From: Pseudomonas putida
GTDB taxonomy: Bacteria > Pseudomonadota > Gammaproteobacteria > Pseudomonadales > Pseudomonadaceae
NCBI RefSeq assembly: GCF_005080685.1
Contig: NZ_CP039371.1
Location: forward strand, 3,596,001 to 3,660,000
DNA length: 64,000 nt
Direction of reading: 5' to 3'
In this document: piece after piece, positions 1 through 64,000 of the stretch
Layout of the letters: each line of letters opens with the position of its first letter
How positions within the stretch are numbered: position 1 is the stretch's first letter
Position numbers and translations under genes: made by a program
The notes under the pieces: generated by a model
Told to the model about the DNA's origin: nothing
What the model saw: only the letters and a program-made list of their open reading frames with translations
The model's database searches: none

Positions 1-518
1 TGCGGCGGGTCAACTACCTGTTGATGCCGACACTGCTGGCCTCGGGCGAAATCTCGGTGGGCGTGAGCTACACCAGCGACCTGCCGGCCAATGCCAAGCG
101 CAAGGTGCTGCGGCGCAGCAAACCCAAGCTGCTGCGGGCCGACAGCATGCCGGGCAGCATCAGCCTCGATGACTTCTGCGCCCGGCCGCATGCGTTGGTG
201 TCGTTTGCCGGGGATTTGTCCGGGTTCATCGACGAGGCGCTTGACGAGATCGGCCGCAAGCGCCATGTGGTATTGGCGGTGCCGCAGTTCAATGGCCTGG
301 GGAGCTTGCTGGCGGGCACCGATATCCTCGCCACGGTGCCGGACTACACGGCGGATGTGCTGACCGCTGCCGGCGGTTTGCGCGCTGAAGACTTGCCGAT
401 CGAGGTGCGCAGTTTCGAGCTGCACATGGCTTGGCGGGGGGCGCAGGATAATGATCCGGCGGAGCGTTGGTTGCGGTCGCGGATACAGATGTTCTTCGGC
501 GACCCTGACAGTCTCTAG
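1..518 (+). CDS. LysR-family transcriptional regulator, C-terminal part
   Basis: The reading frame enters from the left edge (first full codon at base 3) and stops at 518. The visible 170 or so residues match the second half of a LysR effector-binding domain: the RPHALVSF stretch, a GRKRHVVL strand, and VPQF followed by LLAGTDILATVP, as in many LTTR periplasmic-binding-like domains. The helix-turn-helix is outside the window. It is convergent with the porin gene that follows, so it need not control that porin. The family call is firm; the effector and targets cannot be told. Confidence 0.85.
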   Translation, partial: RRVNYLLMPTLLASGEISVGVSYTSDLPANAKRKVLRRSKPKLLRADSMPGSISLDDFCARPHALVSFAGDLSGFIDEALDEIGRKRHVVLAVPQFNGLGSLLAGTDILATVPDYTADVLTAAGGLRAEDLPIEVRSFELHMAWRGAQDNDPAERWLRSRIQMFFGDPDSL

Positions 519-561
519 CCGTCGTCGGCAGGCTGCTGGAGCAAGGGCAGCAGACGGGTTG

Positions 562-592
562 AAAAAAAGGCCGGTAAAAGTCTTTACCGGCC
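562..592 (-). terminator. Rho-independent terminator of the oprD-type gene
   Basis: A perfect 10-bp stem GGCCGGTAAA/TTTACCGGCC with a 4-nt loop (569-592) is preceded on the plus strand by seven A residues. On the minus strand the stem is therefore followed by a T tract, directly after the porin stop codon. A near-copy of this terminator occurs at 42220-42248. Confidence 0.85.
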
Positions 593-638
593 ACACCGCC
601 AATACCCGGCGGCTACTCCTCGTACATGACCTGAGCGA

Positions 639-1883
639 TCAGAACAGCGGCAATGTGTAGCTCACGATCAGCCGGTTCTCATCGATATCGCGTTGGTAAT
701 TGGAACGCAGCGCGGCGTTGCGCCACAGCACGTTGACGTTCTTCAGCGGCCCGGACTGGATGGTGTAACCCAGGTCAGTATCGCGCTCCCACTCGCGTCC
801 TTCCCCGGCGAAGGTGGCCGGGTTGGCATGATCGGCATGGTTGTAGCGGGTAGAGAAGGTCAGCCCGGGGATGCCCAGGGCGACGAAGTCGTAGGCATAG
901 CGCAGTTGCCAGGTGCGTTCGCCGGTTTCCATGAAGTCGGCGGCCATCATGTAGTTGGTCAGGTAGGCATCAGTGCCGATCAGGTAAGGCATGGCCGTGG
1001 AGCCGGAAAGCCCCTGATAGGCGACGCCTAGGGTATGCCCGGCCTGGCTGTAGCTGAGCAGCACGTTTAGCGTGCGGTTGTCGACCGGACCGGCCAGCGC
1101 CTCCCCCTTGTCGTCGCTGATGAAGTAGCGCGCATCCAGCGCCAGTTTGCCGGGGCCCAGCGAGGTGCTGCCGAGCAGGCCGAAATAGTGCTGGCCGTAA
1201 ATCTCGTCGAGCTCGCCGTATTGGTAGCTGAGGCTCAGGTTGGGGTTGACCAAGTAGTCCACACCCCCCATGCGAAAGTCGTCAGCCTCGGGGGTGCCGC
1301 TGAATCGCCGGTTCTTGTTGACCAGGCTCATGGCCTCTGTATGGGAATAGTCACGCTTGGTAGTGCGGTCGATCTGCGCGTAGGTGAAGGTCAGGCTATC
1401 CAGCTCTTTGGAGGTCATCACACCGCCCTGGAAGGTCTGTGGCAGGATGCGCCCGGTGCTGGAGGCGATGGTCGGGTACTTGAGCAGCTGGGTGCCAATC
1501 TTCAGCTCGGTCTTCGACAGACGCGCCTTGGCGGTCAGGCCAAACTTGCTGTACTGGTCAGGGGCGCGGCCATCGTCGCCCACCGGCAGCAAGCCGGTGC
1601 CACTGCGGCCTGGGCCTGAGTCGAGCTTCAGGCCGAGCATGCCGAGGGCGTCGATGCCGAAACCGAGCGTACCGGGGGTGTAGCCGGAGCGGAAATCGAA
1701 GATAAATCCCTGGGCCCACTCCTCACGTTTGGAGATGCCGGCGTCTTCGCGGAAGTCGCGGTTGAGGTAGAAGTTCTGGGCTTTCAGGGAGGCTTGACTG
1801 TCTTCCAGGAAACCTCCAGCGTGGGCCGGGAGCGCAGCGGACAGCAGGATGGCAGCGGGCAGCGTCTTGTTGTTTTTATGCAT
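639..1883 (-). CDS. OprD-family outer-membrane porin
   Basis: The 414-residue product has a Sec signal peptide ending near AHA (residue 22), then the OprD opening GFLEDSQASLKAQNFYLNRDFR and a C-terminal beta strand ending in Phe, typical for OMP assembly. The ATG at 1883 is preceded by AAGGGA at good spacing; an upstream in-frame GTG is less likely. OprD porins of Pseudomonas take up small carboxylates and amino acids. Its place downstream of garD, the talarate-type dehydratase and an MFS gene on the same strand suggests an acid-sugar channel. A fragment of a close paralogue lies at 42.3-42.56 kb. Confidence 0.9.
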   Translation of the reverse strand: MHKNNKTLPAAILLSAALPAHAGGFLEDSQASLKAQNFYLNRDFREDAGISKREEWAQGFIFDFRSGYTPGTLGFGIDALGMLGLKLDSGPGRSGTGLLPVGDDGRAPDQYSKFGLTAKARLSKTELKIGTQLLKYPTIASSTGRILPQTFQGGVMTSKELDSLTFTYAQIDRTTKRDYSHTEAMSLVNKNRRFSGTPEADDFRMGGVDYLVNPNLSLSYQYGELDEIYGQHYFGLLGSTSLGPGKLALDARYFISDDKGEALAGPVDNRTLNVLLSYSQAGHTLGVAYQGLSGSTAMPYLIGTDAYLTNYMMAADFMETGERTWQLRYAYDFVALGIPGLTFSTRYNHADHANPATFAGEGREWERDTDLGYTIQSGPLKNVNVLWRNAALRSNYQRDIDENRLIVSYTLPLF

Positions 1884-1971
1884 GACAGGTCCCTTGGCCG
1901 GTTTTCGCACCGGCCATTGTTATTGTGATTTCCGAGAGGGCCCTTCCGCGGCGGTCGACGCCTCGATAAAT

Positions 1972-2036
1972 CCGCTCCCACAGGGACTGCACAGCCCCTA
2001 AGATCGAGGCGAACCTGTAGGAGCGGCTTTAGCCGC
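1972..2036. repeat. REP-type palindromic repeat pair
   Basis: CCTGTAGGAGCGGCTTTAGCCGCG (2015-2037) contains the stem GCGGCT-TT-AGCCGC. An inverted, diverged partner ccgctcccacagg lies just to the left. This is the familiar extragenic palindrome style of P. putida genomes, here separating the porin gene from garD. Confidence 0.7.
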
Positions 2037-2048
2037 GAAGAGGCCGGG

Positions 2049-3581
2049 TCAGGCGAGCACGCCTATTTGCCACGGGCAGAATTCATCCTCGCCCAAGCCA
2101 TTGAGCTCGCTTTTGGTCGCTTCCCCCGAGGCATGGGCAAGCAGGCGCTCGAAAATCTCCTGACCCATTTGGGCAATGGTCTTGTCGCCGTCGATGATCT
2201 GCCCGCAGTTGATGTCCATGTCATCGCTCATACGCTGGTACATCGGCGAGTTGCTGGCCAGCTTGAAGGTCGGCGCCGGCACTGAGCCGAAGCACGAGCC
2301 GCGGCCGGTGGTGAAGGCGATCAGGTTGGCACCGCCGGCGATCTGCCCGGTGGCCGAGACCGGGTCGTAGCCAGGGGTATCCATGAACACCAGGCCGTGG
2401 GTTTTCACCGGATGGGCATACTCGTACACGTCCATCAGCGGCGCATTGCCGCCCTTTTTCGCGCCGCCCAGTGACTTTTCCAGCACGTTGGCCAGGCCAC
2501 CGGCATTGTTGCCGGGGCTGACGCGGCCGTTGATCTGGGTATCGCGGCCGCGGTTGTACTCCAGCCACCACTCAATGCGCTCGATCAGTTTGCGGCCCAC
2601 CGCCGGGGTGGCGGCGCGGGCGGTCAGGGTGTGCTCGACGCCGAAGATTTCCGAGGTTTCCGAAAGGATCGCCGTACCGCCATGGCGCACCAGGATATCC
2701 ACCGCCGCGCCCAGCGCCGGGTTGGCCGAAAGGCCGGAGAATCCATCCGAACCGCCGCATTGCATGCCGATCATCAAGTGCTCGGCGGACACCGGCTGCC
2801 GCCGCGCCTGGTCGGCCTTGGGCAGCATGCCTTCGATCAGCGCGATGCCCTGATCGGTGGCGCTTTTCACCCCGCCGACCTCCTGGATCACCAGCTTCTT
2901 CAGCATGTCGCCTTCCACCAGCCCTTCCTGCTCGAAGAAGCCGTGGATGTTGTTGCGCTCGCAGCCCAGGGCGATCACCACCGCACCCACGGTGTTGGGG
3001 TGCTTGATGTAACCACCGATGGTGCGACGCAACAGGTCCATCGGCTCGCCGGTCATTTCCATGCCACAGCCGATTTCGTGCACATAAGGCACCACGCCAT
3101 CAATGTTGGGGAAACCTGCCAAGCGGCGCTCGTCGAAGTGGTTGGCGATCTTGCGCGCCACGGTGGCACCGCAGTTGCCGACCACGAACACACCGAGGTA
3201 ATTGCGGGTGGCCACGCGGCCATCCTCGCGGACGATGCCCTGGAAAGTCGCGCGCTGCTCGGGCGGCAGCAGGTCGGTGGGCACATAGTCCAGGCCGTAG
3301 CGGTAATCGCGGTCGGTTTCACCGAAGACGATGTTGTGGCTGTGCATCCAGGTGCCAGGCGGCAAATCCTCGGCGGCATAGCCGATCACCGTGTTGTACT
3401 TGAGCACCGGCTCGCCCTTGGTGATCAGCCGGGCAGCGACCTTGTGCCCCAGCGGCACGGCTTGCTGGATGGTGACGCCTTCACCGGGGATGGCGGTGCC
3501 GGCAGGAATCTCGATACGCGCGACCACGACATTGTCGGCGGCATCGAGGCGAATGACTGGGCTGACTTCACGGTAACTCAT
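2049..3581 (-). CDS. garD: Galactarate dehydratase (GarD/UxaA family)
   Basis: A 510-residue protein with the UxaA/GarD architecture: an N-terminal SAF-like domain (about 15-85), then a central domain with RNYLGVFVVGNCG and HEIGCGMEMTGEP, and a C-terminal domain with TTGRGSCFGS near residue 430. It dehydrates meso-galactarate to 5-dehydro-4-deoxy-glucarate in the cytoplasm. The ATG at 3581 follows TAGGAAAACACC. It is the third gene of a minus-strand unit after the MFS and the enolase-superfamily dehydratase, so two unrelated galactarate-type dehydratases sit together. An altronate dehydratase role is the main alternative; length and context favour GarD. Confidence 0.85.
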   Translation of the reverse strand: MSYREVSPVIRLDAADNVVVARIEIPAGTAIPGEGVTIQQAVPLGHKVAARLITKGEPVLKYNTVIGYAAEDLPPGTWMHSHNIVFGETDRDYRYGLDYVPTDLLPPEQRATFQGIVREDGRVATRNYLGVFVVGNCGATVARKIANHFDERRLAGFPNIDGVVPYVHEIGCGMEMTGEPMDLLRRTIGGYIKHPNTVGAVVIALGCERNNIHGFFEQEGLVEGDMLKKLVIQEVGGVKSATDQGIALIEGMLPKADQARRQPVSAEHLMIGMQCGGSDGFSGLSANPALGAAVDILVRHGGTAILSETSEIFGVEHTLTARAATPAVGRKLIERIEWWLEYNRGRDTQINGRVSPGNNAGGLANVLEKSLGGAKKGGNAPLMDVYEYAHPVKTHGLVFMDTPGYDPVSATGQIAGGANLIAFTTGRGSCFGSVPAPTFKLASNSPMYQRMSDDMDINCGQIIDGDKTIAQMGQEIFERLLAHASGEATKSELNGLGEDEFCPWQIGVLA

Positions 3582-3645
3582 GGTGTTTTCCTATAGGTAT
3601 GACGCCCATGACGGTGGCGGCACGCTCGCCACCGCCAAGGCTTGC

Positions 3646-4833
3646 TCACGGGCGTTTGCCGAACTCGATGCTGTGCTGGGTCCAGGCCAGGGCCTGTTCG
3701 CTGAGGGAGAAGCCCAGGCCTGGGCGGTTGGGCACCCACATGCGGCCCTCACGCAACTCCAGGCGTTCATTGGACATCGGCTCTAGCCATTCGAAGTGTT
3801 CCAGCCACGGCTCCTCCGGGTAGGCTGCCGCCAGGTGCAGGTGGATTTCCATGGCAAAATGCGGGGCCAGCTTCAGGCCTCTGAAACTGGCTAGGTTCAT
3901 GATCTGCAGGAACGGCGTGATACCGCCTACCCGCGGCGCATCGGGCTGGACGAAATCACAAGCGTTGGCAGTGATCAGCTGGGCGTGCTCGTTGAAGCTG
4001 GTGAGCATCTCGCCGGTGGCGATGGCGGTGTCCAACGACGCAGCCAAGGCGGCGTGGCCTTCGACGTCGGCACTGTCCAACGGCTCTTCGATCCAGGTCA
4101 GGTCGAACTGCTCGAGCTTGCGGCAGAAACGCTGGGCGGTAACCCGGTCCCATTGCTGGTTGGCGTCGACCATCAGCGGGAAGCCTTCGCCCAGTTGCTC
4201 GCGCACCGCCTGCACACGCTTGAAGTCGATGCTGGTGTCCGGCTGGCCGACCTTGATCTTGATGCCGCCGATGCCATTGCGACGGGAGGTCTGCACGTTT
4301 TCCAGGACCTTTTCCAGGGGCGTCGACAGGTAGCCGCCGGAGGTGTTGTAGCACTGTACCGAGTCGCGATGAGCGCCCAGCAACTTGGCCAGCGGCAGGC
4401 CCGCGCGCTTGGCTTTCAGATCCCACAGGGCGATGTCGAATGGTGCGATGGCCTGGGTGGTCAGGCCACTGCGGCCCATTGAAGCACCGGCCCAAAGCAG
4501 CTTGTTGTAGAGCTTGGCGATGTCGTTCGGGTCTTCGCCCAGCAGCGTCGGGGCGATTTCCTGGGCGTGGGCGTACATGCCGGGGCCACCGGCACGTTTG
4601 GAGTAGCCGAAACCGATGCCTTCGTGGCCTTCACGGGTGCGGATTTCGGCGAAGAAGAAGGCGATTTCGGTCAGCGGTTTCTGCCGACCGGTCAAGACCT
4701 TGGCATCGCTGATCGGCGCGCCCAGCGGCAGTACGGTGTACGACAGCTTGATCCACTCGATGCTGTCGGTGGTGGCGGCCCCAGGTTGCAGCGCGGCGAT
4801 TTTCGGGGCGATGTACACGTTGCTTTCGATCAT
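3646..4833 (-). CDS. L-talarate/galactarate dehydratase-like enolase-superfamily protein
   Basis: The 395-residue protein shows the mandelate-racemase-subgroup residues in order: K192-x-K194 (GIKIKVG), metal ligands D223, E249 and E275, the D298 partner and general-acid/base H325 (APHFAMEIH). These lie within about three positions of the numbering I recall for the characterised Salmonella TalrD/GalrD, which supports the substrate call. Expected reaction: dehydration of L-talarate or galactarate to a 2-keto-3-deoxy acid. Only 16 bases separate it from the upstream transporter gene, consistent with one transcript. The substrate is by analogy; the family is certain. Confidence 0.8.
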   Translation of the reverse strand: MIESNVYIAPKIAALQPGAATTDSIEWIKLSYTVLPLGAPISDAKVLTGRQKPLTEIAFFFAEIRTREGHEGIGFGYSKRAGGPGMYAHAQEIAPTLLGEDPNDIAKLYNKLLWAGASMGRSGLTTQAIAPFDIALWDLKAKRAGLPLAKLLGAHRDSVQCYNTSGGYLSTPLEKVLENVQTSRRNGIGGIKIKVGQPDTSIDFKRVQAVREQLGEGFPLMVDANQQWDRVTAQRFCRKLEQFDLTWIEEPLDSADVEGHAALAASLDTAIATGEMLTSFNEHAQLITANACDFVQPDAPRVGGITPFLQIMNLASFRGLKLAPHFAMEIHLHLAAAYPEEPWLEHFEWLEPMSNERLELREGRMWVPNRPGLGFSLSEQALAWTQHSIEFGKRP

Positions 4834-4849
4834 GCGGTCTTCCTCTTGA

Positions 4850-6235
4850 TCATTGAGCGTTGGAAGTTTTTCCGGTCAGGTCGGATAGCTGCAGTCGCTG
4901 GATGCGACCGACGATCACCAGGTAAGAAAAAGCTGCCAGCAGGCCGTGGGCACCGACGTAGATCAGTGCGCTGTTGAACGAACCGCTGGAGTGCAGCAGG
5001 TAACCGATCACCACCGGGGTGACGATGCCGGCAGTGTTGCCCAAGGCGTTGAACACGCCGCCGGTCATACCGATCATTTCCCGCGGCGCGGTGTCTGCCA
5101 CCACGCTGAAGCCGAGGTTGCCGAAGCCTTTGCCGAAGAACGCCAGGCTCATAACGGCGATCACTAGCCACTGGGCATCGACGTAGTTGCACAGCATCAT
5201 GCTCGAGCTCAGCAGCACGCCAGTGATGATGGGCGTCTTGCGGGCAATGCTCAGGGATCTGGTACGACGCAACAGGTAATCGGAGAAGAACCCCGACGAC
5301 ACTGCGCCGATCAGCCCGCACAGGGCCGGGATCGAAGCGACAAGGCCGGCCTGGAGGATGTCGAAGCCACGCTCCTTGACCAGGTAGATCGGGAACCAAG
5401 TGACGTAGAACCAGGTCACCGCACTGACGCAGTACTGGCTGAGGAACATGCCGATCAACATGCGGCTCTTGAACAGCAGGCCGACTTCCGTCAACGAGTT
5501 CCGGCGCTTTTCCTTGGGCAGCGAAGCCTGGGCTTCGAGGTCGACCAGCGCTTCGCCCTTGCGCAGGTAGTCGAGTTCCTCGCCGTTCATCTTCGGGTGG
5601 CTGACCGGCAGGTAGTAGTTTTTCCACCAGATCGCGGCGATGCCGAAGCCGACGATGCCCATGACGATGAACACGTATTCCCAACCGAAGGCGTAGCACA
5701 GCCAGCCCATGAACGGGGTGAAGAACGCCAGCGAGATGTACTGGGCGCTGTTGAAGATGGCCCCGGCCATACCCCGCTCCGCAGACGGAAACCATGATGC
5801 GATCACCCGGGTTGAAGCCGGCCCTACCGGCGCCTCGGCCACACCCAGCAGAAAGCGCAGTGCCAGCAGCAGCGGCACGATCATGCCGACGAAGTGCACC
5901 AGGCCCATGCACACGGTGAAGGCTGACCATACGCAGATGGCCAGTGCCATGGTTTTCTTCGAGCCGAAGCGGTCCGCCAGCCAGCCCGAGGGGATAAGGA
6001 AGATTACATAGGCCCAACTGAAGATGGAGAACAGGTAACCCATTTCCACCGAGCTGATGCCGAGCTCCTTGCTCATGTCGGAACCCGCTACCGACAGGGC
6101 GGCGCGGTCACCGCTGCTCAAGGCCAGGACCATGGTGATCAGGGCCAGGATCAGGTAGCGATAACGGGTAGCTGTGGTGGACGCGGCAACGGCGCCGGGG
6201 GCTGGCCCGGCGGCGTAGGTGTCGTGGTTGTGCAT
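4850..6235 (-). CDS. MFS transporter, glucarate/galactarate symporter type
   Basis: A 461-residue 12-TM protein of the anion:cation symporter group, with the GDRAALSVAG signature in helix 1 and LADRFGSKK in the first cytoplasmic loop, as in GudP/GarP. I chose the ATG at 6235 (MHNHDTY) because a GAGG lies 9 bases upstream; a longer in-frame start at 6355 would run through the operator region. It is the first gene of the garD unit and the likely uptake step for the hexarate. Confidence 0.85.
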   Translation of the reverse strand: MHNHDTYAAGPAPGAVAASTTATRYRYLILALITMVLALSSGDRAALSVAGSDMSKELGISSVEMGYLFSIFSWAYVIFLIPSGWLADRFGSKKTMALAICVWSAFTVCMGLVHFVGMIVPLLLALRFLLGVAEAPVGPASTRVIASWFPSAERGMAGAIFNSAQYISLAFFTPFMGWLCYAFGWEYVFIVMGIVGFGIAAIWWKNYYLPVSHPKMNGEELDYLRKGEALVDLEAQASLPKEKRRNSLTEVGLLFKSRMLIGMFLSQYCVSAVTWFYVTWFPIYLVKERGFDILQAGLVASIPALCGLIGAVSSGFFSDYLLRRTRSLSIARKTPIITGVLLSSSMMLCNYVDAQWLVIAVMSLAFFGKGFGNLGFSVVADTAPREMIGMTGGVFNALGNTAGIVTPVVIGYLLHSSGSFNSALIYVGAHGLLAAFSYLVIVGRIQRLQLSDLTGKTSNAQ

Positions 6236-6339
6236 CGCGGTTGCCTCATTGTTTTTATTGGCGTCGTGCAGGGCCTTGCACCGGCACCTGCTTCGAATTC
6301 TGGCAGCTCGCAGCCCTGCAGGAGAGCTGTTTTCGACCA

Positions 6340-6372
6340 ATGACAGCGCTATCAAATGACAGCGCTGTCATT
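6340..6372. promoter_or_regulatory. Tandem LacI-family operators
   Basis: ATGACAGCGCTGTCAT at 6356-6371 is a perfect 16-bp palindrome with a central GC, extended by one more pair on each side. Immediately left, 6340-6355 holds an imperfect copy, ATGACAGCGCTATCAA. Two adjacent even palindromes between the MFS gene and a divergent LacI gene are the expected target of that regulator, controlling both directions. Confidence 0.75.
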
Positions 6373-6515
6373 AATCCTAGGCTCGAGCTGGCGGGCTTTG
6401 CAAATGTCCGTTCGCAGTGAATTCCCATACTTTGGGAATGAGCAGGAAATGCAAAAAACGCGCGCCGTTCCGGTAACATCGGCAACATGCTCAAAGCTCC
6501 CGTCCAGAGGCCCCC

Positions 6516-7553
6516 ATGCTGGAAACGCCCGCTACCGTCGCTGACCCGAAACCACCGCTGGCTGCCCCTGCCACCCTCGACGACGTGGCGAAGATGGCCA
6601 AGGTCTCGCCCATCACCGTTTCCCGGGTGATCAACCGGCCGGAACTGGTGTCGGAGAAAACCCAGAAAAAGGTGCGCAATGCCATCCGCAAGACGGGATA
6701 TGTACCGAACATGCTCGCGGGCGCCCTGGTTTCGCAGCGCAGCCGGCTGGTCATCGTGGTGGTACCGAATGTCGCCAACCGTGCCTTCGTCGACACCATT
6801 ACCCAGCTCGGTCAGCGACTGGCCACGGCCCGCTACCAGTTGCTGCTCAGCCAGTCAGACCTGGCAAACAGAAGTGAAGCGGAACTGATCGATGCGATCC
6901 TCGCCCGCCGCCCCGACGGCATCGTGCTGACCCGCCAGCTGCAAAGCCCTGAAGCGCGGGAAAAACTGATCGCCCGAGGCATTCCGGTGGTAGAGACCTG
7001 GGAGCTGGCGCAGGACCCGATCGACACGGTGGTCGGTTTTTCCCACGAGGCCGTTGGCCGGGCCATGGCCGAGCACATTATCGAACGCGGCCACCGCCGC
7101 GTGGGCCTGGTCTGGAGCGACGATGCCCGCGCCACTCGGCGGCGCCAGGCGTGTGTGGAGGCCCTGCGTGAAGCCGGCGTTGAGGTAGTTGCCTGCGAGC
7201 TCGAAGCAGTGCCGGTGAATATGGGCCACGGCCGTGAAGCCATGGCCCGGATGCTGGCAGCCAAGGTACCTATGGATGCGGTGATCTGCAGCATCGACCT
7301 GCTCGCCCAGGGGGTCATGGCCGAGGCCCAGGCCAACGGCCTGCAGGTGCCTCAGGACCTGGCGGTGATGGGCTTCGGCAACCTGGAATTCGCCGCGCAT
7401 ACCCACCCGCGCTTGAGCACGGTGAGTGTTGACGGCGGGCGCATTGGCCTGCGTACGGCAGAGCTTCTGCTGCAGCGGATCGAAGGCAGCCTGGAGCGTG
7501 GGGCGCAAGTGGAGGATGTCGGCTTCAGACTGGTGATTCGGGAAAGCACCTGA
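6516..7553 (+). CDS. LacI-family regulator of the galactarate module
   Basis: 345 residues. The DNA-binding helix-turn-helix and hinge (TLDDVAKMAKVSPITVSRVIN, about 20-40) are followed by a periplasmic-binding-type sugar domain with VVVVPNVANRAF and RRPDGIVLT, as in GntR-like LacI members. It is divergent from the MFS-dehydratase-garD unit, with the tandem palindromes at 6340-6372 between them; repression relieved by a hexarate or its dehydration product is the natural model. The start ATG follows GAGGCCCCC. Confidence 0.85.
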   Translation: MLETPATVADPKPPLAAPATLDDVAKMAKVSPITVSRVINRPELVSEKTQKKVRNAIRKTGYVPNMLAGALVSQRSRLVIVVVPNVANRAFVDTITQLGQRLATARYQLLLSQSDLANRSEAELIDAILARRPDGIVLTRQLQSPEAREKLIARGIPVVETWELAQDPIDTVVGFSHEAVGRAMAEHIIERGHRRVGLVWSDDARATRRRQACVEALREAGVEVVACELEAVPVNMGHGREAMARMLAAKVPMDAVICSIDLLAQGVMAEAQANGLQVPQDLAVMGFGNLEFAAHTHPRLSTVSVDGGRIGLRTAELLLQRIEGSLERGAQVEDVGFRLVIREST

Positions 7554-7732
7554 AGGCGTGCGTTCGCCAGCAAAAGCCCAAGCGCGGTGATGCAATTTGT
7601 CTAAGTACTGCTGAAGCAACTTGACTGGCTTCCCTTCAATGGATCGCTTCATAAGCGTCCCCCTTTTACTTTGAAAATCGCTCTCACACAGCCAGCCGTT
7701 CCAGCGAAGCCGGCGATCAGCGCAGAGGCAAG

Positions 7733-7754
7733 TCCCGCATAGTGGGATTTTTTT
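7733..7754 (+). terminator. Rho-independent terminator in the 7.55-7.83 kb gap
   Basis: TCCCGC-ATA-GTGGGA (one G-T wobble) followed by seven T residues. It lies about 180 bases past the LacI stop, farther than expected for that gene, so it could end a small RNA or mark the edge of the inserted block that begins with the next gene. Nothing else in this 273-base gap looks like a coding sequence. Confidence 0.55.
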
Positions 7755-7788
7755 ACGAAGCATCACCTGGTTGCACGCCAGAACCTCT

Positions 7789-7802
7789 CATATCGTGATA
7801 TG
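7789..7802. promoter_or_regulatory. Palindromic operator candidate upstream of the IclR fusion gene
   Basis: CATATC-GT-GATATG is a perfect 14-bp inverted repeat ending 24 bases before the ATG of the IclR-type regulator. IclR proteins commonly autoregulate by binding short palindromes over their own promoter, so this is the best operator candidate for that protein. Confidence 0.5.
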
Positions 7803-7826
7803 TATCAAAAATAAAGGAGAGGTGAT

Positions 7827-9431
7827 ATGGAACGAACCAAGGGTACTGCCGCACTCGAAAAAGCGTTCGATTTGTTGGAGGCAATCGGTCTATCAGCTGA
7901 CGGACTCGAACCCCAGCAACTCAACGCGCAGGTAAACCTGCCCCGGGCGACCTTTTACCGCTTACTAGGCCTTTTGATCGATCGCGGCATGATTAGGCGT
8001 GACAGCACTGGTAAACGGTATCGACTCGGTTTTCGGTACCTTGAAATGGTGCGCGGCGCCTGGCTCGAGCCCGACCTTGTCGCTGCCGCCAGCTTCGAAT
8101 TAAGGTCATTGCGCGACTTGACTGGCGAGACCACCTATCTGGCAGTGCGTGATGGTGAACACGTATTATCTCTAGAACGATGCGACGGCGCGCACAGCAA
8201 CCGTTCTGCGGCGGCAATGGGGCAACGCAAGCCGATGCACTGCACCGGCCAGGGCAAAGCGATTCTCAGCGCGATTGCCGAGATTGAACGGCGCGATCTG
8301 CTGAAAAGAATTCAGTTGGAGCGTCTTACCCCACTCACCATTACTGATCGGGCACGTCTGTTGACTGAGCTTGAGGTTACCCGCACCCGTGGTTACGCCA
8401 TCGACGATGAAGAGATCGTCCTGGGTATTCGGTGTGTAGCTGCTCCGATCATTGATGCTGCAGGTCAGGTAAGGGGGGCGCTGAGCATTGCCGGTCCAGC
8501 CTACCGACTTACACGTAAACGCCTGGACCTCCTAGGGCCAGAAGTCGCAGCGTCAGCACAACGAGTCGGCAGCCAATTGACGGTTCGCCAAGTCAGTAAC
8601 ACACCGGATGTCTTGCAGCCAATCGATGACCGCTGGGCGTTCTTAGGGGGCTTTCCCCGCTGGAGCGGGCGGGAGAAATGCCTTTACTGGGTCGATCGAC
8701 TTGCACCCGCGGTCTACCGATACACCTGCGAGGGCACAGAAAAGATCTTTCGGCCTGAACACCCTGTCATCGGTATGGAACTCACCGCTGACGGTCAGTT
8801 CATCGCACTGGAACATGAATACCTATTTGTCAGCGAGGGTCGAGTTCGCAGCCGTGGTAAATGGGGATTTGGAATGCCGACCTGCATCTGCAGCGATCCA
8901 CAGGGGCGGATCTGGGCGGCTATTCGCATGGGCAGCGGCCAATGGAAAGTCGGCGAGGTGCACCGGGACGGGACATTGGCCAGCCAGTGGCAATTTAACG
9001 AAGCGATCACTGCCCTTTCTTGGGACCCTCACCGGGCCCAACTGTTTGCATTGGCTGCTGACTCCGGCACGCTGTTTAGGCTCGACTCAACCAGTCAGGT
9101 TCGTCGTTTCGCCACGCTTCCCAAGGGTTCGGGTTTGCTGAGCGGCCTTGCCGTGGATGAACAAGGCAACGTCTGGACCGCGCTATCAGATGGCTGGAGC
9201 ATTGTCAAATTCGACCGTGACGGTAACATCGAGCAGATGCTTGGCGTCCCTGTTGCATCACCTACTGACCTCTGTTTCGGCGGTAATGATGGCACCACTT
9301 TGTACATTACCTCTTCGCGCCAAGCAGTCAGCCGTCATGCACTCAAAACAGCCCCTTGGTCGGGCACAGTGATGTGCACTCCTGTGGACAGTCGCGGAGC
9401 CCCCGCGACCGTCACACGCGGCCCTGTCTGA
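7827..9431 (+). CDS. IclR regulator fused to a metal-site-less SMP-30/gluconolactonase domain
   Basis: 534 residues, about twice a normal IclR. Residues 1-75 form the winged HTH, with recognition helix near NLPRATFYRLL. Residues about 80-250 form the IclR effector domain (MGQRKPMHCTGQGKAIL, GYAIDDEE). Residues about 265-530 form a six-bladed SMP-30 propeller; LCFGGNDGTTLYIT and SDPQGRIW match SMP-30 blades closely. Aligned by eye to human SMP-30, ligands E18, N154 and D204 become G275, T395 and S439, and R101/N103 become M350/T352, so lactonase activity is unlikely. I infer a second sensor for a sugar lactone. The ATG follows AAGGAGAGGTGAT. It is convergent with the porin gene of the operon it probably controls. 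Confidence 0.85.
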   Translation: MERTKGTAALEKAFDLLEAIGLSADGLEPQQLNAQVNLPRATFYRLLGLLIDRGMIRRDSTGKRYRLGFRYLEMVRGAWLEPDLVAAASFELRSLRDLTGETTYLAVRDGEHVLSLERCDGAHSNRSAAAMGQRKPMHCTGQGKAILSAIAEIERRDLLKRIQLERLTPLTITDRARLLTELEVTRTRGYAIDDEEIVLGIRCVAAPIIDAAGQVRGALSIAGPAYRLTRKRLDLLGPEVAASAQRVGSQLTVRQVSNTPDVLQPIDDRWAFLGGFPRWSGREKCLYWVDRLAPAVYRYTCEGTEKIFRPEHPVIGMELTADGQFIALEHEYLFVSEGRVRSRGKWGFGMPTCICSDPQGRIWAAIRMGSGQWKVGEVHRDGTLASQWQFNEAITALSWDPHRAQLFALAADSGTLFRLDSTSQVRRFATLPKGSGLLSGLAVDEQGNVWTALSDGWSIVKFDRDGNIEQMLGVPVASPTDLCFGGNDGTTLYITSSRQAVSRHALKTAPWSGTVMCTPVDSRGAPATVTRGPV

Positions 9432-9432
9432 G

Positions 9433-10707
9433 CTATTTAAGGGCGAAGGTGTAGGTGAGAATCACACGGTTCTCATCCCTTCGTCCAGTGACGTCCCCTT
9501 GAATCTCCACATTGCGCCAGCGCAAGGCCAAGTCCTTGAGAGGCCCACTTTGGATGACATAGGTGATGTCCAAGTTACGCTCCCACTCTTTGCCGGATTG
9601 GCCATTGACCTCGAAGTCGTCGCCACGAACGTATCGTGCAAACGCAGAGAGGCCGGGTACCCCGAGACCGGCGAAGTCAACGTCATAGCGCGCCTGCCAG
9701 GAGCGCTCTCCTGCTCTGTCAAAGCGCAGGACCTGGATAGCGTTGGAAACGCCTGGGAGGTCAGTGTCATGCAAGAAAGGTAAGGCGCTGTCACCGGCAT
9801 TGTATTGGTATCCCAGCGTGACCTTTTGGAAACCATACGCGGCGCTCAGCAGGCCGGAGGTCATGCGGCTGTCGAGGTCGCCGGCGCGAGCAGCGCCGTC
9901 CTCTTTACTGTCGAGATAGTTCAGCGTACCGCTCAGTCGCACGCCCCCCAGATCGACATACTTCGTAGCGGTATACAGCGTCTGCTGATAGACATCTTCC
10001 AGCCGTCCACCCCAAACCCCTACCGACAGGCTTGGGTCGGGCAGCCAGGTCCCGCCGAGATAGGTGAATCGGTCACCCGTCACGTTGAAATAGTTACCGG
10101 TCTGCATGTCCCGGCTCCCACTGAACTCGCGATAGTTGACCTGGCGCATTTGCCCGAGGCTGAAGCTGAAGTGATCAAGCTCGTTGATATCTAGCATCGC
10201 GCCTTCAAAGAATTGCGGCAGCAACCGCGAATCGCCGGCATACACCAGCGGTATCTTTGGGAAAAGCCCACCTACCTTGAGCTCCGTCTTCGACACTTTA
10301 ACCTTCACTGCCGCTGTGGCTTCCGAATACTCATCTGCCGAGCGCGGATCGGAATTGCGAGGGGCGCCGACGCGCTTATAGGCGCCAGGCAACAAACCAC
10401 TGCCGCTACGATCCGGTGAAGAGTCTAGTTTTAAGCCTAAGCCTGCGTAGACATCCACACCTACGGCAATCGGCGTGTCTGTATAACCAGATTGGGCTTT
10501 GAAGATAAATCCCTGCGCCCACTCTTCAATTTTGGACTGGGCGGGCGCGGTCGAGTCGCGCAGATCGTGGTTATAGTAGAAGTTGCGCAGCGTAAGATTG
10601 GCCTTGCTGTCTTCGAAGAACGCAGCTTGTGCCGACAATGGAATGAGCCCTGATACACAAAGAGCGATGGCGGATACGGACGAGGAACGAGGTTGACTGA
10701 ATTGCAT
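9433..10707 (-). CDS. OprD-family outer-membrane porin
   Basis: A 424-residue porin: signal peptide ending AQA, then AFFEDSKANLTLRNFYYNHDLR and repeated amphipathic strands. The ATG at 10707 follows AAAGGAAAATAATAAG; a GTG at 10752 is in frame but lacks a better ribosome site. It is the last gene of a minus-strand catabolic operon and the probable outer-membrane entry route for the substrate. Its stop is one base from the stop of the convergent regulator gene, leaving no room for a classical terminator. Confidence 0.88.
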   Translation of the reverse strand: MQFSQPRSSSVSAIALCVSGLIPLSAQAAFFEDSKANLTLRNFYYNHDLRDSTAPAQSKIEEWAQGFIFKAQSGYTDTPIAVGVDVYAGLGLKLDSSPDRSGSGLLPGAYKRVGAPRNSDPRSADEYSEATAAVKVKVSKTELKVGGLFPKIPLVYAGDSRLLPQFFEGAMLDINELDHFSFSLGQMRQVNYREFSGSRDMQTGNYFNVTGDRFTYLGGTWLPDPSLSVGVWGGRLEDVYQQTLYTATKYVDLGGVRLSGTLNYLDSKEDGAARAGDLDSRMTSGLLSAAYGFQKVTLGYQYNAGDSALPFLHDTDLPGVSNAIQVLRFDRAGERSWQARYDVDFAGLGVPGLSAFARYVRGDDFEVNGQSGKEWERNLDITYVIQSGPLKDLALRWRNVEIQGDVTGRRDENRVILTYTFALK

Positions 10708-10767
10708 TCTTATTATTTTCCTTTGGACATTCAGTGTGCGCAGCGGGCTCACCGCTGCGTGCAGGTG

Positions 10768-11637
10768 TCAGCGTGGTGACCAGATAAATCGCACGCTCGC
10801 CTCCAGCGTTTGGCCGGGCTGGACCACATTCGTGCCTCGGTCTGTCCACTCGCTGACATGACTGTTAAAGGCATCCGCCAAGTGCGAGACGGGCTCCAGG
10901 CAAAGATAAGGAGCACCAGGGGGGGCAAACGCGACGAAATGGGTAAGAGGTTCGTCTGCTTTCATGAGCAAATGACCTTGGTGATAATCAACCTTGAGCT
11001 CGCCATCCCACTGCGAACCGTACAAGGCCAACTCTTGCCCCAGCGCGTCATCGATGATGACTGGAGCACTCACTGCATCCGACTTGCCGGTTGGTAAGTA
11101 CTCATCATCAATCTGCCAAGAGCGCCCTACATTAAGCTCAACACGCATCCTTGGATGGCGGTGGAAATAGGGATGCAGGCCCAAGCCTGCGGGCATCGAT
11201 GTCTCACCCAGGTTGGTAACGGCAAGCCGTACCGAAAGGGTATTGCCGCCCAAGGAGAAACGTTGCTCAAACCTTACCGGCCACGGCCAATGTTCTCCCT
11301 CGTAAAGGCAGACCAAGATGACGCTGTCTGCACTCCTTGCAGCCACCGTCCAATGCAAAGTTTGCGCTACGCCATGCAGGGTATGCGGGAGAGCCGCAGG
11401 ATGAGGAGGCAACGAATAGGATTTCCCCTCATGCATCAGGTTCGCCTCACGAACCCGGTTTGAATAAGGCATGAGCGGATAGATACCACCCCTTGGCCAT
11501 GCCAATGGATCGAAGCTGTCGGCTACCAGCGGGGTCATGATGTCCACGCTATCCGCTTGCATCAGCGCGACGCGTCCGCCCCACTCGGGAATTAGCGACA
11601 ACGACCAAGTTTTATTGCTGAGTTCTACGCGAGTCAT
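10768..11637 (-). CDS. Aldose 1-epimerase (mutarotase) family protein
   Basis: 289 residues with the galactose-mutarotase fold. The catalytic set is visible: H88 (TLHGVAQ), H155 (GLHPYF) and E248 (LCLEPVSH), plus PYSNRV near residue 60, which contacts sugars. The ATG at 11637 is preceded by AAAAAGGAACTGCCA. It interconverts alpha and beta anomers of a free aldose or uronate and so feeds the dehydrogenase encoded two genes upstream. Neighbouring genes on both sides share strand and spacing. Confidence 0.85.
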   Translation of the reverse strand: MTRVELSNKTWSLSLIPEWGGRVALMQADSVDIMTPLVADSFDPLAWPRGGIYPLMPYSNRVREANLMHEGKSYSLPPHPAALPHTLHGVAQTLHWTVAARSADSVILVCLYEGEHWPWPVRFEQRFSLGGNTLSVRLAVTNLGETSMPAGLGLHPYFHRHPRMRVELNVGRSWQIDDEYLPTGKSDAVSAPVIIDDALGQELALYGSQWDGELKVDYHQGHLLMKADEPLTHFVAFAPPGAPYLCLEPVSHLADAFNSHVSEWTDRGTNVVQPGQTLEASVRFIWSPR

Positions 11638-11728
11638 TGGCAGTTCCTTTTTCAAGCATGCAGCGTCCCGCCCGGCGCGTTTTTACACGCCGGTGGGGGT
11701 TGTTATTAGGGTCGCGGTTCGGGCGGGC

Positions 11729-12820
11729 TCAGCTTCGGCGGAACTGCTCGAATACGCTCATGTTCATTTCAAGCCCAAGGCCTGCTGCCGTTGGAACATG
11801 CATCAGTCCATCGTGCAGCAACCCTTTGATGTCATAGAGCCAACCATCCGTCTCGACGTAGTGGTATTCCACCAATGGCACTCCTGGCTGAGCGGCGGCC
11901 AGGTGAAGGGTCGCTAATAGGCCAGGGCCGAAGTACGGGCTATGAGGCAGAACCAAGGTGTCGTACTGCGCAGCCAGATTGGCGATGCGCATGCACTCGC
12001 TGACGCCGCCAACCTTGGTTACCGATGGCTGAATAGAATCCACTGCACCTTGTCGAAGGGCTTCTTCGAATTGCACAGCGGTACACCAGTTCTCACCGGC
12101 GGATATCGGCACGCCATGTCCGCGTAAGCTGGCCAGCGCTTGGAAGTCTTCTGGGGGGAAGATCGGTTCCTCCAGCCATGCCAAGTCGATTTCGGCCAAC
12201 TTTGGCAACCATTCGCGAGTGGCGTCGATTGCCCATGAACAGTTGACGTCGGTGGCCAGAGGAATGTCGCGGCCGATGGCACGACGGCACTCGGCGACTT
12301 CCCCGACAACGTTTTCGTGCAGCTTGATGTGCTTGAAACCTTCGCGCAGCGCGCGCTCGCAGACTTTCGGCGCGATCGAGCCTTCGCCATAACGGACCAA
12401 GCTGGCATAAGCGGGAATAGATGACCGGGTACCGCCACCCAGCAGGTGGTGCAGGGGCAGTTCCTCACGTTTGGCCTGCAGATCCCAGAGGGCCATGTCC
12501 ACCCCAGATAAGCCGAACATCGTCACACCGTAACGACCGAAGATGTGCAACCGTAGCTGGGTGTCCAAGTTCCATGCCGCGATATCGGTGATGGTCTGGC
12601 CGACGGCCAACGGGGCGATCAGGCGATCGATCATTGCCCTTACCGAATCGGCCACGAAATAACCGAATGCCTCACCCCAGCCCACATTGCCGAGCTCGTC
12701 TTCCACCCGCACCAGCACGTTTTCCAGCGTGTGCCAGGTCATCGGGGTGATGATCTTGGGGTTGCCGCCGTCGTGGAACGGTATCTCGACCACGAAGGTC
12801 TTGATACTGGCAATTTTCAT
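11729..12820 (-). CDS. Enolase-superfamily acid-sugar dehydratase, KxH type
   Basis: 363 residues with capping and barrel domains of the mandelate racemase group. Metal ligands D191, E217 and E243 and barrel H293 are present. The second-strand motif is K166-L-H168 rather than KxK, and the position that usually gives the Asp of the His-Asp dyad reads S266 (QPSVTKVGG). It likely dehydrates an aldonate or aldarate made by the Udh-like enzyme, whose gene overlaps this start by 4 bases. I cannot assign the substrate; the two substitutions argue against simple transfer from a characterised family. Confidence 0.8.
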   Translation of the reverse strand: MKIASIKTFVVEIPFHDGGNPKIITPMTWHTLENVLVRVEDELGNVGWGEAFGYFVADSVRAMIDRLIAPLAVGQTITDIAAWNLDTQLRLHIFGRYGVTMFGLSGVDMALWDLQAKREELPLHHLLGGGTRSSIPAYASLVRYGEGSIAPKVCERALREGFKHIKLHENVVGEVAECRRAIGRDIPLATDVNCSWAIDATREWLPKLAEIDLAWLEEPIFPPEDFQALASLRGHGVPISAGENWCTAVQFEEALRQGAVDSIQPSVTKVGGVSECMRIANLAAQYDTLVLPHSPYFGPGLLATLHLAAAQPGVPLVEYHYVETDGWLYDIKGLLHDGLMHVPTAAGLGLEMNMSVFEQFRRS

Positions 12821-13629
12821 GACCGCGCTCCAAGTACGCTCACCAATGGCGCACCGGCATAAGCTCCACCTACATGGTCGCGACCAGATGTGTGTGGGTC
12901 CATCTGTTCGTAAGGCAGGTATTCAGGTGCCAGATGATCCTTGGCATTGTCTTTCGGCTGGTAGCCGAGGGCGCGGGCACGGCCGTTGCTGAACAGCGGA
13001 TTGGGGCTTTCCGAGACGCCGTAGACGATCTCCTGGCGTACCTCGGGATGCTCCAGGCCAATGCGGATCAACTGGGCAAGATCTCGACCGCTGGTCCACA
13101 TACGCAGGCGACGCGCGTCAGAAACCTTTGCGTCCGCATTACCGATTCGGATAATGAAGGTGGCCAAGTCGTAGCGCTGGGAGAACGCCGCACAGGCGGC
13201 TTCGCCGAAGACCTTGCTCATCGCGTAATAGCTATCAGGCGCTGGAATTGCATCATCGAAGGTCTCGGCTGCATCGGTTCGATATTGCCCAACCACATGG
13301 TGGCTGCTGGTGAAGAGGAAACGTTTTGCGCCATGCCGTTGCGCAGCTTCCAGCAGATACAGCGTCGCGTGGTAGTTGGGCTCGACCGTCGCCTGGAACG
13401 CAATGTCAGTACCGTGTGCACACGCTAAATGAAGAATGCCGTACGTGCCCTGAACTGCGCGATCAACCAAAGCGGGATCGGTAAGGTCGCCTACGATTTC
13501 TGTTTCTCCCGGCTGAAGATCGCCGACTGGTCGGCGATCGAGCAAACGCAATTGGTAGTGCTCGCGCAGCAGAGGGCGAAGCGCGGTACCGACGATGCCT
13601 GCGGCACCGGTGATCAACAAGGTTTGCAT
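12817..13629 (-). CDS. Uronate-dehydrogenase-like extended SDR
   Basis: 270 residues. Nucleotide-binding TGAAGIVG sits at the N-terminus (G8, G11, G14) and catalytic Y135-x3-K139 in PDSYYAMSK. The segments FTSSHHVVGQY and LRMWTSGRDLAQLIRIGLE resemble those of P. syringae uronate dehydrogenase as I remember it. Reaction expected: NAD-dependent oxidation of a uronate or aldose at C1 to its lactone. The ATG at 13629 follows GAGGAGTATCAGGA. Translational coupling with the next gene (ATGA overlap) ties oxidation to dehydration. A nucleotide-sugar epimerase role is less likely given this context. Confidence 0.78.
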   Translation of the reverse strand: MQTLLITGAAGIVGTALRPLLREHYQLRLLDRRPVGDLQPGETEIVGDLTDPALVDRAVQGTYGILHLACAHGTDIAFQATVEPNYHATLYLLEAAQRHGAKRFLFTSSHHVVGQYRTDAAETFDDAIPAPDSYYAMSKVFGEAACAAFSQRYDLATFIIRIGNADAKVSDARRLRMWTSGRDLAQLIRIGLEHPEVRQEIVYGVSESPNPLFSNGRARALGYQPKDNAKDHLAPEYLPYEQMDPHTSGRDHVGGAYAGAPLVSVLGARS

Positions 13630-13689
13630 TCCTGATACTCCTCGAATTGCTGACTGCCGCGCCAGGCATTGCTGCACGGCAAATTGTAT

Positions 13690-14976
13690 TCACACGATGG
13701 CAGGGGCTGCCTCGACCGCGGCTCGTTCGTTTACGAATAGCGCCACGATGACAGCTCCAACAATGCCCAGCGCGCCGGCCAAGGCAAAGCCACTGGAGAA
13801 GGTGCCCGTCGACTGAATAATGATCCCGGTAACCGTAGGTGCCACGATCCCGGACAGATTGGCTAGGCCATGCATGAAGCCGCCAGCGGTACCAACCTGA
13901 TGATCAGGTACAGCGTCTTGGATCATCGACCAGTAGGCTGGTGCAGATAGCATCAGGAAGCCCACGGCAACGGTCATTACCGCCACCGCCGCGCTGATGC
14001 TTTCAAGCTGCCCTGTCAGGGCGACGCAGCTAGCGGCCACCAGCAGGCAGCTGACCAGCACCAGCTTGCGCGAATACAGACGGCGCCCGGTGCGCTTAAA
14101 CACCCAGTCGATCAGTAACCCACCACCGATAAAGCCGAACGTACCCACCAGCCACGGCAGCGCGGTGACCACGCTCATCGATTTGAGGTCGATGCCCTTG
14201 GCGTCGATCAGGTAGCTCGGGAACCAGGTCATGAAGAAGTACAGGATGTAGTTGTAACAAAAAAGCGACAGCCCGGAGATCAGCACCGCACGCTGAGTGA
14301 TGACCTGCATGACCGGGGTGCGAGGTGCCTCGTCCGCCGCCTGCACCGGAACATCGCGCTCGGCGTTAATCAGTGCCAGTTCCTCGGCACTGACCCGAGG
14401 GTGTTCATTGGGCGTGGATGCAGCCATGCGCCACCAAGCGACCGCCCAAAGAATGCCAATGCAGGCGATCACCACAAAGGCAACGCGCCAACCCAGCCAA
14501 ATGGCCAGGAAGCCAACGATCGGACCCGCCAACGCGCCGCCCAACGGGCCGCCCGCCTGGGCAATGCCAATGGCCCGAGCTCGCTCGGTGATGGGGAACC
14601 AGCTATTGATGGCCTTGTTGGCGGTAGTACTGACCGGGCCTTCGCCGACGCCGAATAAGGCACGCACGATCAACAGCGACCAAAAATTGAAAGCCAGGGC
14701 GGTAGAACCGCACAGAACCGACCAGAAACCCATCGACCAGGTCAGCACGCGCTTGGGACCGAAACGGTCGGCCAGGTAACCGCCGACGAAGCAGAACAGC
14801 GCATAGCCAAAGAAGAAGCTGCTGAAAATCAGTCCTTTCTCGGCTGGGGTCAGGTGGTAGTCCTGGGTGATAAAAGGCATGGCGATCGAAAGCGCAGCAC
14901 GATCGACATAGTTAATAACCATGGCGAGGAAAAGCATGGACAGGATTGTCCAGCGGTAGGACTTGTTGTTATTCAT
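13690..14976 (-). CDS. MFS transporter, hexuronate/hexarate symporter type
   Basis: 428 residues and 12 predicted TM segments, with MVINYVDRAALSIAMPFI in helix 1 and GGYLADRFGPKRV in loop 2-3, the hallmark of the ExuT/GudP anion:cation symporters. The ATG at 14976 follows GGAG-TCACCG. A close paralogue with the same MNNNKS start is encoded at 20365-21657, so this locus carries two copies, one in each divergent unit. Confidence 0.85.
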   Translation of the reverse strand: MNNNKSYRWTILSMLFLAMVINYVDRAALSIAMPFITQDYHLTPAEKGLIFSSFFFGYALFCFVGGYLADRFGPKRVLTWSMGFWSVLCGSTALAFNFWSLLIVRALFGVGEGPVSTTANKAINSWFPITERARAIGIAQAGGPLGGALAGPIVGFLAIWLGWRVAFVVIACIGILWAVAWWRMAASTPNEHPRVSAEELALINAERDVPVQAADEAPRTPVMQVITQRAVLISGLSLFCYNYILYFFMTWFPSYLIDAKGIDLKSMSVVTALPWLVGTFGFIGGGLLIDWVFKRTGRRLYSRKLVLVSCLLVAASCVALTGQLESISAAVAVMTVAVGFLMLSAPAYWSMIQDAVPDHQVGTAGGFMHGLANLSGIVAPTVTGIIIQSTGTFSSGFALAGALGIVGAVIVALFVNERAAVEAAPAIV

Positions 14977-15029
14977 CGGTGACTCCGCGCGCCCTCGTTG
15001 GGGCGCGTCTGTTGTTATCGCTGTCGATG

Positions 15030-15323
15030 TCAAACGGTGTAGTCGACCGCCACCCACTCGAAATACTGCTTCAAGTCTTTCACCAACGCCTGATGAGCAG
15101 GGTGAGGCAGGTAGCGTTCGACCGCAGCGGAATCATCGAAACTGGATTCCAGGATATAGTCCCAGCAAATCGGCCTATCGAGCTCATTGGCCGCCACTCG
15201 CCAGTCCCGAATGAAGTCGATCTGCTGAGGCAGTACATGCATGCGTTCGACCAGCTCAGCCTCAAGGCCGGGCTGGGCGTCGACATCCGCACGGCGACGA
15301 AACATAACGATATGACGCATCAT
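15030..15323 (-). CDS. Dabb (stress-responsive A/B barrel) domain protein
   Basis: 97 residues forming a single ferredoxin-like Dabb domain: an initial RHIVMFRRR strand, a central helix, and a final strand with YLPHPAHQALVKDL, typical of this family. Such proteins are small dimers found beside dehydratases, dehydrogenases and polyketide-type enzymes; most have no known reaction. The start at 15323 has GAGGG eight bases upstream; ATG at 15320 is also possible. It lies between the aldehyde dehydrogenase and the transporter in one operon. Confidence 0.8.
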   Translation of the reverse strand: MMRHIVMFRRRADVDAQPGLEAELVERMHVLPQQIDFIRDWRVAANELDRPICWDYILESSFDDSAAVERYLPHPAHQALVKDLKQYFEWVAVDYTV

Positions 15324-15339
15324 GATTTCGCCCTCTTTT

Positions 15340-16743
15340 TTACTTTTGTGCCCAAGTTGGCGCGTCTTGCAGCGCTACTGGACGAAGGAAACGCTCAAGC
15401 GCCGCGTAGCCAACCGACGTGGTCTGCGGAGCTGTAGAGGCCGGCCATGGGCCACCGTGTTGTTGTGCAGAGCAAACAGCCACACCGGTAGGCACACCCT
15501 TGAACAGCACTCGGCCAGCGATCTGTTCGGCAGCGTGAACAAGTGAGCGGTTGTCGGCAGTATCGTCGTCGGCGCCCCAGAGGGTGGCGGTGAGCGTGCC
15601 ACCGATGGCCGCCAGCACTTGCTCGACTTGGCGAAGATCAGAAGCGGTCACGACCAATGCAGCCGGACCGAACATTTCTTCACGCAGATGGGCATTAGCG
15701 ATGAACGACGTTGCATCGGTACGATAAAGACGTGGAGCAGGCCCAACACCTTCGGTACCTGTGAAGATTGCCTCGGCATGTGCTCCCACCACTGACGTGG
15801 CACGCTCGAAACCGTCACGCATGGACGGCGTCAACATGGCATGAGTGAGGAGCGGTTCAAGGGCAGCACCCAGTTGCTCAACGAAACGCTCGCTGGCTTC
15901 GCCTTCGAGCAATACGATAACACCAGGGCTTGTACAGAATTGCCCGCAGCCGAGGGTGATCGAGCCGGCCAGCGTGTTGGCCAGGTTCTGGCTGTCTGCC
16001 TGTAGCGCGGCAGGCAACGCCACCAGTGGATTGATCGAGCCGAGCTCTCCGAAGAATGGAATTGGACGAGGACGTTCGTTGGCCAGTTTCCACAAGGCGG
16101 TACCGCCTTGATAGGAGCCAGTGAAGGCCACCGCTGCGATGTCAGGATGTTGCACGAGGTAGCCCCCCGCGCCGCGTGAAGCGCCCTCCACCAGAGTGAT
16201 GAGACCTTCCGGCAGTCCTTGTGCCACCACAACCTGACGCGCGAGCTCGTAGACAGCAACAGATAGCTTCGGGTGGCCCGAGTGAGCTTTAACCACCACC
16301 GGGCATCCAGCCGCAAGTGCCGATGCGGTATCGCCACCGAGTACAGAGAAGGCGAACGGGAAGTTGCTTGCCGAGAACGTTGCCACCGGTCCCAGTGGGC
16401 GCTGTACACGGGTCAATTGCGGGCGCCCAACTGGCGGTGCACCGGCAGCAGCCTCGTCCACTACTTTGCCCTGGGCCGCGCCATTTTCGAGCTGCTCGGC
16501 GAAGCCGCGCAACTGGAAGCCAGTACGCGCTACTTCGCCGTTGAGCCGACCGGCGCCAAGATGGCTTTCTTTATCAGCAATCGCTACGAGATCAGCCTGG
16601 TGAGCTTCCAGCGCTTGGGCCAGCCCCCTCAGCAGCCGGGTGCGCACTTCGACGCTGGCCTTGGCCCACAATGGCGCAGCTTGGACGGCCGAGGCCACAG
16701 CATGATCAATGGTTTGTTGCGCATTTAACTGGGTCATGTTCAT
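15340..16743 (-). CDS. Aldehyde dehydrogenase (2,5-dioxovalerate/ketoglutarate-semialdehyde type)
   Basis: 467 residues of the ALDH superfamily, with N127, K152, E233 (FFGELG) and nucleophile C270 (GCGQFCTSPG). The GCGQFCT and FFGELGSINP forms are those of NADP-preferring alpha-ketoglutaric-semialdehyde dehydrogenases, which finish non-phosphorylative pentose and hexarate pathways by making 2-oxoglutarate. It overlaps the upstream SnoaL-like gene by a few bases. No KdgD-type deoxyketoglucarate dehydratase is present in the operon, so the aldehyde substrate may differ from the textbook one. Confidence 0.85.
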   Translation of the reverse strand: MNMTQLNAQQTIDHAVASAVQAAPLWAKASVEVRTRLLRGLAQALEAHQADLVAIADKESHLGAGRLNGEVARTGFQLRGFAEQLENGAAQGKVVDEAAAGAPPVGRPQLTRVQRPLGPVATFSASNFPFAFSVLGGDTASALAAGCPVVVKAHSGHPKLSVAVYELARQVVVAQGLPEGLITLVEGASRGAGGYLVQHPDIAAVAFTGSYQGGTALWKLANERPRPIPFFGELGSINPLVALPAALQADSQNLANTLAGSITLGCGQFCTSPGVIVLLEGEASERFVEQLGAALEPLLTHAMLTPSMRDGFERATSVVGAHAEAIFTGTEGVGPAPRLYRTDATSFIANAHLREEMFGPAALVVTASDLRQVEQVLAAIGGTLTATLWGADDDTADNRSLVHAAEQIAGRVLFKGVPTGVAVCSAQQHGGPWPASTAPQTTSVGYAALERFLRPVALQDAPTWAQK

Positions 16744-17192
16744 GCTTCCTTAGTGGCCGGTTCGAGGTGATAGCCACGACCGCTATAATCGAAGTCAACC
16801 AGTTCATTAATGGACACCTGCTTGTCGGCAGGCGATGCGTAATAAGCGCGGATCTCTTTGATCAAACCACTGTCTTTGTCGAAGATGTACCACTCGTCAC
16901 CCCGCAGTGCGGTGCTCAGTTTGCTCTTCCAGTGCGTCCACTCAATCACCGCTTCGTCACTGTCATGGCTGACCAAGATCTTCTCGATCGTCCACTGTGA
17001 ACCGAGGTTTTCCACACACCATTGCCACTTGCGTGCGATGGTGTCGGCAGTACGCCACGGAATGTCCGGCAACCCATCTGGGAAGTAGTGCACGGCGTCA
17101 GGAGTGAAGCAGGACACCAACTTGTCGTAGTCCGCTTCGTTGCAGGCCGCGAAGTAACGGCGAATGGTCTGGGCGTGCTTATGCTCGGCCAT
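16740..17192 (-). CDS. SnoaL/NTF2-like protein
   Basis: 150 residues with an alpha+beta cone fold signature: helix IRRYFAACNEADYDKLVSCF, then DAVHYFPDG and a late WTHWKSKL strand. Family members include ketosteroid isomerase, polyketide cyclases and limonene-epoxide hydrolase, so an isomerase, hydrolase or dehydratase step is possible. The ATG at 17192 follows AAGGACTGAGATC. It sits between the RraA-like and aldehyde dehydrogenase genes with almost no spacing. The exact reaction is unknown. Confidence 0.7.
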   Translation of the reverse strand: MAEHKHAQTIRRYFAACNEADYDKLVSCFTPDAVHYFPDGLPDIPWRTADTIARKWQWCVENLGSQWTIEKILVSHDSDEAVIEWTHWKSKLSTALRGDEWYIFDKDSGLIKEIRAYYASPADKQVSINELVDFDYSGRGYHLEPATKEA

Positions 17193-17196
17193 GATC

Positions 17197-18000
17197 TCAG
17201 TCCTTCTTGGCAATGATCGATGGAATAGCAGGACGGCCGGAGGCTACCCAGTCTTGGTAGGCGGCGACGGCCTCGGGGCTTGGTGGGTAGACACCCCACA
17301 GCGCCTCACCGGAGGCGATACGCATGGCCAAGTAGTTTTCGATGTCGTCTTGCTCCAAGCACACATCGGCCAATTCAGCGGCAAGGTGCGCAGGGACCAG
17401 CGTCACGCCATCTGCGTCGCCAACGATTACATCGCCTGGGTACACGGCAATGCCTGCACAGCCAATTGGCACCTGCAGGTCGGCCACGTGATGGTAGGAA
17501 ATACGGGTAGTCGCGGTGATTTCTCGGGCGTACGCCGGCAGAGTCATCTCTGCAATTTCACTGCCGTCGCGCAGGGCGCCGTCGGTCACAATGGCGCGGG
17601 CGCCTCGGGCCAAAAGGCGGGTGACCAGAATGTTGCCAGCGGAAGCTGCGGCTGGGTCGTTACGGCTATCGATAACCAACACATCGCCCGGCTGAATCTG
17701 CTCCACGCCCTGCCACTGCAAATTGTCGCCATTAGGCTTGGTGGTCATGGTGCCGTAGGTATCAATGTCTTCCCGCGCCGGTATAAACCGCATGGTGAAC
17801 GCACGACCTGCAAAAGGCTTGGCATTTCGGCTCATGGCTTTCAGACCGACGAACGCTGGTTGACGGAAACCGCGCTTGAACAGCTGCGTGGTCAGCGAAC
17901 CGCTGGAGCAACGAGAGAGTTTCTCCAGGGTTTCATCGCTTACCGCGACGTTGCGATTAGCACTGTTGTCGTAGTCGTCGGAATACTGGTGAATAGCCAT
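17197..18000 (-). CDS. RraA-like / HMG-aldolase family protein
   Basis: 267 residues. The family core GNILVTRLLARGARAIVTDGALRD (about 122-145) carries D140, R144 and D145 in the arrangement used by 4-hydroxy-4-methyl-2-oxoglutarate aldolases for metal and pyruvate-enolate binding. Members act either as class II pyruvate aldolases or as RNase E inhibitors; within a catabolic operon an aldolase or a decarboxylase is more likely. It is the first gene of the nine-gene minus-strand unit, with GGAGAACAATAA before the ATG. Confidence 0.78.
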   Translation of the reverse strand: MAIHQYSDDYDNSANRNVAVSDETLEKLSRCSSGSLTTQLFKRGFRQPAFVGLKAMSRNAKPFAGRAFTMRFIPAREDIDTYGTMTTKPNGDNLQWQGVEQIQPGDVLVIDSRNDPAAASAGNILVTRLLARGARAIVTDGALRDGSEIAEMTLPAYAREITATTRISYHHVADLQVPIGCAGIAVYPGDVIVGDADGVTLVPAHLAAELADVCLEQDDIENYLAMRIASGEALWGVYPPSPEAVAAYQDWVASGRPAIPSIIAKKD

Positions 18001-18118
18001 TTATTGTTCTCCAGGCTGAATGGGACGGCAGGCTCGTCGAGCCAGCAACTGGAGCCGATGCTAGGGGTTACTCTCCCTGCGACAAAACGTCATCGTCACT
18101 CGGCAACTGTGGTTTTCT

Positions 18119-18128
18119 CATATAGCGA
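18119..18128. promoter_or_regulatory. Possible IclR-type half site in the divergent promoter region
   Basis: CATATAGCGA here matches 8 of 10 bases of CATATCGTGA, the left part of the palindrome before the IclR fusion gene. It lies in the 216-base gap between the divergent RraA-like and hydrolase genes, where a regulator of both units would be expected to bind. No second half is obvious, so this is weak. Confidence 0.3.
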
Positions 18129-18216
18129 GAGTTCTGTTCGCCAGACCTGCGCAAACCCGCGCCCATCAATGCTTACCGGGATAGGCTGCACAGGCCCTTC
18201 AGCCCTGGTACGACGA

Positions 18217-19137
18217 ATGACGGAATACGACCTCACCCCCAACTTGGTGGCGTACATCGACGCCAGCGCGATGTTCAAAGCGAGGGATGAAAGCCTGCAA
18301 TCCAGACGGGAAGCATTTGCCACAGCCTGTCGTCACTTCACTCCACAGGCTCCAGCCAACGTCAGCTTCTTCGATGATGCGATAGGTAATCTCGCGATTC
18401 GGATCTACCTACCCAACGGCGAGGCGCCTGACGGTGGCTGGCCAACATTGCTCTATTTACATGGCGGTGGCTGGAACATGGGGAGCCATACAACCCATGA
18501 CTGGTTTGCCTTTGCCCTGCTCAAGCGAATGCAGGTGGCCATAGTTGCAGTTGACTACCGCTTGGCACCGGAGCATCCATATCCGGCGCCTTTGGAGGAC
18601 GCCCTGACCGTATGGCGCGCCTTGCGAGAGGGAAAGTGGTCAGCCTTGAGCCGAGAGCGGCTGATCGTTGCGGGTGACAGTGCAGGTGGAACGATTGCCG
18701 CAGGCCTCTGCGTCGCTATTCGAGAGAGTGCGATGGAACAACCCCTACTGCAGGTGCTGGTGTATCCGGTGTTAACCGACTCTGTTCACCTGCCTTCGAT
18801 GCAGCAGCATGCGTATGCCCCCATGCTAACCACTGCGGGATTGCTTACCTCGCTACAGGGATATGTGCCCACCCCCTCGCACAGAGATCACCCCCAGGCT
18901 CTTCCTCTTAAATTACAAGACACGTCGGGCCTGGCCCCAGCCTTTATCGGCGTTGCGGAGTACGACCCGCTGTGTGACCAAGGGAAAGCGTATGCAGCGT
19001 TGCTGCAGGACGGCGGCATCCCAGCTGATTTACACATTGGTCAAGGCCTGGTTCACGCCAGCCTGAGAGCTAAGGAAGTCGAACAGGTGGAACTGTTCTA
19101 TGACGCCATCGCAAAGGCAGTCCAGCGGGCGATCTAG
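18217..19137 (+). CDS. HSL-family alpha/beta hydrolase (esterase)
   Basis: 306 residues. The hormone-sensitive-lipase oxyanion motif HGGGW is at 82-86, the nucleophile S155 in GDSAGG, and D250 (AEYDP) and H280 (GLVHAS) complete the triad. Cytoplasmic esterases of this type cut short acyl or carboxylic esters and some lactones. It heads the plus-strand unit of the island, facing the RraA-led operon. I chose the ATG at 18217; one at 18169 is also in frame, and neither has a strong ribosome site. A lactonase or deacylating step in the same pathway is an inference. Confidence 0.82.
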   Translation: MTEYDLTPNLVAYIDASAMFKARDESLQSRREAFATACRHFTPQAPANVSFFDDAIGNLAIRIYLPNGEAPDGGWPTLLYLHGGGWNMGSHTTHDWFAFALLKRMQVAIVAVDYRLAPEHPYPAPLEDALTVWRALREGKWSALSRERLIVAGDSAGGTIAAGLCVAIRESAMEQPLLQVLVYPVLTDSVHLPSMQQHAYAPMLTTAGLLTSLQGYVPTPSHRDHPQALPLKLQDTSGLAPAFIGVAEYDPLCDQGKAYAALLQDGGIPADLHIGQGLVHASLRAKEVEQVELFYDAIAKAVQRAI

Positions 19138-19271
19138 AGCGAAATGAATTCAGACATTCTCACAGTGCGGGAGAAGTAGGACGAGTCTACCGGGAAGTTG
19201 ATTGTCGCCTGCGACCTTTTACCGCACCGTGCATGCATGTCCCAACCAATAACAATTCAGAGGATTTACTC

Positions 19272-20297
19272 GTGAAGGTATTCATTACTGGTGCTTCTGG
19301 TCGCGTAGGCAGCCAAGTCGCGAAAGCACTGATGGGTCGTGGTCACTCCATCAGCACCGTCGTTCTGCCAGGTGACCCAAACCTTTCCACGGCTCAAGCC
19401 GCTGGCATTGAATGCATCACCGGTGACCTCGCTGACCGCAACTGCGTTGCCCAAGCGATGGAAGGTGCTGAAGCAGTCTTTCACTTGGCAGCACTGATTT
19501 CCTTCCGCGCTGAAGACCGTGATCGCTTGTGGCAGGCCAACGTAACCGGCAGCTACAACGTGTTCGACTGCGCCGCACGTCAATCCGCCCAACACCCCGT
19601 ACGACTGATCTTCGCTTCCAGCGACCAGGTCTACCCAACTCGCTTCGCTCGCTACCGCCCAGTAGACGAAAACCATCCGCGCGAGCCCTACAGCTTCTAC
19701 GGCATGACCAAATTGCTGGGTCAGGACCTGCTGGACTTCTTCGCTCGCACCAATCCGAACCTCAAAGTCAGCACTGCGATTTTCTCGCACATCGAAGCTG
19801 CTGCAGAAGTGATCGACCCCAAGGGCGAATACTCGCGTCCGGCTTTCTCCTTACAGGGTCGTATCGATAGCCTGCGCGCCGCAAGCAGCCACAACGCAAA
19901 CTCCGCCGCCAGCGATGTTCAACGGCTGTTGGAAATTCTTGAACCGCTTGCCGCCGACGACGACCCGCTGCTGATTGCTCGTGACGCGAACGGCAACGCC
20001 CACACTCAAGAGCTCACCGATGTACGCGACATCGTGGACGCGCTGTTGCTTATGCTCGACAAGCCTACGGCCATTGGCGAGACCTTTAACCTGGCGCCGC
20101 CTAGCCTGGTAGGTCTGGACACCTTCATTCCGTACCTGGCCAAAGCCACCGGTCGCCGCTACGTCGAAGCCAAGTTGCCTGCCGAACTGGGCCAGCCGCA
20201 CAGCACCGCAGCCAAAGCTCGCGCACTACTGGGCTGGGTGCCACGTTACAGCCTTTTCGACATGGTTGATGAAGCCGTAGCTGCCCAGAAGCGCTGA
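19272..20297 (+). CDS. NAD-dependent epimerase/dehydratase (extended SDR)
   Basis: 341 residues starting at a GTG placed after GAGGA. The dinucleotide motif TGASGRVG opens the protein, VFHLAAL follows, and the catalytic pair is Y143-x3-K147 in SFYGMTK. The C-terminal half carries ETFNLAPPSLV, as in sugar-nucleotide-type epimerases. Its gene follows the hydrolase with a 134-base gap and precedes the second MFS gene. A sugar dehydrogenase or epimerase acting on the imported compound is likely; the substrate is not visible. Confidence 0.78.
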   Translation: MKVFITGASGRVGSQVAKALMGRGHSISTVVLPGDPNLSTAQAAGIECITGDLADRNCVAQAMEGAEAVFHLAALISFRAEDRDRLWQANVTGSYNVFDCAARQSAQHPVRLIFASSDQVYPTRFARYRPVDENHPREPYSFYGMTKLLGQDLLDFFARTNPNLKVSTAIFSHIEAAAEVIDPKGEYSRPAFSLQGRIDSLRAASSHNANSAASDVQRLLEILEPLAADDDPLLIARDANGNAHTQELTDVRDIVDALLLMLDKPTAIGETFNLAPPSLVGLDTFIPYLAKATGRRYVEAKLPAELGQPHSTAAKARALLGWVPRYSLFDMVDEAVAAQKR

Positions 20298-20317
20298 TTC
20301 ATATCCTCCACCTAAAG

Positions 20318-20343
20318 CGCGCAGGATCTCCTCGGCCTGCGCG
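20318..20343 (+). other. Intercistronic hairpin
   Basis: CGCGCAGG and CCTGCGCG form a perfect 8-bp stem with a 10-base loop between the epimerase and MFS genes. There is no T run, so it is more likely an mRNA stability or attenuation element than a terminator. Confidence 0.5.
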
Positions 20344-20364
20344 TCCTTCCTTAGGCGAACCTAC

Positions 20365-21657
20365 ATGAATAACAATAAAAGTCAGTACCGTTGGTTCATC
20401 GTGACCATGCTGTTCATCGCGATGGTTATTAATTACATGGATCGCGCTGCGCTCTCGGTTGCGATGCCTTTTATCACCAAGAGCTTTGAGCTTACGCCCA
20501 GCGAAAAGGGGATGGTATTCAGCGGCTTCTTCGTCGGCTACGCCGCGTTCAACTTCATCGGTGGCTATCTGGCTGACCGGTATGGCCCGAAACGGGTATT
20601 CCTCTATGCCATGTGCATCTGGTCCGCCCTGTGCGCACTCACCGCGACGGCATTCAGTTTCTGGTCATTGCTGATCGTCCGCGCCCTATTCGGCGTTGGT
20701 GAGGGTCCGGTACCCACCACTGCTAACAAGGTAGTCAACAACTGGTTCCCAATCCGCGAGCGTGCTCGGGCCGTCGGCATTAACCAAGCTGGTGGGCCGC
20801 TGGGTGGTGCGCTGGCGGGGCCGGTGATTGGCTTCCTCGCCCTATCGTTGAGTTGGCAATGGTCGTTTGTGATCGTTGGCGCTATTGGAGTGCTCTGGGC
20901 TGTGGCCTGGAAATTCATCGCTACTGATAACCCCGCGGATCATCCGAGAGTAAGCGCTGCCGAACTTGTTGAAATCCATGAAGGTCGAGAGACCGTCAGT
21001 CATACTGACCAACCGGTTGACAAACCAAGCCTGGCGTCCGTGCTTCTGCGCCCCGCAGTTCTATGCACCGGCTTCTCGCTGTTTTGCTACAACTACACGC
21101 TGTACTTCTTCATGACGTGGTTCCCCAGCTACCTGGTGGATACCAAAGGCGTGTCCCTCCAGGACATGAGCTGGATCACTGCCTTCCCTTGGCTGGTTGG
21201 TGCTTGCGGCATGGCAGCGGGCGGTTTCCTAATTGACCGCATCTACCAGAAGACCGGGCGTCAGCTTTTCTCCCGCAAGGTCGTACTGGTCACCTGCCTC
21301 ACTGTAGCTGCCGCTTGTATTGGCATCAGTGGCCGCTCGGAATCGACGGAGATGGTCGTTCTGTTCATGTCCGTTGCCATTGGCTTCTTGATGCTGACGG
21401 CATCAGCCTACTGGGCGCTGATTCAGGACACCGTACCTAGTTATTATGTCGGCACTGCTGGTGGCCTCATGCACGGTATGGGGAACTGCGCCGGTCTCTT
21501 CGCTCCGACACTGACCGGGGTGATCATTCAGGTGACCGGAACCTACAGTGCAGCATTTGTGGTTACCGGCGTACTCGGTGTTGCAGGGGCATTGGCCGTC
21601 TGGTTGTTCGTTCGAAACAAAGTGGACAATACCACTCACCAAACAGCTCCGGCCTGA
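20365..21657 (+). CDS. MFS transporter, hexuronate/hexarate symporter type (second copy)
   Basis: 430 residues, clearly paralogous to the product of 13690-14976 (same MNNNKS start, MVINYMDRAALSVAMPFI, ADRYGPKRVF, PSYLVDTKG). Twelve hydrophobic segments are evident. It ends the plus-strand half of the island. Divergence between the two copies suggests different ligands, for example a free uronate and its derivative, rather than recent duplication. Confidence 0.85.
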   Translation: MNNNKSQYRWFIVTMLFIAMVINYMDRAALSVAMPFITKSFELTPSEKGMVFSGFFVGYAAFNFIGGYLADRYGPKRVFLYAMCIWSALCALTATAFSFWSLLIVRALFGVGEGPVPTTANKVVNNWFPIRERARAVGINQAGGPLGGALAGPVIGFLALSLSWQWSFVIVGAIGVLWAVAWKFIATDNPADHPRVSAAELVEIHEGRETVSHTDQPVDKPSLASVLLRPAVLCTGFSLFCYNYTLYFFMTWFPSYLVDTKGVSLQDMSWITAFPWLVGACGMAAGGFLIDRIYQKTGRQLFSRKVVLVTCLTVAAACIGISGRSESTEMVVLFMSVAIGFLMLTASAYWALIQDTVPSYYVGTAGGLMHGMGNCAGLFAPTLTGVIIQVTGTYSAAFVVTGVLGVAGALAVWLFVRNKVDNTTHQTAPA

Positions 21658-21681
21658 CTCCATTCAAACGCCAGCAAATAC

Positions 21682-21711
21682 GGCAACGCTTTTTACGGCG
21701 AAAGCGTTGCC
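21682..21711 (+). other. Hairpin after the second MFS gene
   Basis: GGCAACGCTTT and AAAGCGTTGCC pair over 11 bases around an 8-base loop, 24 bases past the stop codon. No U tract follows, so it may be an end-protecting hairpin or a weak terminator. Confidence 0.5.
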
Positions 21712-21867
21712 ATCATTCGCAAACCCCGAAGTCTCTGTTTTCTACACTGTCCAGTAGCACACTCAAGGGACAGTCTCGCAACAATCCAAATCTCTTTCCC
21801 AATTCCCTGCAACAGTACGGCCGCTCGCCTACCTCCTCCATCGCCCATCCAAATCAGATTGGGGTCA

Positions 21868-21918
21868 GATTAGATAAGCGAAGCGACCTGCCTAACGCTT
21901 CTTCAATTGGACCTAATC
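21868..21918. other. Nested stem-loop in the 382-bp non-coding spacer
   Basis: The spacer 21658-22039 has no convincing gene. Besides the hairpin at 21682 it contains an outer pair GATTAG/CTAATC enclosing GAAGCG/CGCTTC, preceded by GGGGTCA. It is less GC-rich than the flanking porin gene and marks the right end of the compositionally distinct block. No transposase or integrase remnant is recognisable. Confidence 0.4.
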
Positions 21919-22039
21919 AACTGAAAACCTTTAGACGACAATCTCCTGTGGCTCAGGAATTTACATTCTAGAAGCGCTGCCCGGCGTACGCATCCGTCCA
22001 GCAAGGATGCCCTGCCTGAACGCGGCCCGCCGAGGGCGG

Positions 22040-23365
22040 TTAGAACGTCGCTTGCACTTTCAAGCCAGCTACCCAGGCATCATCCACCTCCCTTACCCCA
22101 CCGGGGTGGCGCACGAACTGCAGGTTCGGGCGGACTGTCAGCCAGTCGGTGAAGTGAACGCCGTAGTTGAGCTCGGCGTTGTATTCGGTTTCCTGCACTG
22201 GCAGGTAATCGGGATCCGCGTAATCGTCGACACCGTTGACCACGTTGGTTAGTGCCGCGTTCTTGCGATAGGCCGGGTTCACGTGTACTTCGGAGATCGC
22301 CAGGCCGATGTCATCTTCTGGGCGTGCGTCGAACAGGCCCTTGTAGATCGCACCGACCGACACGTAGTGGTCGACCTTGCTGGTCTTGCGGTCGTGCGCC
22401 GTGGCCATGGCGAACAGCGTCAGCCCCCGCGAGGCGTCGCCCGCGTGCCGGGTCACCTGCTGCATGGCGCCGAGCCAGACACCGTGCTTGCTCGATGCAC
22501 TGCGATACGCCGCGCCGCTGATCACCGCTGGCTGGCCATTGCTGTCCTCGAGCACGTCGTTGGCATTCGAAGTGCTGTAGTAGTAACCCACGCGGTATTC
22601 ACCTGGCAGGCCGTCGATGCGCGGTTTCCACAACAACTCCGCCGGCAGTACCGCACCTTTGGTGCCGCTGCCGCTGAGCTTGAAGCCGTTGGGATTGTCG
22701 GTATTCGACGGGTTCTGCTCGTACGCGCCAATTTGCGCGAACAGCTCAGGCGCGAGTGCGTACTTGACTCGCAGGGCCCACTGAGTGATCGGCCAGTTGT
22801 ACCAGATGCCTCCCCAGTTACCGACTTGCGAGCCGCAGAAGGTCAGGTTCTGGAAGTTGCAGTCGAAGCTGTTGAAGTCCTCGCCCTCGCCGAAGCGGCC
22901 GGCCTTGATGTCCAGGCGCTGGTCGAAGAACGCCTGTTGGAAGTACAGCTGGGTCATGCGCCAATGCGAGCCGCGGCCCCAGACTTCCTGGGACGAACTC
23001 AAGGTGCCGACGCGCGGGTCGCCGACACGTTCATTCGAGATATTGTCGCCGTTGCGGTTGGCCACGGTCAGCTGCAAGCGGGCATCGTGCCAGCCGAGCA
23101 GCTTCTGGAGGTCGAAACGCGCGCCGAGGGCGTATTGGTCGCTGTAGCTGGCGCTACGATCATTGTTGTAGCCACCATCCAGGTTGGTCCCGATTTCGCC
23201 GACGTAGGCGAATTCGAAGTCGATGCCCTGCTGGGCCAGATCGCTGCGGGTGCCGTTCCAGTCGCCCAGGGCCCATGGCGAATCGCTGGCAAAAGGTTTG
23301 GCGGCGTGGGCAAGCGGTGCGCAGGCCATGGCGGCGAGCAGGGCTCGATGTTTGAAAGGGAGCAT
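22040..23365 (-). CDS. OprB-family carbohydrate-selective porin
   Basis: 441 residues. Signal peptide ends AHA near residue 21; the mature protein begins with the OprB signature DWNGTRSDLAQQGIDFEF and ends in a beta strand with terminal Phe. OprB porins admit glucose and related sugars. It lies downstream of the cytochrome, flavoprotein and small-subunit genes of a periplasmic dehydrogenase, so it probably supplies that enzyme's substrate. A 94-base gap containing a REP element separates it from the cytochrome gene. Confidence 0.88.
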   Translation of the reverse strand: MLPFKHRALLAAMACAPLAHAAKPFASDSPWALGDWNGTRSDLAQQGIDFEFAYVGEIGTNLDGGYNNDRSASYSDQYALGARFDLQKLLGWHDARLQLTVANRNGDNISNERVGDPRVGTLSSSQEVWGRGSHWRMTQLYFQQAFFDQRLDIKAGRFGEGEDFNSFDCNFQNLTFCGSQVGNWGGIWYNWPITQWALRVKYALAPELFAQIGAYEQNPSNTDNPNGFKLSGSGTKGAVLPAELLWKPRIDGLPGEYRVGYYYSTSNANDVLEDSNGQPAVISGAAYRSASSKHGVWLGAMQQVTRHAGDASRGLTLFAMATAHDRKTSKVDHYVSVGAIYKGLFDARPEDDIGLAISEVHVNPAYRKNAALTNVVNGVDDYADPDYLPVQETEYNAELNYGVHFTDWLTVRPNLQFVRHPGGVREVDDAWVAGLKVQATF

Positions 23366-23404
23366 GGAATTCTCTTTGTTATTGGTCTGCAGACTGACAG
23401 GGAC

Positions 23405-23455
23405 CTGTCGCCGGCAAGCCGGCTCCTACCGGAGCACTGGGCTTGCCGACGACAG
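23405..23455. repeat. REP element
   Basis: TCGCCGGCAAGCCGGCTCCTAC is the common Pseudomonas REP core, with the stem GCCGG-CAA-GCCGGC-like pairing; a partly inverted GCTTGCCGACGAC follows. It sits between the cytochrome and OprB genes. Confidence 0.65.
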
Positions 23456-23459
23456 ATGT

Positions 23460-24779
23460 TTACCGAACGCTGGCGCGCATCTGCTCAGGCAGCTCGAGCC
23501 GCTTGCGCATCTTCGCCACTTCATCGGGCGACACCGCTGCGGCGCTGTTGCCCCAGCTGTTGCGCATGAAGGTCAGGATGTCGGCGATCTCGGCATCGCT
23601 GAGTTTCCAGTCGAACGCCGGCATGCCGGCCCCGGTGACATAGGTGTGGGTGTGCACGGCCCGCGCGCCACCAAGCACCACGCTGGTAAGGGTGTCGGTA
23701 TTGCCGGCCAGGATCGCCTTGTTGCCGGCAAAGCCGGTGAGCATGTGGCTCACGCCCTCGCCTGCTGTGCCGTGGCACGCTGAACAATGCACCTCGTACC
23801 CTTGCCCGCCACGCTGCATGCGCGGCTCAGAGGCTGCCAGCGCCTCGGGTGCCGGTAGCCCGCTGCCCGGCAGTGACTTGAGATAAACGGCGATTGCACG
23901 CAGGTCGGCATCGGTCAGGTGCTGGGTCGAGTTCTCGATGGCTTCGGCCATCGGCCCGCTGGCGACAGCCACCCCATCGCTGCCGGTTCTAAGGTAATCG
24001 ACGATCTGCTCGACCGAGCTGTCGCCCAACCCCAAGTGCCGGTCGTTGGTGATGTTCGGCGCGAACCAGGTACCCACCAGTCCGCCATACAGCGCCTCAC
24101 TGACCACCGGCCCACCCAGCCCGTTGCGCGGGCTGTGGCAGGCGGCGCAATGCCCTGCGCCGTCCACCAGGTAACGCCCGCGGTTCCATTCGGGGCTTTT
24201 CCCAGGGTCGGGCACGAACGGCTTGTTCTCGAAGAACATCCAGTTCCAGCCAGCCATCAGCAGGCGCTGGTTGAACGGGAAGTTCATGCCCGCCAGCTCG
24301 TCCACTTCGTGGACCTTGGGCTCCAGGGTGCTGAAGAATGCCCACAAGGCATGCAGGTCATCGTCGCTCATGCGTGTGTAGTCGGTGTAAGGCATTGCCG
24401 GGAACAGCATGCCGTGCCGGCCACGCCCCTGGCGCACCGCATTGAAGAAGTCACGTTCGGTGTAGTTGCCGATGCCGGTTTCCCGGTCAGGGGTGACATT
24501 CGATGACTGGATATCGCCAAAGGGCGTGCCGATCACGTAGCCACCGGCAAAGTCACCGTGCTTGGCGGTATGGCAGGCCGCGCAGTCGGCCGAACGCATC
24601 ACATACTCGCCCCGCTTGACCAGAGCTGCGTCAGGTGAGCGGAAGTCGCTCAGGCGCACAGAATCGTCGGCCATGTCCGAGCGCGCGGTGGAGTTGGCCT
24701 GGATCACCAGGCCGAGCATCACGGCGCCGGCCAGGGCCAGCACGCCGCCGCCGATCAGGGCGGTTTTCTTGTTGATCAT
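23460..24779 (-). CDS. Triheme cytochrome c subunit of a gluconate-dehydrogenase-like complex
   Basis: 439 residues. One N-terminal TM anchor or signal (ALIGGGVLALAGAVMLGLVIQ) is followed by three CxxCH heme sites at about 66-70, 211-215 and 332-336, the layout of the cytochrome subunit of gluconate 2-dehydrogenase and related alcohol dehydrogenases. It passes electrons from the flavoprotein to ubiquinone or the oxidase chain at the periplasmic face. The ATG at 24779 follows GAGGCCTGCG and lies 8 bases after the flavoprotein stop. Confidence 0.9.
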   Translation of the reverse strand: MINKKTALIGGGVLALAGAVMLGLVIQANSTARSDMADDSVRLSDFRSPDAALVKRGEYVMRSADCAACHTAKHGDFAGGYVIGTPFGDIQSSNVTPDRETGIGNYTERDFFNAVRQGRGRHGMLFPAMPYTDYTRMSDDDLHALWAFFSTLEPKVHEVDELAGMNFPFNQRLLMAGWNWMFFENKPFVPDPGKSPEWNRGRYLVDGAGHCAACHSPRNGLGGPVVSEALYGGLVGTWFAPNITNDRHLGLGDSSVEQIVDYLRTGSDGVAVASGPMAEAIENSTQHLTDADLRAIAVYLKSLPGSGLPAPEALAASEPRMQRGGQGYEVHCSACHGTAGEGVSHMLTGFAGNKAILAGNTDTLTSVVLGGARAVHTHTYVTGAGMPAFDWKLSDAEIADILTFMRNSWGNSAAAVSPDEVAKMRKRLELPEQMRASVR

Positions 24780-24787
24780 CGCAGGCC

Positions 24788-26554
24788 TCACACCAGGGAA
24801 CCGGGGTTGTGCTGGTACTTCTCGTGGATCGCCCTGGCCGTGCGGATGGCCAGGGCGCCCACGGTACTGGTAGGGTTGTAGCCGGCGTTGGTGGGGAAGG
24901 CCGAGGCGCCGACCACGAACACGTTATGCGCGTCCCAGCTCTGCAGGTAGGTGTTGACTGCGCTGGTGCGCGGGTCTTCGCCCATGATCATGCCGCCCTG
25001 GGTGTGGTTGGAATTTTCGTCGTACGGGGTCCAGGACCGGGCTGCCGAGTTGAAGGTGTGCACATGCTTGGCGCCCATCTTCTTGCCGATGTCCACGGCG
25101 CGTTGCTCGATGAAACGCGCCATGTTGCGGTCGTTCTGGTTCCAGTCGAAGGTCATGCGCAGCAGCGGCGTCCCCCAGCGGTCCTTGTAGTTCGGGTCCA
25201 GCGACAGGTAGGCATCGCGGGTTGGCATCGAGGTACCCTGGCCGAAGATGATCCCGTAGTTCTGGTAGTTGTCCTTGTAGGTCTGCTTGAAGCCCTTGCC
25301 CCAGCGCGGGCTGCCCGGCGGCAACAGCCCCGAACGACCGATCGGCATGCCCTCGCGGGAGACGGTGAGCAGGCCGGCGCCACCGATGAAGTCGAGCGCG
25401 CTGTGGTCGAAGTTGTCGCCATTGTAGTCGTCCACCTGGATACCCAGGCCGCCGGCCCCGATGAAGGGGTTGAGCGTCTCGTCCTCGAACCACACATGCG
25501 CACCGGCGCAGGTCTGGTAGTTGTAGGCGCGGCCGATGGTGCCGGTCTGGGTCACCGGGTCGTACTGTTTGCCGATGTCGCTGAGCAGCATCAGGCGGGC
25601 GTTGTCGTAGGTGAACGAGCACAGCGCGACGATATCGGCCGGCTGGATCACTTCGCGGCCCTGCTCGTCGAAGTAGCTCACGCCGGTGGCGGTCTTGCCG
25701 TCCTCGGCCTTGTGGATCTTGGTCACATAGCCCTGGGTGATCAGGGTGAAGTTCTTGCGCCGCATCAGCGCAGGGATCACACAAGCCTGTGGCGAGGACT
25801 TGGAGTAGTTGCCGCAGCCGTGGAACATGCAGTAGCCGCAGTAGGTGCACGGCGCCATGCTCACGCCCAGCGGGTTCACGTAAGCCGAACCGACGTGCGC
25901 CACCGGGATGTAGAACGGGTGCAAGCCCATTTGCTCGGTGCTGGAGCGGTACATCTGCATCAGGCGCGAGTCTTTAAGCGCCGGGGTCGGGAATTCGCGG
26001 CTGCGCGGGCCCTCGAACGGGTTGCCGCCGGGGCGCAGCTCACCGTTGATGTTGCCGGCAACGCCGGAAATCCCGGCGATGCGCTCGAAGCGGTCGTAGA
26101 AAGGCTCGAGGTCGGCATAGGTAATGCCCCAGTCCTGCACCTGCTCCAGGCCTTTGAGCTTGCTGGCGCCATAACGCTCGATGGTCGCCGAGCGCACGCG
26201 GAAGTCCCACTCGGAGAAGCGCCAGGCCATGCCGGCCCAGTGGAAACCCGCGCCACCGACCGATTTGCCCATCTGGAAGGCTTTGAGTTCACGGGTAGGC
26301 ACTGCGGTCTGCCCGGAATGATTGCGGAATGTCAGGGTGTAATCACCTGGCTGCAGCAGCAGCTCGCGGCGAATGGTCCAGCGCAGCTCGTCGGGGTCGA
26401 CCGCCGGCGGCGTGTCGGTAGAGGTGTCGAGCCACGGGCCGCGGTCGATCGCGATCACTTCCAGCCCAGCGCGCGTGAGTTCTTCGGCCATCAACGACCC
26501 GGCCCAGCCTAGGCCGACGATCACTACGTCAGCTTTTTTACGTGTAATTGCCAT
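24788..26554 (-). CDS. GMC flavoprotein, gluconate 2-dehydrogenase-like large subunit
   Basis: 588 residues. FAD-binding GLGWAGS lies at 14-20. A cysteine cluster at C236, C239, C242 and C247 with C258 nearby is typical of the FAD-dependent gluconate, fructose and glucose dehydrogenases that carry an iron-sulfur centre. The catalytic His-Asn pair is near H517 and N556 (NAGYNPT). It oxidises a sugar or sugar acid in the periplasm. No signal peptide is visible; as in this family it is presumably exported with the small subunit. A paralogue is encoded at 36783-38558. Confidence 0.9.
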   Translation of the reverse strand: MAITRKKADVVIVGLGWAGSLMAEELTRAGLEVIAIDRGPWLDTSTDTPPAVDPDELRWTIRRELLLQPGDYTLTFRNHSGQTAVPTRELKAFQMGKSVGGAGFHWAGMAWRFSEWDFRVRSATIERYGASKLKGLEQVQDWGITYADLEPFYDRFERIAGISGVAGNINGELRPGGNPFEGPRSREFPTPALKDSRLMQMYRSSTEQMGLHPFYIPVAHVGSAYVNPLGVSMAPCTYCGYCMFHGCGNYSKSSPQACVIPALMRRKNFTLITQGYVTKIHKAEDGKTATGVSYFDEQGREVIQPADIVALCSFTYDNARLMLLSDIGKQYDPVTQTGTIGRAYNYQTCAGAHVWFEDETLNPFIGAGGLGIQVDDYNGDNFDHSALDFIGGAGLLTVSREGMPIGRSGLLPPGSPRWGKGFKQTYKDNYQNYGIIFGQGTSMPTRDAYLSLDPNYKDRWGTPLLRMTFDWNQNDRNMARFIEQRAVDIGKKMGAKHVHTFNSAARSWTPYDENSNHTQGGMIMGEDPRTSAVNTYLQSWDAHNVFVVGASAFPTNAGYNPTSTVGALAIRTARAIHEKYQHNPGSLV

Positions 26555-26571
26555 GTTGTTTTCCTCTGGCC

Positions 26572-27294
26572 TCAGCTCACCGGGATCAGACTGATGGGCT
26601 CCAAGCCCAGGTTCTGACCGCGACGGTCGATGTACTGGCGGTAGTCGTAACGGGCGCCGGGGAACCCAACCAGCTTCCAGCCGACCATGCCGCGATTGCC
26701 GCCATAGAGCGGGTCGGCGAAATAGCCTTCGCGCACGCTGAGCAGCAGGAATTCGAACAAACGGCTGCCGCTACCGACGCCTTCCCAGTCCAGGCGGCCT
26801 TCATCGAGCTGGCGCAGGATTGCGTCCATCTGCTCGCCGCCGAGTTCGGCAAAGGCACGGCCATGCAGCTTACGGGCGTGGCGATCGATGAAGTCGAGGC
26901 CAGCCAAGGTGTAGTCGCGGCGCGTGCGCAGGCTGATGGTCAGGCCCATCAGTTGAGATTCATCGGCACGCAGCGGCTGGTCCAAGTACAAGTCTTTCGA
27001 CTCGCCATAGGGCCCGTTCATCTGCGCATCAAGGTAGTCGACGCAGCCGGCTTCGCTGGCCGAAGCGCCCAGCTCGTCGTGAGGGATCAGGCGGTCGAAC
27101 ACGGCAGTCAGGGTGGCGCGCGCCTGGCCCTTGAAGACATTGCCCTGACCGCCGCTCATGACCGGGGATGGCAGCATTTCGCGGTTGAGGCCGGTTTCGG
27201 GCGGCACCGACTTGAGTTCAACTGCGCCGACCTTGGCCAGGCCAGCGGCGGCGAACAACGCACCCATTGAACGCAAGGCGTCCCTACGTTTCAT
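26572..27294 (-). CDS. Gluconate 2-dehydrogenase subunit 3 family small subunit
   Basis: 240 residues with an N-terminal Tat-like leader (KRRDALRSMGALFAAAG) that would carry the folded flavoprotein across the membrane. The family core FDRLIPHDELGASASEAGC and the late YGGNRGMVGWKLVGFPGARYDYR are both present. It is the first gene of the small-large-cytochrome trio, with AAGGAGAACTCC before the ATG at 27294. Confidence 0.88.
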   Translation of the reverse strand: MKRRDALRSMGALFAAAGLAKVGAVELKSVPPETGLNREMLPSPVMSGGQGNVFKGQARATLTAVFDRLIPHDELGASASEAGCVDYLDAQMNGPYGESKDLYLDQPLRADESQLMGLTISLRTRRDYTLAGLDFIDRHARKLHGRAFAELGGEQMDAILRQLDEGRLDWEGVGSGSRLFEFLLLSVREGYFADPLYGGNRGMVGWKLVGFPGARYDYRQYIDRRGQNLGLEPISLIPVS

Positions 27295-27511
27295 GGAGTT
27301 CTCCTTATCGACAATCACGGGGGAGCCGTGCGGCAGGTCGCGGAATTTCGGGCGCGCAAAGGCACACGGCGAGCACGGACGGGCTCGTCGGGGGCGATGG
27401 GGATCTGGCGTGTGAACGAAAAACGCGGTGTACGGGGGAGCGAAACTGGTAACCTGCCGGTCACGGCGGGTGCAAGTCTATGGCGCGACATAACGCCGCG
27501 CCATCAGAGCA

Positions 27512-27529
27512 TTGACGTGTTTACGTCAA
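27512..27529. promoter_or_regulatory. Operator candidate for the adjacent LacI regulator
   Basis: TTGACGT-GTTT-ACGTCAA is a perfect inverted repeat just beyond the LacI stop and about 220 bases before the dehydrogenase operon start on the same strand. A second, GC-rich hairpin (27481-27503, TGGCGCG/CGCGCCA) lies next to it. Position suggests control of the dehydrogenase genes. Confidence 0.5.
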
Positions 27530-27536
27530 AATCGCT

Positions 27537-28565
27537 TCAACACGTGGCAGGCGGGAGGGTTTCGTCGATGACCATGCGCAGCTGCGGCCACACCTGCGGC
27601 GGTGCGTCCAGGTCACCGTTGGCGTACAGCAGTTGCTGGATGGCCGCTTCGGCCTGCCCTTCAGGATCCTGATCGAGCACCAGCGACAACAGGCCTTCGC
27701 GGAGCATGTCGGCATGCTGTGCAGTCGCCTCATGGCTGATCCAGACCAACCGCCCGGCGTGCCTGGACAGCGCCTGGTGCACACCCGTGGAGCCGCTGCC
27801 AGTGGTGTACAGCCCGACCACCCCAGCGTCCTGAGCCAGGTAATCGCTGATCTTTGCGGCATTGAGCTGGTTATCGTCGAAGCACTCCACTGGCCCGAGC
27901 ACCTCGACCTGCGGCGCCCGCTCGGCCATGACCTCGAGAAAGCCCTGCACACGCTGTTGATGGGCGCGATAGAGCAATGAGTTGGTTACCAGCAGCACAC
28001 GGCTCTGGGCCGGCGTAACCCATTGGCTCATGAGTCTCCCGGCGGCGCGGCCAGCGACATGGTTGTCGATACCCGCGTAGATTGCCCCCTCCAGCCCAGG
28101 CAGGCTGCTGGTCACCAGTATCACCGGCACGCCAGCAGCGACCTGCGCACTGAGGGCTTCACGCACCTGCGGGGTATCTTGGGCAACCACGATCAACCCT
28201 TGGCGCGGCACCCTGGGCTGGTTGATGAGATCCAGCAATTGCTGCGGATCACGTTCCTGCCAGATGTGGCGCTGCAGCACCAGCCGCGAGCGGTGCATCT
28301 GCGCCTGCTTGACGAAGGCGGCTGCCAGGCGCCGGTAATGGTCGGTGGCGCTGTCTACCAGCAGCAAATCGAAGCGCAGCAAGCCATGCAGCGCAGACGG
28401 CAGCAGGCGTTTGAGCCCCAGCGCCTGGGCTGCCTGCAGCACCTTGCGACGCTTGCTGTCGGAAACGCTGCCGCGTTCGTTCAGCACACGATCGACGGTA
28501 CTCAGGCTGACGCCGGCCAGTTGGGCGACATCAGCCATGCCTTGGCGACGGTCAATCTTGTCCAC
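27537..28565 (-). CDS. LacI-family regulator
   Basis: 342 residues: HTH MADVAQLAGVSLSTVDRVLN at 10-29, then a sugar-binding periplasmic-type domain with LLVDSATDHYRRL and IYAGIDNHVAGRAAGRL. The start is a GTG at 28565; an ATG at 28538 directly before the HTH is possible. It sits immediately upstream of, and on the same strand as, the gluconate-dehydrogenase-like operon, and 74 bases downstream of the DoxX gene, so it may be cotranscribed with either. Confidence 0.82.
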   Translation of the reverse strand: MDKIDRRQGMADVAQLAGVSLSTVDRVLNERGSVSDSKRRKVLQAAQALGLKRLLPSALHGLLRFDLLLVDSATDHYRRLAAAFVKQAQMHRSRLVLQRHIWQERDPQQLLDLINQPRVPRQGLIVVAQDTPQVREALSAQVAAGVPVILVTSSLPGLEGAIYAGIDNHVAGRAAGRLMSQWVTPAQSRVLLVTNSLLYRAHQQRVQGFLEVMAERAPQVEVLGPVECFDDNQLNAAKISDYLAQDAGVVGLYTTGSGSTGVHQALSRHAGRLVWISHEATAQHADMLREGLLSLVLDQDPEGQAEAAIQQLLYANGDLDAPPQVWPQLRMVIDETLPPATC

Positions 28566-28639
28566 CTAGAAACATCCAGTAACCAAAGACGCGGAGTCTG
28601 CCATGCCTGCGCCGCTTTCGCCTACTGCGCGTACTTCTC

Positions 28640-29542
28640 CTACCCAGTGTGGCGCCCCCACTTTTCATTGAACGCCAACCACCGCAATCGACGCGGCATC
28701 CAGCCCCGACGCAACAGCCAGCCATCGAGCGAGAACTTGCCGGCCCCGGTCACCATGACTCCGGCAAACACCACCATGAGCAGCATCACGTACTCCCAGC
28801 CGCCCCCGCCCGGCGAAGCCCAGGCATAGCCCCGGCTCCACTCACCGCCGAAACCGACCGTAGCCACGAGGAAATACACCAGGCTCACAAATGCCCCCAG
28901 CCTTGCGAACAACCCCAGCCCGACGCTGACGGCACTGGCAAACTCGATCAGCCCACCCAACACCACGAAGTACGCCGCGACCTCGCCCAGGCCAAAGCCC
29001 TGAAAGCCCGTCTCCAACCGATGGAACCAGCCCAGCCCGGCGAAGATCTTCTCGGAGCTGTGGCACAGCTCGTTCAGGCCGAAGTACATGCGCATGATCG
29101 TCGTCTGCCACAACAGCAACCCCAGCCAGGCCCCTGGCTTGTTGCGATCACGGCGCAGGTCGTTGAGCACGCAGTCGGCGAACTGCAGCAACAGCGGCAC
29201 GGCGGCGATGCTTGCGACCCAGACCATGACATGCGCATCGTTCATTGCCGCCACGCGCCAGGCGATTAGGAACGGCAGCAACGACATCAGGAAGCCCGGG
29301 GCGAATGTTCTGGGGGTGATCAACGCCGCACTGAACAAGGCGACGCACATCCACAGCGTACTCGACCAGGCCGCGAAATCCGGCAACGTGTGGTTGCCCC
29401 AGCCGCAATAAAGGGCGGCCACCAGAGTCGCCGCCAGCCCGGCCACGCTGAGCGTGTTGGGCATGCGCGACGGTTTGAGCAGACCGTAGTCGTTGGCATA
29501 GGCGCCCTCGACCACATCCAGGGAACGTACAGGACTGTTCAT
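28640..29542 (-). CDS. DoxX-like integral membrane protein
   Basis: 300 residues with about six hydrophobic segments; the C-terminal half (GLGWFHRLETGFQGFG, EFASAVSVGLGLFARLGAF) has the DoxX four-helix pattern. DoxX proteins are often partners of periplasmic or quinone-linked oxidoreductases. ATG at 29542 follows AGAGAGG. It is the last gene of the unit that begins at 34614 and may anchor or reduce the two GlcG/HbpS-like proteins encoded beside it. Function not demonstrated. Confidence 0.7.
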   Translation of the reverse strand: MNSPVRSLDVVEGAYANDYGLLKPSRMPNTLSVAGLAATLVAALYCGWGNHTLPDFAAWSSTLWMCVALFSAALITPRTFAPGFLMSLLPFLIAWRVAAMNDAHVMVWVASIAAVPLLLQFADCVLNDLRRDRNKPGAWLGLLLWQTTIMRMYFGLNELCHSSEKIFAGLGWFHRLETGFQGFGLGEVAAYFVVLGGLIEFASAVSVGLGLFARLGAFVSLVYFLVATVGFGGEWSRGYAWASPGGGGWEYVMLLMVVFAGVMVTGAGKFSLDGWLLRRGWMPRRLRWLAFNEKWGRHTG

Positions 29543-29554
29543 CACGAACCTCTC

Positions 29555-30067
29555 TCAGGGGTGGCTGGCAGGCAGCGTTTTCTCGAAGGCACGCGCAAGC
29601 TCGGTGGCCATGCGCTGCTCCTGGTCATCGCTGGCACCGCCAGCCACGCCCAAGGCACCGACAGCCTGGTCCTGCTGGCGGATGACCACCCCGGCGACGG
29701 CGGGCAAGATCCCGGGGATGCTGCCCAGTTGCAGGTTTTTCTGCCGCGCCAGGTCGTAGAACACCACGGTGTCGACGTCGTTGATCGCCGCCGAGTTGGC
29801 CTTCTTGATCGCCGCCTCGATGCAACCCGGGGCTGCGCCGTCCATGCGTTTGAAGGCCAGAAGGTAACCATTGGCGTCGGTCACCGCGATGCACGGGTGA
29901 GTGCCTTCGGCGCGGGCCTTGGCCACGGCGGTATCGAGCAGCGCTGCCGCGCCGCCCAGGGACAGCTGGATGGTGCCACGCACGGCAGTGCCTTCACTGG
30001 CCTGAGCCCATGGCACGGCAAACAGAGTGAGGCCAGCCAGGAACAGGCGCCGGAAATGAACGTTCAT
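29555..30067 (-). CDS. Exported GlcG/HbpS-like heme-binding-family protein
   Basis: 170 residues with a signal peptide (FLAGLTLFAVPWAQA). The mature part has the GlcG/HbpS pattern: LDTAVAKARAEGTHPCIAVTDANGYLLAFKRMDGA, then a C-terminal half with GVVIRQQDQAVGALGVAGG. The family includes the extracellular heme sensor HbpS and GlcG of the glycolate locus. The cysteine in CIAVTD and that in PGCIEAAIKKA are shared with its neighbour. The ATG at 30067 follows AAAGGAATTGCAG. Confidence 0.8.
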   Translation of the reverse strand: MNVHFRRLFLAGLTLFAVPWAQASEGTAVRGTIQLSLGGAAALLDTAVAKARAEGTHPCIAVTDANGYLLAFKRMDGAAPGCIEAAIKKANSAAINDVDTVVFYDLARQKNLQLGSIPGILPAVAGVVIRQQDQAVGALGVAGGASDDQEQRMATELARAFEKTLPASHP

Positions 30068-30131
30068 CTGCAATTCCTTTTCAATCGATCCAGGTTGGCC
30101 CTCCGCGCAATGGCGCGCAGGGCCACGGCCA

Positions 30132-30617
30132 TCAGTGGAAGGTCGCTGCCACGTCTTCGGCGAGTTTCTGTTCGGTCAGGTCGGTGGCACCGCTGACGCC
30201 GACACTACCGACCACATTGCCCCCGTGCTTGACCACTACACCGCCCACCGCCGGCAGGATGCCGGGGATGGTGCCGATGGCCAGGTTCTCTTTGCGCGCC
30301 AGGTCATAGAACGTGATGGTGTTGATGGCAAAGCGCGCGGCCGAGGTGGCCTTGGCAATCGAGGCCTCGACGCAGCCGGCATAGGCTCCCTGCATCCGGG
30401 TGAAGGCCAGCAGGTGGCCGTCGGCATCGGTGACCGCGATGCAGATCTTCATGGCGCGGCTGGCTGCCAGTTCGGTGGCTTGCTGCGCCAGCTGCTGGGC
30501 AGCGGCGGTAGACAGGTTTTCCTGGGCCACCACCGTGGCTGCCGGGCTGGCCGCCTGAGCGGAGGTCGCCATGGCGAAGGCAAGGGACAAGGCGGCGATG
30601 GTCATTGTTGTTTTCAT
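30132..30617 (-). CDS. Exported GlcG/HbpS-like protein, tandem paralogue
   Basis: 161 residues with signal peptide LSLAFAMATSAQA. It shares CIAVTDADGHLLAF, GCVEASIAKA, FYDLARKENLAIGTIPGILPAVGGVVVK and GSVGVSG with the downstream protein, so the two genes arose by duplication. The ATG at 30617 follows AGGAGATGTACCG. Two secreted copies beside a DoxX protein suggest a periplasmic hetero-oligomer, perhaps binding heme or a small acid; this is inference. Confidence 0.8.
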   Translation of the reverse strand: MKTTMTIAALSLAFAMATSAQAASPAATVVAQENLSTAAAQQLAQQATELAASRAMKICIAVTDADGHLLAFTRMQGAYAGCVEASIAKATSAARFAINTITFYDLARKENLAIGTIPGILPAVGGVVVKHGGNVVGSVGVSGATDLTEQKLAEDVAATFH

Positions 30618-30747
30618 CGGTACATCTCCTGGGGTAGTGCCCTGAGCGTGATTGCGCAGGGCTGGCTGAATGCGGGCGCAGGGGCGCCCTGCTCGCGAGC
30701 CGCTCAGGGCTCGCAAGTGCATCAAAGGGTTCGAAGGGGTAAGTGGG

Positions 30748-31935
30748 TCAGCGGGCGACGGTGGCCAGCGGCTTGCCGGCCACGGCCGGGACTTTTTCGC
30801 GCCCGCCCAGGGCTGCCGGCAGCTGCACCTTGTAGATCATGAAGGGCCGCACGATCGCGTCCTGGCCGCCAGGGCCACGGTTGGAGGCCATGCGCGCACT
30901 CTGCGGTACCGGGATGTACAGCTCGCGCTGGTCGGAAATGATCATCGCATCCGGGTTCCACAGCCGCGGGTCCTCGGCGACCACGCGCAGCGTACCGTCC
31001 GGGGCGTACACCGACACACGCGGCCGGTCATACTCGCCCAGGTAGACGTTGCCGGCGCTGTCCATCGCGGTGCCGGTCAGCGGGCTGGTGTCATGCACGA
31101 ACTCGACCTGCTTGCCCAGCTCCGCCTCGCTGATCCGCGTGTCGCGCAACGCTGCGGTCGGCACCCGCCACAACGGCCCGCTCAGCGGCTGGTAGTACAG
31201 CCATTGGCCGTCGGGGCTGATCTCGATAGGGTCGGAATGCACCTGGTGATCGCTGCCGTCAGCCAGCAGTAGCGGCTGGCCGTTCTCGCCGATTGGTCGG
31301 CGTTCGGGCGCCATCTGCGTCGACGGATGCCCGGCCAGGCGGCGCACGGCTTCACCGGTTTTAAGGTTGATGACGATGATCGCGCCCAGGCCCGAGTCGG
31401 TCACATAGGCATGCTCGCTGTCCAGACGCAGGTCGTTGAGGTTGGCGCCGGCCGGCAACACGCTGGCGGGCAGGCTGATGCTACGCAGCAGCTTGCCGTC
31501 GCGGGTGTCGAACTGCAGGATCTTCTGCCCGAGGTTGATGCCTTTGGGGCCGGCATCCTCACCCTGGTCGATGGCCCACAGGGTGTCGTCGTCGAAGATA
31601 TGGATGGTGTTGATCTTTACCAGCGCCGCAGCGCTCGGCTTGCCCGGTGACCAGGCATTCCACTGTCCGCCCGGGAACGGCTTGAGGCTGCCGTCGGGCA
31701 GCACCTCGGCGATCGACGGGGTTTTCTCGAAGCCCGGCCAGCGCGGCAGGCCGACGAACAGGCGGCCACCGGAGGTCAGCGCCACGGCGTTGCACAGCCA
31801 GTCCAGACGGGCGACCTCAGTCAGCGGCTGGCCGCTGGGCGGCAGATCCTGCGCCTGTATCAGCGGGGCGCAGGCAAGGCCCAGGGCAAAACCGGCAATG
31901 CGCAAAGCGCGGGAAGTACGTCCTGATGCGTTCAT
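30748..31935 (-). CDS. Exported major-royal-jelly-type beta-propeller protein
   Basis: 395 residues with a signal peptide ending IQAQ. The MRJP/yellow-type propeller is recognisable from LFVGLPRWPGFEKTPSIAEV, WAIDQGEDAG, AYVTDSGLGAIIVINLKTGEAVRRL and YYQPLSGPLWRVPT. Bacterial members resemble SMP-30 lactonases in fold and are often annotated as L-dopachrome-tautomerase-related. A periplasmic lactonase or sugar-binding role would suit the neighbouring dehydrogenases. The ATG at 31935 follows AAGGACAACAATA. Confidence 0.8.
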   Translation of the reverse strand: MNASGRTSRALRIAGFALGLACAPLIQAQDLPPSGQPLTEVARLDWLCNAVALTSGGRLFVGLPRWPGFEKTPSIAEVLPDGSLKPFPGGQWNAWSPGKPSAAALVKINTIHIFDDDTLWAIDQGEDAGPKGINLGQKILQFDTRDGKLLRSISLPASVLPAGANLNDLRLDSEHAYVTDSGLGAIIVINLKTGEAVRRLAGHPSTQMAPERRPIGENGQPLLLADGSDHQVHSDPIEISPDGQWLYYQPLSGPLWRVPTAALRDTRISEAELGKQVEFVHDTSPLTGTAMDSAGNVYLGEYDRPRVSVYAPDGTLRVVAEDPRLWNPDAMIISDQRELYIPVPQSARMASNRGPGGQDAIVRPFMIYKVQLPAALGGREKVPAVAGKPLATVAR

Positions 31936-31961
31936 TATTGTTGTCCTTCTCAGTAATGGAA

Positions 31962-33350
31962 TCAGCGCGCAGTAGCGGGCTTGAGCGATGGCGCGGACCG
32001 GTCGCGGCCTTGCGGGTTCGAGCTGTCGTCGGGGCGTTGCAGCGGGCCGACGATGAGCAGGTAGCTGACGAACGCGCCGACGGCATTCAGCGCGACATAC
32101 ACCAGGGCACCGTTGAACGAGTGCATCGACTGCACCATGTAGCCGATCACCACCGGGGTGACGATGCCGGCCAGGCTGCCAAAGGTGTTGAAGATCGCGC
32201 CATTCATGCCAATGCTGTCCTTGGGCGAGACATCGGCGATGATTGCCCAGCCCAGCGCGCCCACGCCCTTGCCGAAGAACGCCAGGGCCATGAACAGCAC
32301 GATCAGGAGGTTGGTTTCCACGTAGTTGCACAGGATCATACTCATCGACAGCGCCATGCCGATGAAGATCGGTAGCTTGCGCGCCAACGTCAGTGACATC
32401 CCCTTGCGCAACATCCAGTCCGAAGCCATACCCCCGGTGATCCCGCCCACAAAGCCGCAAATCGCTGGCACCGCCGCCAACAGCCCGGCATCCAGCAACG
32501 ACAGCCCGCGCTGCTGCACCAGGTATACCGGGAACCAGGTGAGGAAGAAGAACGTCAGCGTGCTGATACAGAACTGCGCCAGGTAGATGCCGAGGAACAT
32601 GCGCTGGCGCAGCAGGCCACGAGCACGCATCCAGGTGTCGCGCCAGCCCTGCCCCTGCGCTCTTCTGGCGCCATGCTCACGTAGGCTGGCACCGCCCATG
32701 CGCATGGTTTCCAGCTCCACTGGCGTCAACGTCGAGTGCTCGACCGGTGCCTTGATCCGGCGGATGAACACCAAGCCCATGGCGACGCCGGCCACGCCCA
32801 TCACGTAGAACACCCACGGCCAGCCCCAGCGGGTGGAAATCCACGCCAGTAGAGGTGTGAACACTACTGCCGCGAAGTACTGGGACGAATTGAAGATCGC
32901 CGTCGCAGTCCCACGCTCAGCCGTGGGGAACCACATCGAGACGATCTTGCTGTTGGCCGGAAAGCACGGCGCCTCGGCAGCGCCGACCAGAAAGCGCAAG
33001 GCGAATACGGCGACGAAGGCCAGGCCCACCGGCATCATCGCGACAGTGCCGATCAGCCCGGTGAACACCGACCAGGCAATGATCGCCAAGCCCAGCACGC
33101 GGATGCTGCCGAAGCGGTCGATCGCCAGGCCTCCCGGCAGTTGCAAGAGCATGTACGCCCAGGCGAAGGCCGAGAACAGCCAGCCCATCTGGGCATGCCC
33201 CAGGCCCATTTCATCGGCCAGGCTGGCGCCGGCGATGGACAGCGTGGCGCGGTCACCCTGGTTGATGATCATCATCACGAACAGCAGGGCAATGACTTCA
33301 TGGCGCCGGTGTTCGGCGATGAAGCGGCGCAGAGAATGTATTTTTTTCAT
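31962..33350 (-). CDS. MFS transporter, GudP/galactonate type
   Basis: 462 residues, 12 TM segments, with NQGDRATLSIAGASLADEMG in helix 1 and LAIDRFGSIRVLG in the first loop, close in style to glucarate and galactonate symporters. The chosen ATG at 33350 follows a weak CGAGAATACA; an upstream in-frame start would extend into the preceding gap. Flanked by the enolase-superfamily gene and the propeller gene on the same strand. Confidence 0.85.
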   Translation of the reverse strand: MKKIHSLRRFIAEHRRHEVIALLFVMMIINQGDRATLSIAGASLADEMGLGHAQMGWLFSAFAWAYMLLQLPGGLAIDRFGSIRVLGLAIIAWSVFTGLIGTVAMMPVGLAFVAVFALRFLVGAAEAPCFPANSKIVSMWFPTAERGTATAIFNSSQYFAAVVFTPLLAWISTRWGWPWVFYVMGVAGVAMGLVFIRRIKAPVEHSTLTPVELETMRMGGASLREHGARRAQGQGWRDTWMRARGLLRQRMFLGIYLAQFCISTLTFFFLTWFPVYLVQQRGLSLLDAGLLAAVPAICGFVGGITGGMASDWMLRKGMSLTLARKLPIFIGMALSMSMILCNYVETNLLIVLFMALAFFGKGVGALGWAIIADVSPKDSIGMNGAIFNTFGSLAGIVTPVVIGYMVQSMHSFNGALVYVALNAVGAFVSYLLIVGPLQRPDDSSNPQGRDRSAPSLKPATAR

Positions 33351-33411
33351 TGTATTCTCGATACCGGATTGCGAGGGCGAGCCACCTTTTAGGTCGCCGC
33401 GCAGCAATCAG

Positions 33412-34614
33412 TCAGCAGTGGGTTTCACGCACGGTCGCATCGGCGCGTTGTCGTACTTCAGGCCGCAGTGCCGTGCCCAGACCAGGCCGTTGCGGCGCAA
33501 GCGCGAAGCCTGAGTCGATCTGCGGCAGTGCAGTCACCAGTTCGCCGTACCAGGTCGATAGCGACGCCCTTACTACCTCCTGCAACACTGCAGTCGGTGC
33601 ATGCAGGCTCAGGTGCAGCCCAGCGAACAACGCCACCGGCCCGGTGCAGTCATGGGGCGCAAGCGGCTTGTTCCAAGCCTGGGCCAGCGCGGCAATCTTG
33701 CGCGCTTCGGTGAAGCCGCCGCACCACACCAGGTCCAGCATCAGGTAGTCGAGGCTACCGGCCTTGAGCAGGTCGCGGTAGGCGGCGCTGCCGCCCAGGG
33801 TCTCGCTGGCGCAGATAGGCACCCGGGTACGGTTGCGCAAGTCCGCCAGGGCCTGGGCGTCATCCATTTTGCACAGCGGGTCTTCTACCCAGTACACATC
33901 GAACGCTTCCAGCGCCTGGCAGATACGCAGGGCTGCCGTGCTGTCCCACAGGCTGTGCAATTCGCACATGATCTCGATGCGGTTGCCCACCGCCGCGCGA
34001 ATCTGGCGGAACGCTTCACAGCCTTTCTGCACCTCGTCCAGGCTGATGGTGTTGGCCCCGGGTTGGCGGGCGAACTGGTCGAACGGCCAGATCTTCATGG
34101 CCGTGTACCCCTCCTCCACCAGGCTGATGGCCAGGTCGCCGGCGTCGCGGCTGAAGGCCAGCTGATCGTCATAGGGGCCCTGGGCGCGGTCACTTGCGCA
34201 GATCTCGCGACGGGCGCCCTGCTGGGTGTTGAATTCGTAACCGGCGCAAGTGTTGTACACCCGGATGCGCTCGCGGCAGGCACCGCCGAGCGCTTCATGG
34301 ATGGGAATACCGTGACGCTGGCCCTTGAGGTCCCACAGGGCGATGTCCACAGCGCTGGCGGCACGGATTTCAGCGCTGGCGCTGTGGTAACCCACGTAGG
34401 GCGTGGTGAGCTCCAGGGAAATGGCTTCGATCTGCCGTGAGTCGCGGCCGATCAGCCCTGGGGCGATGAGTTCGTGAATGGCCGCCTCGACGGTGGCGGC
34501 ACCGCGAAAGGTTTCGCCCAGGCCAACCAGGCCTTCATCGGTTTCGATCTCCAGCCAGAGCAGCTTGGGACGTTCGGGCAGACGCAGGGTTCTAACACAG
34601 GTGATCTTCGACAT
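33412..34614 (-). CDS. Enolase-superfamily acid-sugar dehydratase, KxW type
   Basis: 400 residues. The second-strand motif is K174-I-W176 (MKIWPFD), and the first metal ligand appears as E218 within MCELHSLWD, with E244, E271, D294 and H321 following. This active site differs from KxK mandelate racemases, so the base chemistry probably relies on K174 and the H321-D294 dyad. Substrate is likely an aldonate imported by the adjacent MFS protein. ATG at 34614 follows AGGATAAGAACA; first gene of its operon, with a LacI-type palindrome 27 bases upstream. Confidence 0.8.
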   Translation of the reverse strand: MSKITCVRTLRLPERPKLLWLEIETDEGLVGLGETFRGAATVEAAIHELIAPGLIGRDSRQIEAISLELTTPYVGYHSASAEIRAASAVDIALWDLKGQRHGIPIHEALGGACRERIRVYNTCAGYEFNTQQGARREICASDRAQGPYDDQLAFSRDAGDLAISLVEEGYTAMKIWPFDQFARQPGANTISLDEVQKGCEAFRQIRAAVGNRIEIMCELHSLWDSTAALRICQALEAFDVYWVEDPLCKMDDAQALADLRNRTRVPICASETLGGSAAYRDLLKAGSLDYLMLDLVWCGGFTEARKIAALAQAWNKPLAPHDCTGPVALFAGLHLSLHAPTAVLQEVVRASLSTWYGELVTALPQIDSGFALAPQRPGLGTALRPEVRQRADATVRETHC

Positions 34615-34640
34615 TGTTCTTATCCTGAGTGCATTACCGC

Positions 34641-34660
34641 AAATGGTATCGTTACCATTT
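34641..34660. promoter_or_regulatory. LacI-family operator
   Basis: AAATGGTA-TCGT-TACCATTT, a 20-base palindrome with 8-base arms and a near-central CG, lies between the LacI gene stop at 34742 and the start of the enolase-superfamily gene at 34614. This fits repression of the 34614-28640 operon by that regulator. Confidence 0.75.
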
Positions 34661-34741
34661 CTGCAAAAAAACCTAGCGCATCACAAATTTCAGGACAAGT
34701 GGATTTTGAAAAAAGTTTTCAGAAGCGTGGAAATGTTAACG

Positions 34742-35785
34742 CTAACTTTCAAGCGTTCTGGTGCTCTCGCGCTGCACCAGACTGAAGCCGATATCAATGG
34801 TCGCGGGCGACTGCCTATCGCCGCCAAGGCGCTCCAACAGCAACCTGGCGGCTGTGTCGCCCATCAGAGTGCCGTCGATGCGCACCGTCGACAAGGCCGG
34901 AAAGGTGTGTGCAGCGAAAGCCATGTCGCCAAAGCCCATCACCGCCAGTTGCCGGGGCACCGCGATGCCGCGGGCGGCCGCTTCGGTCAGCACGCCCTGG
35001 GCGATGGTGTCGGAAGTGCAGACCACGGCGCAAGGGCCTTCGCCATCGACGGCGGACTGTTCCAGCAGCATGCTCAGGCCTTCACGCCCCTGGGCCAGGG
35101 ACGGCAGGCCCTGCCAGGTCTGGCGCTGGACGTCGGTGATGCCCTGCTCGGCCAGGGCCTGGACGAAGCTGTCGGCCCGGCGCAAACCACGCGGATCGTC
35201 AACGGCCAGCAGGGCGAAGCGTCGGTAGCCCTGGCCCAGCAATTGACGCGCCACCTCGCGCCCAGCCTGTTCGTGGGAAAACCCGACCAGCATGTCGATC
35301 GGCTCGGCGGACAGGTCCCAGGTTTCCACCACCGGCACGCCGGCCGCGCGCAGGCGGTTGCGGCTGAGGCTGGTGTGCAGGGTGCCGGTTAGGATGATGC
35401 CGTCCGGGCGGCGGCTGAGGATCACCTCGAGCAGTTCCTGCTCCTGCTCGGTCTGGTAGCCGGACACGCCCAGCAACACCTGGTAACCGGCCTTGATCAG
35501 GCGCTCGTTGATGGCCTGGAAGGTGTCGGAGAAGATCGGGTTGGTGACCATCGGCACCACCACCGCTACCAACCGGGTGCGGCTGGATTTCAATGCCCCG
35601 GCCAGGCGGTTGTGCACGTAGCCGGTCTGCTCGATGGCCCGACGCACCTTGAGCCGTGTCGGTTCGCGCACGGTATCCGGCTGGTTGAGGTAGCGCGACA
35701 CCGTCATCGGCGCGACGCCGGCCAGGCGCGCCACATCGCTCAAGGTGACTGTCGCACGCCCCTGCCCTTTGCCGTCTGAAGCCAT
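34742..35785 (-). CDS. LacI-family regulator (GntR-like)
   Basis: 347 residues from the ATG at 35785. HTH and hinge TLSDVARLAGVAPMTVSRYLN open the protein; the effector domain has VVVPMVTNPIFSDTFQAI and RRPDGIILTGTLH, closely related in layout to the regulator at 6516-7553. Its gene is upstream of and co-directional with the enolase-superfamily operon, and divergent from the second dehydrogenase complex, so it could control both. Confidence 0.83.
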   Translation of the reverse strand: MASDGKGQGRATVTLSDVARLAGVAPMTVSRYLNQPDTVREPTRLKVRRAIEQTGYVHNRLAGALKSSRTRLVAVVVPMVTNPIFSDTFQAINERLIKAGYQVLLGVSGYQTEQEQELLEVILSRRPDGIILTGTLHTSLSRNRLRAAGVPVVETWDLSAEPIDMLVGFSHEQAGREVARQLLGQGYRRFALLAVDDPRGLRRADSFVQALAEQGITDVQRQTWQGLPSLAQGREGLSMLLEQSAVDGEGPCAVVCTSDTIAQGVLTEAAARGIAVPRQLAVMGFGDMAFAAHTFPALSTVRIDGTLMGDTAARLLLERLGGDRQSPATIDIGFSLVQRESTRTLES

Positions 35786-35991
35786 AACCGCCCTACCCCG
35801 TGGATGCACCGTTGCTGAAGTCGGGCAAGAGTAGCCTGCGACAAACTTGAAGGAAACCCGTCAAAACAGTCGTGGCGCGGGTCGCCGCTGCGCCCCTAGA
35901 CTCGCCCCGCCAGCCACAAGGCCGGCCCCATAACAATAACGCACGCGTCGCCAGTACCTCTTGGCCGACGCACGTCCTGAGGATGATGGAC

Positions 35992-36696
35992 ATGAATCGA
36001 CGTGAAGCCCTGATCTCACTCGTTCAACTCAGCGCCCTTGGCGCCGTCGGCAAGGTCAGTGCCGGCGTGCTCGCCAGCGACCGGCCGCAGGCCATCGGCA
36101 CCCACGCAGACGCTCTGCCCCAGCCCGCGAAACCGGGCGCCCTTACCTACCTCACCACAGAAGAGGCCCGGGAAGTGGCGGCCATCTTCGACCGTCTGAT
36201 CCCCGAGGACGAGCTGGGCATGAGCGCCAGCCAGGCCGGCTGCGTGGTGTTTCTCGACCGGCAACTGGCCGGGCCCTACGGCCAGGCCGCCAGCACCTAC
36301 CGCCTCGGCCCATACGTTCAGGGCACGCCCGAGCAAGGGCCACAGTTCAGGCTGACGCCTGCGCAGCGCTACCGGGAAGGCCTGGCGCGGCTCGGCCAGT
36401 ACTGCCAGCGGCAGCACGCCCGGCCGTTCAGCGGCCTGAGCGGTGAGCAGCAGGATGCCCTGCTGCAAGCGATGGAGGCCGGCACCGCGCCGTTGGACGC
36501 CGACTTCTTCGCCCTGCTGTTGCAGAACGTGCGCGAAGGGTACCTCGCCGACCCGATGTATGGCGGCAACCGCGACATGGTTGGCTGGCGGCTGATCGGT
36601 TTCCCCGGCGCCCGCTACGACTACCGCCCATACCTGCACAGGAAAGGCCTGCCGCTCGACCTGGAGCCGGTGAGCCTGCTCGACCGGGCGGGCTGA
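35992..36696 (+). CDS. Gluconate 2-dehydrogenase subunit 3 family small subunit (second complex)
   Basis: 234 residues from the ATG at 35992 (GAGGA eight bases before; ATGs at 35983 and 35986 overlap that site). A twin-arginine-like MNRREALISLVQLSALGAVG leader is followed by FDRLIPEDELGMSASQAGC and YGGNRDMVGWRLIGFPGARYDYR, matching the paralogue at 26572-27294. It differs by a 20-residue insertion near residue 100. It heads an operon with flavoprotein, cytochrome and an exported amidohydrolase. Confidence 0.88.
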   Translation: MNRREALISLVQLSALGAVGKVSAGVLASDRPQAIGTHADALPQPAKPGALTYLTTEEAREVAAIFDRLIPEDELGMSASQAGCVVFLDRQLAGPYGQAASTYRLGPYVQGTPEQGPQFRLTPAQRYREGLARLGQYCQRQHARPFSGLSGEQQDALLQAMEAGTAPLDADFFALLLQNVREGYLADPMYGGNRDMVGWRLIGFPGARYDYRPYLHRKGLPLDLEPVSLLDRAG

Positions 36697-36782
36697 GCCC
36701 GCCCGCCACCTTCCCCCCAATTTGCGCGAGGCAGCCCCGTGGCCCTGCCGGCCTGAGCCTGCCCGCCCCCCAAGGAATACAG

Positions 36783-38558
36783 ATGAGAACGACAAGAGCC
36801 AAAGCGGATGTGGTGATAATCGGCCTGGGCTGGTCCGGCTCGATCATCGCCGAGGAACTGGCCCGGGCCGGGCTCAAGGTGGTAGCCATCGAGCGTGGCG
36901 CCTGGCGCGACACCGCCAGCGACTTTCCGCCCTCGGTGGACACCGACGAACTGCGCTGGGCCACCCGCAAGGAAATCCTCCAGGCGCCACGCCTGGAAAC
37001 CTACACCATGCGCAACCACGCCGGCCAGCAGGCCCTGCCGGTGCGCGAGTGGAGCAACCTGACCCTCGGCAACAACGTTGGCGGCGCCGGTACCCACTGG
37101 GCCGCCGCGTCCTGGCGATTCAATCCGTTCGACTTCGAGCCCTACAGCAGAACCGTGGAGCGCTACGGCAAGCAGCAGCTGGTGGCGGGTCTGCAGGTGC
37201 AGGACTGGGGCGTGACCTACGCCGAACTCGAGCCCTTCTATGATCGCTTCGAGCGCATCGCCGGCACCAGCGGCAAGGCCGGGGTGATCCAAGGCCAGGT
37301 GATGCCCGGCGGCAACCCCTTCGAAGGTTCGCGCAACCGTGAATTCCCGACCCCTCCCCTGGTCCCCAGCCACTGGAATGACATCTTTACCCAGAAGACC
37401 ACCGAGATGGGCTACCACCCTTTCCCGGTACCCGCCGGCACGATCTCCCAGGCCTACGTCAACCCGTTGGGCGTGCGCATGGGCCCCTGCACCTATTGCG
37501 GCTACTGCCAGTTGTTCGGTTGCGGCAACTGGTCCAAGAGCAGCCCCAATGCCTGCGTGGTGCCGGCGCTGATGCGCCACCCAAGCTTCGAGCTGCTGAC
37601 CGAAACCGAAGTGCTACACATCAACAAGTCTGCCGACGGCAAGACTGCGACCGGGGTCAGCTACATCGACAAGCACGGCGTGCGGGGCGAACAGCCCGCC
37701 GACATCGTCATCGTCGCCGCCTACCAGCTCGACAATGTGCGCCTGATGCTGCTCTCGGGCATCGGCGAGCCCTACGACCCGCGCACTCGCCGTGGTGTGA
37801 TCGGCCGCAACTACAGCTTCCAGACGCTCTCCTATGCCTACCTATGGTTCGAGAATGAACACCTCAACCCGTTCATAAACACCGGATGCCTGGCCATCCA
37901 GATCGACGACTTCAACGCCGACAACTTCGACCACAGCGGCCTTGGTTTCATCGGCGGTGCCGGCATCCAGTCGCTGTCCAACAGCGGCCTGCCGATAGGA
38001 ATGGCGGGCGTACTCCCCAAAGGCGCGCCTGCCTGGGGCAAGGGCTGGAAACAGGCGTTCCGCCACAGCTACCAGAACTGGGCGATGATCCAGGGACAAG
38101 GCACCAGCTATGCCCACGAGCAAGCCTATTTCGACCTTGATCCTACCTACAAGGACAATTACGGGCGGCCGCTGATGCGTATGACCTTCGACTACAACCT
38201 CAACGACCAGCGCTCAGGCGAGTTCATCCGCAACAAGTGCGAGCAAATTGCACGCGAGGTTGGCGGTACGCACATCGAGTCGTACAACTTCGCCGCCGAC
38301 CACTACACCCCGTTCCGTGCCAACGATTCCTCCCATACCAATGGCGGCGTGGTCATGGGTACCGACCCCAACACCAGCGCCCTGAACCGTTACCAGCAAT
38401 GTTGGGCGGCGCACAACGTGTTCGTTCTGGGTGCTTCATCGTTCCCCAATAACGGCGGGTATAACCCGACGGTGACCATTGGCGCCCTGGCGCTGTGGAC
38501 GGCAAAGGCCATCATCGAGCAGTACATCAAAAAACCCGGCCCGCTGGTACAGGCATGA
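36783..38558 (+). CDS. GMC flavoprotein, gluconate 2-dehydrogenase-like large subunit (second complex)
   Basis: 591 residues; GLGWSGS FAD motif at 14-20; cysteines at exactly the same positions as the first paralogue (C236, C239, C242, C247, C258 in CTYCGYCQLFGC and following). The C-terminal active-site Asn lies in NNGGYNPT. The two paralogues diverge most in the middle and in the substrate-facing segments, so different sugars or polyols are likely oxidised. Confidence 0.9.
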   Translation: MRTTRAKADVVIIGLGWSGSIIAEELARAGLKVVAIERGAWRDTASDFPPSVDTDELRWATRKEILQAPRLETYTMRNHAGQQALPVREWSNLTLGNNVGGAGTHWAAASWRFNPFDFEPYSRTVERYGKQQLVAGLQVQDWGVTYAELEPFYDRFERIAGTSGKAGVIQGQVMPGGNPFEGSRNREFPTPPLVPSHWNDIFTQKTTEMGYHPFPVPAGTISQAYVNPLGVRMGPCTYCGYCQLFGCGNWSKSSPNACVVPALMRHPSFELLTETEVLHINKSADGKTATGVSYIDKHGVRGEQPADIVIVAAYQLDNVRLMLLSGIGEPYDPRTRRGVIGRNYSFQTLSYAYLWFENEHLNPFINTGCLAIQIDDFNADNFDHSGLGFIGGAGIQSLSNSGLPIGMAGVLPKGAPAWGKGWKQAFRHSYQNWAMIQGQGTSYAHEQAYFDLDPTYKDNYGRPLMRMTFDYNLNDQRSGEFIRNKCEQIAREVGGTHIESYNFAADHYTPFRANDSSHTNGGVVMGTDPNTSALNRYQQCWAAHNVFVLGASSFPNNGGYNPTVTIGALALWTAKAIIEQYIKKPGPLVQA

Positions 38559-38567
38559 GATGACCCG

Positions 38568-39875
38568 ATGAACAAGAAGAAGACAGTAACAGCATTGGCG
38601 CTGATGGCGTTGGCAGGGCTGGGTGGCGCCCTGCTGATCAATGGCGACACGACCGCGGTCAACGTCGCCGATGACCGGGTGACCGCCGCTGATGCGACGC
38701 GCGTCGATCCCGCTGCCGTAGCCCGAGGCGCCTACATCGCACGGCAGGCAGACTGCGCCGCTTGCCACACTGCACCAGACGGCAACGCCTACGCAGGCGG
38801 GTACGGCCTGCAAACACCTTTCGGCATCATCTACTCGACCAACATCACCCCCGAGCGCAGCAGCGGTATCGGCAACTGGACCGAGCGTGACTTCTTTCGG
38901 GCGGTGCGCCATGGCCGGCACAAGGATGGGCGACTGCTCTATCCGGCCATGCCCTACAATGCCTACGTCAACATCAGCGATGCCGACATGCATGACCTGT
39001 GGGCGTACATGCGCACCTTGCAGCCTGTCCGGCAATCGGCCCCCGCCAACACACTTGGCTTCCCCTACAACATTCGGCTGAGCCTGCTCGGCTGGAACCT
39101 GCTGCATTTCAACAACAAGCCGTTCGTGCCCCAAGCCGAGCAGTCCGAGCAGTGGAACCGCGGCCGTTATCTGGTCGATGGCGCAGGCCACTGCGCAGCC
39201 TGCCATACACCCAAGAACCTGCTCGGCGGCGATACCGACCAGTACCTCCAGGGCGCCGAACTGCTCGGCAGCTATGCGCCGGAGATCACCAACGATGCTT
39301 ATCGGGGCCTCGGCAACTGGAACAGTGAACAGCTCCAGTCCTACCTGAAGACCGGTGCCAATCACCAGGCGATCGCCTCCGGCCCCATGGGTGAAGCAGT
39401 CGAGTTCTCCACACAGCACCTGACCGACGCGGACCTGGCCGCCATAGCCGAGTACCTCAAGTCCCTGCCCGGCTCCGGCGCCGCGCCACCGCGGCCGCTG
39501 GCCGTCAGCGAACCGATGATGCAGCGCGGCGCGCAGGTCTACGAGTACAACTGCATGGCCTGCCACAACGTTAACGGCGAAGGCATCAACGGCATGGTAA
39601 CCGCCTTCGCCGACAATCCTGGGGTACGCACCCCCAGTGGTTCGAACCTGATCGGCACGGTGCTCAAAGGAAGCAAGGCGGTGGTAACCGAACATAACCT
39701 GACCGGTGCCGGCATGCCTTCGTTCGACTGGAAATTGAGTGATGCGGATATCGCTGCTGTCCTTACCTATGTACGCAACAGCTGGGGTAACGCAGCGCCG
39801 GCCGTCCAGGCCGAGCAGGTTGCCCGAGCCAGACACACCCTGACTGCGGCAAAACAACTGCATGCCGAGCATTAG
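38568..39875 (+). CDS. Triheme cytochrome c subunit (second complex)
   Basis: 435 residues. N-terminal anchor ALALMALAGLGGALLI, first heme C63-H67 (CAACH), second CAACH in GAGHCAACHTPKN near the middle and third CMACH in the last quarter. Nine bases separate it from the flavoprotein gene. Same role as the product of 23460-24779: electron transfer from the dehydrogenase to the respiratory chain. Confidence 0.9.
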   Translation: MNKKKTVTALALMALAGLGGALLINGDTTAVNVADDRVTAADATRVDPAAVARGAYIARQADCAACHTAPDGNAYAGGYGLQTPFGIIYSTNITPERSSGIGNWTERDFFRAVRHGRHKDGRLLYPAMPYNAYVNISDADMHDLWAYMRTLQPVRQSAPANTLGFPYNIRLSLLGWNLLHFNNKPFVPQAEQSEQWNRGRYLVDGAGHCAACHTPKNLLGGDTDQYLQGAELLGSYAPEITNDAYRGLGNWNSEQLQSYLKTGANHQAIASGPMGEAVEFSTQHLTDADLAAIAEYLKSLPGSGAAPPRPLAVSEPMMQRGAQVYEYNCMACHNVNGEGINGMVTAFADNPGVRTPSGSNLIGTVLKGSKAVVTEHNLTGAGMPSFDWKLSDADIAAVLTYVRNSWGNAAPAVQAEQVARARHTLTAAKQLHAEH

Positions 39876-39909
39876 GCATCGCCACTACGTCACTAAAAGG
39901 AAGAAACGC

Positions 39910-41265
39910 ATGAAGTCACCGATAGTCGTGCTGCTGTTCTTGCTCTGCTCACCTTGGCAACTGACTTCCGCGAAAGAACCCTCGGCTTCGATATTGATTC
40001 AAGGAGGGCGAATCATGACGATGGATCCGGCCCTGGGCGACATCGATCAAGGGGACGTGCTGATAAGGGACGGGCGCATCGTGGCGGTGGGGCGCGATCT
40101 GCAGGCCGACGATGCGCGCCGTGTCGATGCCCGCGGGCAGATCGTCCTGCCAGGTTTCATCGATACCCACAACCACCTCTACGTTACGACCATGCGCGGG
40201 CAATTCAGGAACCACCAAGGCCAGTTCTTCCCGGTCAGCTCGCGCCTGGCTGCAAAGATGAGCGCCGACGATACCTACACCGCCATGCGCTTGGGGGCAC
40301 TGGAGCTGCTGGCGGGCGGAATCACCACCACGGGCGATTTCTTTGACAACGTATTGTCGCCTGCGCACGGCGAGGCCGGTCTTCGCGCGTTGCAGGATGC
40401 GGGCATTCGCGCCACCTTGTTCTACGGCGGCCCCGACAAGACCACCCGCTCCCCCGTCGATCTGGAGCAGCTCGAGGCGCTTGCCCAACAGCGCGACGGC
40501 CTGGTACGGATGGGCCTGGCATGGCGCCTGCCCCGTAATCGCGACGATGCTGCCAACTGGGCGATGCGCCAGCGCGAGTACGATACCGCTCGCCGCCTGA
40601 AAATACCGATTCAGGTGCATGTCAGCGGCGAAGCGAAACCCATGTTTGACGCGCTTATCACACGCGGTTATCTCTATCCTGGCCTTACGGTTGTTCATGC
40701 CACCGACGCCACACCGGACCAACTTCAGGCGCTGGAGAAAGCCGGAGGCAGTCTGTCGCTCACTCCTGTCAGCGAGCAGCGGGTCGGCTACGGCCTGACC
40801 CGCCTGGACCATTTCAGCGCAGTGACACGACAAGGGCTGGGCATCGATGGCAACGCGCTGGCAGGCAGTGCGGACATGTTCGCCAGCCTTCGCCTGGCGG
40901 CCCTGACCTGGAGCGGCGGGCTGCGCAACGAAGCAGCGCCCGACCCGCGGGCCCTGTTACGGCTGGCGACACAGGGTGGCGCCGCGGCGCTGGGGCGTGC
41001 AGACGAAATTGGCTCGATCACCCCTGGCAAGCGCGCCGACCTGCAAATCATCGCCCTTGACGACATCAATACGTCGGGGTTTGCCGGTGGCGATCCCGCG
41101 GCCCTGCTGGTGTACTCGGCCCGACCGGAAAACGTACGCACCGTGATGGTCGATGGCAGGCTCGTCAAACAAGACGGCAAGCTGCTGGCTGCTGATCTGC
41201 CCGGCCTGTTGCAACGTGCAGCGGTATCGGCAACTCAGATGCAAGCGCGCACCGACAAGCCATGA
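39910..41265 (+). CDS. Exported metal-dependent amidohydrolase
   Basis: 451 residues from an ATG preceded by AAGGAAGAAACGC. A signal peptide (VVLLFLLCSPWQLTSA) precedes the amidohydrolase barrel. Metal-site residues: H87-N-H89 (DTHNHLY), H237 (QVHVSG), H263 (VVHAT) and D313 (GIDG); a late ITPGKRADLQII strand closes the composite domain. The family hydrolyses C-N or C-O bonds of cyclic or N-linked substrates. It begins 34 bases after the cytochrome gene, so it probably prepares or processes a substrate of that dehydrogenase in the periplasm. Confidence 0.83.
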   Translation: MKSPIVVLLFLLCSPWQLTSAKEPSASILIQGGRIMTMDPALGDIDQGDVLIRDGRIVAVGRDLQADDARRVDARGQIVLPGFIDTHNHLYVTTMRGQFRNHQGQFFPVSSRLAAKMSADDTYTAMRLGALELLAGGITTTGDFFDNVLSPAHGEAGLRALQDAGIRATLFYGGPDKTTRSPVDLEQLEALAQQRDGLVRMGLAWRLPRNRDDAANWAMRQREYDTARRLKIPIQVHVSGEAKPMFDALITRGYLYPGLTVVHATDATPDQLQALEKAGGSLSLTPVSEQRVGYGLTRLDHFSAVTRQGLGIDGNALAGSADMFASLRLAALTWSGGLRNEAAPDPRALLRLATQGGAAALGRADEIGSITPGKRADLQIIALDDINTSGFAGGDPAALLVYSARPENVRTVMVDGRLVKQDGKLLAADLPGLLQRAAVSATQMQARTDKP

Positions 41266-41312
41266 CCCGGCCGACGAACTGCAAACCCCAGAAAATGACT
41301 GGTTTGATCCGC

Positions 41313-42137
41313 TTACGCGCCGCCGCCCTGGGAAAGGTAGCTGCGCCAAGCGACGGCGCTGCGAATGATTTCAGCATCCAGCATTTGTTGGTCCTCAGCC
41401 GTCTGGGGTGGTGAGTTTGGGGTGAGGTGTGGCAACACCAGCTCGATAGCCACATCACCCTCAAACCCTGCCGCGAGCAGCGCATCGCACTGCTCCCGGA
41501 AGTCGATATGCCCACTACCCATGCCGCCACGACCGGAATCGGAAATATGGTAGATACCTGTGTTCGGAGCATGGCGCCGAATCGTTGCGACCGGGTCGCG
41601 CTCATTGATATTCATGTGGAAGCTGTCGAGGATCATCTGCAGGTTACCGCCGGCCATCTGGCTGATGAGACCTCGGCAGGCTTCGCTGGTATTCACCAGG
41701 GGAAGTTCGTAGTGGTTGCATACCTCGTAGAGCGTACGCACGCCTCGTTCGCGCGCGTAGGCATCTACAGCGTTGCAACAGGCCAACAGCCGCTGCCAGG
41801 CGCTTTGCCGATCCGGGCAGTTGCGCGTCCATAGCGCCAGGCCTTGCAATGTGACCGGCACACGACCTGCGTCCATTGCAAAGTCGACCAGCTTGCAGTA
41901 GTACGCTATAGCCCCCTGCTCACTGGCTGCATCTGGCTCCGGCGGGCCTGCGTTGAAAGGGTCGATCGCTAGAATCCTGAGGCCTGCGGCGGCGGCCTTC
42001 TCCTTCAGTTCGATGCCGCTGCAGTCGCGAAAATCGCCCGCATACTGCAGCGCATCAAGCCCCAGCTCGCGGACTTTGGCGACAACTGGCCCAGGCTCAG
42101 TCAAGCCCAATGTCCAGGTAACGACCCCAATATTCAT
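41313..42137 (-). CDS. Xylose-isomerase-like TIM-barrel protein (ketose epimerase/IolE-like family)
   Basis: 274 residues of the AP-endonuclease-2/sugar-isomerase fold. The expected metal and catalytic residues appear in order: E in TLYEVCNHYE, D in ILDSFHMNI, H in YHISDSGRG and E in AIELVLPHL. Comparable proteins epimerise free ketoses such as tagatose and psicose or isomerise hydroxypyruvate. ATG at 42137 follows CAAGGAGCACATGC. It is convergent with the amidohydrolase gene. No pathway partner is obvious; it may be the survivor of a cluster disrupted just to the right. Confidence 0.8.
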   Translation of the reverse strand: MNIGVVTWTLGLTEPGPVVAKVRELGLDALQYAGDFRDCSGIELKEKAAAAGLRILAIDPFNAGPPEPDAASEQGAIAYYCKLVDFAMDAGRVPVTLQGLALWTRNCPDRQSAWQRLLACCNAVDAYARERGVRTLYEVCNHYELPLVNTSEACRGLISQMAGGNLQMILDSFHMNINERDPVATIRRHAPNTGIYHISDSGRGGMGSGHIDFREQCDALLAAGFEGDVAIELVLPHLTPNSPPQTAEDQQMLDAEIIRSAVAWRSYLSQGGGA

Positions 42138-42219
42138 GCATGTGCTCCTTGGCTAGTGGCTTGGTCCTTTGTTTGGTATGCCCTGAGCGCAAACAGGTTC
42201 CGACGAATATTGAGGGTCG

Positions 42220-42248
42220 AAAAAAAAGCCGGTAAAAGTCTTTACCGG
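42220..42248 (-). terminator. Relict copy of the oprD terminator
   Basis: Eight A residues then CCGGTAAA-AGTC-TTTACCGG: on the minus strand this is a stem and T tract nearly identical to the terminator at 562-592, retained beside the porin gene remnant. Confidence 0.8.
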
Positions 42249-42251
42249 GTA

Positions 42252-42305
42252 TGACTCACCCACATGGGTTACAAATCAGTTCACGCACATAGGTAACAGT
42301 TTTTA
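42252..42305. mobile_element. Possible insertion-sequence end remnant
   Basis: Two imperfect direct repeats (42256-42272 and 42281-42297, 14 of 17 bases identical, 25-base period) of the form TCACSCACATRGGTWAC lie exactly where the 3' end of the porin gene is missing. Multiple terminal repeats of this sort are known from IS21-type elements, and the segment begins with TG. No transposase remains, so this is a suggestion. Confidence 0.35.
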
Positions 42306-42562
42306 ACTGGCAGGGTCGGTATCGCGCTCCCACTCGCGCCCTTCCCCGGCGAAGGTCGCCGGGTTGGCATGATCGGCATGGTTGTAGCGGGTCGAGAACG
42401 TAAGGCCGGGGATGCCCAGGCCGACGAAGTCGTAGGCGTAGCGCAGCTGCCAAGTGCGCTCGCTGGCTTCCATGAAGTCGGCAGCCATCATGTAGTTGGT
42501 CAGGTAGGCATCGGTGCCGATCAAGTAAGGCATGGCGGTGGAGCCGGACAGGCCCTGGTAGG
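42303..42562 (-). pseudogene. Fragment of an OprD-family porin gene
   Basis: About 75 codons, from MPYLIGTDAYLTNYMMAADF to GREWERDTD, match the porin encoded at 639-1883 with only a few substitutions (ETG to EAS, A to G). The reading frame is open only here. On the 5' side homology ends at 42562, where SDR sequence begins; on the 3' side the last 40 or so codons are replaced by the repeat segment, while the gene's terminator persists at 42220-42248. It is therefore a paralogue's remnant and not functional. Confidence 0.88.
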
Positions 42563-43330
42563 CTCGTTACAGGTGCCGGGGCGATTGCCGATGGCTGGAG
42601 CAATGGCCGGGCCGCTGCCGTGATGTATGCCCGGCATGGCTACCGGGTGCTGGCCGTGGACCGCGATGCGGCTTCGGTGGGGCAAACCCGCGACATCATC
42701 CTCGAAGAGGGAGGCCGCTGCGAAGTCTTCACCGGAGATGTCACCAGCGCACAGGACATGCGCCAGATGGTGGACGCGGCGCAGGATCATTTTGGCGGGC
42801 TGGATGTACTGCACAACAATGTCGGTATCGCCGAAACCGGCGGCCCGGTGGAGGCCAGCGAGGACAGCTGGAACAAACTCATCGCGGTCAACCAGACCAG
42901 CCTGTTCCTGACCTGCAAGTATGCACTGCCGGTCATGGAGGGGCAGCGCAGTGGCGCCATCGTCAATATTGCGTCCATCGCCGCCCAGCGCTGGCTGGGG
43001 TTTCCTTACGTGGGCTATTCGGCGACCAAGGCGGCGATGATCGCCTTCACTCGAAATGTGGCCATCCAATACGCGCCGCTGGGTATCCGGGCCAATTGCG
43101 TGTCGCCTGGCTTCATGGACACCCCCATGGTCAGCACCTCGTTGACCCAGGCCTATGGCGGCGAGACCCAGGCGATGCTGGACAAGCGGCATGCCCAGTG
43201 CCCCATGGGCTTCATGGGCAACGCCTGGGATGTCGCCAACGCGGCGGTGTTCCTCGCGTCGGATGGCGCTCGCTATATCACGGGCGTCGACCTGGTGGTA
43301 GACGGCGGGCTCACCTTGCGCTGCGCGTGA
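42563..43330 (+). pseudogene. Short-chain dehydrogenase lacking its 5' end
   Basis: The reading frame begins abruptly at LVTGAGAIADGW, the nucleotide-binding loop, with no in-frame ATG or GTG and no ribosome site upstream; the first available ATG (42620) lies after the loop. Downstream the enzyme is complete: NNVG, ASIAA, catalytic YSATK, and the C-terminal GVDLVVDGG. Only about ten N-terminal codons and the promoter are lost, at the junction with the porin fragment. It is probably silent, or makes a protein with a damaged cofactor site. Confidence 0.8.
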
Positions 43331-43393
43331 GAATAAGCCCGGGACGCTATTGGCAAACCGAGCGCTGCGCACGGTTTGTTCACTTTCGCGCAG

Positions 43394-44176
43394 TCAGTCG
43401 CGCATGAAACCGCCATCGACGTCCATGATCTCCCCTGTCACGAACCCTGCCTCGGCCGATGCCAGGAAGCACACCGCTGCGGCAATATCCCGAGGCGTCC
43501 CCGCCCGCCCCAAGGGCATCTGCGCCAGCACCTGGGCCCTGGCCTGTGGCGCCAGCACGCTGGTCATCTCCGTGTCGGTCAACGCAGGTGACACAGCGTT
43601 GACGGTAATGTCGTAAGGCCCCGCCTCGCGCGCCAGGCCCTTGGTCAAGGCGATCACCGCGCCCTTGGCCGCCGCGTAGCAGCTGTTGCCCAGCAACCCG
43701 CCACCGCGTTTGCCGGCCACCGAGGCGATGTTGATGATGCGCCCGCTGCGCCGCGCCATCATGCCTGGCAACACCGCCTTGGCGCAGAAGAACACGCTGT
43801 TGAGGTCGATGGCCATGACCCGGTTCCACTCCGCCGTGGTCAGCTCCAGCAGCGGTGCGGTGGAGACGATCCCGGCGTTGTTGACCAGGATATCGACGCC
43901 CCCCAACTGCGCCTCGACCTGCTCGACCATCGCCAGCACCTGCGCTTCATCGGCCACATCCACACCTACGCCCACCGCCTCGACGCCCTGCTCGCGCAAA
44001 TCAGCCGCGGCCTGTTCGGCGGCCGCGGGGTCCAGATCGCACAGGGCCACCCTTGCCCCGCCATGCCCCAACGCCACTGCGATGGCGTGACCGATGCCAC
44101 GAGCGGCGCCAGTGACGAGCGCGGTACGCCCGGCCAAGCTGAAATTCAGTGCTGCTTGCACGGCAGTGTTGCTCAT
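43394..44176 (-). CDS. SDR-family oxidoreductase (3-oxoacyl-reductase-like)
   Basis: 260 residues of the classical SDR type: TGAARGIG (G23, G27, G29), NNAG at 99-102, S152, and Y167-x3-K171, ending in the usual GEIMDVDGGF. It oxidises or reduces a hydroxy or keto group using NAD(P). ATG at 44176 follows AAGGGATAACGACA. It lies 85 bases after the sigma-54 activator gene on the same strand and may share its transcript, placing it in the same catabolic system. Confidence 0.85.
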   Translation of the reverse strand: MSNTAVQAALNFSLAGRTALVTGAARGIGHAIAVALGHGGARVALCDLDPAAAEQAAADLREQGVEAVGVGVDVADEAQVLAMVEQVEAQLGGVDILVNNAGIVSTAPLLELTTAEWNRVMAIDLNSVFFCAKAVLPGMMARRSGRIINIASVAGKRGGGLLGNSCYAAAKGAVIALTKGLAREAGPYDITVNAVSPALTDTEMTSVLAPQARAQVLAQMPLGRAGTPRDIAAAVCFLASAEAGFVTGEIMDVDGGFMRD

Positions 44177-44261
44177 TGTCGTTATCCCTTTTGAAGGCCG
44201 TAGCCAGGCGCGCCCTCTGCATCGCAAAGGGCGTTGATCGAATCAGCGAATGAAAGAGGGC

Positions 44262-45308
44262 TCAGGCGGTGCCGTAGGCACCCAGCGCCAGTTGCTCTTT
44301 GAGCGGCGGGATGTCCAGCCGGCGCATCACCCGGTACAGCGAGGGTCGGCAGATACCCAGCTCGCGCGCGGCGGCCGACATGTTCCAGCGGCAGGCCTGG
44401 AGGGTGTCGAGCACGTCGGCGCGCTCATCGCCCTGCTGCGCCGGGCGGCGGATCGGGGTGATGTTGCCTGCCAGCGGCAGGGACGCTTCACGCGGGCCAG
44501 GCTCGCACTGGCCGAGAAAGTCCAGCGGCAGGTCGCTGCGCTGGATACGGGTACCTTCCATCACAGCGCAGGCATAACGCACCACCGCACGCATCTGGCG
44601 CAGGTTGCCCGGCCAGGGGTGCGCCAGCAGTAGCGCCCAGACGTCGCTCAGCACTTGCCGTGGCTCACAACCGGGCAGCTCGAAAGCGACCATGTTGCAC
44701 AGCAATTCGCCGCGGTCATTGCGCTCACGCAGGGGCGGCAGCTCTACCACACCGGTGGCGATGCGGTAGAACAGGTCTTCGCGAAAGCTGCCGTCGGCTA
44801 CCTTTGCCGCCAGATCCTGGTGGGTGGCGCAGACCAGGGCGAAGTTGACCGGCACGCTGCGTTCGGCGCCCAGCGGGGTCACTTCGCGCTCGGCGATCAC
44901 CCGCAGCAAACGCGTCTGCTGCTCCAATGGCATGTCGCCGATCTCATCGAGAAACAGCGTGCCGCCGTCGGCCTGCTGCACCTTGCCTTTCTTGCCCCCC
45001 GGCAGCGCGCCGGAAAAGGCGCCGCGGGAATAGCCGAACAGCTCGCTTTCGATCAGCGTTTCGGGAATGGAGGCGCAGTTGAGCGCGACAAGTTGAGCGG
45101 CACGGCGCTGGCTGTGGGCATGCAGTGCGCGGGCGAGGATTTCCTTGCCCGTGCCGGTCTCGCCACGGATCAACACGGCGATCCCGCGCTCCATCAGGCG
45201 CAGCGCACGGCGAAAGGCCTGGCGCACCAGCGGGTCGCTGTCGTGGGCGATATCACATTCGGGAACGGCGGGTAGGCACGGGCGAACAGGGTGGGTCGAA
45301 GCGGTCAT
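44262..45308 (-). CDS. Sigma-54-dependent activator without a sensor domain (AcoR-like AAA+ plus Fis HTH)
   Basis: 348 residues, starting only about 20 residues before the AAA+ domain. Walker A GETGTGKE is at 49-56, the sigma-54 contact loop reads GAFSGA at 96-101 (Thr to Ser in GAFTGA), Walker B GGTLFLDE at 116-122, and a C-terminal Fis-type HTH (NMSAAARELGICRPSLYRVM) near 310-330. AcoR-type relatives usually carry a 300-residue GAF sensor that is absent here. ATG at 45308 follows AAAGGTGACGCTAA. Two -24/-12 promoters 5 kb away are its likely targets. Confidence 0.87.
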   Translation of the reverse strand: MTASTHPVRPCLPAVPECDIAHDSDPLVRQAFRRALRLMERGIAVLIRGETGTGKEILARALHAHSQRRAAQLVALNCASIPETLIESELFGYSRGAFSGALPGGKKGKVQQADGGTLFLDEIGDMPLEQQTRLLRVIAEREVTPLGAERSVPVNFALVCATHQDLAAKVADGSFREDLFYRIATGVVELPPLRERNDRGELLCNMVAFELPGCEPRQVLSDVWALLLAHPWPGNLRQMRAVVRYACAVMEGTRIQRSDLPLDFLGQCEPGPREASLPLAGNITPIRRPAQQGDERADVLDTLQACRWNMSAAARELGICRPSLYRVMRRLDIPPLKEQLALGAYGTA

Positions 45309-45468
45309 TTAGCGTCACCTTTTTCTTGTTCTATAGCTTGTGACTATGCCGGCGGGCGGCGCTTGTGGCACTGCCGGGGCCGAGGGGGTGTTGCAGGTTC
45401 ACATTAGGGAGGCGCAGTTATATTTTCCAATACATAATCAAGCATCGACTGATACCTTTGAGAGCATC

Positions 45469-46392
45469 ATGATCGAACTTCGCCACCTGCAGTACTTCCG
45501 TACCCTGGCCGAAACCCTGCATTTCGGTCGCGCCGCCGAAAAGCTGCATATCTCCCAGCCACCGCTGTCACGGCAGATCGCGCTGCTGGAAGAAGAACTG
45601 GGGGTCAAGCTGTTCGACCGCTCGCGCCGGCGGGTCGAGCTGACCGAGGCCGGCCAGCGCTTCTACCTCGACACCGGCACGGTGTTCGCCGCCTTCGAGC
45701 AGGCCAAGCGCAATGCGCTGGCAGCGGCGCGGGGTGCTGCCGGCGAGCTGTCGGTAGGGTTCATGATGTCGACTGCCTATAGCATCACCCCGGCCATCAC
45801 TCGGCGCTATGCCGCGCTCTATCCGCAGGTGAACCTGAAGCTCACCGAGACCCTGCCGCTGGACCTCGCCCATGACATCAGCAGCGGCAACAAGGATGTG
45901 GCGATCATGTACCGCCCGCAAGATTGCACAGGCCTGGAGACGGTCACGCTGTACCGTGAGGAGATGACCCTGGTACTACCACCCGGCCACCGCCTGGCCG
46001 GACAGACGCTGCTGGAGCCACGCGAACTCGCCGACGAGACGTTCATCATCGTGCCCAGGCGTATCGCCCCTGCCCTGCACGACATGATCTGCAACTACTG
46101 CCTGCAGCACGGCGTGACCCCCAACATCGGCCTCGAGATCAACATGCAGCAGACCATCGTCAACCTGGTCGGCGAAGGCCTGGGGGTGGCCATGGTGCCA
46201 CGTTCGATGCGCAACATGCGCCTGGCCAGCACCAGCTTCCGGCCTTTGCGCGAAGCGCCGGTGATCGAGGTGGTGGCGGTGTGGAAGGCGGACAACCACA
46301 ACCCGTGCATTGCCACGTTTGTCGAGACGGCCCTGCAGGCCGGTGAGCAGGCGACGCGGGAAGACCAGGCGCGGCGCCAGACTGAAGACTGA
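45469..46392 (+). CDS. LysR-family regulator
   Basis: 307 residues, HTH in IELRHLQYFRTLAETLHFGRAAEKLHISQPPLSRQI, then a CbnR/BenM-like effector domain (VGFMMSTAYSITPAITRRYAALYPQV). The start ATG at 45469 gives the canonical LysR N-terminus. It is divergent from the sigma-54 activator gene across 160 bases, so the locus has two unrelated regulators. An AT-rich dyad TTAT-N12-ATAA at 45418-45437 upstream could be its binding site. Effector unknown; aromatic or dicarboxylic acids are usual for this subgroup. Confidence 0.87.
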   Translation: MIELRHLQYFRTLAETLHFGRAAEKLHISQPPLSRQIALLEEELGVKLFDRSRRRVELTEAGQRFYLDTGTVFAAFEQAKRNALAAARGAAGELSVGFMMSTAYSITPAITRRYAALYPQVNLKLTETLPLDLAHDISSGNKDVAIMYRPQDCTGLETVTLYREEMTLVLPPGHRLAGQTLLEPRELADETFIIVPRRIAPALHDMICNYCLQHGVTPNIGLEINMQQTIVNLVGEGLGVAMVPRSMRNMRLASTSFRPLREAPVIEVVAVWKADNHNPCIATFVETALQAGEQATREDQARRQTED

Positions 46393-46420
46393 AGCCCACT
46401 TCTTAGCGTGCGAGCTCTTT

Positions 46421-46534
46421 GTGGGAGCGGCCTTGTGTCGCGAAAGGGCTGCGCAGCAGCCCCTGGGTTCAGCGATGAAGCACAGATAGCTGGGGCTGCC
46501 GCGCAGCCCTTTCGCGACACAAGGCCGCTCCCAC
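46421..46534. repeat. Inverted pair of full-length REP elements
   Basis: Two 43-base arms, 46421-46463 and 46492-46534, are reverse complements with a single mismatch (GTGGGAGCGGCCTTGTGTCG...). The 28-base spacer carries no gene. Placed between the convergent LysR and SDR genes, the structure can end transcripts from both sides. Confidence 0.85.
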
Positions 46535-46544
46535 AAGGTCCGGG

Positions 46545-47336
46545 TCAGATCTCCAGAATACCCGAGGCCATGAAACCACCATCCACCGGGATCACGTGCC
46601 CGCTGATGTACGCCGCATCCTCCGACGCCAGGAACGCCACCGCGCCGGCCATCTCCGCCGGTGTGCCATAGCGCCGCAGCGGCACCGCCCGGGCATAAGA
46701 CTCGCGAGTCGCAGCCGAATGCAGCGTACGTGTCAGGGGTGTGTCCACAGGTCCTGGAGCGATACCGTTGACGGTAATGCCATATTCGGCCAGCTCGATG
46801 GCCATCTGCCGGGTCAGGCCGATCACCGCAGCCTTCGACGTACCATAGGCGGTACGCCCCATGCTGGCCCGCATGCCACTGATGGAGGCGACGTTGACGA
46901 TCCGCCCCCAGCCCTGCTCGCGCATCAGCTGGGCGGCCTGCTGGCTACACAGCAAGGTACCGGTGAGGTTGACGTTCATCAGCCGCTGCCAACCCTCCAG
47001 TTCAGTGTCCAGGAATGGCTCGGTGCGGGCGATACCGGCGTTGTTGACCAGCACATCGCAGCGCCCACAGCGCTCGCGCAGGGTGTCGAACAGCGCGCTG
47101 ATCGACGCCGCATCGCCGATGTCGATGGCCAGGGCCAGGGCGTCGATGCCCTGGGCCTGCAGGCCGGCGACCATCTCCTGGGCAGCATTCAGGTTGATAT
47201 CGGCCACCACCACCGTATGGCCGTCATGTCCCAGGCGTTCGGCGATGGCCGCGCCAATGCCCATGGCGGCACCGGTCACCAGGGCCACGCGTCCGTGGGC
47301 GGATACAGGCAAAGTCGTTTTCGCAGCTTGGCTCAT
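46545..47336 (-). CDS. SDR-family oxidoreductase
   Basis: 263 residues of classical SDR type: TGAAMGIG near 21-28, NNAG at 98-101, S151, Y164-x3-K168 (TAYGTSKAA) and the C-terminal GHVIPVDGG. It follows the TRAP transporter genes with a 12-base gap, as third gene of that operon. Together with the SDR at 43394-44176 and the damaged one at 42563, three related dehydrogenases serve this locus, likely oxidising a hydroxyacyl intermediate or the imported alcohol. Confidence 0.85.
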   Translation of the reverse strand: MSQAAKTTLPVSAHGRVALVTGAAMGIGAAIAERLGHDGHTVVVADINLNAAQEMVAGLQAQGIDALALAIDIGDAASISALFDTLRERCGRCDVLVNNAGIARTEPFLDTELEGWQRLMNVNLTGTLLCSQQAAQLMREQGWGRIVNVASISGMRASMGRTAYGTSKAAVIGLTRQMAIELAEYGITVNGIAPGPVDTPLTRTLHSAATRESYARAVPLRRYGTPAEMAGAVAFLASEDAAYISGHVIPVDGGFMASGILEI

Positions 47337-47348
47337 GTCAGGGCTCTC

Positions 47349-49232
47349 TTAGAGGAAACCGATGGAAATCCACGGGAAACAGGCAACGACCACCAGCGCC
47401 ACCAGCAGCGCGCCGAGATAACCCCAGACGCGGCGGATCACATGGTCGGAAGACGTCTTGCTGATGGCGCAGGCGGCGTAGAAGCCCACCCCCAGCGGCG
47501 GTGCGAACAGCCCCACGCCCATGGCCAGGATCACCACCATGGCGTAATGCACCGGATGAATGCCAAGCATCTCGGCCAAGGGGAACATCAGCGGGCCGAA
47601 CAGCACGATGGCGGGAATGCCCTCGAGCACGCTGCCAAGGATCAGGAAGGTGAGGATGGTCACCACCATGAAGCCGATGACACCGCCGGGGATGTCCTCG
47701 ATCAGTTCCACCAACGACTGCGAGAAGCCCGATTGGGTCAACGCCCAGGCCATGGCCGACGCCATGCCGATGATCAGCAGGATCGCCCCCGACAACGCCG
47801 CTGCTTCAAGCAGCATCGGGTACAGCCGCCGCCATTCGATGTGGCGCATGAACAGGTGCATCACCAACCCCACCAGCACCACGTAGGCCACGCCGATGGT
47901 CGACACCTCGGTAGCGGTGGCCGCCCCTTCCAGCACGGCTACGCGGATCAGCAGCGGCAGCGCCAACGCAGGCAAGGCGATCAGGAACGTCTTGGCCACA
48001 CGCGACAGCGGTGCACGCTCGATCTTCGGGCCTTCCTCCTTGCGCGAGCGCCACCAGCACACCACCGCGATTGCCAGAGTCGCCACCACCGCCGGCATCA
48101 GCCCGCCGATGAACAGCGCGGTAATCGACACGCTGCACACGGCGCCAATGGTGATCAACACCAGGCTCGGCGGGATGGTCTCGGTCATCGCCCCGGTGGC
48201 GGACAGCAGCGCCGCCAGTTCCTCGGGTTTGGAGCCCCGCCGTTTCATCTCGGGGAACAGTGCCGGAGCCACGGCGGCCATGTCGGCGACCTTGGAGCCG
48301 GATATCCCCGAAACCAGGAACATCGCCCCCAGCAGCACATACTGCAAGCCACCGCGCACATGCCCCAGCAGCGAGGCCATGAAGTCGATCAGCGTACGGG
48401 CCATGCCCGACAGTTGCAGCACCACACCGAGCAGCACGAACAGCGGTACTGCCAGCAGGACCATGTGCGACATGCCTTCATCCATGCGCCCGACCACGAT
48501 CGACAACGGCGCATGGGTGGCCAGGGCCAGGTAGGCCATGGTCGCCGTGCCGAAGGCGAAGGCGATGGGGATACCGCCGAACACGCAGGCGCCAAGCAGC
48601 ACCAGGAAGAACACCACCAGGTTGTAGTTGCCCATCGCCGCCAGCAGTGGCTGTGCCAGCCACAATGCTGCAGCCACCGCGCCGACCACGGCCAGCCCGG
48701 CCATGAACTGGCGCACCGTCGAGTAGCGCGCCATGCGCGCCACCGCCGCCAGCAGCATCAGCATCGCCCCCACTGGCAAGGCTGCGGCACGCACACCATC
48801 GGGGATACCCAGCGCCGGCGTGGTGATCCACATCTGTTCATGGGAATGCTGCATGGCCGGCGAGATGATCATCGCCACGAACAGGCACACGATCAGCGCC
48901 GACAGCGTCTCGCTGAAGCCGCGCCAGGCTTCCGGCAGCTTGTTCACCAGCGCCGACATGCGCATGTGCTCGCCACGGTCCAGCGCCAGCACCGCGCCGA
49001 ACATCGCCAGCCAGATGAACAGCGACGACGCCAGTTCATCGGACCAGATCAGCGGGCTGTGCAGCACGTAACGGGAAATCACCCCTGCCAGCAGAACGAA
49101 GGTTTCGATCACCATCAAGGCGACCGCGATCACGCCAACCAGGCGCATGGCCCAGCTGTTGAGGCAGATGAGCACCCGGGCCGGCAGGCGCTGCGAAACG
49201 GTGGAGGCCGGTAGCGCTGGGGCGCGCATCAT
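47349..49232 (-). CDS. TRAP transporter fused small and large membrane subunits (DctQM)
   Basis: 627 residues. The first 180 hold the DctQ four-helix module (LIWSDELASSLFIWLAMFGAVLA), followed by a linker helix and the 12-TM DctM module with GGIPIAFAFG, SGSKVADMAAVAP and IPPSLVLITIGA. The fusion is a known natural variant. It imports an organic acid with sodium or proton using the periplasmic protein encoded just upstream; their genes overlap by 4 bases, and MM at the start leaves two possible ATGs. Confidence 0.9.
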   Translation of the reverse strand: MMRAPALPASTVSQRLPARVLICLNSWAMRLVGVIAVALMVIETFVLLAGVISRYVLHSPLIWSDELASSLFIWLAMFGAVLALDRGEHMRMSALVNKLPEAWRGFSETLSALIVCLFVAMIISPAMQHSHEQMWITTPALGIPDGVRAAALPVGAMLMLLAAVARMARYSTVRQFMAGLAVVGAVAAALWLAQPLLAAMGNYNLVVFFLVLLGACVFGGIPIAFAFGTATMAYLALATHAPLSIVVGRMDEGMSHMVLLAVPLFVLLGVVLQLSGMARTLIDFMASLLGHVRGGLQYVLLGAMFLVSGISGSKVADMAAVAPALFPEMKRRGSKPEELAALLSATGAMTETIPPSLVLITIGAVCSVSITALFIGGLMPAVVATLAIAVVCWWRSRKEEGPKIERAPLSRVAKTFLIALPALALPLLIRVAVLEGAATATEVSTIGVAYVVLVGLVMHLFMRHIEWRRLYPMLLEAAALSGAILLIIGMASAMAWALTQSGFSQSLVELIEDIPGGVIGFMVVTILTFLILGSVLEGIPAIVLFGPLMFPLAEMLGIHPVHYAMVVILAMGVGLFAPPLGVGFYAACAISKTSSDHVIRRVWGYLGALLVALVVVACFPWISIGFL

Positions 49233-50260
49233 GCCAGCTTCCCGGCGTACTGCTCGAGGATGGCCCAGGCCTCGTCGCCGAACTTGTCGTGCCAGTCGGC
49301 ATAGTAGTTGGCGCTGCGCAGCTTCTCGCGGAAGGCATCGGCGGGCGCTTCCACCAATTCCAGCCCCTGCGATTTCAAGGTGTCGCGAGTGGTGCCTTCG
49401 AGCTTGGCGAGGTCTTCACGCTGGCCCATCACCGCGGCATCGATATGCTTGCGCAGGATGGCCTGCATGTCCGCCGGCAGGCGGGCGAACGAGGCGCTGT
49501 TGCCGAGCATCCAGAAACCATCCCACACATGGTTGGTCAGCGAGCAGTACTTCTGCACTTCGTACAGCTTGGCCGAGGACACCAGGGTCATGGGGTTTTC
49601 CTGCCCCTCGACGATGCGCGTCTGCAACGCCGAATAAACCTCGGCGAAGTTGATGCTGGTGGGCGCTGCCTCCAGGGCACGGAAGATCGACATGATGATC
49701 GGGCTGGGCGGCACGCGCAGCTTCATGCCGCGCAAGTCGTCAGGGCTGGTCACCGGGCGGGTGCTGGTGGTGGTGACGCGGAAGCCGTTGTCCCACATGC
49801 GGTCGAAAGCGAACAGCGTGCCGGTCTTGGCGATCTCGCCGCGCACATGCTCACCGAGCGCGCCGTCCATGGCGCTCCACACCTGCTGATAGTCCTTGAA
49901 GGCAAAGCCCACGGCGCTGATCTGCACCGACGGCACCAGGGTGCCGAGGATCACGGGCGAGAGGGAGAACAGGTCTACCGCGCCAGAGCGCACCTGGGCC
50001 AGGGTATCGGTGTCGCTCCCGAGCTGGCTGCTGGGGAACACCTGCACGGTCAGTGCCCCGTTGGTTTCCTCCTTGATGGCCTTGGCCATGGCCCGGGCCC
50101 GTACGTTCATCGGGTGGCTGATGGGCAGGTTGTTGGCGTACTTGAGTTTGAAGTCGGCAGCGCGGCTGTTGCCGCTGTACAGGCCCAGGCCGGCGGCGGC
50201 GACCGCGGCCGATGCTACGGAGGCCGTCTTGATGAAGGAACGGCGGGTGAAATCGCTCAT
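49229..50260 (-). CDS. TRAP transporter solute-binding protein (DctP family)
   Basis: 343 residues. A Tat leader (TRRSFIKTASVASAAVAAAGL) is followed by the DctP fold: KYANNLPISHPMN, FPSSQLG, and the ligand-binding arginine region MKLRVPPSPI near residue 185, the helix where most family members bind the carboxylate. First gene of the TRAP-SDR operon, 65 bases downstream of a -24/-12 promoter. Ligand: a carboxylic acid, not identifiable further by reading. Confidence 0.9.
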   Translation of the reverse strand: MSDFTRRSFIKTASVASAAVAAAGLGLYSGNSRAADFKLKYANNLPISHPMNVRARAMAKAIKEETNGALTVQVFPSSQLGSDTDTLAQVRSGAVDLFSLSPVILGTLVPSVQISAVGFAFKDYQQVWSAMDGALGEHVRGEIAKTGTLFAFDRMWDNGFRVTTTSTRPVTSPDDLRGMKLRVPPSPIIMSIFRALEAAPTSINFAEVYSALQTRIVEGQENPMTLVSSAKLYEVQKYCSLTNHVWDGFWMLGNSASFARLPADMQAILRKHIDAAVMGQREDLAKLEGTTRDTLKSQGLELVEAPADAFREKLRSANYYADWHDKFGDEAWAILEQYAGKLA

Positions 50261-50324
50261 GAAGCTCTCCTGACCTATTTGTTCTTATTGATCGAGTGGG
50301 ATAAGGCGATGGTGTCAGTGACAT

Positions 50325-50340
50325 AGCAATTGGGGTGCCA
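50325..50340 (-). promoter_or_regulatory. Sigma-54 (-24/-12) promoter of the TRAP operon
   Basis: On the minus strand the sequence is TGGCACCCCAATTGCT, matching TGGCAC-N5-TTGC with GG and GC ten bases apart. It ends 64 bases before the DctP ATG. The only difference from the strongest consensus is C for G after TGGCAC. Confidence 0.8.
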
Positions 50341-50433
50341 CCCTGGCTCGGCAGCGCCAAGCGATGCTCGCAAAGGCCTAAAACAACCCCTAAGCCTATG
50401 ATTTACAAGACCTGAAGCCGATCGAGCGACGAT

Positions 50434-50450
50434 GTATCAATTTGTGATAC
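50434..50450. promoter_or_regulatory. Activator-site candidate 1 (inverted repeat)
   Basis: GTATCA-ATTTG-TGATAC lies about 95 bases upstream of the minus-strand -24 element and about 150 from the plus-strand one. It is at the right distance for an enhancer-type site; a LysR-type T-N11-A site is an alternative reading. Confidence 0.5.
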
Positions 50451-50477
50451 GAGGTCGCTGCAAACGCCTGGGCTGTA

Positions 50478-50525
50478 ACAGGTGTCTCCTGGAACTGTCG
50501 CCTGGGGCTTCAGGGCGACACCTGT
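50478..50525. promoter_or_regulatory. Activator-site candidate 2 (nested inverted repeats)
   Basis: ACAGGTGTC (50478-50486) and GACACCTGT (50517-50525) are perfect 9-base arms. Inside, TGTCGCCTG and CAGGGCGACA form a second imperfect dyad of the TGT...ACA type seen in sigma-54 activator sites. Centre is about 100 bases upstream of the plus-strand -24 element. Confidence 0.5.
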
Positions 50526-50599
50526 AGCACCTCGCTGCTACCTGCCGACACCCTCGCCACGCGCCACAAAAGCACGGCGCAGACGCCTTGCCAAGGGGC

Positions 50600-50615
50600 T
50601 GGCACCGTTCTTGCC
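50600..50615 (+). promoter_or_regulatory. Sigma-54 (-24/-12) promoter of the thiolase operon
   Basis: TGGCACCGTTCTTGCC has GG and GC separated by exactly ten bases and matches TGGCAC-N5-TTGC. It lies 37 bases before the thiolase ATG. The 392-base gap 50261-50652 holds only this, the opposing promoter and the two dyads. Confidence 0.8.
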
Positions 50616-50652
50616 ATCGACCTCGCAAACCCATCGAGCGAGGACTCACCTC

Positions 50653-51822
50653 ATGGATTCACCCCTCATCACCGGCTGGTACCACGCCCCTTTCGGCAAG
50701 TTTCCCGATATCGACCCCGAGCGCATGATGGCCGACGCGGCGCTCGGCGCGCTGGCCCATGCCCGGCTCGACCCGCAGCAGATCGACTCGGTGCATGTCG
50801 GTCATTTCAACGCAGGGTTCCTTTACCAGGACTTCCCCTGCGCGCTGCTTGCCAACCACATCCCCGCCCTGCGCTTCACCCCGGCGGTGCGGGTTGAGAA
50901 CGCCTGCTCGACCGGCTCTGCAGCCATCCACTCCGCCCTTCAGGCAGTGCTCAGTGGCCAGTCGCGACATGCGCTGGTGGTCGGCTTCGAAAAAATGAAC
51001 AGCCTGCCCACCGCCGAGGTCGGCAAGATCCTGCTCAAGTGCTGCTACGCCCGTGAGGAAGCGGACACCGAAAGCGGCTTCGCCGGGGTGTTCGGCAACA
51101 TCGCCAGCGCCTACTTCGAACGCTATGGCGACCAGTCCGATGCACTGGCGATGATCGCTGCCAAGAACCACGCCAACGGCGCACACAATCCCTACGCGCA
51201 CATGCGCCGCGACGTTGGCTACGACTTCTGCCGCACACCCTCGGAGAAGAACCCTTTCGTCGCCGGCCCGCTCAAGCGCAGCGACTGCTCGCTGATCAGC
51301 GATGGCGCGGCGGCACTGGTGATCAGCCGTGCCGACCAGCACGACGGCAGCGGCCCCGCCGTGCGTTTTCGTGCGGCGGTGCAGGTCAACGACTACCTGC
51401 CACTGTCGCGCCGCGACCCCACGGTATTCGAAGGTGCGGCACGCGCCTGGCAACAGGCGCTGAGCCAGGCACGGTTGACCCTCGATGACCTGTCGCTGGT
51501 TGAAACCCACGACTGCTTCACCATCGCCGAGTTGCTCGAGTACGAAGCCATGGGCCTGGCCGAACGGGGCCAGGGGGCGCGGGTGATCGCCGAGGGCATC
51601 AGCCACAAGGATGGCCGGCTGCCGATCAACCCATCGGGCGGGCTCAAGTCCAAAGGGCATCCGATCGGTGCCACCGGTGTATCGATGCATGTGATGGCAG
51701 CCATGCAGCTCAGCGGCCAGGCCGGCGATATGCAATTGTCCCGCGCCGACCGCGCCGGCGTCTTCAACATGGGCGGCGCAGCCGTCACCAATTACGTGAG
51801 CATCCTGGAGGGCGTGCTATGA
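50653..51822 (+). CDS. Thiolase (SCP2/acetyl-CoA acetyltransferase-like)
   Basis: 389 residues. Nucleophile C85 (ENACSTGSAA), HDCF near residue 290 in place of the NEAF of degradative thiolases, and GHPIGATG near 335: this is the SCP2-thiolase branch, which cleaves branched or side-chain beta-ketoacyl-CoAs. ATG at 50653 follows GAGGACTCACCTC. Members of this branch are commonly paired with a DUF35 protein; none is seen here, and two PPC proteins take that place in the operon. The next gene overlaps by 4 bases. Confidence 0.87.
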   Translation: MDSPLITGWYHAPFGKFPDIDPERMMADAALGALAHARLDPQQIDSVHVGHFNAGFLYQDFPCALLANHIPALRFTPAVRVENACSTGSAAIHSALQAVLSGQSRHALVVGFEKMNSLPTAEVGKILLKCCYAREEADTESGFAGVFGNIASAYFERYGDQSDALAMIAAKNHANGAHNPYAHMRRDVGYDFCRTPSEKNPFVAGPLKRSDCSLISDGAAALVISRADQHDGSGPAVRFRAAVQVNDYLPLSRRDPTVFEGAARAWQQALSQARLTLDDLSLVETHDCFTIAELLEYEAMGLAERGQGARVIAEGISHKDGRLPINPSGGLKSKGHPIGATGVSMHVMAAMQLSGQAGDMQLSRADRAGVFNMGGAAVTNYVSILEGVL

Positions 51823-53399
51823 CCGGTATCGACAACGTGATGAACCTGGGCGAGTTGCTGGCCCAGGTGGCCCGCCGCCTGCCCGACCAGCCCGGTTTCA
51901 TCCGCGGCGACCAGCACGTGTCCTGGAGCCAGCTGCTGCGCCGGGTCGACAGCGTCGCCGCAGCCCTGCGCGCCCGTGGCCTTAAACAGGGCGATCGGTT
52001 GCTGGTGCATGCGCGCAACAATCTGCAGCTGTTCGAGAGCGCCTGGGTGGCGTTCCGTCTTGGCGTGGTCTGGGTGCCGACCAACGTGCGCATCACCGCA
52101 CCGGAAGCCGCTTACCTGGGCAGCTCCAGCGGGGCGGTGGCGATGCTCTACGACGAGGGCTTCGGCCATTACGTCGACGCCGTGCGCGACGCTTCGCCTG
52201 CCTTGCAGACGGTCATCGCCATCGGCACACCGCGCAACGGCGAACTGGGCTACGACGCCCTGCTCGACGAAGGCGCACCGCTGCAGCCAACCTTCCGCCC
52301 AGCCGAAGTGCGCTACCACGACCCACTGTGGTTCTTCTACACCTCGGGCACCACTGGCTACCCCAAGGCTGGTGTACTCACCCACGGGCAGATGGCGTTC
52401 GTGGTCAACAACCACCTGGCCGATCTGATGCCCGGCCTGAGCCAGCAGTCGCGCTCGCTGGTACTCGCCCCGCTGTCCCATGGTGCCGGCATTCACGCCC
52501 TGGTCAACGTCGCCCGTGGCGCAGCCTGCGTGTTACCAGCCGGTGAGCGGTTGGACTGCGACGAGGCTTGGCGCCTGGTGCAGGAACACCGCATCGACAA
52601 CCTGTTCACCGTGCCGACCATCGTCAAGATGCTTACCGAAGACCCCGCCGTCGACCGCTACGACCACAGCAGCCTGCGCTATGTGATCTATGCGGGCGCG
52701 CCGATGTACCGCGCCGACCAGTGCCACGCGCTGCGTACCCTGGGCAAGGTGCTGGTGCAGTACTACGGCCTGGGCGAAGTGACCGGCAACATCACCGTGC
52801 TGCCGGCCGACTGCCACGATGCCGAGGACAGCCCCCAGGCCAAGGTCGGCTCCTGTGGTTACCCACGTACCGGCATGCAGGTGGCGATCCTCGACGAAGA
52901 CGGCACCGAACTGCCCACCGGCAGCGACGGTGAAATCTGCGTGCGTGGCCCGGCGGTGTTCGCCGGTTACTACAACAACCCCGAGGCCAACGCCGCGTGC
53001 TTCCGCCATGGCTGGTTCCACACCGGCGACCTTGGCCATGTCGATGAGCAGGGCTACCTGTTTATCACCGGCCGCGCCTCGGACATGTACATCTCCGGCG
53101 GCTCCAACGTCTACCCCCGGGAAATCGAGGAGGCGCTGCTGACCCATCCGGCGGTCAACGAGGTGGCAGTGCTGGGCATGCCCGACGAGAAATGGGGCGA
53201 ATGCGGCTGCGCAGTGATCGTCACCACCTTCGATGTCAGTGACGAACAACTGCTGGCCCATCTGGAGCCACGCCTGGCCCGCTACAAGTGGCCCAAACGC
53301 TTCGTGCGCTGGCACGACATGCCCAAGTCCGGCTACGGCAAGATCGTCAAGAAGCACATCCGCACGCTGCTCGAAGCGGGCCAGGAGCAGCCGGCATGA
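51819..53399 (+). CDS. AMP-forming acyl-CoA ligase
   Basis: 526 residues of the ANL superfamily: P-loop YTSGTTGYPK near 176, YGLGEVTGN near 325, GWFHTGDLG near 405, RASDMYISGGSNVYP and the C-terminal catalytic lysine in GYGKIVKK. It activates the imported acid to its CoA thioester. Overlaps both neighbours by 4 bases (ATGA), so translation is coupled to the thiolase and the first PPC protein. Medium-chain or aryl acids are the usual substrates of this subgroup. Confidence 0.9.
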   Translation: MTGIDNVMNLGELLAQVARRLPDQPGFIRGDQHVSWSQLLRRVDSVAAALRARGLKQGDRLLVHARNNLQLFESAWVAFRLGVVWVPTNVRITAPEAAYLGSSSGAVAMLYDEGFGHYVDAVRDASPALQTVIAIGTPRNGELGYDALLDEGAPLQPTFRPAEVRYHDPLWFFYTSGTTGYPKAGVLTHGQMAFVVNNHLADLMPGLSQQSRSLVLAPLSHGAGIHALVNVARGAACVLPAGERLDCDEAWRLVQEHRIDNLFTVPTIVKMLTEDPAVDRYDHSSLRYVIYAGAPMYRADQCHALRTLGKVLVQYYGLGEVTGNITVLPADCHDAEDSPQAKVGSCGYPRTGMQVAILDEDGTELPTGSDGEICVRGPAVFAGYYNNPEANAACFRHGWFHTGDLGHVDEQGYLFITGRASDMYISGGSNVYPREIEEALLTHPAVNEVAVLGMPDEKWGECGCAVIVTTFDVSDEQLLAHLEPRLARYKWPKRFVRWHDMPKSGYGKIVKKHIRTLLEAGQEQPA

Positions 53400-53947
53400 C
53401 GCCCCACTTCGAAACCCACGGCGGCGTGCGCCATTTCATCCACGGCGGCCTGCCACAGCAACCGCGCCTGCTCGACTGCGAGGTGGCGCGTAGCCAGGAA
53501 CTGCGCGTCGAGTTGCCGCTGGCCTGCAACGTCGCAGAAGGCCTGCTGGCGGTGCTGCAGGGCTGCCATTACCAGAGCGCGGTGGGGCGTATTCTCTGTG
53601 GCGGTGCGGCGCACCTGAGCTATCACCGCATGGTCACCACCTGCGACAGTCAACGCCCCTACGATTACGGCCAGCCAGTGGTGTTGGATGGCTACATCAC
53701 CTTCATCAGCGGCGCCCTCACCGTTGGCCGTGACGCCAGCGGCGCTCCCCTGCTGCACTGCCACGCAGGCTTCATCGACCGCGATGGGCAGCAGCACGGC
53801 GGCCACCTGGTGCTCAATCGGCTGATCGTCGGCAACGAGCCGCTGGTGATCCGCCTGTGCCTGTTCGACGAGGTGGCTTACCAGGTGCAGCCCGACGCCG
53901 AAACCCAGTTCAACCTGCTGCACCCCGTGCTCAAGGAGGCCTCATGA
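53396..53947 (+). CDS. PPC/DUF296-domain protein with intact histidine motif
   Basis: 183 residues. The PPC (plants and prokaryotes conserved) domain ends in the motif LLHCHAGFIDRDGQQHGGHL, with H121, H123 and H137 able to bind a metal ion as in bacterial and archaeal PPC trimers. A preceding half (VAEGLLAVLQGCHYQSAVG) completes the fold. No DNA-binding AT-hook is present. Function unknown; the coupling to ligase and thiolase suggests an acyl-CoA-related step such as hydration, hydrolysis or isomerisation. Confidence 0.75.
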   Translation: MTPHFETHGGVRHFIHGGLPQQPRLLDCEVARSQELRVELPLACNVAEGLLAVLQGCHYQSAVGRILCGGAAHLSYHRMVTTCDSQRPYDYGQPVVLDGYITFISGALTVGRDASGAPLLHCHAGFIDRDGQQHGGHLVLNRLIVGNEPLVIRLCLFDEVAYQVQPDAETQFNLLHPVLKEAS

Positions 53948-54342
53948 CCCTTGCTCCACCTATCACCGATTCGCAGGTGCAGAGTGGCCAGTTGGGCCGC
54001 CTGGTGGTCGCCCGACTGAAACCCAACGAAGACATCATCGACAGCGCAGAAGCGCTTTGCGCCAGCCATGGCATCACCTGCGCCGTGGTCCGTGGCGGCC
54101 TCGGCAGCCTGATCGATGGCGAGCTGCACTACCTGGGCCGCCAAGGCATGCAGGATATTCACGTACCGGGCCCTGGCATCGAAATCCTCAGCCTCAGCGG
54201 CGAGGTCATCGCCGGACAGAGCCGCCTGCAGGCGGTGCTGGCCGACGCCGCCGGCAACATCTTCGCCGGCCGCCTGCAGCGCGGTCGCAACCTGTCGTTC
54301 ATCACCGTCGAGCTGACCCTGCAGGAGTGGCTGCCCGACTGA
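53944..54342 (+). CDS. PPC/DUF296-domain protein with degenerate histidine motif
   Basis: 132 residues, a shorter PPC domain (RLVVARLKPNEDIIDSAEALCASHGITCAVVRGGLGSL, then GIEILSLSGEVI). Aligned to its neighbour, the three metal-binding histidines are replaced by R94, Q96 and R110 (QSRLQAVLADAAGNIFAGRL). It overlaps the first PPC gene by 4 bases. The pair may form a mixed trimer with one active and one structural chain; that is inference. Confidence 0.78.
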   Translation: MTLAPPITDSQVQSGQLGRLVVARLKPNEDIIDSAEALCASHGITCAVVRGGLGSLIDGELHYLGRQGMQDIHVPGPGIEILSLSGEVIAGQSRLQAVLADAAGNIFAGRLQRGRNLSFITVELTLQEWLPD

Positions 54343-54365
54343 CCCTGCGTTGTACCACACCCTTT

Positions 54366-54386
54366 GCGCCCGGAAGTCTCGGGCGC
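54366..54386 (+). other. Intercistronic hairpin before the porin gene
   Basis: GCGCCCG-GAAGTCT-CGGGCGC, a 7-bp GC-rich stem between the second PPC gene and the OprD gene, without a T tract. It could reduce readthrough or protect the upstream mRNA, giving the porin a different expression level. Confidence 0.5.
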
Positions 54387-54410
54387 CCTTTCGCCTTCAG
54401 GAAAACAACA

Positions 54411-55736
54411 ATGACAAGAAAGCCACGCGCGCCCCTGTACCTGCTCACCGCCAGCACCTTCGTACTACCCGCTGCCCAGGCCGCCTTCATCGAGGATGGC
54501 AAGGCCAGCCTCAACCTGCGCAACTACTACTTCAACAACGACTTCCGTGACCGCCCCGGCGCGGCCGGGCAGAGCAAGACCGCCGAATGGGCCCAGGGCT
54601 TCGTCTTCGACTACAAGTCCGGCTTCACCGATGGCACCGTCGGCTTCGGCGTCGACGCCCTCGGCATGCTCGGCGTGCGCCTGGACGGTGGCGCAGGCAA
54701 CCACCGCGGCAGCTCGATGATCCCTGACGACAGCGATGGCAGTGCCGTCGACGAATGGAGCCGGCTGGGGCTGACCGGCAAGCTGCGTTTTTCGCAAACG
54801 GAGGCACGCTACGGCACGCTGCTTCCCAAGTTGCCGATCCTGGTGGCCAACGATGGTCGCGTGCTGCCACAGACCTTCGAAGGCGGCATGGTCACCTCCA
54901 AGGAAATTGACGGCCTGACCCTCACCGGCGGGCGGCTGGAGCACACCACCGGCCGCGGCTCGAGCAACCGTTCGGGGCTTGCCGTGGCGGGTGGCAGCCG
55001 CGAGAGCAACGAGTTCCTCTTTGCCGGTGCCGACTACCAACTGACCCGCGACCTCAAGCTGCAGTACTACGCGGCGCAGCTCCAGGACTACTACGTGCAG
55101 CATTTCGCGGGCCTGGTGCACACCTGGGTGCTGGCCGACAACCAATCGCTGACCACCGACCTGCGCTATTTCAAGACCGACGCCGACGGGCGCAACGACT
55201 CGGCCAGTGGCCGTGCGGCCGGCTACCAGGTGAGCGGCCTTGGCGATACGCCTGGCAAGATCGACAACGACACCTGGAGCGCCATGTTCACCTATGCCAT
55301 CGGCGGCCACGCAGTGCTGCTCGGCCACCAGCGGGTGTCCGACAGCGGCAACTTCGTGCAACTGAACCAGGGCAACACTGGCGAAGGCGCCGCCGGGTCG
55401 AGCATCTACCTGTTCACCGACCGCCTGGTGACCAGCTTCACCCGCGCCGGCGAACGCACCACCTTCGGCCAGTACACCTACAACTTCGCCGCCCTGGGTG
55501 TCCCAGGGCTGGTGGCTTCGGTGACCTACCTCAAAGGCACCAACATCCGCATGGCCTCGGGTGGCGACGAGAAGGAATGGGAGCGTGACATCGCCCTGGA
55601 CTACGTGGTGCAGAGCGGGACGTTCAAGGGGCTGGGCTTCAGCTGGCGCAACGGCATGCTGCGCAGCGGAGTGCCTAGCGAATGGGATCAGGATCAGAAT
55701 CGGCTGACGGTGAGCTATTCAGTGCCGCTCTTCTAA
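54411..55736 (+). CDS. OprD-family outer-membrane porin
   Basis: 441 residues from the ATG after CAGGAAAACAACA. Signal peptide ends AAQA; AFIEDGKASLNLRNYYFNNDFRD opens the mature porin, which ends SVPLF. It closes the thiolase-ligase-PPC operon and is the likely outer-membrane channel for the acid taken up by the divergently encoded TRAP transporter. Confidence 0.88.
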   Translation: MTRKPRAPLYLLTASTFVLPAAQAAFIEDGKASLNLRNYYFNNDFRDRPGAAGQSKTAEWAQGFVFDYKSGFTDGTVGFGVDALGMLGVRLDGGAGNHRGSSMIPDDSDGSAVDEWSRLGLTGKLRFSQTEARYGTLLPKLPILVANDGRVLPQTFEGGMVTSKEIDGLTLTGGRLEHTTGRGSSNRSGLAVAGGSRESNEFLFAGADYQLTRDLKLQYYAAQLQDYYVQHFAGLVHTWVLADNQSLTTDLRYFKTDADGRNDSASGRAAGYQVSGLGDTPGKIDNDTWSAMFTYAIGGHAVLLGHQRVSDSGNFVQLNQGNTGEGAAGSSIYLFTDRLVTSFTRAGERTTFGQYTYNFAALGVPGLVASVTYLKGTNIRMASGGDEKEWERDIALDYVVQSGTFKGLGFSWRNGMLRSGVPSEWDQDQNRLTVSYSVPLF

Positions 55737-55876
55737 TCGAAGCCGATACCCTGTCAAGCGCATACCGCGAGTGGGCAGGGTTCGACCAGTGCGTGGGCGT
55801 CCCCGCACAGGGGACGCACTTTCCCGCCAAGCACGGGTATGCTCGACACTTTTCCCAGATCGAAACAGAGGTCCGA

Positions 55877-56170
55877 ATGAACGCCAAGGTAACCGTGGTC
55901 GCTCGCATCAGCGTCGTACAGGGGCATGAGCACGTTGTCACGCAGGCACTGCGCGAGGCCGTCACCGCTACGCAGTCGGAAGACGGTTGCGAGCTCTACC
56001 AGTTGTTCGAAACCCATGGTCAGCCCAATGAGCTGGTGATGATCGAGCGTTGGCGCGATGAGGCTGCACTCCAAGCGCACCTGGCCGGCCCGGCGTTTAC
56101 TGTCCTGGCGGCAGTACTGGACGGCAAGGCGGCATTGCAAGTCAGCACGTTGGCGGCACTAACGAACTAA
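55877..56170 (+). CDS. ABM-domain (YgiN-like) monooxygenase family protein
   Basis: 97 residues, one antibiotic-biosynthesis-monooxygenase ferredoxin-like domain: VTVVARISVVQGHEHVV, SEDGCELYQLFETHGQP, ERWRDEAALQAHLAGPAF. Such small dimers oxidise quinols or handle reactive aromatics. The start has AGAGG six bases upstream. It stands alone between the porin and an MFS gene on the same strand. Confidence 0.85.
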   Translation: MNAKVTVVARISVVQGHEHVVTQALREAVTATQSEDGCELYQLFETHGQPNELVMIERWRDEAALQAHLAGPAFTVLAAVLDGKAALQVSTLAALTN

Positions 56171-56294
56171 AACACCAGCCGGGGGCAGGCATACCGATCG
56201 GTTTCCTGCACCCCGCACACGAAGACGTTTTTTGGATCCACAGGCACGGCCAAACGGGTTATCCTCCCTCCCCTGCCTCTGTCACGAGATCGTC

Positions 56295-57431
56295 ATGTCG
56301 TCCGCTGCCCTGCCGGCGCAAGCCCTCCGCGCCGACCGAGACTCCCGCAACGCCGCCCAGGTGCTGGGGCTGTGCCTGCCCAGTGACGTCTTGCTCTATC
56401 TGCTGCTGCCGATGTACGCATCGGACTTTGGCGTGACACTCGCCGAGGCGGGACTGTTGCTGGCTGCCAATCGCCTGGTACGCATCCTCGGTTATGGCTG
56501 GGTGGTGAGGTTCTATGCCAGCCATGGCGATCGCACGGCTTGCAGCCTTGCAGCCCTCGCGGCGGCGGCATGCGCGCTGGGCAGCGCGACGCTTTCCGGC
56601 TTCGCCGCGCTGCTGGTGCTGCGCCTGGTCTGGGGGCTGTGCTTCGCCACCTTCAACTTGAGCACCCAGACCTTGGCCACCGCCGAGCCCCAGGGTGCCG
56701 CACGCCGCGCCGGGCGCTCACGGGCGACACTGTCCATCGGGCCGATGCTGGCGTTGCCGCTCGGCGCGGTGATGGCCCTGGCCTATGGCCCACGCAGCGT
56801 GTTCTTCGTGCTCTGCGTCAGTGCCCTGTGCGGGCTGTGGCGCGCCCGCGCCCTACCCTCCCAGGGTCATCAGATTGCCAGCCGCAGCGGTAGACGCTTA
56901 AGGCTGCCGGACAGCATCGCCACCTGGTCCTTCATCGAGGGCGTGACCCTGGACGGCCTGTTCATCTTCGGCCTGTCGCTCTATGCGCAAACCCATCTCG
57001 GCAGCTCAGGGGTGTTGGTCGCGGGGGTGCTGATGGCGGTGCGATACTTGAGCGAGATGCTCTTCAGCCCTTTCGGCGGGCGCCTGGCCGATCGCTTCGG
57101 GCCGCTGCGCATGCTGGTGCTGCTGTCGCTGGCAACCTCGCTGGCGCTGCTGGTGTTCGGCAGCCATTGGCTGTTCATCGGTGCCTTCTTCGTGTTGCTG
57201 CTGCGCGCTTTGCAACTGCCGCTGGTGATGACGCTCGTGGCGTTGCGCAACCCGCAGGAGCGCATCCAGGCACTGGCCGGCAACGCCGTTTGGCGCGATA
57301 TTGGCGCAGGGCTCGGGCCAATGCTGGCCGGGGTGCTGCTGCCCCAGGTCCCGGCGATCTGGGCCTACGCGGGCGCGGCGTTGGCCATTGCCCTTGCAGC
57401 GTTGAATTGCGCCCGGCCACAGCGCACTTGA
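56295..57431 (+). CDS. MFS permease
   Basis: 378 residues, 11-12 hydrophobic segments, shorter than typical symporters. The helix 2-3 loop motif is altered (RFYASHGDRTACS), while the second copy (GGRLADRFGPLRML) is normal. ATG at 56295 has only a weak GAG upstream. No neighbouring pathway genes indicate a substrate; efflux and uptake are both possible. Confidence 0.75.
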   Translation: MSSAALPAQALRADRDSRNAAQVLGLCLPSDVLLYLLLPMYASDFGVTLAEAGLLLAANRLVRILGYGWVVRFYASHGDRTACSLAALAAAACALGSATLSGFAALLVLRLVWGLCFATFNLSTQTLATAEPQGAARRAGRSRATLSIGPMLALPLGAVMALAYGPRSVFFVLCVSALCGLWRARALPSQGHQIASRSGRRLRLPDSIATWSFIEGVTLDGLFIFGLSLYAQTHLGSSGVLVAGVLMAVRYLSEMLFSPFGGRLADRFGPLRMLVLLSLATSLALLVFGSHWLFIGAFFVLLLRALQLPLVMTLVALRNPQERIQALAGNAVWRDIGAGLGPMLAGVLLPQVPAIWAYAGAALAIALAALNCARPQRT

Positions 57432-57499
57432 GGAAGGGTGGAGCGCTGGCGAGCGCGCGCCCTGGATCACTGGCAGCACTGCCCGCACATCGCACAATC

Positions 57500-57514
57500 G
57501 TTCGATAACCGCAC
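57500..57514. promoter_or_regulatory. PcaR-type operator
   Basis: GTTCGATAACCGCAC differs at one position from GTTCGATAATCGCAC, which I recall as the PcaR site of P. putida pca promoters. A further half CATCGCACAATC lies immediately to the left (57488-57499). PcaR with beta-ketoadipate activates pcaIJ; the gap to the gene leaves a leader of about 150 bases. Confidence 0.7.
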
Positions 57515-57665
57515 AAATACCGCCAAACCCTCTCCCCTGTTGCCCCATCTTGCGGCACGCTATAGGCAAGTCAGCTAACAATTCCAAGCCCTGACTGCCC
57601 CCACCGTCTCACCGCGCGGCAGCCAGGTTGAAAAACCCTACTCCAGGAACAACCAGGAGCTCGCC

Positions 57666-58361
57666 TTGATCAATAAAACGTTTGAGTCCATCGCCAGCGC
57701 GGTGGAAGGGATATCCGACGGCTCGACCATCATGGTCGGTGGCTTCGGCACTGCCGGCATGCCATCCGAACTCATCGATGCCCTGATCGACACCGGTGCC
57801 CGCGACCTGACCATCATCAGCAACAACGCCGGCAACGGCGAGATCGGCCTGGCCGCCCTGCTCAAGGCCGGCAGCGTGCGCAAGGTGGTCTGCTCGTTCC
57901 CCCGCCAGTCCGACTCCTACGTCTTCGACGAGCTGTACCGCGCCGGCAGGATCGAACTGGAAGTGGTCCCGCAGGGCAACCTGGCCGAGCGTATCCGCGC
58001 AGCGGGCTCGGGCATCGGTGCGTTCTTCTCGCCAACCGGCTACGGCACGCTGCTGGCCGAGGGCAAGGAAACCCGCGAAATCGACGGCCGCCAGTACGTC
58101 CTGGAAATGCCACTGCACGCCGACTTCGCGCTGATCAAGGCATACAAGGGCGACCGCTGGGGCAACCTGATCTACCGCAAGGCTGCCCGCAACTTCGGCC
58201 CGATCATGGCCATGGCCGCCAAGACCGCCATCGCCCAGGTCGACCAGATCGTCGAACTCGGCGAACTGGATCCGGAGCACATCATCACTCCGGGTATCTT
58301 CGTCCAGCGCGTGGTTGCCGTCCCCGGCACTGCCGCTTCTTCGATCGCCAAAGCTGTCTGA
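57666..58361 (+). CDS. pcaI: 3-oxoadipate CoA-transferase subunit A
   Basis: 231 residues, matching P. putida PcaI as remembered over nearly its whole length (INKTFESIASAVEGISDGS, GGFGTAGMPSELID, NNAGNGEIGLAALL). It transfers CoA from succinyl-CoA to 3-oxoadipate with PcaJ. It starts at TTG with CAGGAG upstream. The rest of the beta-ketoadipate genes are not in the window, so pcaIJ stands alone here, under the PcaR-type box at 57500. Confidence 0.93.
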   Translation: MINKTFESIASAVEGISDGSTIMVGGFGTAGMPSELIDALIDTGARDLTIISNNAGNGEIGLAALLKAGSVRKVVCSFPRQSDSYVFDELYRAGRIELEVVPQGNLAERIRAAGSGIGAFFSPTGYGTLLAEGKETREIDGRQYVLEMPLHADFALIKAYKGDRWGNLIYRKAARNFGPIMAMAAKTAIAQVDQIVELGELDPEHIITPGIFVQRVVAVPGTAASSIAKAV

Positions 58362-58369
58362 GGCCCGCC

Positions 58370-59011
58370 ATGACCATCACCAAGAAACTCTCCCGCTCCG
58401 AGATGGCCCAGCGCGTGGCCGCAGACATCCAGGAAGGCGCGTACGTCAACCTGGGCATCGGCGCACCGACCCTCGTGGCCAACTACCTGGGCGACAAGGA
58501 AGTGTTCCTGCACAGCGAGAACGGCTTGCTGGGCATGGGCCCAAGCCCCGCGCCGGGCGAGGAAGACGATGACCTGATCAACGCGGGCAAGCAGCACGTG
58601 ACCCTGCTCACCGGTGGCGCCTTCTTCCACCACGCCGATTCGTTCTCGATGATGCGTGGCGGCCACCTGGACATCGCCGTTCTGGGCGCCTTCCAGGTCT
58701 CGGTGAAAGGCGACCTGGCCAACTGGCACACCGGCGCCGAAGGTTCGATCCCCGCAGTGGGCGGCGCGATGGACCTGGCCACCGGCGCCCGCCAGGTGTT
58801 CGTGATGATGGACCACCTGACTAAGTCCGGCGAAAGCAAGCTGGTGCCGGAGTGCACCTATCCACTGACCGGCATCGGTTGCGTCAGCCGTATCTACACC
58901 GACCTGGCCGTGCTGGAAGTGACGTCCGATGGTTTGAAAGTGGTAGAAATCTGCGCCGACATCAACTTCGAGCAGTTGCAGGAACTCAGTGGCGTACCGC
59001 TGATCAAGTAA
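58370..59011 (+). CDS. pcaJ: 3-oxoadipate CoA-transferase subunit B
   Basis: 213 residues; catalytic glutamate E50 in HSENGLLGMG, then GGAFFHHADSFSMMRGGH and the C-terminal GVPLIK. Eight bases separate it from pcaI, and the two subunits form the active heteromer. A REP hairpin follows and may end the transcript. Confidence 0.93.
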   Translation: MTITKKLSRSEMAQRVAADIQEGAYVNLGIGAPTLVANYLGDKEVFLHSENGLLGMGPSPAPGEEDDDLINAGKQHVTLLTGGAFFHHADSFSMMRGGHLDIAVLGAFQVSVKGDLANWHTGAEGSIPAVGGAMDLATGARQVFVMMDHLTKSGESKLVPECTYPLTGIGCVSRIYTDLAVLEVTSDGLKVVEICADINFEQLQELSGVPLIK

Positions 59012-59022
59012 TTCGCCCATCC

Positions 59023-59050
59023 GTAGGAGTCCGCCAAGGCGGGCTCCTAC
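59023..59050. repeat. REP-like hairpin after pcaJ
   Basis: GTAGGAG-T-CCGCC-AA-GGCGG-G-CTCCTAC pairs almost perfectly over 12 bases and has the Pseudomonas REP sense. Position 12 bases past pcaJ suggests it also stabilises or ends the transcript. Confidence 0.75.
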
Positions 59051-59201
59051 ACAAGTATTCCGATGTAGCCGTGCGCTTTCCACTATCCCCGCCAGCCTCC
59101 CCAGCAAACCACCCACCAATCATTCAAGCTGAACCTTGCCCTTCGCGCACCACTCCACTCAAGGCAACCGTGATTTTCCCCAGCCTGTGAAGAGGTGCCC
59201 C

Positions 59202-59666
59202 ATGAATGCAATCGAACTGTTGGTTCAGGACCATCAATTGGTGAAGAAACTGCTCGATGAGTTGTCTTCGACGACTGAGCGTGCGGTTAAGAAACGGGCC
59301 GAGCTGCTTGAGCGCATCAAGCAGGAGGTGTCCATACACACGGCACTGGAAGAAGAAATCCTGTACCCAGCCATCAAACAGGCCGGTGGCAAAGAGGAAG
59401 CGAAGATGTATTACGAAGCCAAGGAAGAGCATCGTGCAGTGGACTCGCTGGTCATCCCGGATCTGTTGCAAACCGACACCAGCACAGTGGAGTTCGCCGG
59501 TCGAGTGAAGGTGATGAAGGAGCTGCTTGAGCACCACATCGAAGAAGAGGAAAGCGAACTGTTCCCGACTGCCCGCAAGCTCCTCGGAAAAAAGGAACTC
59601 GAGGCAATGGGGCAAGCAATGCAAGCCCAGAAAAAACTGCTCAAAGGCGAAAAACGCGCCGCCTGA
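59202..59666 (+). CDS. Hemerythrin HHE-domain protein
   Basis: 154 residues. Di-iron ligands are apparent: H in VQDHQLVKK, H and E in SIHTALEEEILYP, H in KEEHRAVD, and H-H with E in LLEHHIEEEESELFP. Family members bind oxygen or sense oxygen and NO, or protect iron-sulfur enzymes. ATG at 59202 follows AAGAGGTGCCCC; an upstream in-frame start lacks such a site. It is followed by an MFS gene 98 bases on. Confidence 0.88.
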   Translation: MNAIELLVQDHQLVKKLLDELSSTTERAVKKRAELLERIKQEVSIHTALEEEILYPAIKQAGGKEEAKMYYEAKEEHRAVDSLVIPDLLQTDTSTVEFAGRVKVMKELLEHHIEEEESELFPTARKLLGKKELEAMGQAMQAQKKLLKGEKRAA

Positions 59667-59675
59667 TGTTCGAGT

Positions 59676-59697
59676 GCGCGCCCTGCCGAGGGCGCGC
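59676..59697 (+). other. GC-rich hairpin after the hemerythrin gene
   Basis: GCGCGCCC-TGCCGA-GGGCGCGC, an 8-bp stem 9 bases past the stop codon. No T tract follows, so termination would be inefficient. Confidence 0.5.
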
Positions 59698-59764
59698 GAT
59701 CCGATTCGCCTGGTCTTCGACAGCCACCCGCCGGGCATACCCGCCCCGCCAGCCTAAGAGTGTC

Positions 59765-61240
59765 ATGACGACCCAAACCTTGCAGTCCCCCAACGGTGCC
59801 TCGACGCAAGAGCGCTTCTACAGCACCGACATCCCCGCCCGCCTCGATCGCCTGCCGTGGACGCGGTTTCATACGCTGCTGGTGCTGGCGCTGGGCATTA
59901 CCTGGCTGCTCGACGGGCTCGAGGTCACCCTGGCAGGTTCCGTGTCCGGCGCACTGAAGGAAAGCCCGGCATTGGCCATGAGCAACACCGAGATTGGCCT
60001 GGCCGGCGCCACCTACATCGCCGGCGCGGTGCTCGGCGCACTGTTCTTCGGTTGGCTGACCGACCGCCTGGGCCGGCGCAAACTGTTCTTCATCACCTTG
60101 TTCCTGTACATCGGCGCAACGGCGGCCACGGCGTTTTCCTGGAATCTTTGGAGCTTTCTGCTCTTTCGCTTCCTCACCGGTGCAGGTATCGGCGGCGAGT
60201 ACACGGCGATCAACTCGACCATCCAGGAATTCACCCCGGCGCGATACCGCGGTTGGGTCGACCTGACCATCAATGGCACCTTCTGGATCGGCGCGGCGCT
60301 GGGTGCGTTGGGCGCAGCGGTGCTGCTCGATCCGGCGGTGGCGGGCGGCGAACTGGGCTGGCGCCTGTGCTTCGGCATCGGGGCGCTGCTGGGCCTGGTG
60401 ATCATGCTGATGCGCCTATGGGTGCCGGAAAGCCCACGCTGGCTGATGATCCACAACCAGCCAGAGGAAGCCGAGCGAATCGTCGCCAACATCGAGCGCC
60501 ATTACCACGAACGCGGCATCGAGATCCCAGCGATGCAAGCGCCGCCCCTGAACCTGCGTGCCCGCGACCACACACCGCTGCGTGAAGTGTTTCACAGCCT
60601 GTTCGTCGAGCATCGCCGCCGAGCGTTGGTGGGCCTGACGTTGCTCACCGCCCAGGCATTCTTCTACAACGCGATCTTCTTCACCTATGCCCTGGTATTG
60701 ACCGATTTCTACCACGTGCCCTCGGCCCAGGTGGGCTGGTATGTATTGCCCTTCGCCCTGGGTAATTTCTGCGGCCCGCTGTTGCTCGGGAGGCTGTTCG
60801 ACGTGGTGGGGCGGCGGATCATGATCAGCGCGACCTATCTGATCTCCGGGGTGCTGCTGACCGTCAGCGGCTACCTGTTCCAGCAGGAAATGATCGATGT
60901 CACCCAACAGACCATCGCCTGGATGGTGATTTTCTTCTTCGCCTCGGCGGCGGCAAGTTCGGCGTATCTCACCGTAGCCGAAACCTTCCCACTGGAAATC
61001 CGCGCACTGGCCATCGCGGTCTTCTATGCGTTCGGCACCGGCCTGGGTGGCCTGGTCGGCCCCACCCTCTTTGGCGCCCTGATCGAAACCGGCGAGCGTA
61101 CCAATGTGCTGTATGGGTATCTGTTGGGAGCGGCGCTGATGATCATAGCCGCTTTGACCCAGGCGCTTTGGGGCGTCTGCGCCGAGCGCAAATCGCTCGA
61201 GTCGGTGGCCAGGCCGCTTTCGCAGGTAGACGACAGATAA
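59765..61240 (+). CDS. MFS transporter, sugar-porter/metabolite-symporter type
   Basis: 491 residues from the ATG at 59765. LDGLEVTLAG in helix 1, GWLTDRLGRRKLF in loop 2-3, the GAGIGGEYTAINSTIQEF helix and PESPRWLM before the central loop mark the group that includes sialic-acid, shikimate and aromatic-acid symporters. The second signature GRLFDVVGRRIMI is also complete. No pathway genes are next to it. Confidence 0.83.
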   Translation: MTTQTLQSPNGASTQERFYSTDIPARLDRLPWTRFHTLLVLALGITWLLDGLEVTLAGSVSGALKESPALAMSNTEIGLAGATYIAGAVLGALFFGWLTDRLGRRKLFFITLFLYIGATAATAFSWNLWSFLLFRFLTGAGIGGEYTAINSTIQEFTPARYRGWVDLTINGTFWIGAALGALGAAVLLDPAVAGGELGWRLCFGIGALLGLVIMLMRLWVPESPRWLMIHNQPEEAERIVANIERHYHERGIEIPAMQAPPLNLRARDHTPLREVFHSLFVEHRRRALVGLTLLTAQAFFYNAIFFTYALVLTDFYHVPSAQVGWYVLPFALGNFCGPLLLGRLFDVVGRRIMISATYLISGVLLTVSGYLFQQEMIDVTQQTIAWMVIFFFASAAASSAYLTVAETFPLEIRALAIAVFYAFGTGLGGLVGPTLFGALIETGERTNVLYGYLLGAALMIIAALTQALWGVCAERKSLESVARPLSQVDDR

Positions 61241-61266
61241 GCCCCAGTAGCCACGGATCACAAGCT

Positions 61267-61494
61267 TCAACCATGCCCCAAGAGGTTCATCCCGTTGGCA
61301 CCTTGCTGGCTATTGCGAAGCGCGCATTCGTACTCCGCTTCGGCCCGGCTGGGAAAGTTGAAGTTCAGCCGGATCTTGTCACTCGTGTCGTAGAGATCAA
61401 AGCCTGGCGCCAGGTTGCCGGGGAAGCCGATGCGGCGAGGGAACAGCTCTTTTTCCAAAGGTACGGCGGGAACCACTACAAAGCGCGTCTGCAT
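61267..61494 (-). CDS. Conserved small protein of unknown function
   Basis: 75 residues from the ATG at 61494, which has GAGGG seven bases upstream; an ATG at 61500 overlaps that site. The protein is rich in Arg, Phe and Pro (TRFVVVPAVPLEKELFPRR, SRAEAEYECALRNSQQ) with no signal or TM segment. It is convergent with the MFS gene. I do not recognise a family. Confidence 0.55.
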   Translation of the reverse strand: MQTRFVVVPAVPLEKELFPRRIGFPGNLAPGFDLYDTSDKIRLNFNFPSRAEAEYECALRNSQQGANGMNLLGHG

Positions 61495-61707
61495 GACCAT
61501 CCCTCTTCGGCAGTCCCTTAGTATTAGTCTGGATATGTGAAACCTTCAAGATTACTCATGATTGATAAGCGAGGGCCGGCTCTTTTCAGGCTCTAAGCCG
61601 GCGATGGGTTTGCTGCTTTTGGTTCTAGGTCAGCGGCGCAGAAGCGACTGTACTTAATAGGCTCAGGTCCTTCGCGACCGCTGATTCTGCATAGGAGCAC
61701 CCTGATC

Positions 61708-61965
61708 ATGGCCTCTTCCCGCTTGCTTTGCCTCATCTCGGTCATGCTGCTTTGCATCTCGGCGCTACAGGCATCGGCGGCGGTGACCGAGCGCGCCGAA
61801 CGGCGCCAGGCCGCCCGCGAGGTGCGCCAGGAAACCCGTCAAGACGCCCGCCAGATCAAACAGGACTGCCGCCACGCCGACATGCAGAGCAACGCCGGCT
61901 GCCGGCAGGACAAACGTCACACCAAGCAGCAAGGCCGGGAACGGGCGCGCGACCTCAAGTATTGA
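61708..61965 (+). CDS. Small exported basic Arg/Gln-rich protein
   Basis: 85 residues: a clear signal peptide (LCLISVMLLCISALQASA), then a mature part of about 60 residues made of repeated R-x-x-R and Q steps (ERRQAAREVRQETRQDARQIKQDCRHAD) with two cysteines in CRHADMQSNAGCRQ. Likely a periplasmic helical protein; the charge pattern could bind polyanions. The ATG follows TAGGAGCACCCTGATC. No named family recognised. Confidence 0.7.
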   Translation: MASSRLLCLISVMLLCISALQASAAVTERAERRQAAREVRQETRQDARQIKQDCRHADMQSNAGCRQDKRHTKQQGRERARDLKY

Positions 61966-61979
61966 GCGTCAGCCTGGCG

Positions 61980-62639
61980 CTACACGCCGAAATTGAAGGC
62001 AATCGAGATACGTGGTCGTTTGCCGTTGTAGCGTCGCACCGAATGCATCAGCCACGACGGAAACATGATGAAGGTTCCGCTCGCAGGCGCAACCGTGCTG
62101 CTGAAGCCGGCCGTCAAGCACCCTTCGATACGCATCCTTAGGTCGGGATTGTAGGCCGAAGGCATCATCCCTCGCGGGTCGGGAAACTCCAGGTCGCCGC
62201 CTACCGCCGGATCTTCCTGGCGGCCACCGTCGTCCACCCAGTACACACCAGACCAATAGGCACCCGGGTGGCCATGCAGGTCGTTGGAGTCGCCTGCGAA
62301 ATTGACATTCGCCCAAGCATTGTGGCGCCACTCGAACGTAGGCTCGATGAAGCCATGTTCGGCACTGTGGACGGCGGTCAACTGGCTGGCGAAATTGCGC
62401 CCAAAGGCCAGCAGCGCTTGTGCAGCCTCACCACCCCACTCGGTGAAGTCGGCGGTTGATTGCCAGCCGCCTTGGTTGCTGTGCGAAGCCCCCCGATCCA
62501 CCTCCATGCGCTTGGCAATGACCTCGCGAAGCTGGTTGTTCAGCGTTGCTGCCTGGGGGTGAACGATGCTGGCGACGGGCGTGACGAAAAACTTGTGGAT
62601 CTGGATGCTTTCTGGATCCAACTCTGAATGCGCTTGCAT
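61980..62639 (-). CDS. 2OG-Fe(II) oxygenase superfamily protein
   Basis: 219 residues. The double-stranded beta-helix motifs of the TIGR02466/PF13759-type family are visible: LHGHPGAYWSGVYWV (H122, H124), GGDLEFPDPR, and FPSWLMHSVRRYNGKRPRISIAFNF with H199 and R210 for iron and 2-oxoglutarate. The ATG at 62639 has GAGG seven bases upstream; two earlier ATGs overlap that site. Divergent from a TonB receptor gene, a frequent partner of such oxygenases in iron uptake loci, though the substrate is unknown. Confidence 0.8.
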   Translation of the reverse strand: MQAHSELDPESIQIHKFFVTPVASIVHPQAATLNNQLREVIAKRMEVDRGASHSNQGGWQSTADFTEWGGEAAQALLAFGRNFASQLTAVHSAEHGFIEPTFEWRHNAWANVNFAGDSNDLHGHPGAYWSGVYWVDDGGRQEDPAVGGDLEFPDPRGMMPSAYNPDLRMRIEGCLTAGFSSTVAPASGTFIMFPSWLMHSVRRYNGKRPRISIAFNFGV

Positions 62640-62794
62640 CGACATCCTCATGGCTTCACGGCAAAGGCCGCGAACATAAACAGCAAATGTGCAGAAACCA
62701 TGGAGACAGGCCCGCAGTAATCCCCGGCGGCACAGGCAATCGCCGCAGATGTGACGGGATGTGAAAAATTTGTCGAAATGCAATGTGCGTTTGA

Positions 62795-62820
62795 GTTAGA
62801 TTCTCATTCAGATTATTAAA
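62795..62820. promoter_or_regulatory. Fur-box candidate
   Basis: GTTAGATTCTCATTCAGATTATT contains GATTCTCATT, a stretch typical of Pseudomonas Fur sites, 35-60 bases before the TonB receptor start. Agreement with the 19-base consensus is partial. Confidence 0.45.
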
Positions 62821-62855
62821 CACATTTCGTAACCATTTCCCTTTAGGAATTCTCC

Positions 62856-64000
62856 TTGAAACGTCATATCCCTGCCAGCCTCCTGCTGGTCGGCGCCTGC
62901 AGCGCCCTGCCCATCGCTCATGCCGCCAACGACCTGACTCTGCCCGCCACCGAGATCGTCGGTACCAACGAAAGCGTCGATGGTGTCAGCCAGGGATACG
63001 AGGGCAAGGCATCGTCCACCACCACCAAGCTGGGCCTGACCGACAAGCAGACGCCCCAGGCGGTGACCACCATCACCCGCCAGCAGCTCGACGACTTCAA
63101 GATCAACGGTATCAAGGACGCCCTGCGCGCAGCACCATCGGTGACCGTGGAGCAGACTGAGTCCGATCGTACCGAGTTCACCTCGCGCGGCTTCGACATC
63201 AACACCTTCGAGTACGACGGCATGGGCATGCCCTTCGTCGGTACCGTGCTGGTAGGCGAACTGGACCTGGCCGAGTACGAGCAGGTGGACATCCTGCACG
63301 GTGCCAACGGTTTGATGAGCGGCGCCGGTAACCCGTCCGCCACGGTCAACTTCGTGCGCAAACGCCCGACCGAAACCTTCCAGGCGCAGGTCAACACCAG
63401 CGTAGGCTCCTGGGACAACCGCCGCGTCGATGTCGACCTTTCCGGCCGTTGACCGACAGCGGCAATGTGCGCGGTCGCTTCATCTATGCCCACGACAAAG
63501 GCAATTCGTGGATGGACCGCTACAGCCACGAGCGCAACATCGCCGCCGGCTTGCTGGCCATCGACGTGACCGACGCCGACACCGTGACCGTGGGTTTCTC
63601 CCAGCACAACAGCGACTCCAACGGCAGTACCTGGGGCAACCTGCCGCTGGCCGACAGCGCTGGCAATGCCATCCACTACAGCAGCCGCAGCAGCAACATC
63701 GGCCAGCCGTGGACCTACTGGAACCTGCATACCCAGCGCGCCTTCGTCGAGCTCAAGCATGATTTCGGCAACGACTGGCACGCCACCCTCACAGCGTCCG
63801 GCGTGCAGGAAAAGCAGAATACCAACATGCTCTATGTCGACTCGGTCACCGATGACGTCGCGGATGCCTACGCCAACCACACCCGCAGCGAAGCTCACCA
63901 ACTGCTGGGCGAGGCCAAGGTGCAAGGCCCGTTCAGCCTGTTTGGCCGCGAGCATCAACTGACTTTCGGTGCCGCATATGGCCGCACCCATCAGAAAGGC
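62856..64000 (+). pseudogene. TonB-dependent siderophore receptor, frameshifted as given, right end outside the window
   Basis: A TTG start after TTTAGGAATTCTCC opens a signal peptide (ends AHA), a TonB-box-like LTLPATEIVG and the plug domain (QTPQAVTTITRQQLDDF, RGFDINTFEYDGMGM, GANGLMSGAGNPSATVNFVRKRP). The frame stops at 63452 in VDLSGR, but the next frame from 63449 continues without a stop to base 64000 as LTDSGNVRGRFIYAHDKGNSW and further barrel strands. One extra C in GGCCG (63444-63448) would restore VDLSGPLTDSG. Either a real -1 frameshift or a base-calling error. Confidence 0.85.

Follow-up and report, generated by a model that had tools for sequence, protein, structure and literature searches.

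We found that a gene of Pseudomonas putida encodes one protein in which an IclR-type transcription factor is followed by an SMP-30/gluconolactonase-type propeller, and, judging from the residues at the expected positions, the catalytic lactonase site of this propeller is lost. The gene lies in the window, i.e. the whole stretch of 64,000 nucleotides analysed here (contig NZ_CP039371.1, positions 3,596,001 to 3,660,000). The protein belongs to a family, hereafter class 2, which is tied to a pair of genes for an RraA-like and a SnoaL-like protein. We propose that it is a regulator dedicated to sugar-acid genes, in which the propeller serves as a second binding module without catalytic activity, and we assign to this proposal as a whole a probability of about 0.5.

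Table 1. Features of the fusion gene and its locus in the window
Feature	Position	Strand	Remark
UxaA/GarD-type galactarate dehydratase	2049..3581	-	Below equivalog cut-off
L-talarate/galactarate dehydratase	3646..4833	-	NCBIfam 686 bits (cut-off 500)
MFS transporter	4850..6355	-	D-galactonate transporter model above cut-off
Perfect operator-like palindrome TTCCCATACTTTGGGAA	6422..6438	.	Between permease/GalrD/GarD genes and LacI gene
LacI-type regulator	6516..7553	+	Nearest NCBIfam model GntR, below its cut-off
Operator-like palindrome GTCCCGCATAGTGGGAT	7732..7748	+	95 bases before fusion; 10/12
IclR - pseudo-SMP30 fusion regulator	7827..9431	+	Single protein, 534 aa
HTH_IclR DNA-binding domain	7851..8003	+	Residues 9-59; Pfam domain match
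IclR_C effector domain	8073..8567	+	Residues 83-247; Pfam domain and fold match
SMP-30/gluconolactonase-type six-bladed propeller	8616..9416	+	About residues 264-530; no metal site
G275	8649..8651	+	Metal Glu expected
M350 and T352	8874..8882	+	Substrate Arg and Asn expected
T395	9009..9011	+	Metal Asn expected
S439	9141..9143	+	Metal Asp expected
OprD family porin	9433..10752	-	Adjoining fusion
Aldose 1-epimerase family protein	10768..11655	-
Mandelate racemase/muconate lactonizing enzyme superfamily protein	11729..12820	-	Second enolase-superfamily protein
Uronate-dehydrogenase-like (Udh-like) SDR protein	12817..13677	-	Closest solved relatives uronate dehydrogenases
MFS transporter	13690..15057	-	Nearest D-galactonate transporter model, below its cut-off
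Operator-like site before permease gene	15159..15175	-	10/12; similar distance in L001, L002, L108
Aldehyde dehydrogenase	15340..16743	-
SnoaL-like protein	16740..17213	-	Constant partner of fusion
RraA-like putative aldolase	17197..18000	-	Constant partner of fusion
Weak TCTC-type motif variant before RraA-like gene	18115..18131	+	By eye; below thresholds used

The fusion protein and its propeller

The Pfam scores for HTH_IclR (36.5 bits; cut-off 22) and IclR_C (142.5 bits; cut-off 24) place the protein in the IclR family, and the fold of its effector domain matches those of Escherichia coli AllR and IclR. In comparison with the NCBIfam models of IclR subfamilies (BhcR, KdgR, PcaR, AllR and IclR), it stays under every listed cut-off, its best score being 176.5 bits against 350 for BhcR. 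The remainder of the same open reading frame has a score for the SGL family and six blades, which assign it to the SMP-30/gluconolactonase fold. An earlier reading made from the sequence only had described an IclR factor fused to a full-length propeller, in which the three metal ligands and the two substrate contacts are all exchanged for other residues, and we arrived at the same description: the Glu/Asn/Asp metal triad of active SMP-30 lactonases is occupied by G275, T395 and S439, and M350 and T352 stand at the substrate contacts.

Spread of class 2

A check for other IclR-SMP30 fusions and for their ligand-site residues, which had been suggested together with the sequence-only reading, brought to light a large family, whose architecture is already annotated in databases under generic names. 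The protein search with the window fusion gave 609 matches among the candidates scored, and within the best 120 of these 609, which were examined, all but one (P0019) have the SGL domain. Another protein search with an Acetobacteraceae query, from which we took the best 120 of 454 matches, some shared with the first search, gave proteins with IclR_C and SGL domains; both searches scored only candidates sharing most words with the query. A scan of species genomes yielded 185 confirmed relatives, and the best 80 of them, used here as loci, are mostly from Pseudomonas and Burkholderiales, with two from Acetobacteraceae. Plasmid records were also searched, and in 139 of them a match spans 80% or more of the query.

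The site residues were inspected in 310 partly redundant class 2 sequences, i.e. 232 listed proteins of at least 450 residues (P0019, with 437 aa, falls below this limit) and 78 loci partly repeating them; L042 and L047, in which the fusion is split into two frames, were excluded from this set and from that of 79 rows. The metal Asp was found in none of the 310, the metal Glu in five and the metal Asn in six, so that no sequence has the full triad, and the commonest letters at the three positions are S, A and S; because the set was gathered by likeness to class 2, class 1 fusions with an intact site (see below) could not turn up in it. The triad, Asp included, is kept in 58 of 58 stand-alone relatives. 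With the metal Asp missing from all 310, the window protein is typical of its family, which is large and has no lactonase site. Distant class 2 members from Bosea, Bradyrhizobium and Agrobacterium 1D1108 have likewise lost the site and have RraA and NTF2-type genes alongside.

Broken copies were also noticed. A truncated propeller of the same family without an IclR part is present in the window's own genome (L091:9084-9752; contig 1, 4328096-4328737), being 42% identical to residues 314-516 of the window fusion and adjoined by reading frames that look mobile-element-like by eye; it is a decayed second fusion. In Candidatus Burkholderia humilis, a broken second copy (L078:5542-7392, minus strand) lies beside a longer one.

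Selection and conservation in the propeller

The propeller domain is under purifying selection. By the Nei-Gojobori method, its dN/dS was 0.05-0.48, well below 1, for each related pair that yielded a value (16 of 17), the values for several pairs with dS above 1 being rough; the pair of the window and L002 gave none, its synonymous sites being saturated. The values for the window and L001 are 0.05 in the propeller and 0.046 in the IclR part, and in all 16 pairs with a value the propeller has the higher ratio of the two, reaching its maximum of 0.475 in the pair L066/L075.

Conservation in the fusions was 0.79 in the IclR half versus 0.57 in the propeller (49 rows). Within the propeller, the ligand-side loops, assigned from the secondary structure of the structure model, reached 0.64 versus 0.43 for the opposite face (49 rows; p 2e-6 with positions treated as independent), and a second set of fusions, of 65 rows, gave 0.61 and 0.42; for 18 stand-alone SMP-30 proteins the two faces gave 0.56 and 0.57, with no difference. 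This face of the propeller therefore seems to be functionally relevant, and it may be a pocket. Among the conserved residues that set the fusions apart are F272, L292, A293, P313, W388, E392, G434 and R498, and W388, E392 and R498 are present in 0, 6 and 11%, respectively, of the 18 stand-alone proteins. The five lost site positions are variable across the family, and no single new residue set has taken their place. A re-tooled pocket as a clear statistical pattern was not supported, because family-specific residues occupy 7 of 82 positions on the ligand side versus 2 of 45 on the other, which is no significant concentration (p 0.49). In the effector domain, C203 and S220, which we take to be ligand contacts of the IclR effector pocket, are invariant in the 49 kept rows.

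Fusions with an intact site and the origin of the two classes

Class 1 fusions have the same domain order as the window fusion, but all five site residues (E/R/N/N/D) are kept in 7 of the 7 checked, namely L113 from Agrobacterium fabrum, L114 from Roseibium, L115 from Sinorhizobium meliloti, L116, L117, L146 from Rhizobium sullae and L147 from Labrenzia, L147 and L114 being almost identical. Three of the seven are annotated, under the name SMP-30/gluconolactonase/LRE family protein; they have sugar ABC transporter and SDR genes alongside, and no RraA-like gene was found in their 6-kb flanks. The window fusion differs from them on both counts, having lost the site and lying in an RraA/SnoaL context. 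Class 1 is rarer than class 2; in 398 Pseudomonadota genomes sampled, where up to three candidates were scored in each, two full-length class 1 fusions (L116 and L117) were among the matches listed. From their intact sites, class 1 proteins may be bifunctional lactonase-regulators.

Class 2 forms one group with full support in both the propeller tree and the IclR tree. In the propeller tree a branch supported at 79/95 separates all fusions from the other proteins, and in the IclR tree, which has ten unfused outgroup proteins on long branches, the unfused proteins fall on one side in 43% of bootstrap trees. We favour a single fusion event for both classes because of the former value; the IclR tree does not settle the question. 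Since class 1 sites are intact and the three annotated fusions lie in sugar-ABC/SDR neighbourhoods, lactone binding is a plausible ancestral function of the propeller of these fusions. A path from enzyme to sensor can be imagined on this basis, although as a whole we regard it as speculative and rather unlikely: a lactonase and an IclR factor would have been fused with the site intact, as in class 1, perhaps as a trigger enzyme both opening and reporting the lactone, and catalysis would then have been dropped in class 2, where the propeller would serve as a second input, so that two metabolites are compared before a sugar-acid operon is opened via one conserved operator.

Gene partners of the fusion

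The window genes in Table 1 include galactarate, talarate and uronate-type enzymes, and the locus is a sugar-acid catabolic one, with the Udh-like protein named in the sequence-only reading. The best NCBIfam model for the Udh-like protein is Azf, below its cut-off. The RraA-like protein resembles 4-carboxy-4-hydroxy-2-oxoadipate aldolases and may split a 2-keto-3-deoxy acid.

The search of 298 Pseudomonas genomes found the fusion, the RraA-like gene and the SnoaL-like gene each in the same 13 genomes at the cut-offs used, a co-occurrence that should not be taken as 298 independent trials because common descent and gene transfer link the genomes. In one Pseudomonas genome, four fusions are accompanied by five RraA-like and three SnoaL-like genes. 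When window genes were used as baits at 45% identity or more in the 80 loci, the RraA-like gene was found in 65, the SnoaL-like gene in 59, the aldehyde dehydrogenase gene in 41 and Udh in 23, counts that are lower bounds because 27 of the 80 loci span less than 20 kb; 15 loci have no RraA-like gene at this identity. The RraA-like gene is the divergent neighbour of the fusion in 59 of the 80 loci, with a median gap of 196 bases.

The sequence-only reading had further proposed that the propeller senses a lactone made by Udh. A Udh-like gene does stand at the locus, and, at the cut-off used, Udh was found in 10 of the 298 Pseudomonas genomes, all 10 among the 13 that bear the fusion (0 of the 285 others). 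As a constant partner, however, Udh had to be rejected: it lies near 23 of 80 fusions versus 65 of 80 for RraA, no match to it was found in 3 of the 13 genomes at the same cut-off, and in 42 of the 80 loci (flanks of at most 10 kb) the RraA-like gene is present and Udh absent at 45% identity. A lactone from Udh is a possible ligand, not one core to the family. The talarate/galactarate dehydratase gene is present in 49 of the 298 genomes, eight of which are among the 13.

An operator-like palindrome

From the regions upstream of the fusions we derived a 17-base palindrome, KTYCCMNNNNNKGGRAM, to which the fusion is predicted to bind. In 80 upstream regions, i.e. those of 79 loci and the window (L054 being too short), 66 regions have the motif at 11/12 positions or better versus 2.5 expected from dinucleotide shuffles, and 37 have it perfectly versus 0.08 expected; since the motif had been derived from these very regions, the counts do not test it independently. 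Five additional Pseudomonas fusions, which are related to the training loci, have it at 11/12 or better in 5 of 5 and perfectly in four. Many loci have two copies about 104 bases apart. The motif precedes 58 of 65 RraA-like genes, mostly in the same intergenic stretch shared with the fusion, and it also stands ahead of one of the permease genes (13 of 26 copies) and of Udh (3 of 23). In the other loci, no motif at 11/12 or better was found before permease-a (0 of 11), GarD (0 of 14), the second enolase-family gene (0 of 24) and OprD (0 of 11); the LacI row of L019 was excluded, its start being computed past the locus end. The evidence for control of the galactarate genes therefore comes from the window and from L003, where a perfect site lies 73 bases before LacI. 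A separate check of three Alphaproteobacterial class 2 loci did not find the strict motif (11/12 or better) upstream, and in L110 and L111 looser TCTC-type variants ahead of the RraA-like gene were seen by eye.

In the window, there are 55 sites at 10/12 or better versus 73 expected, 8 at 11/12 or better versus 7 and two perfect ones versus 0.25; because weak matches are no commoner than chance, we relied solely on the perfect copy at 6422 and on sites shared with relatives. Both the fusion and the RraA-like gene are preceded by weak sites. The level of 10/12 at 7732-7748 is common by chance in the window; a site at about this distance is also present in L001 and L108, and none at 10/12 or better was found in L002. 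The second perfect match, GTCCCCGCACAGGGGAC at 55799-55815, lies far from the locus and may be a chance match. The sequence-only reading had placed the operator at 7789-7802, which is a perfect 6-2-6 inverted repeat; we could not uphold this, since none of the three close relatives L001, L002 and L108 has the repeat, and we regard it as a less likely operator than 7732-7748 and 6422-6438.

Proposed role of the propeller and its alternatives

According to our proposal, the fusion would be a dedicated local regulator of a hexuronate/aldarate-type catabolic module, whose core would consist of the RraA-like putative aldolase and the SnoaL-like protein, often with the aldehyde dehydrogenase. The IclR head would bind TTCCCANNNNNTGGGAA-type palindromes ahead of the module and of the fusion gene itself, and the IclR effector domain would sense one metabolite. 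The propeller, without the catalytic metal, would bind a pathway metabolite (a lactone, an aldarate or a keto-acid) and tune the first input, and in the window bacterium the neighbouring galactarate genes would perhaps also be controlled by the fusion. The part of the propeller as a second ligand sensor is presumed, and so are the ligands, the two-input logic and a repressing or activating action; what was observed of a pseudoenzyme-sensor transcription factor is that the domain is kept and its site lost.

The strongest rival is that the propeller is a scaffold, which mediates oligomer formation or protein contact and leaves all sensing to the IclR effector domain. Protein binding is common among propellers, and both the higher conservation of the IclR half and the free variation at the former active-site positions would suit such a role, but the better conserved face of the propeller in the fusions is that of the ligand-side loops, and the small-molecule site is intact in all seven class 1 cousins; we consider a pure scaffold unlikely, yet to be taken seriously. 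That the sensed compound is specifically an aldarolactone made by the Udh-like enzyme of the locus agrees with the distribution of Udh in Pseudomonas and with the published finding that Udh makes galactaro- and glucarolactone and that the lactonases UxuL and UxuF open 1,5-lactones (PMC6353982). The 42 loci with an RraA-like gene and no Udh in their flanks, outside Pseudomonas perhaps with Udh elsewhere in the genome, and the three Pseudomonas genomes without it speak against this specific form, which we find doubtful.

The loss of the metal site bears on a further alternative, that the propeller still hydrolyses lactones through other residues, the regulator being a bifunctional trigger enzyme. 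Purifying selection, the conservation of W388, E392 and R498, which few stand-alone proteins have, and the apparent catalytic competence of the class 1 cousins would fit it; however, neither the metal Asp nor the triad occurs in the 310 sequences, and to our knowledge the known SMP-30 lactonases require the metal, so that we hold it to be very improbable. Hardest to accept is that the propeller is a useless remnant beside an IclR part that works alone. Its faster evolution, the pair L066/L075 with the highest dN/dS and the decayed second copy in the window's own genome might be read in this way, but dN/dS stays clearly below 1 in all 16 pairs with a value, and each of the 17 places detected at E 1e-60 in the 298 Pseudomonas genomes has the propeller as well. 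The two protein searches are silent on this last alternative because unfused IclR proteins were too short to be candidates.

Relation to known systems

The fusion shares HTH_IclR and IclR_C with the IclR family regulators (nearest model BhcR; also KdgR, PcaR/PcaU and AllR), and differs from them in its C-terminal propeller of about 270 residues. In comparison with the SMP-30/gluconolactonase/LRE lactonases, such as SMP30 and the Caulobacter xylonolactonase (7plb), the window propeller is without their three metal ligands and two substrate contacts and is fused to a DNA-binding protein. In transcription factors such as the ROK repressors (NagC and Mlc) and MocR/GabR, a retired or recruited enzyme fold serves as sensor beside a DNA-binding domain, as we propose for the fusion, although the folds differ. 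Two pockets are possible in the fusion because, unlike in these regulators, the factor already has its own effector domain. The lactonases UxuL and UxuF of oxidative hexuronate catabolism have as substrates the 1,5-lactones that uronate dehydrogenase produces (PMC6353982), and this is the pathway type of the window; they are enzymes, whereas the fusion is a regulator, and the likeness drawn here is one of pathway.

The open-licence papers searched yielded no report of an IclR factor with a retired SMP-30 propeller and intact cousins, and nothing on the pair of RraA-like and SnoaL-like genes. Retired enzymes serving as sensors are known, usually with the end state alone visible. Because intact (class 1) and retired (class 2) fusions can be compared, a stepwise test of the loss of catalysis becomes possible, and the predicted operator and the fixed gene partnership make testable what a dead enzyme domain adds to a regulator that already bears a sensor. 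The RraA-like/SnoaL-like pair becomes tied to sugar-acid catabolism, which gives a handle on its substrate.

Other observations

The window's own genome has a second talarate/galactarate dehydratase gene (contig 1, 2290594-2291727), 69% identical to the window gene. At 30748-32460 of the window (minus strand), there is a long frame whose later part, from MNASGRTSRALR, resembles a secreted protein of SMP-30/royal-jelly type by eye, with a weak SGL match. Two sets of genes at 23460-27318 and 35872-39875 resemble by eye a GMC-type oxidoreductase, a cytochrome c and a small subunit, and both have the look of a membrane gluconate-type dehydrogenase.
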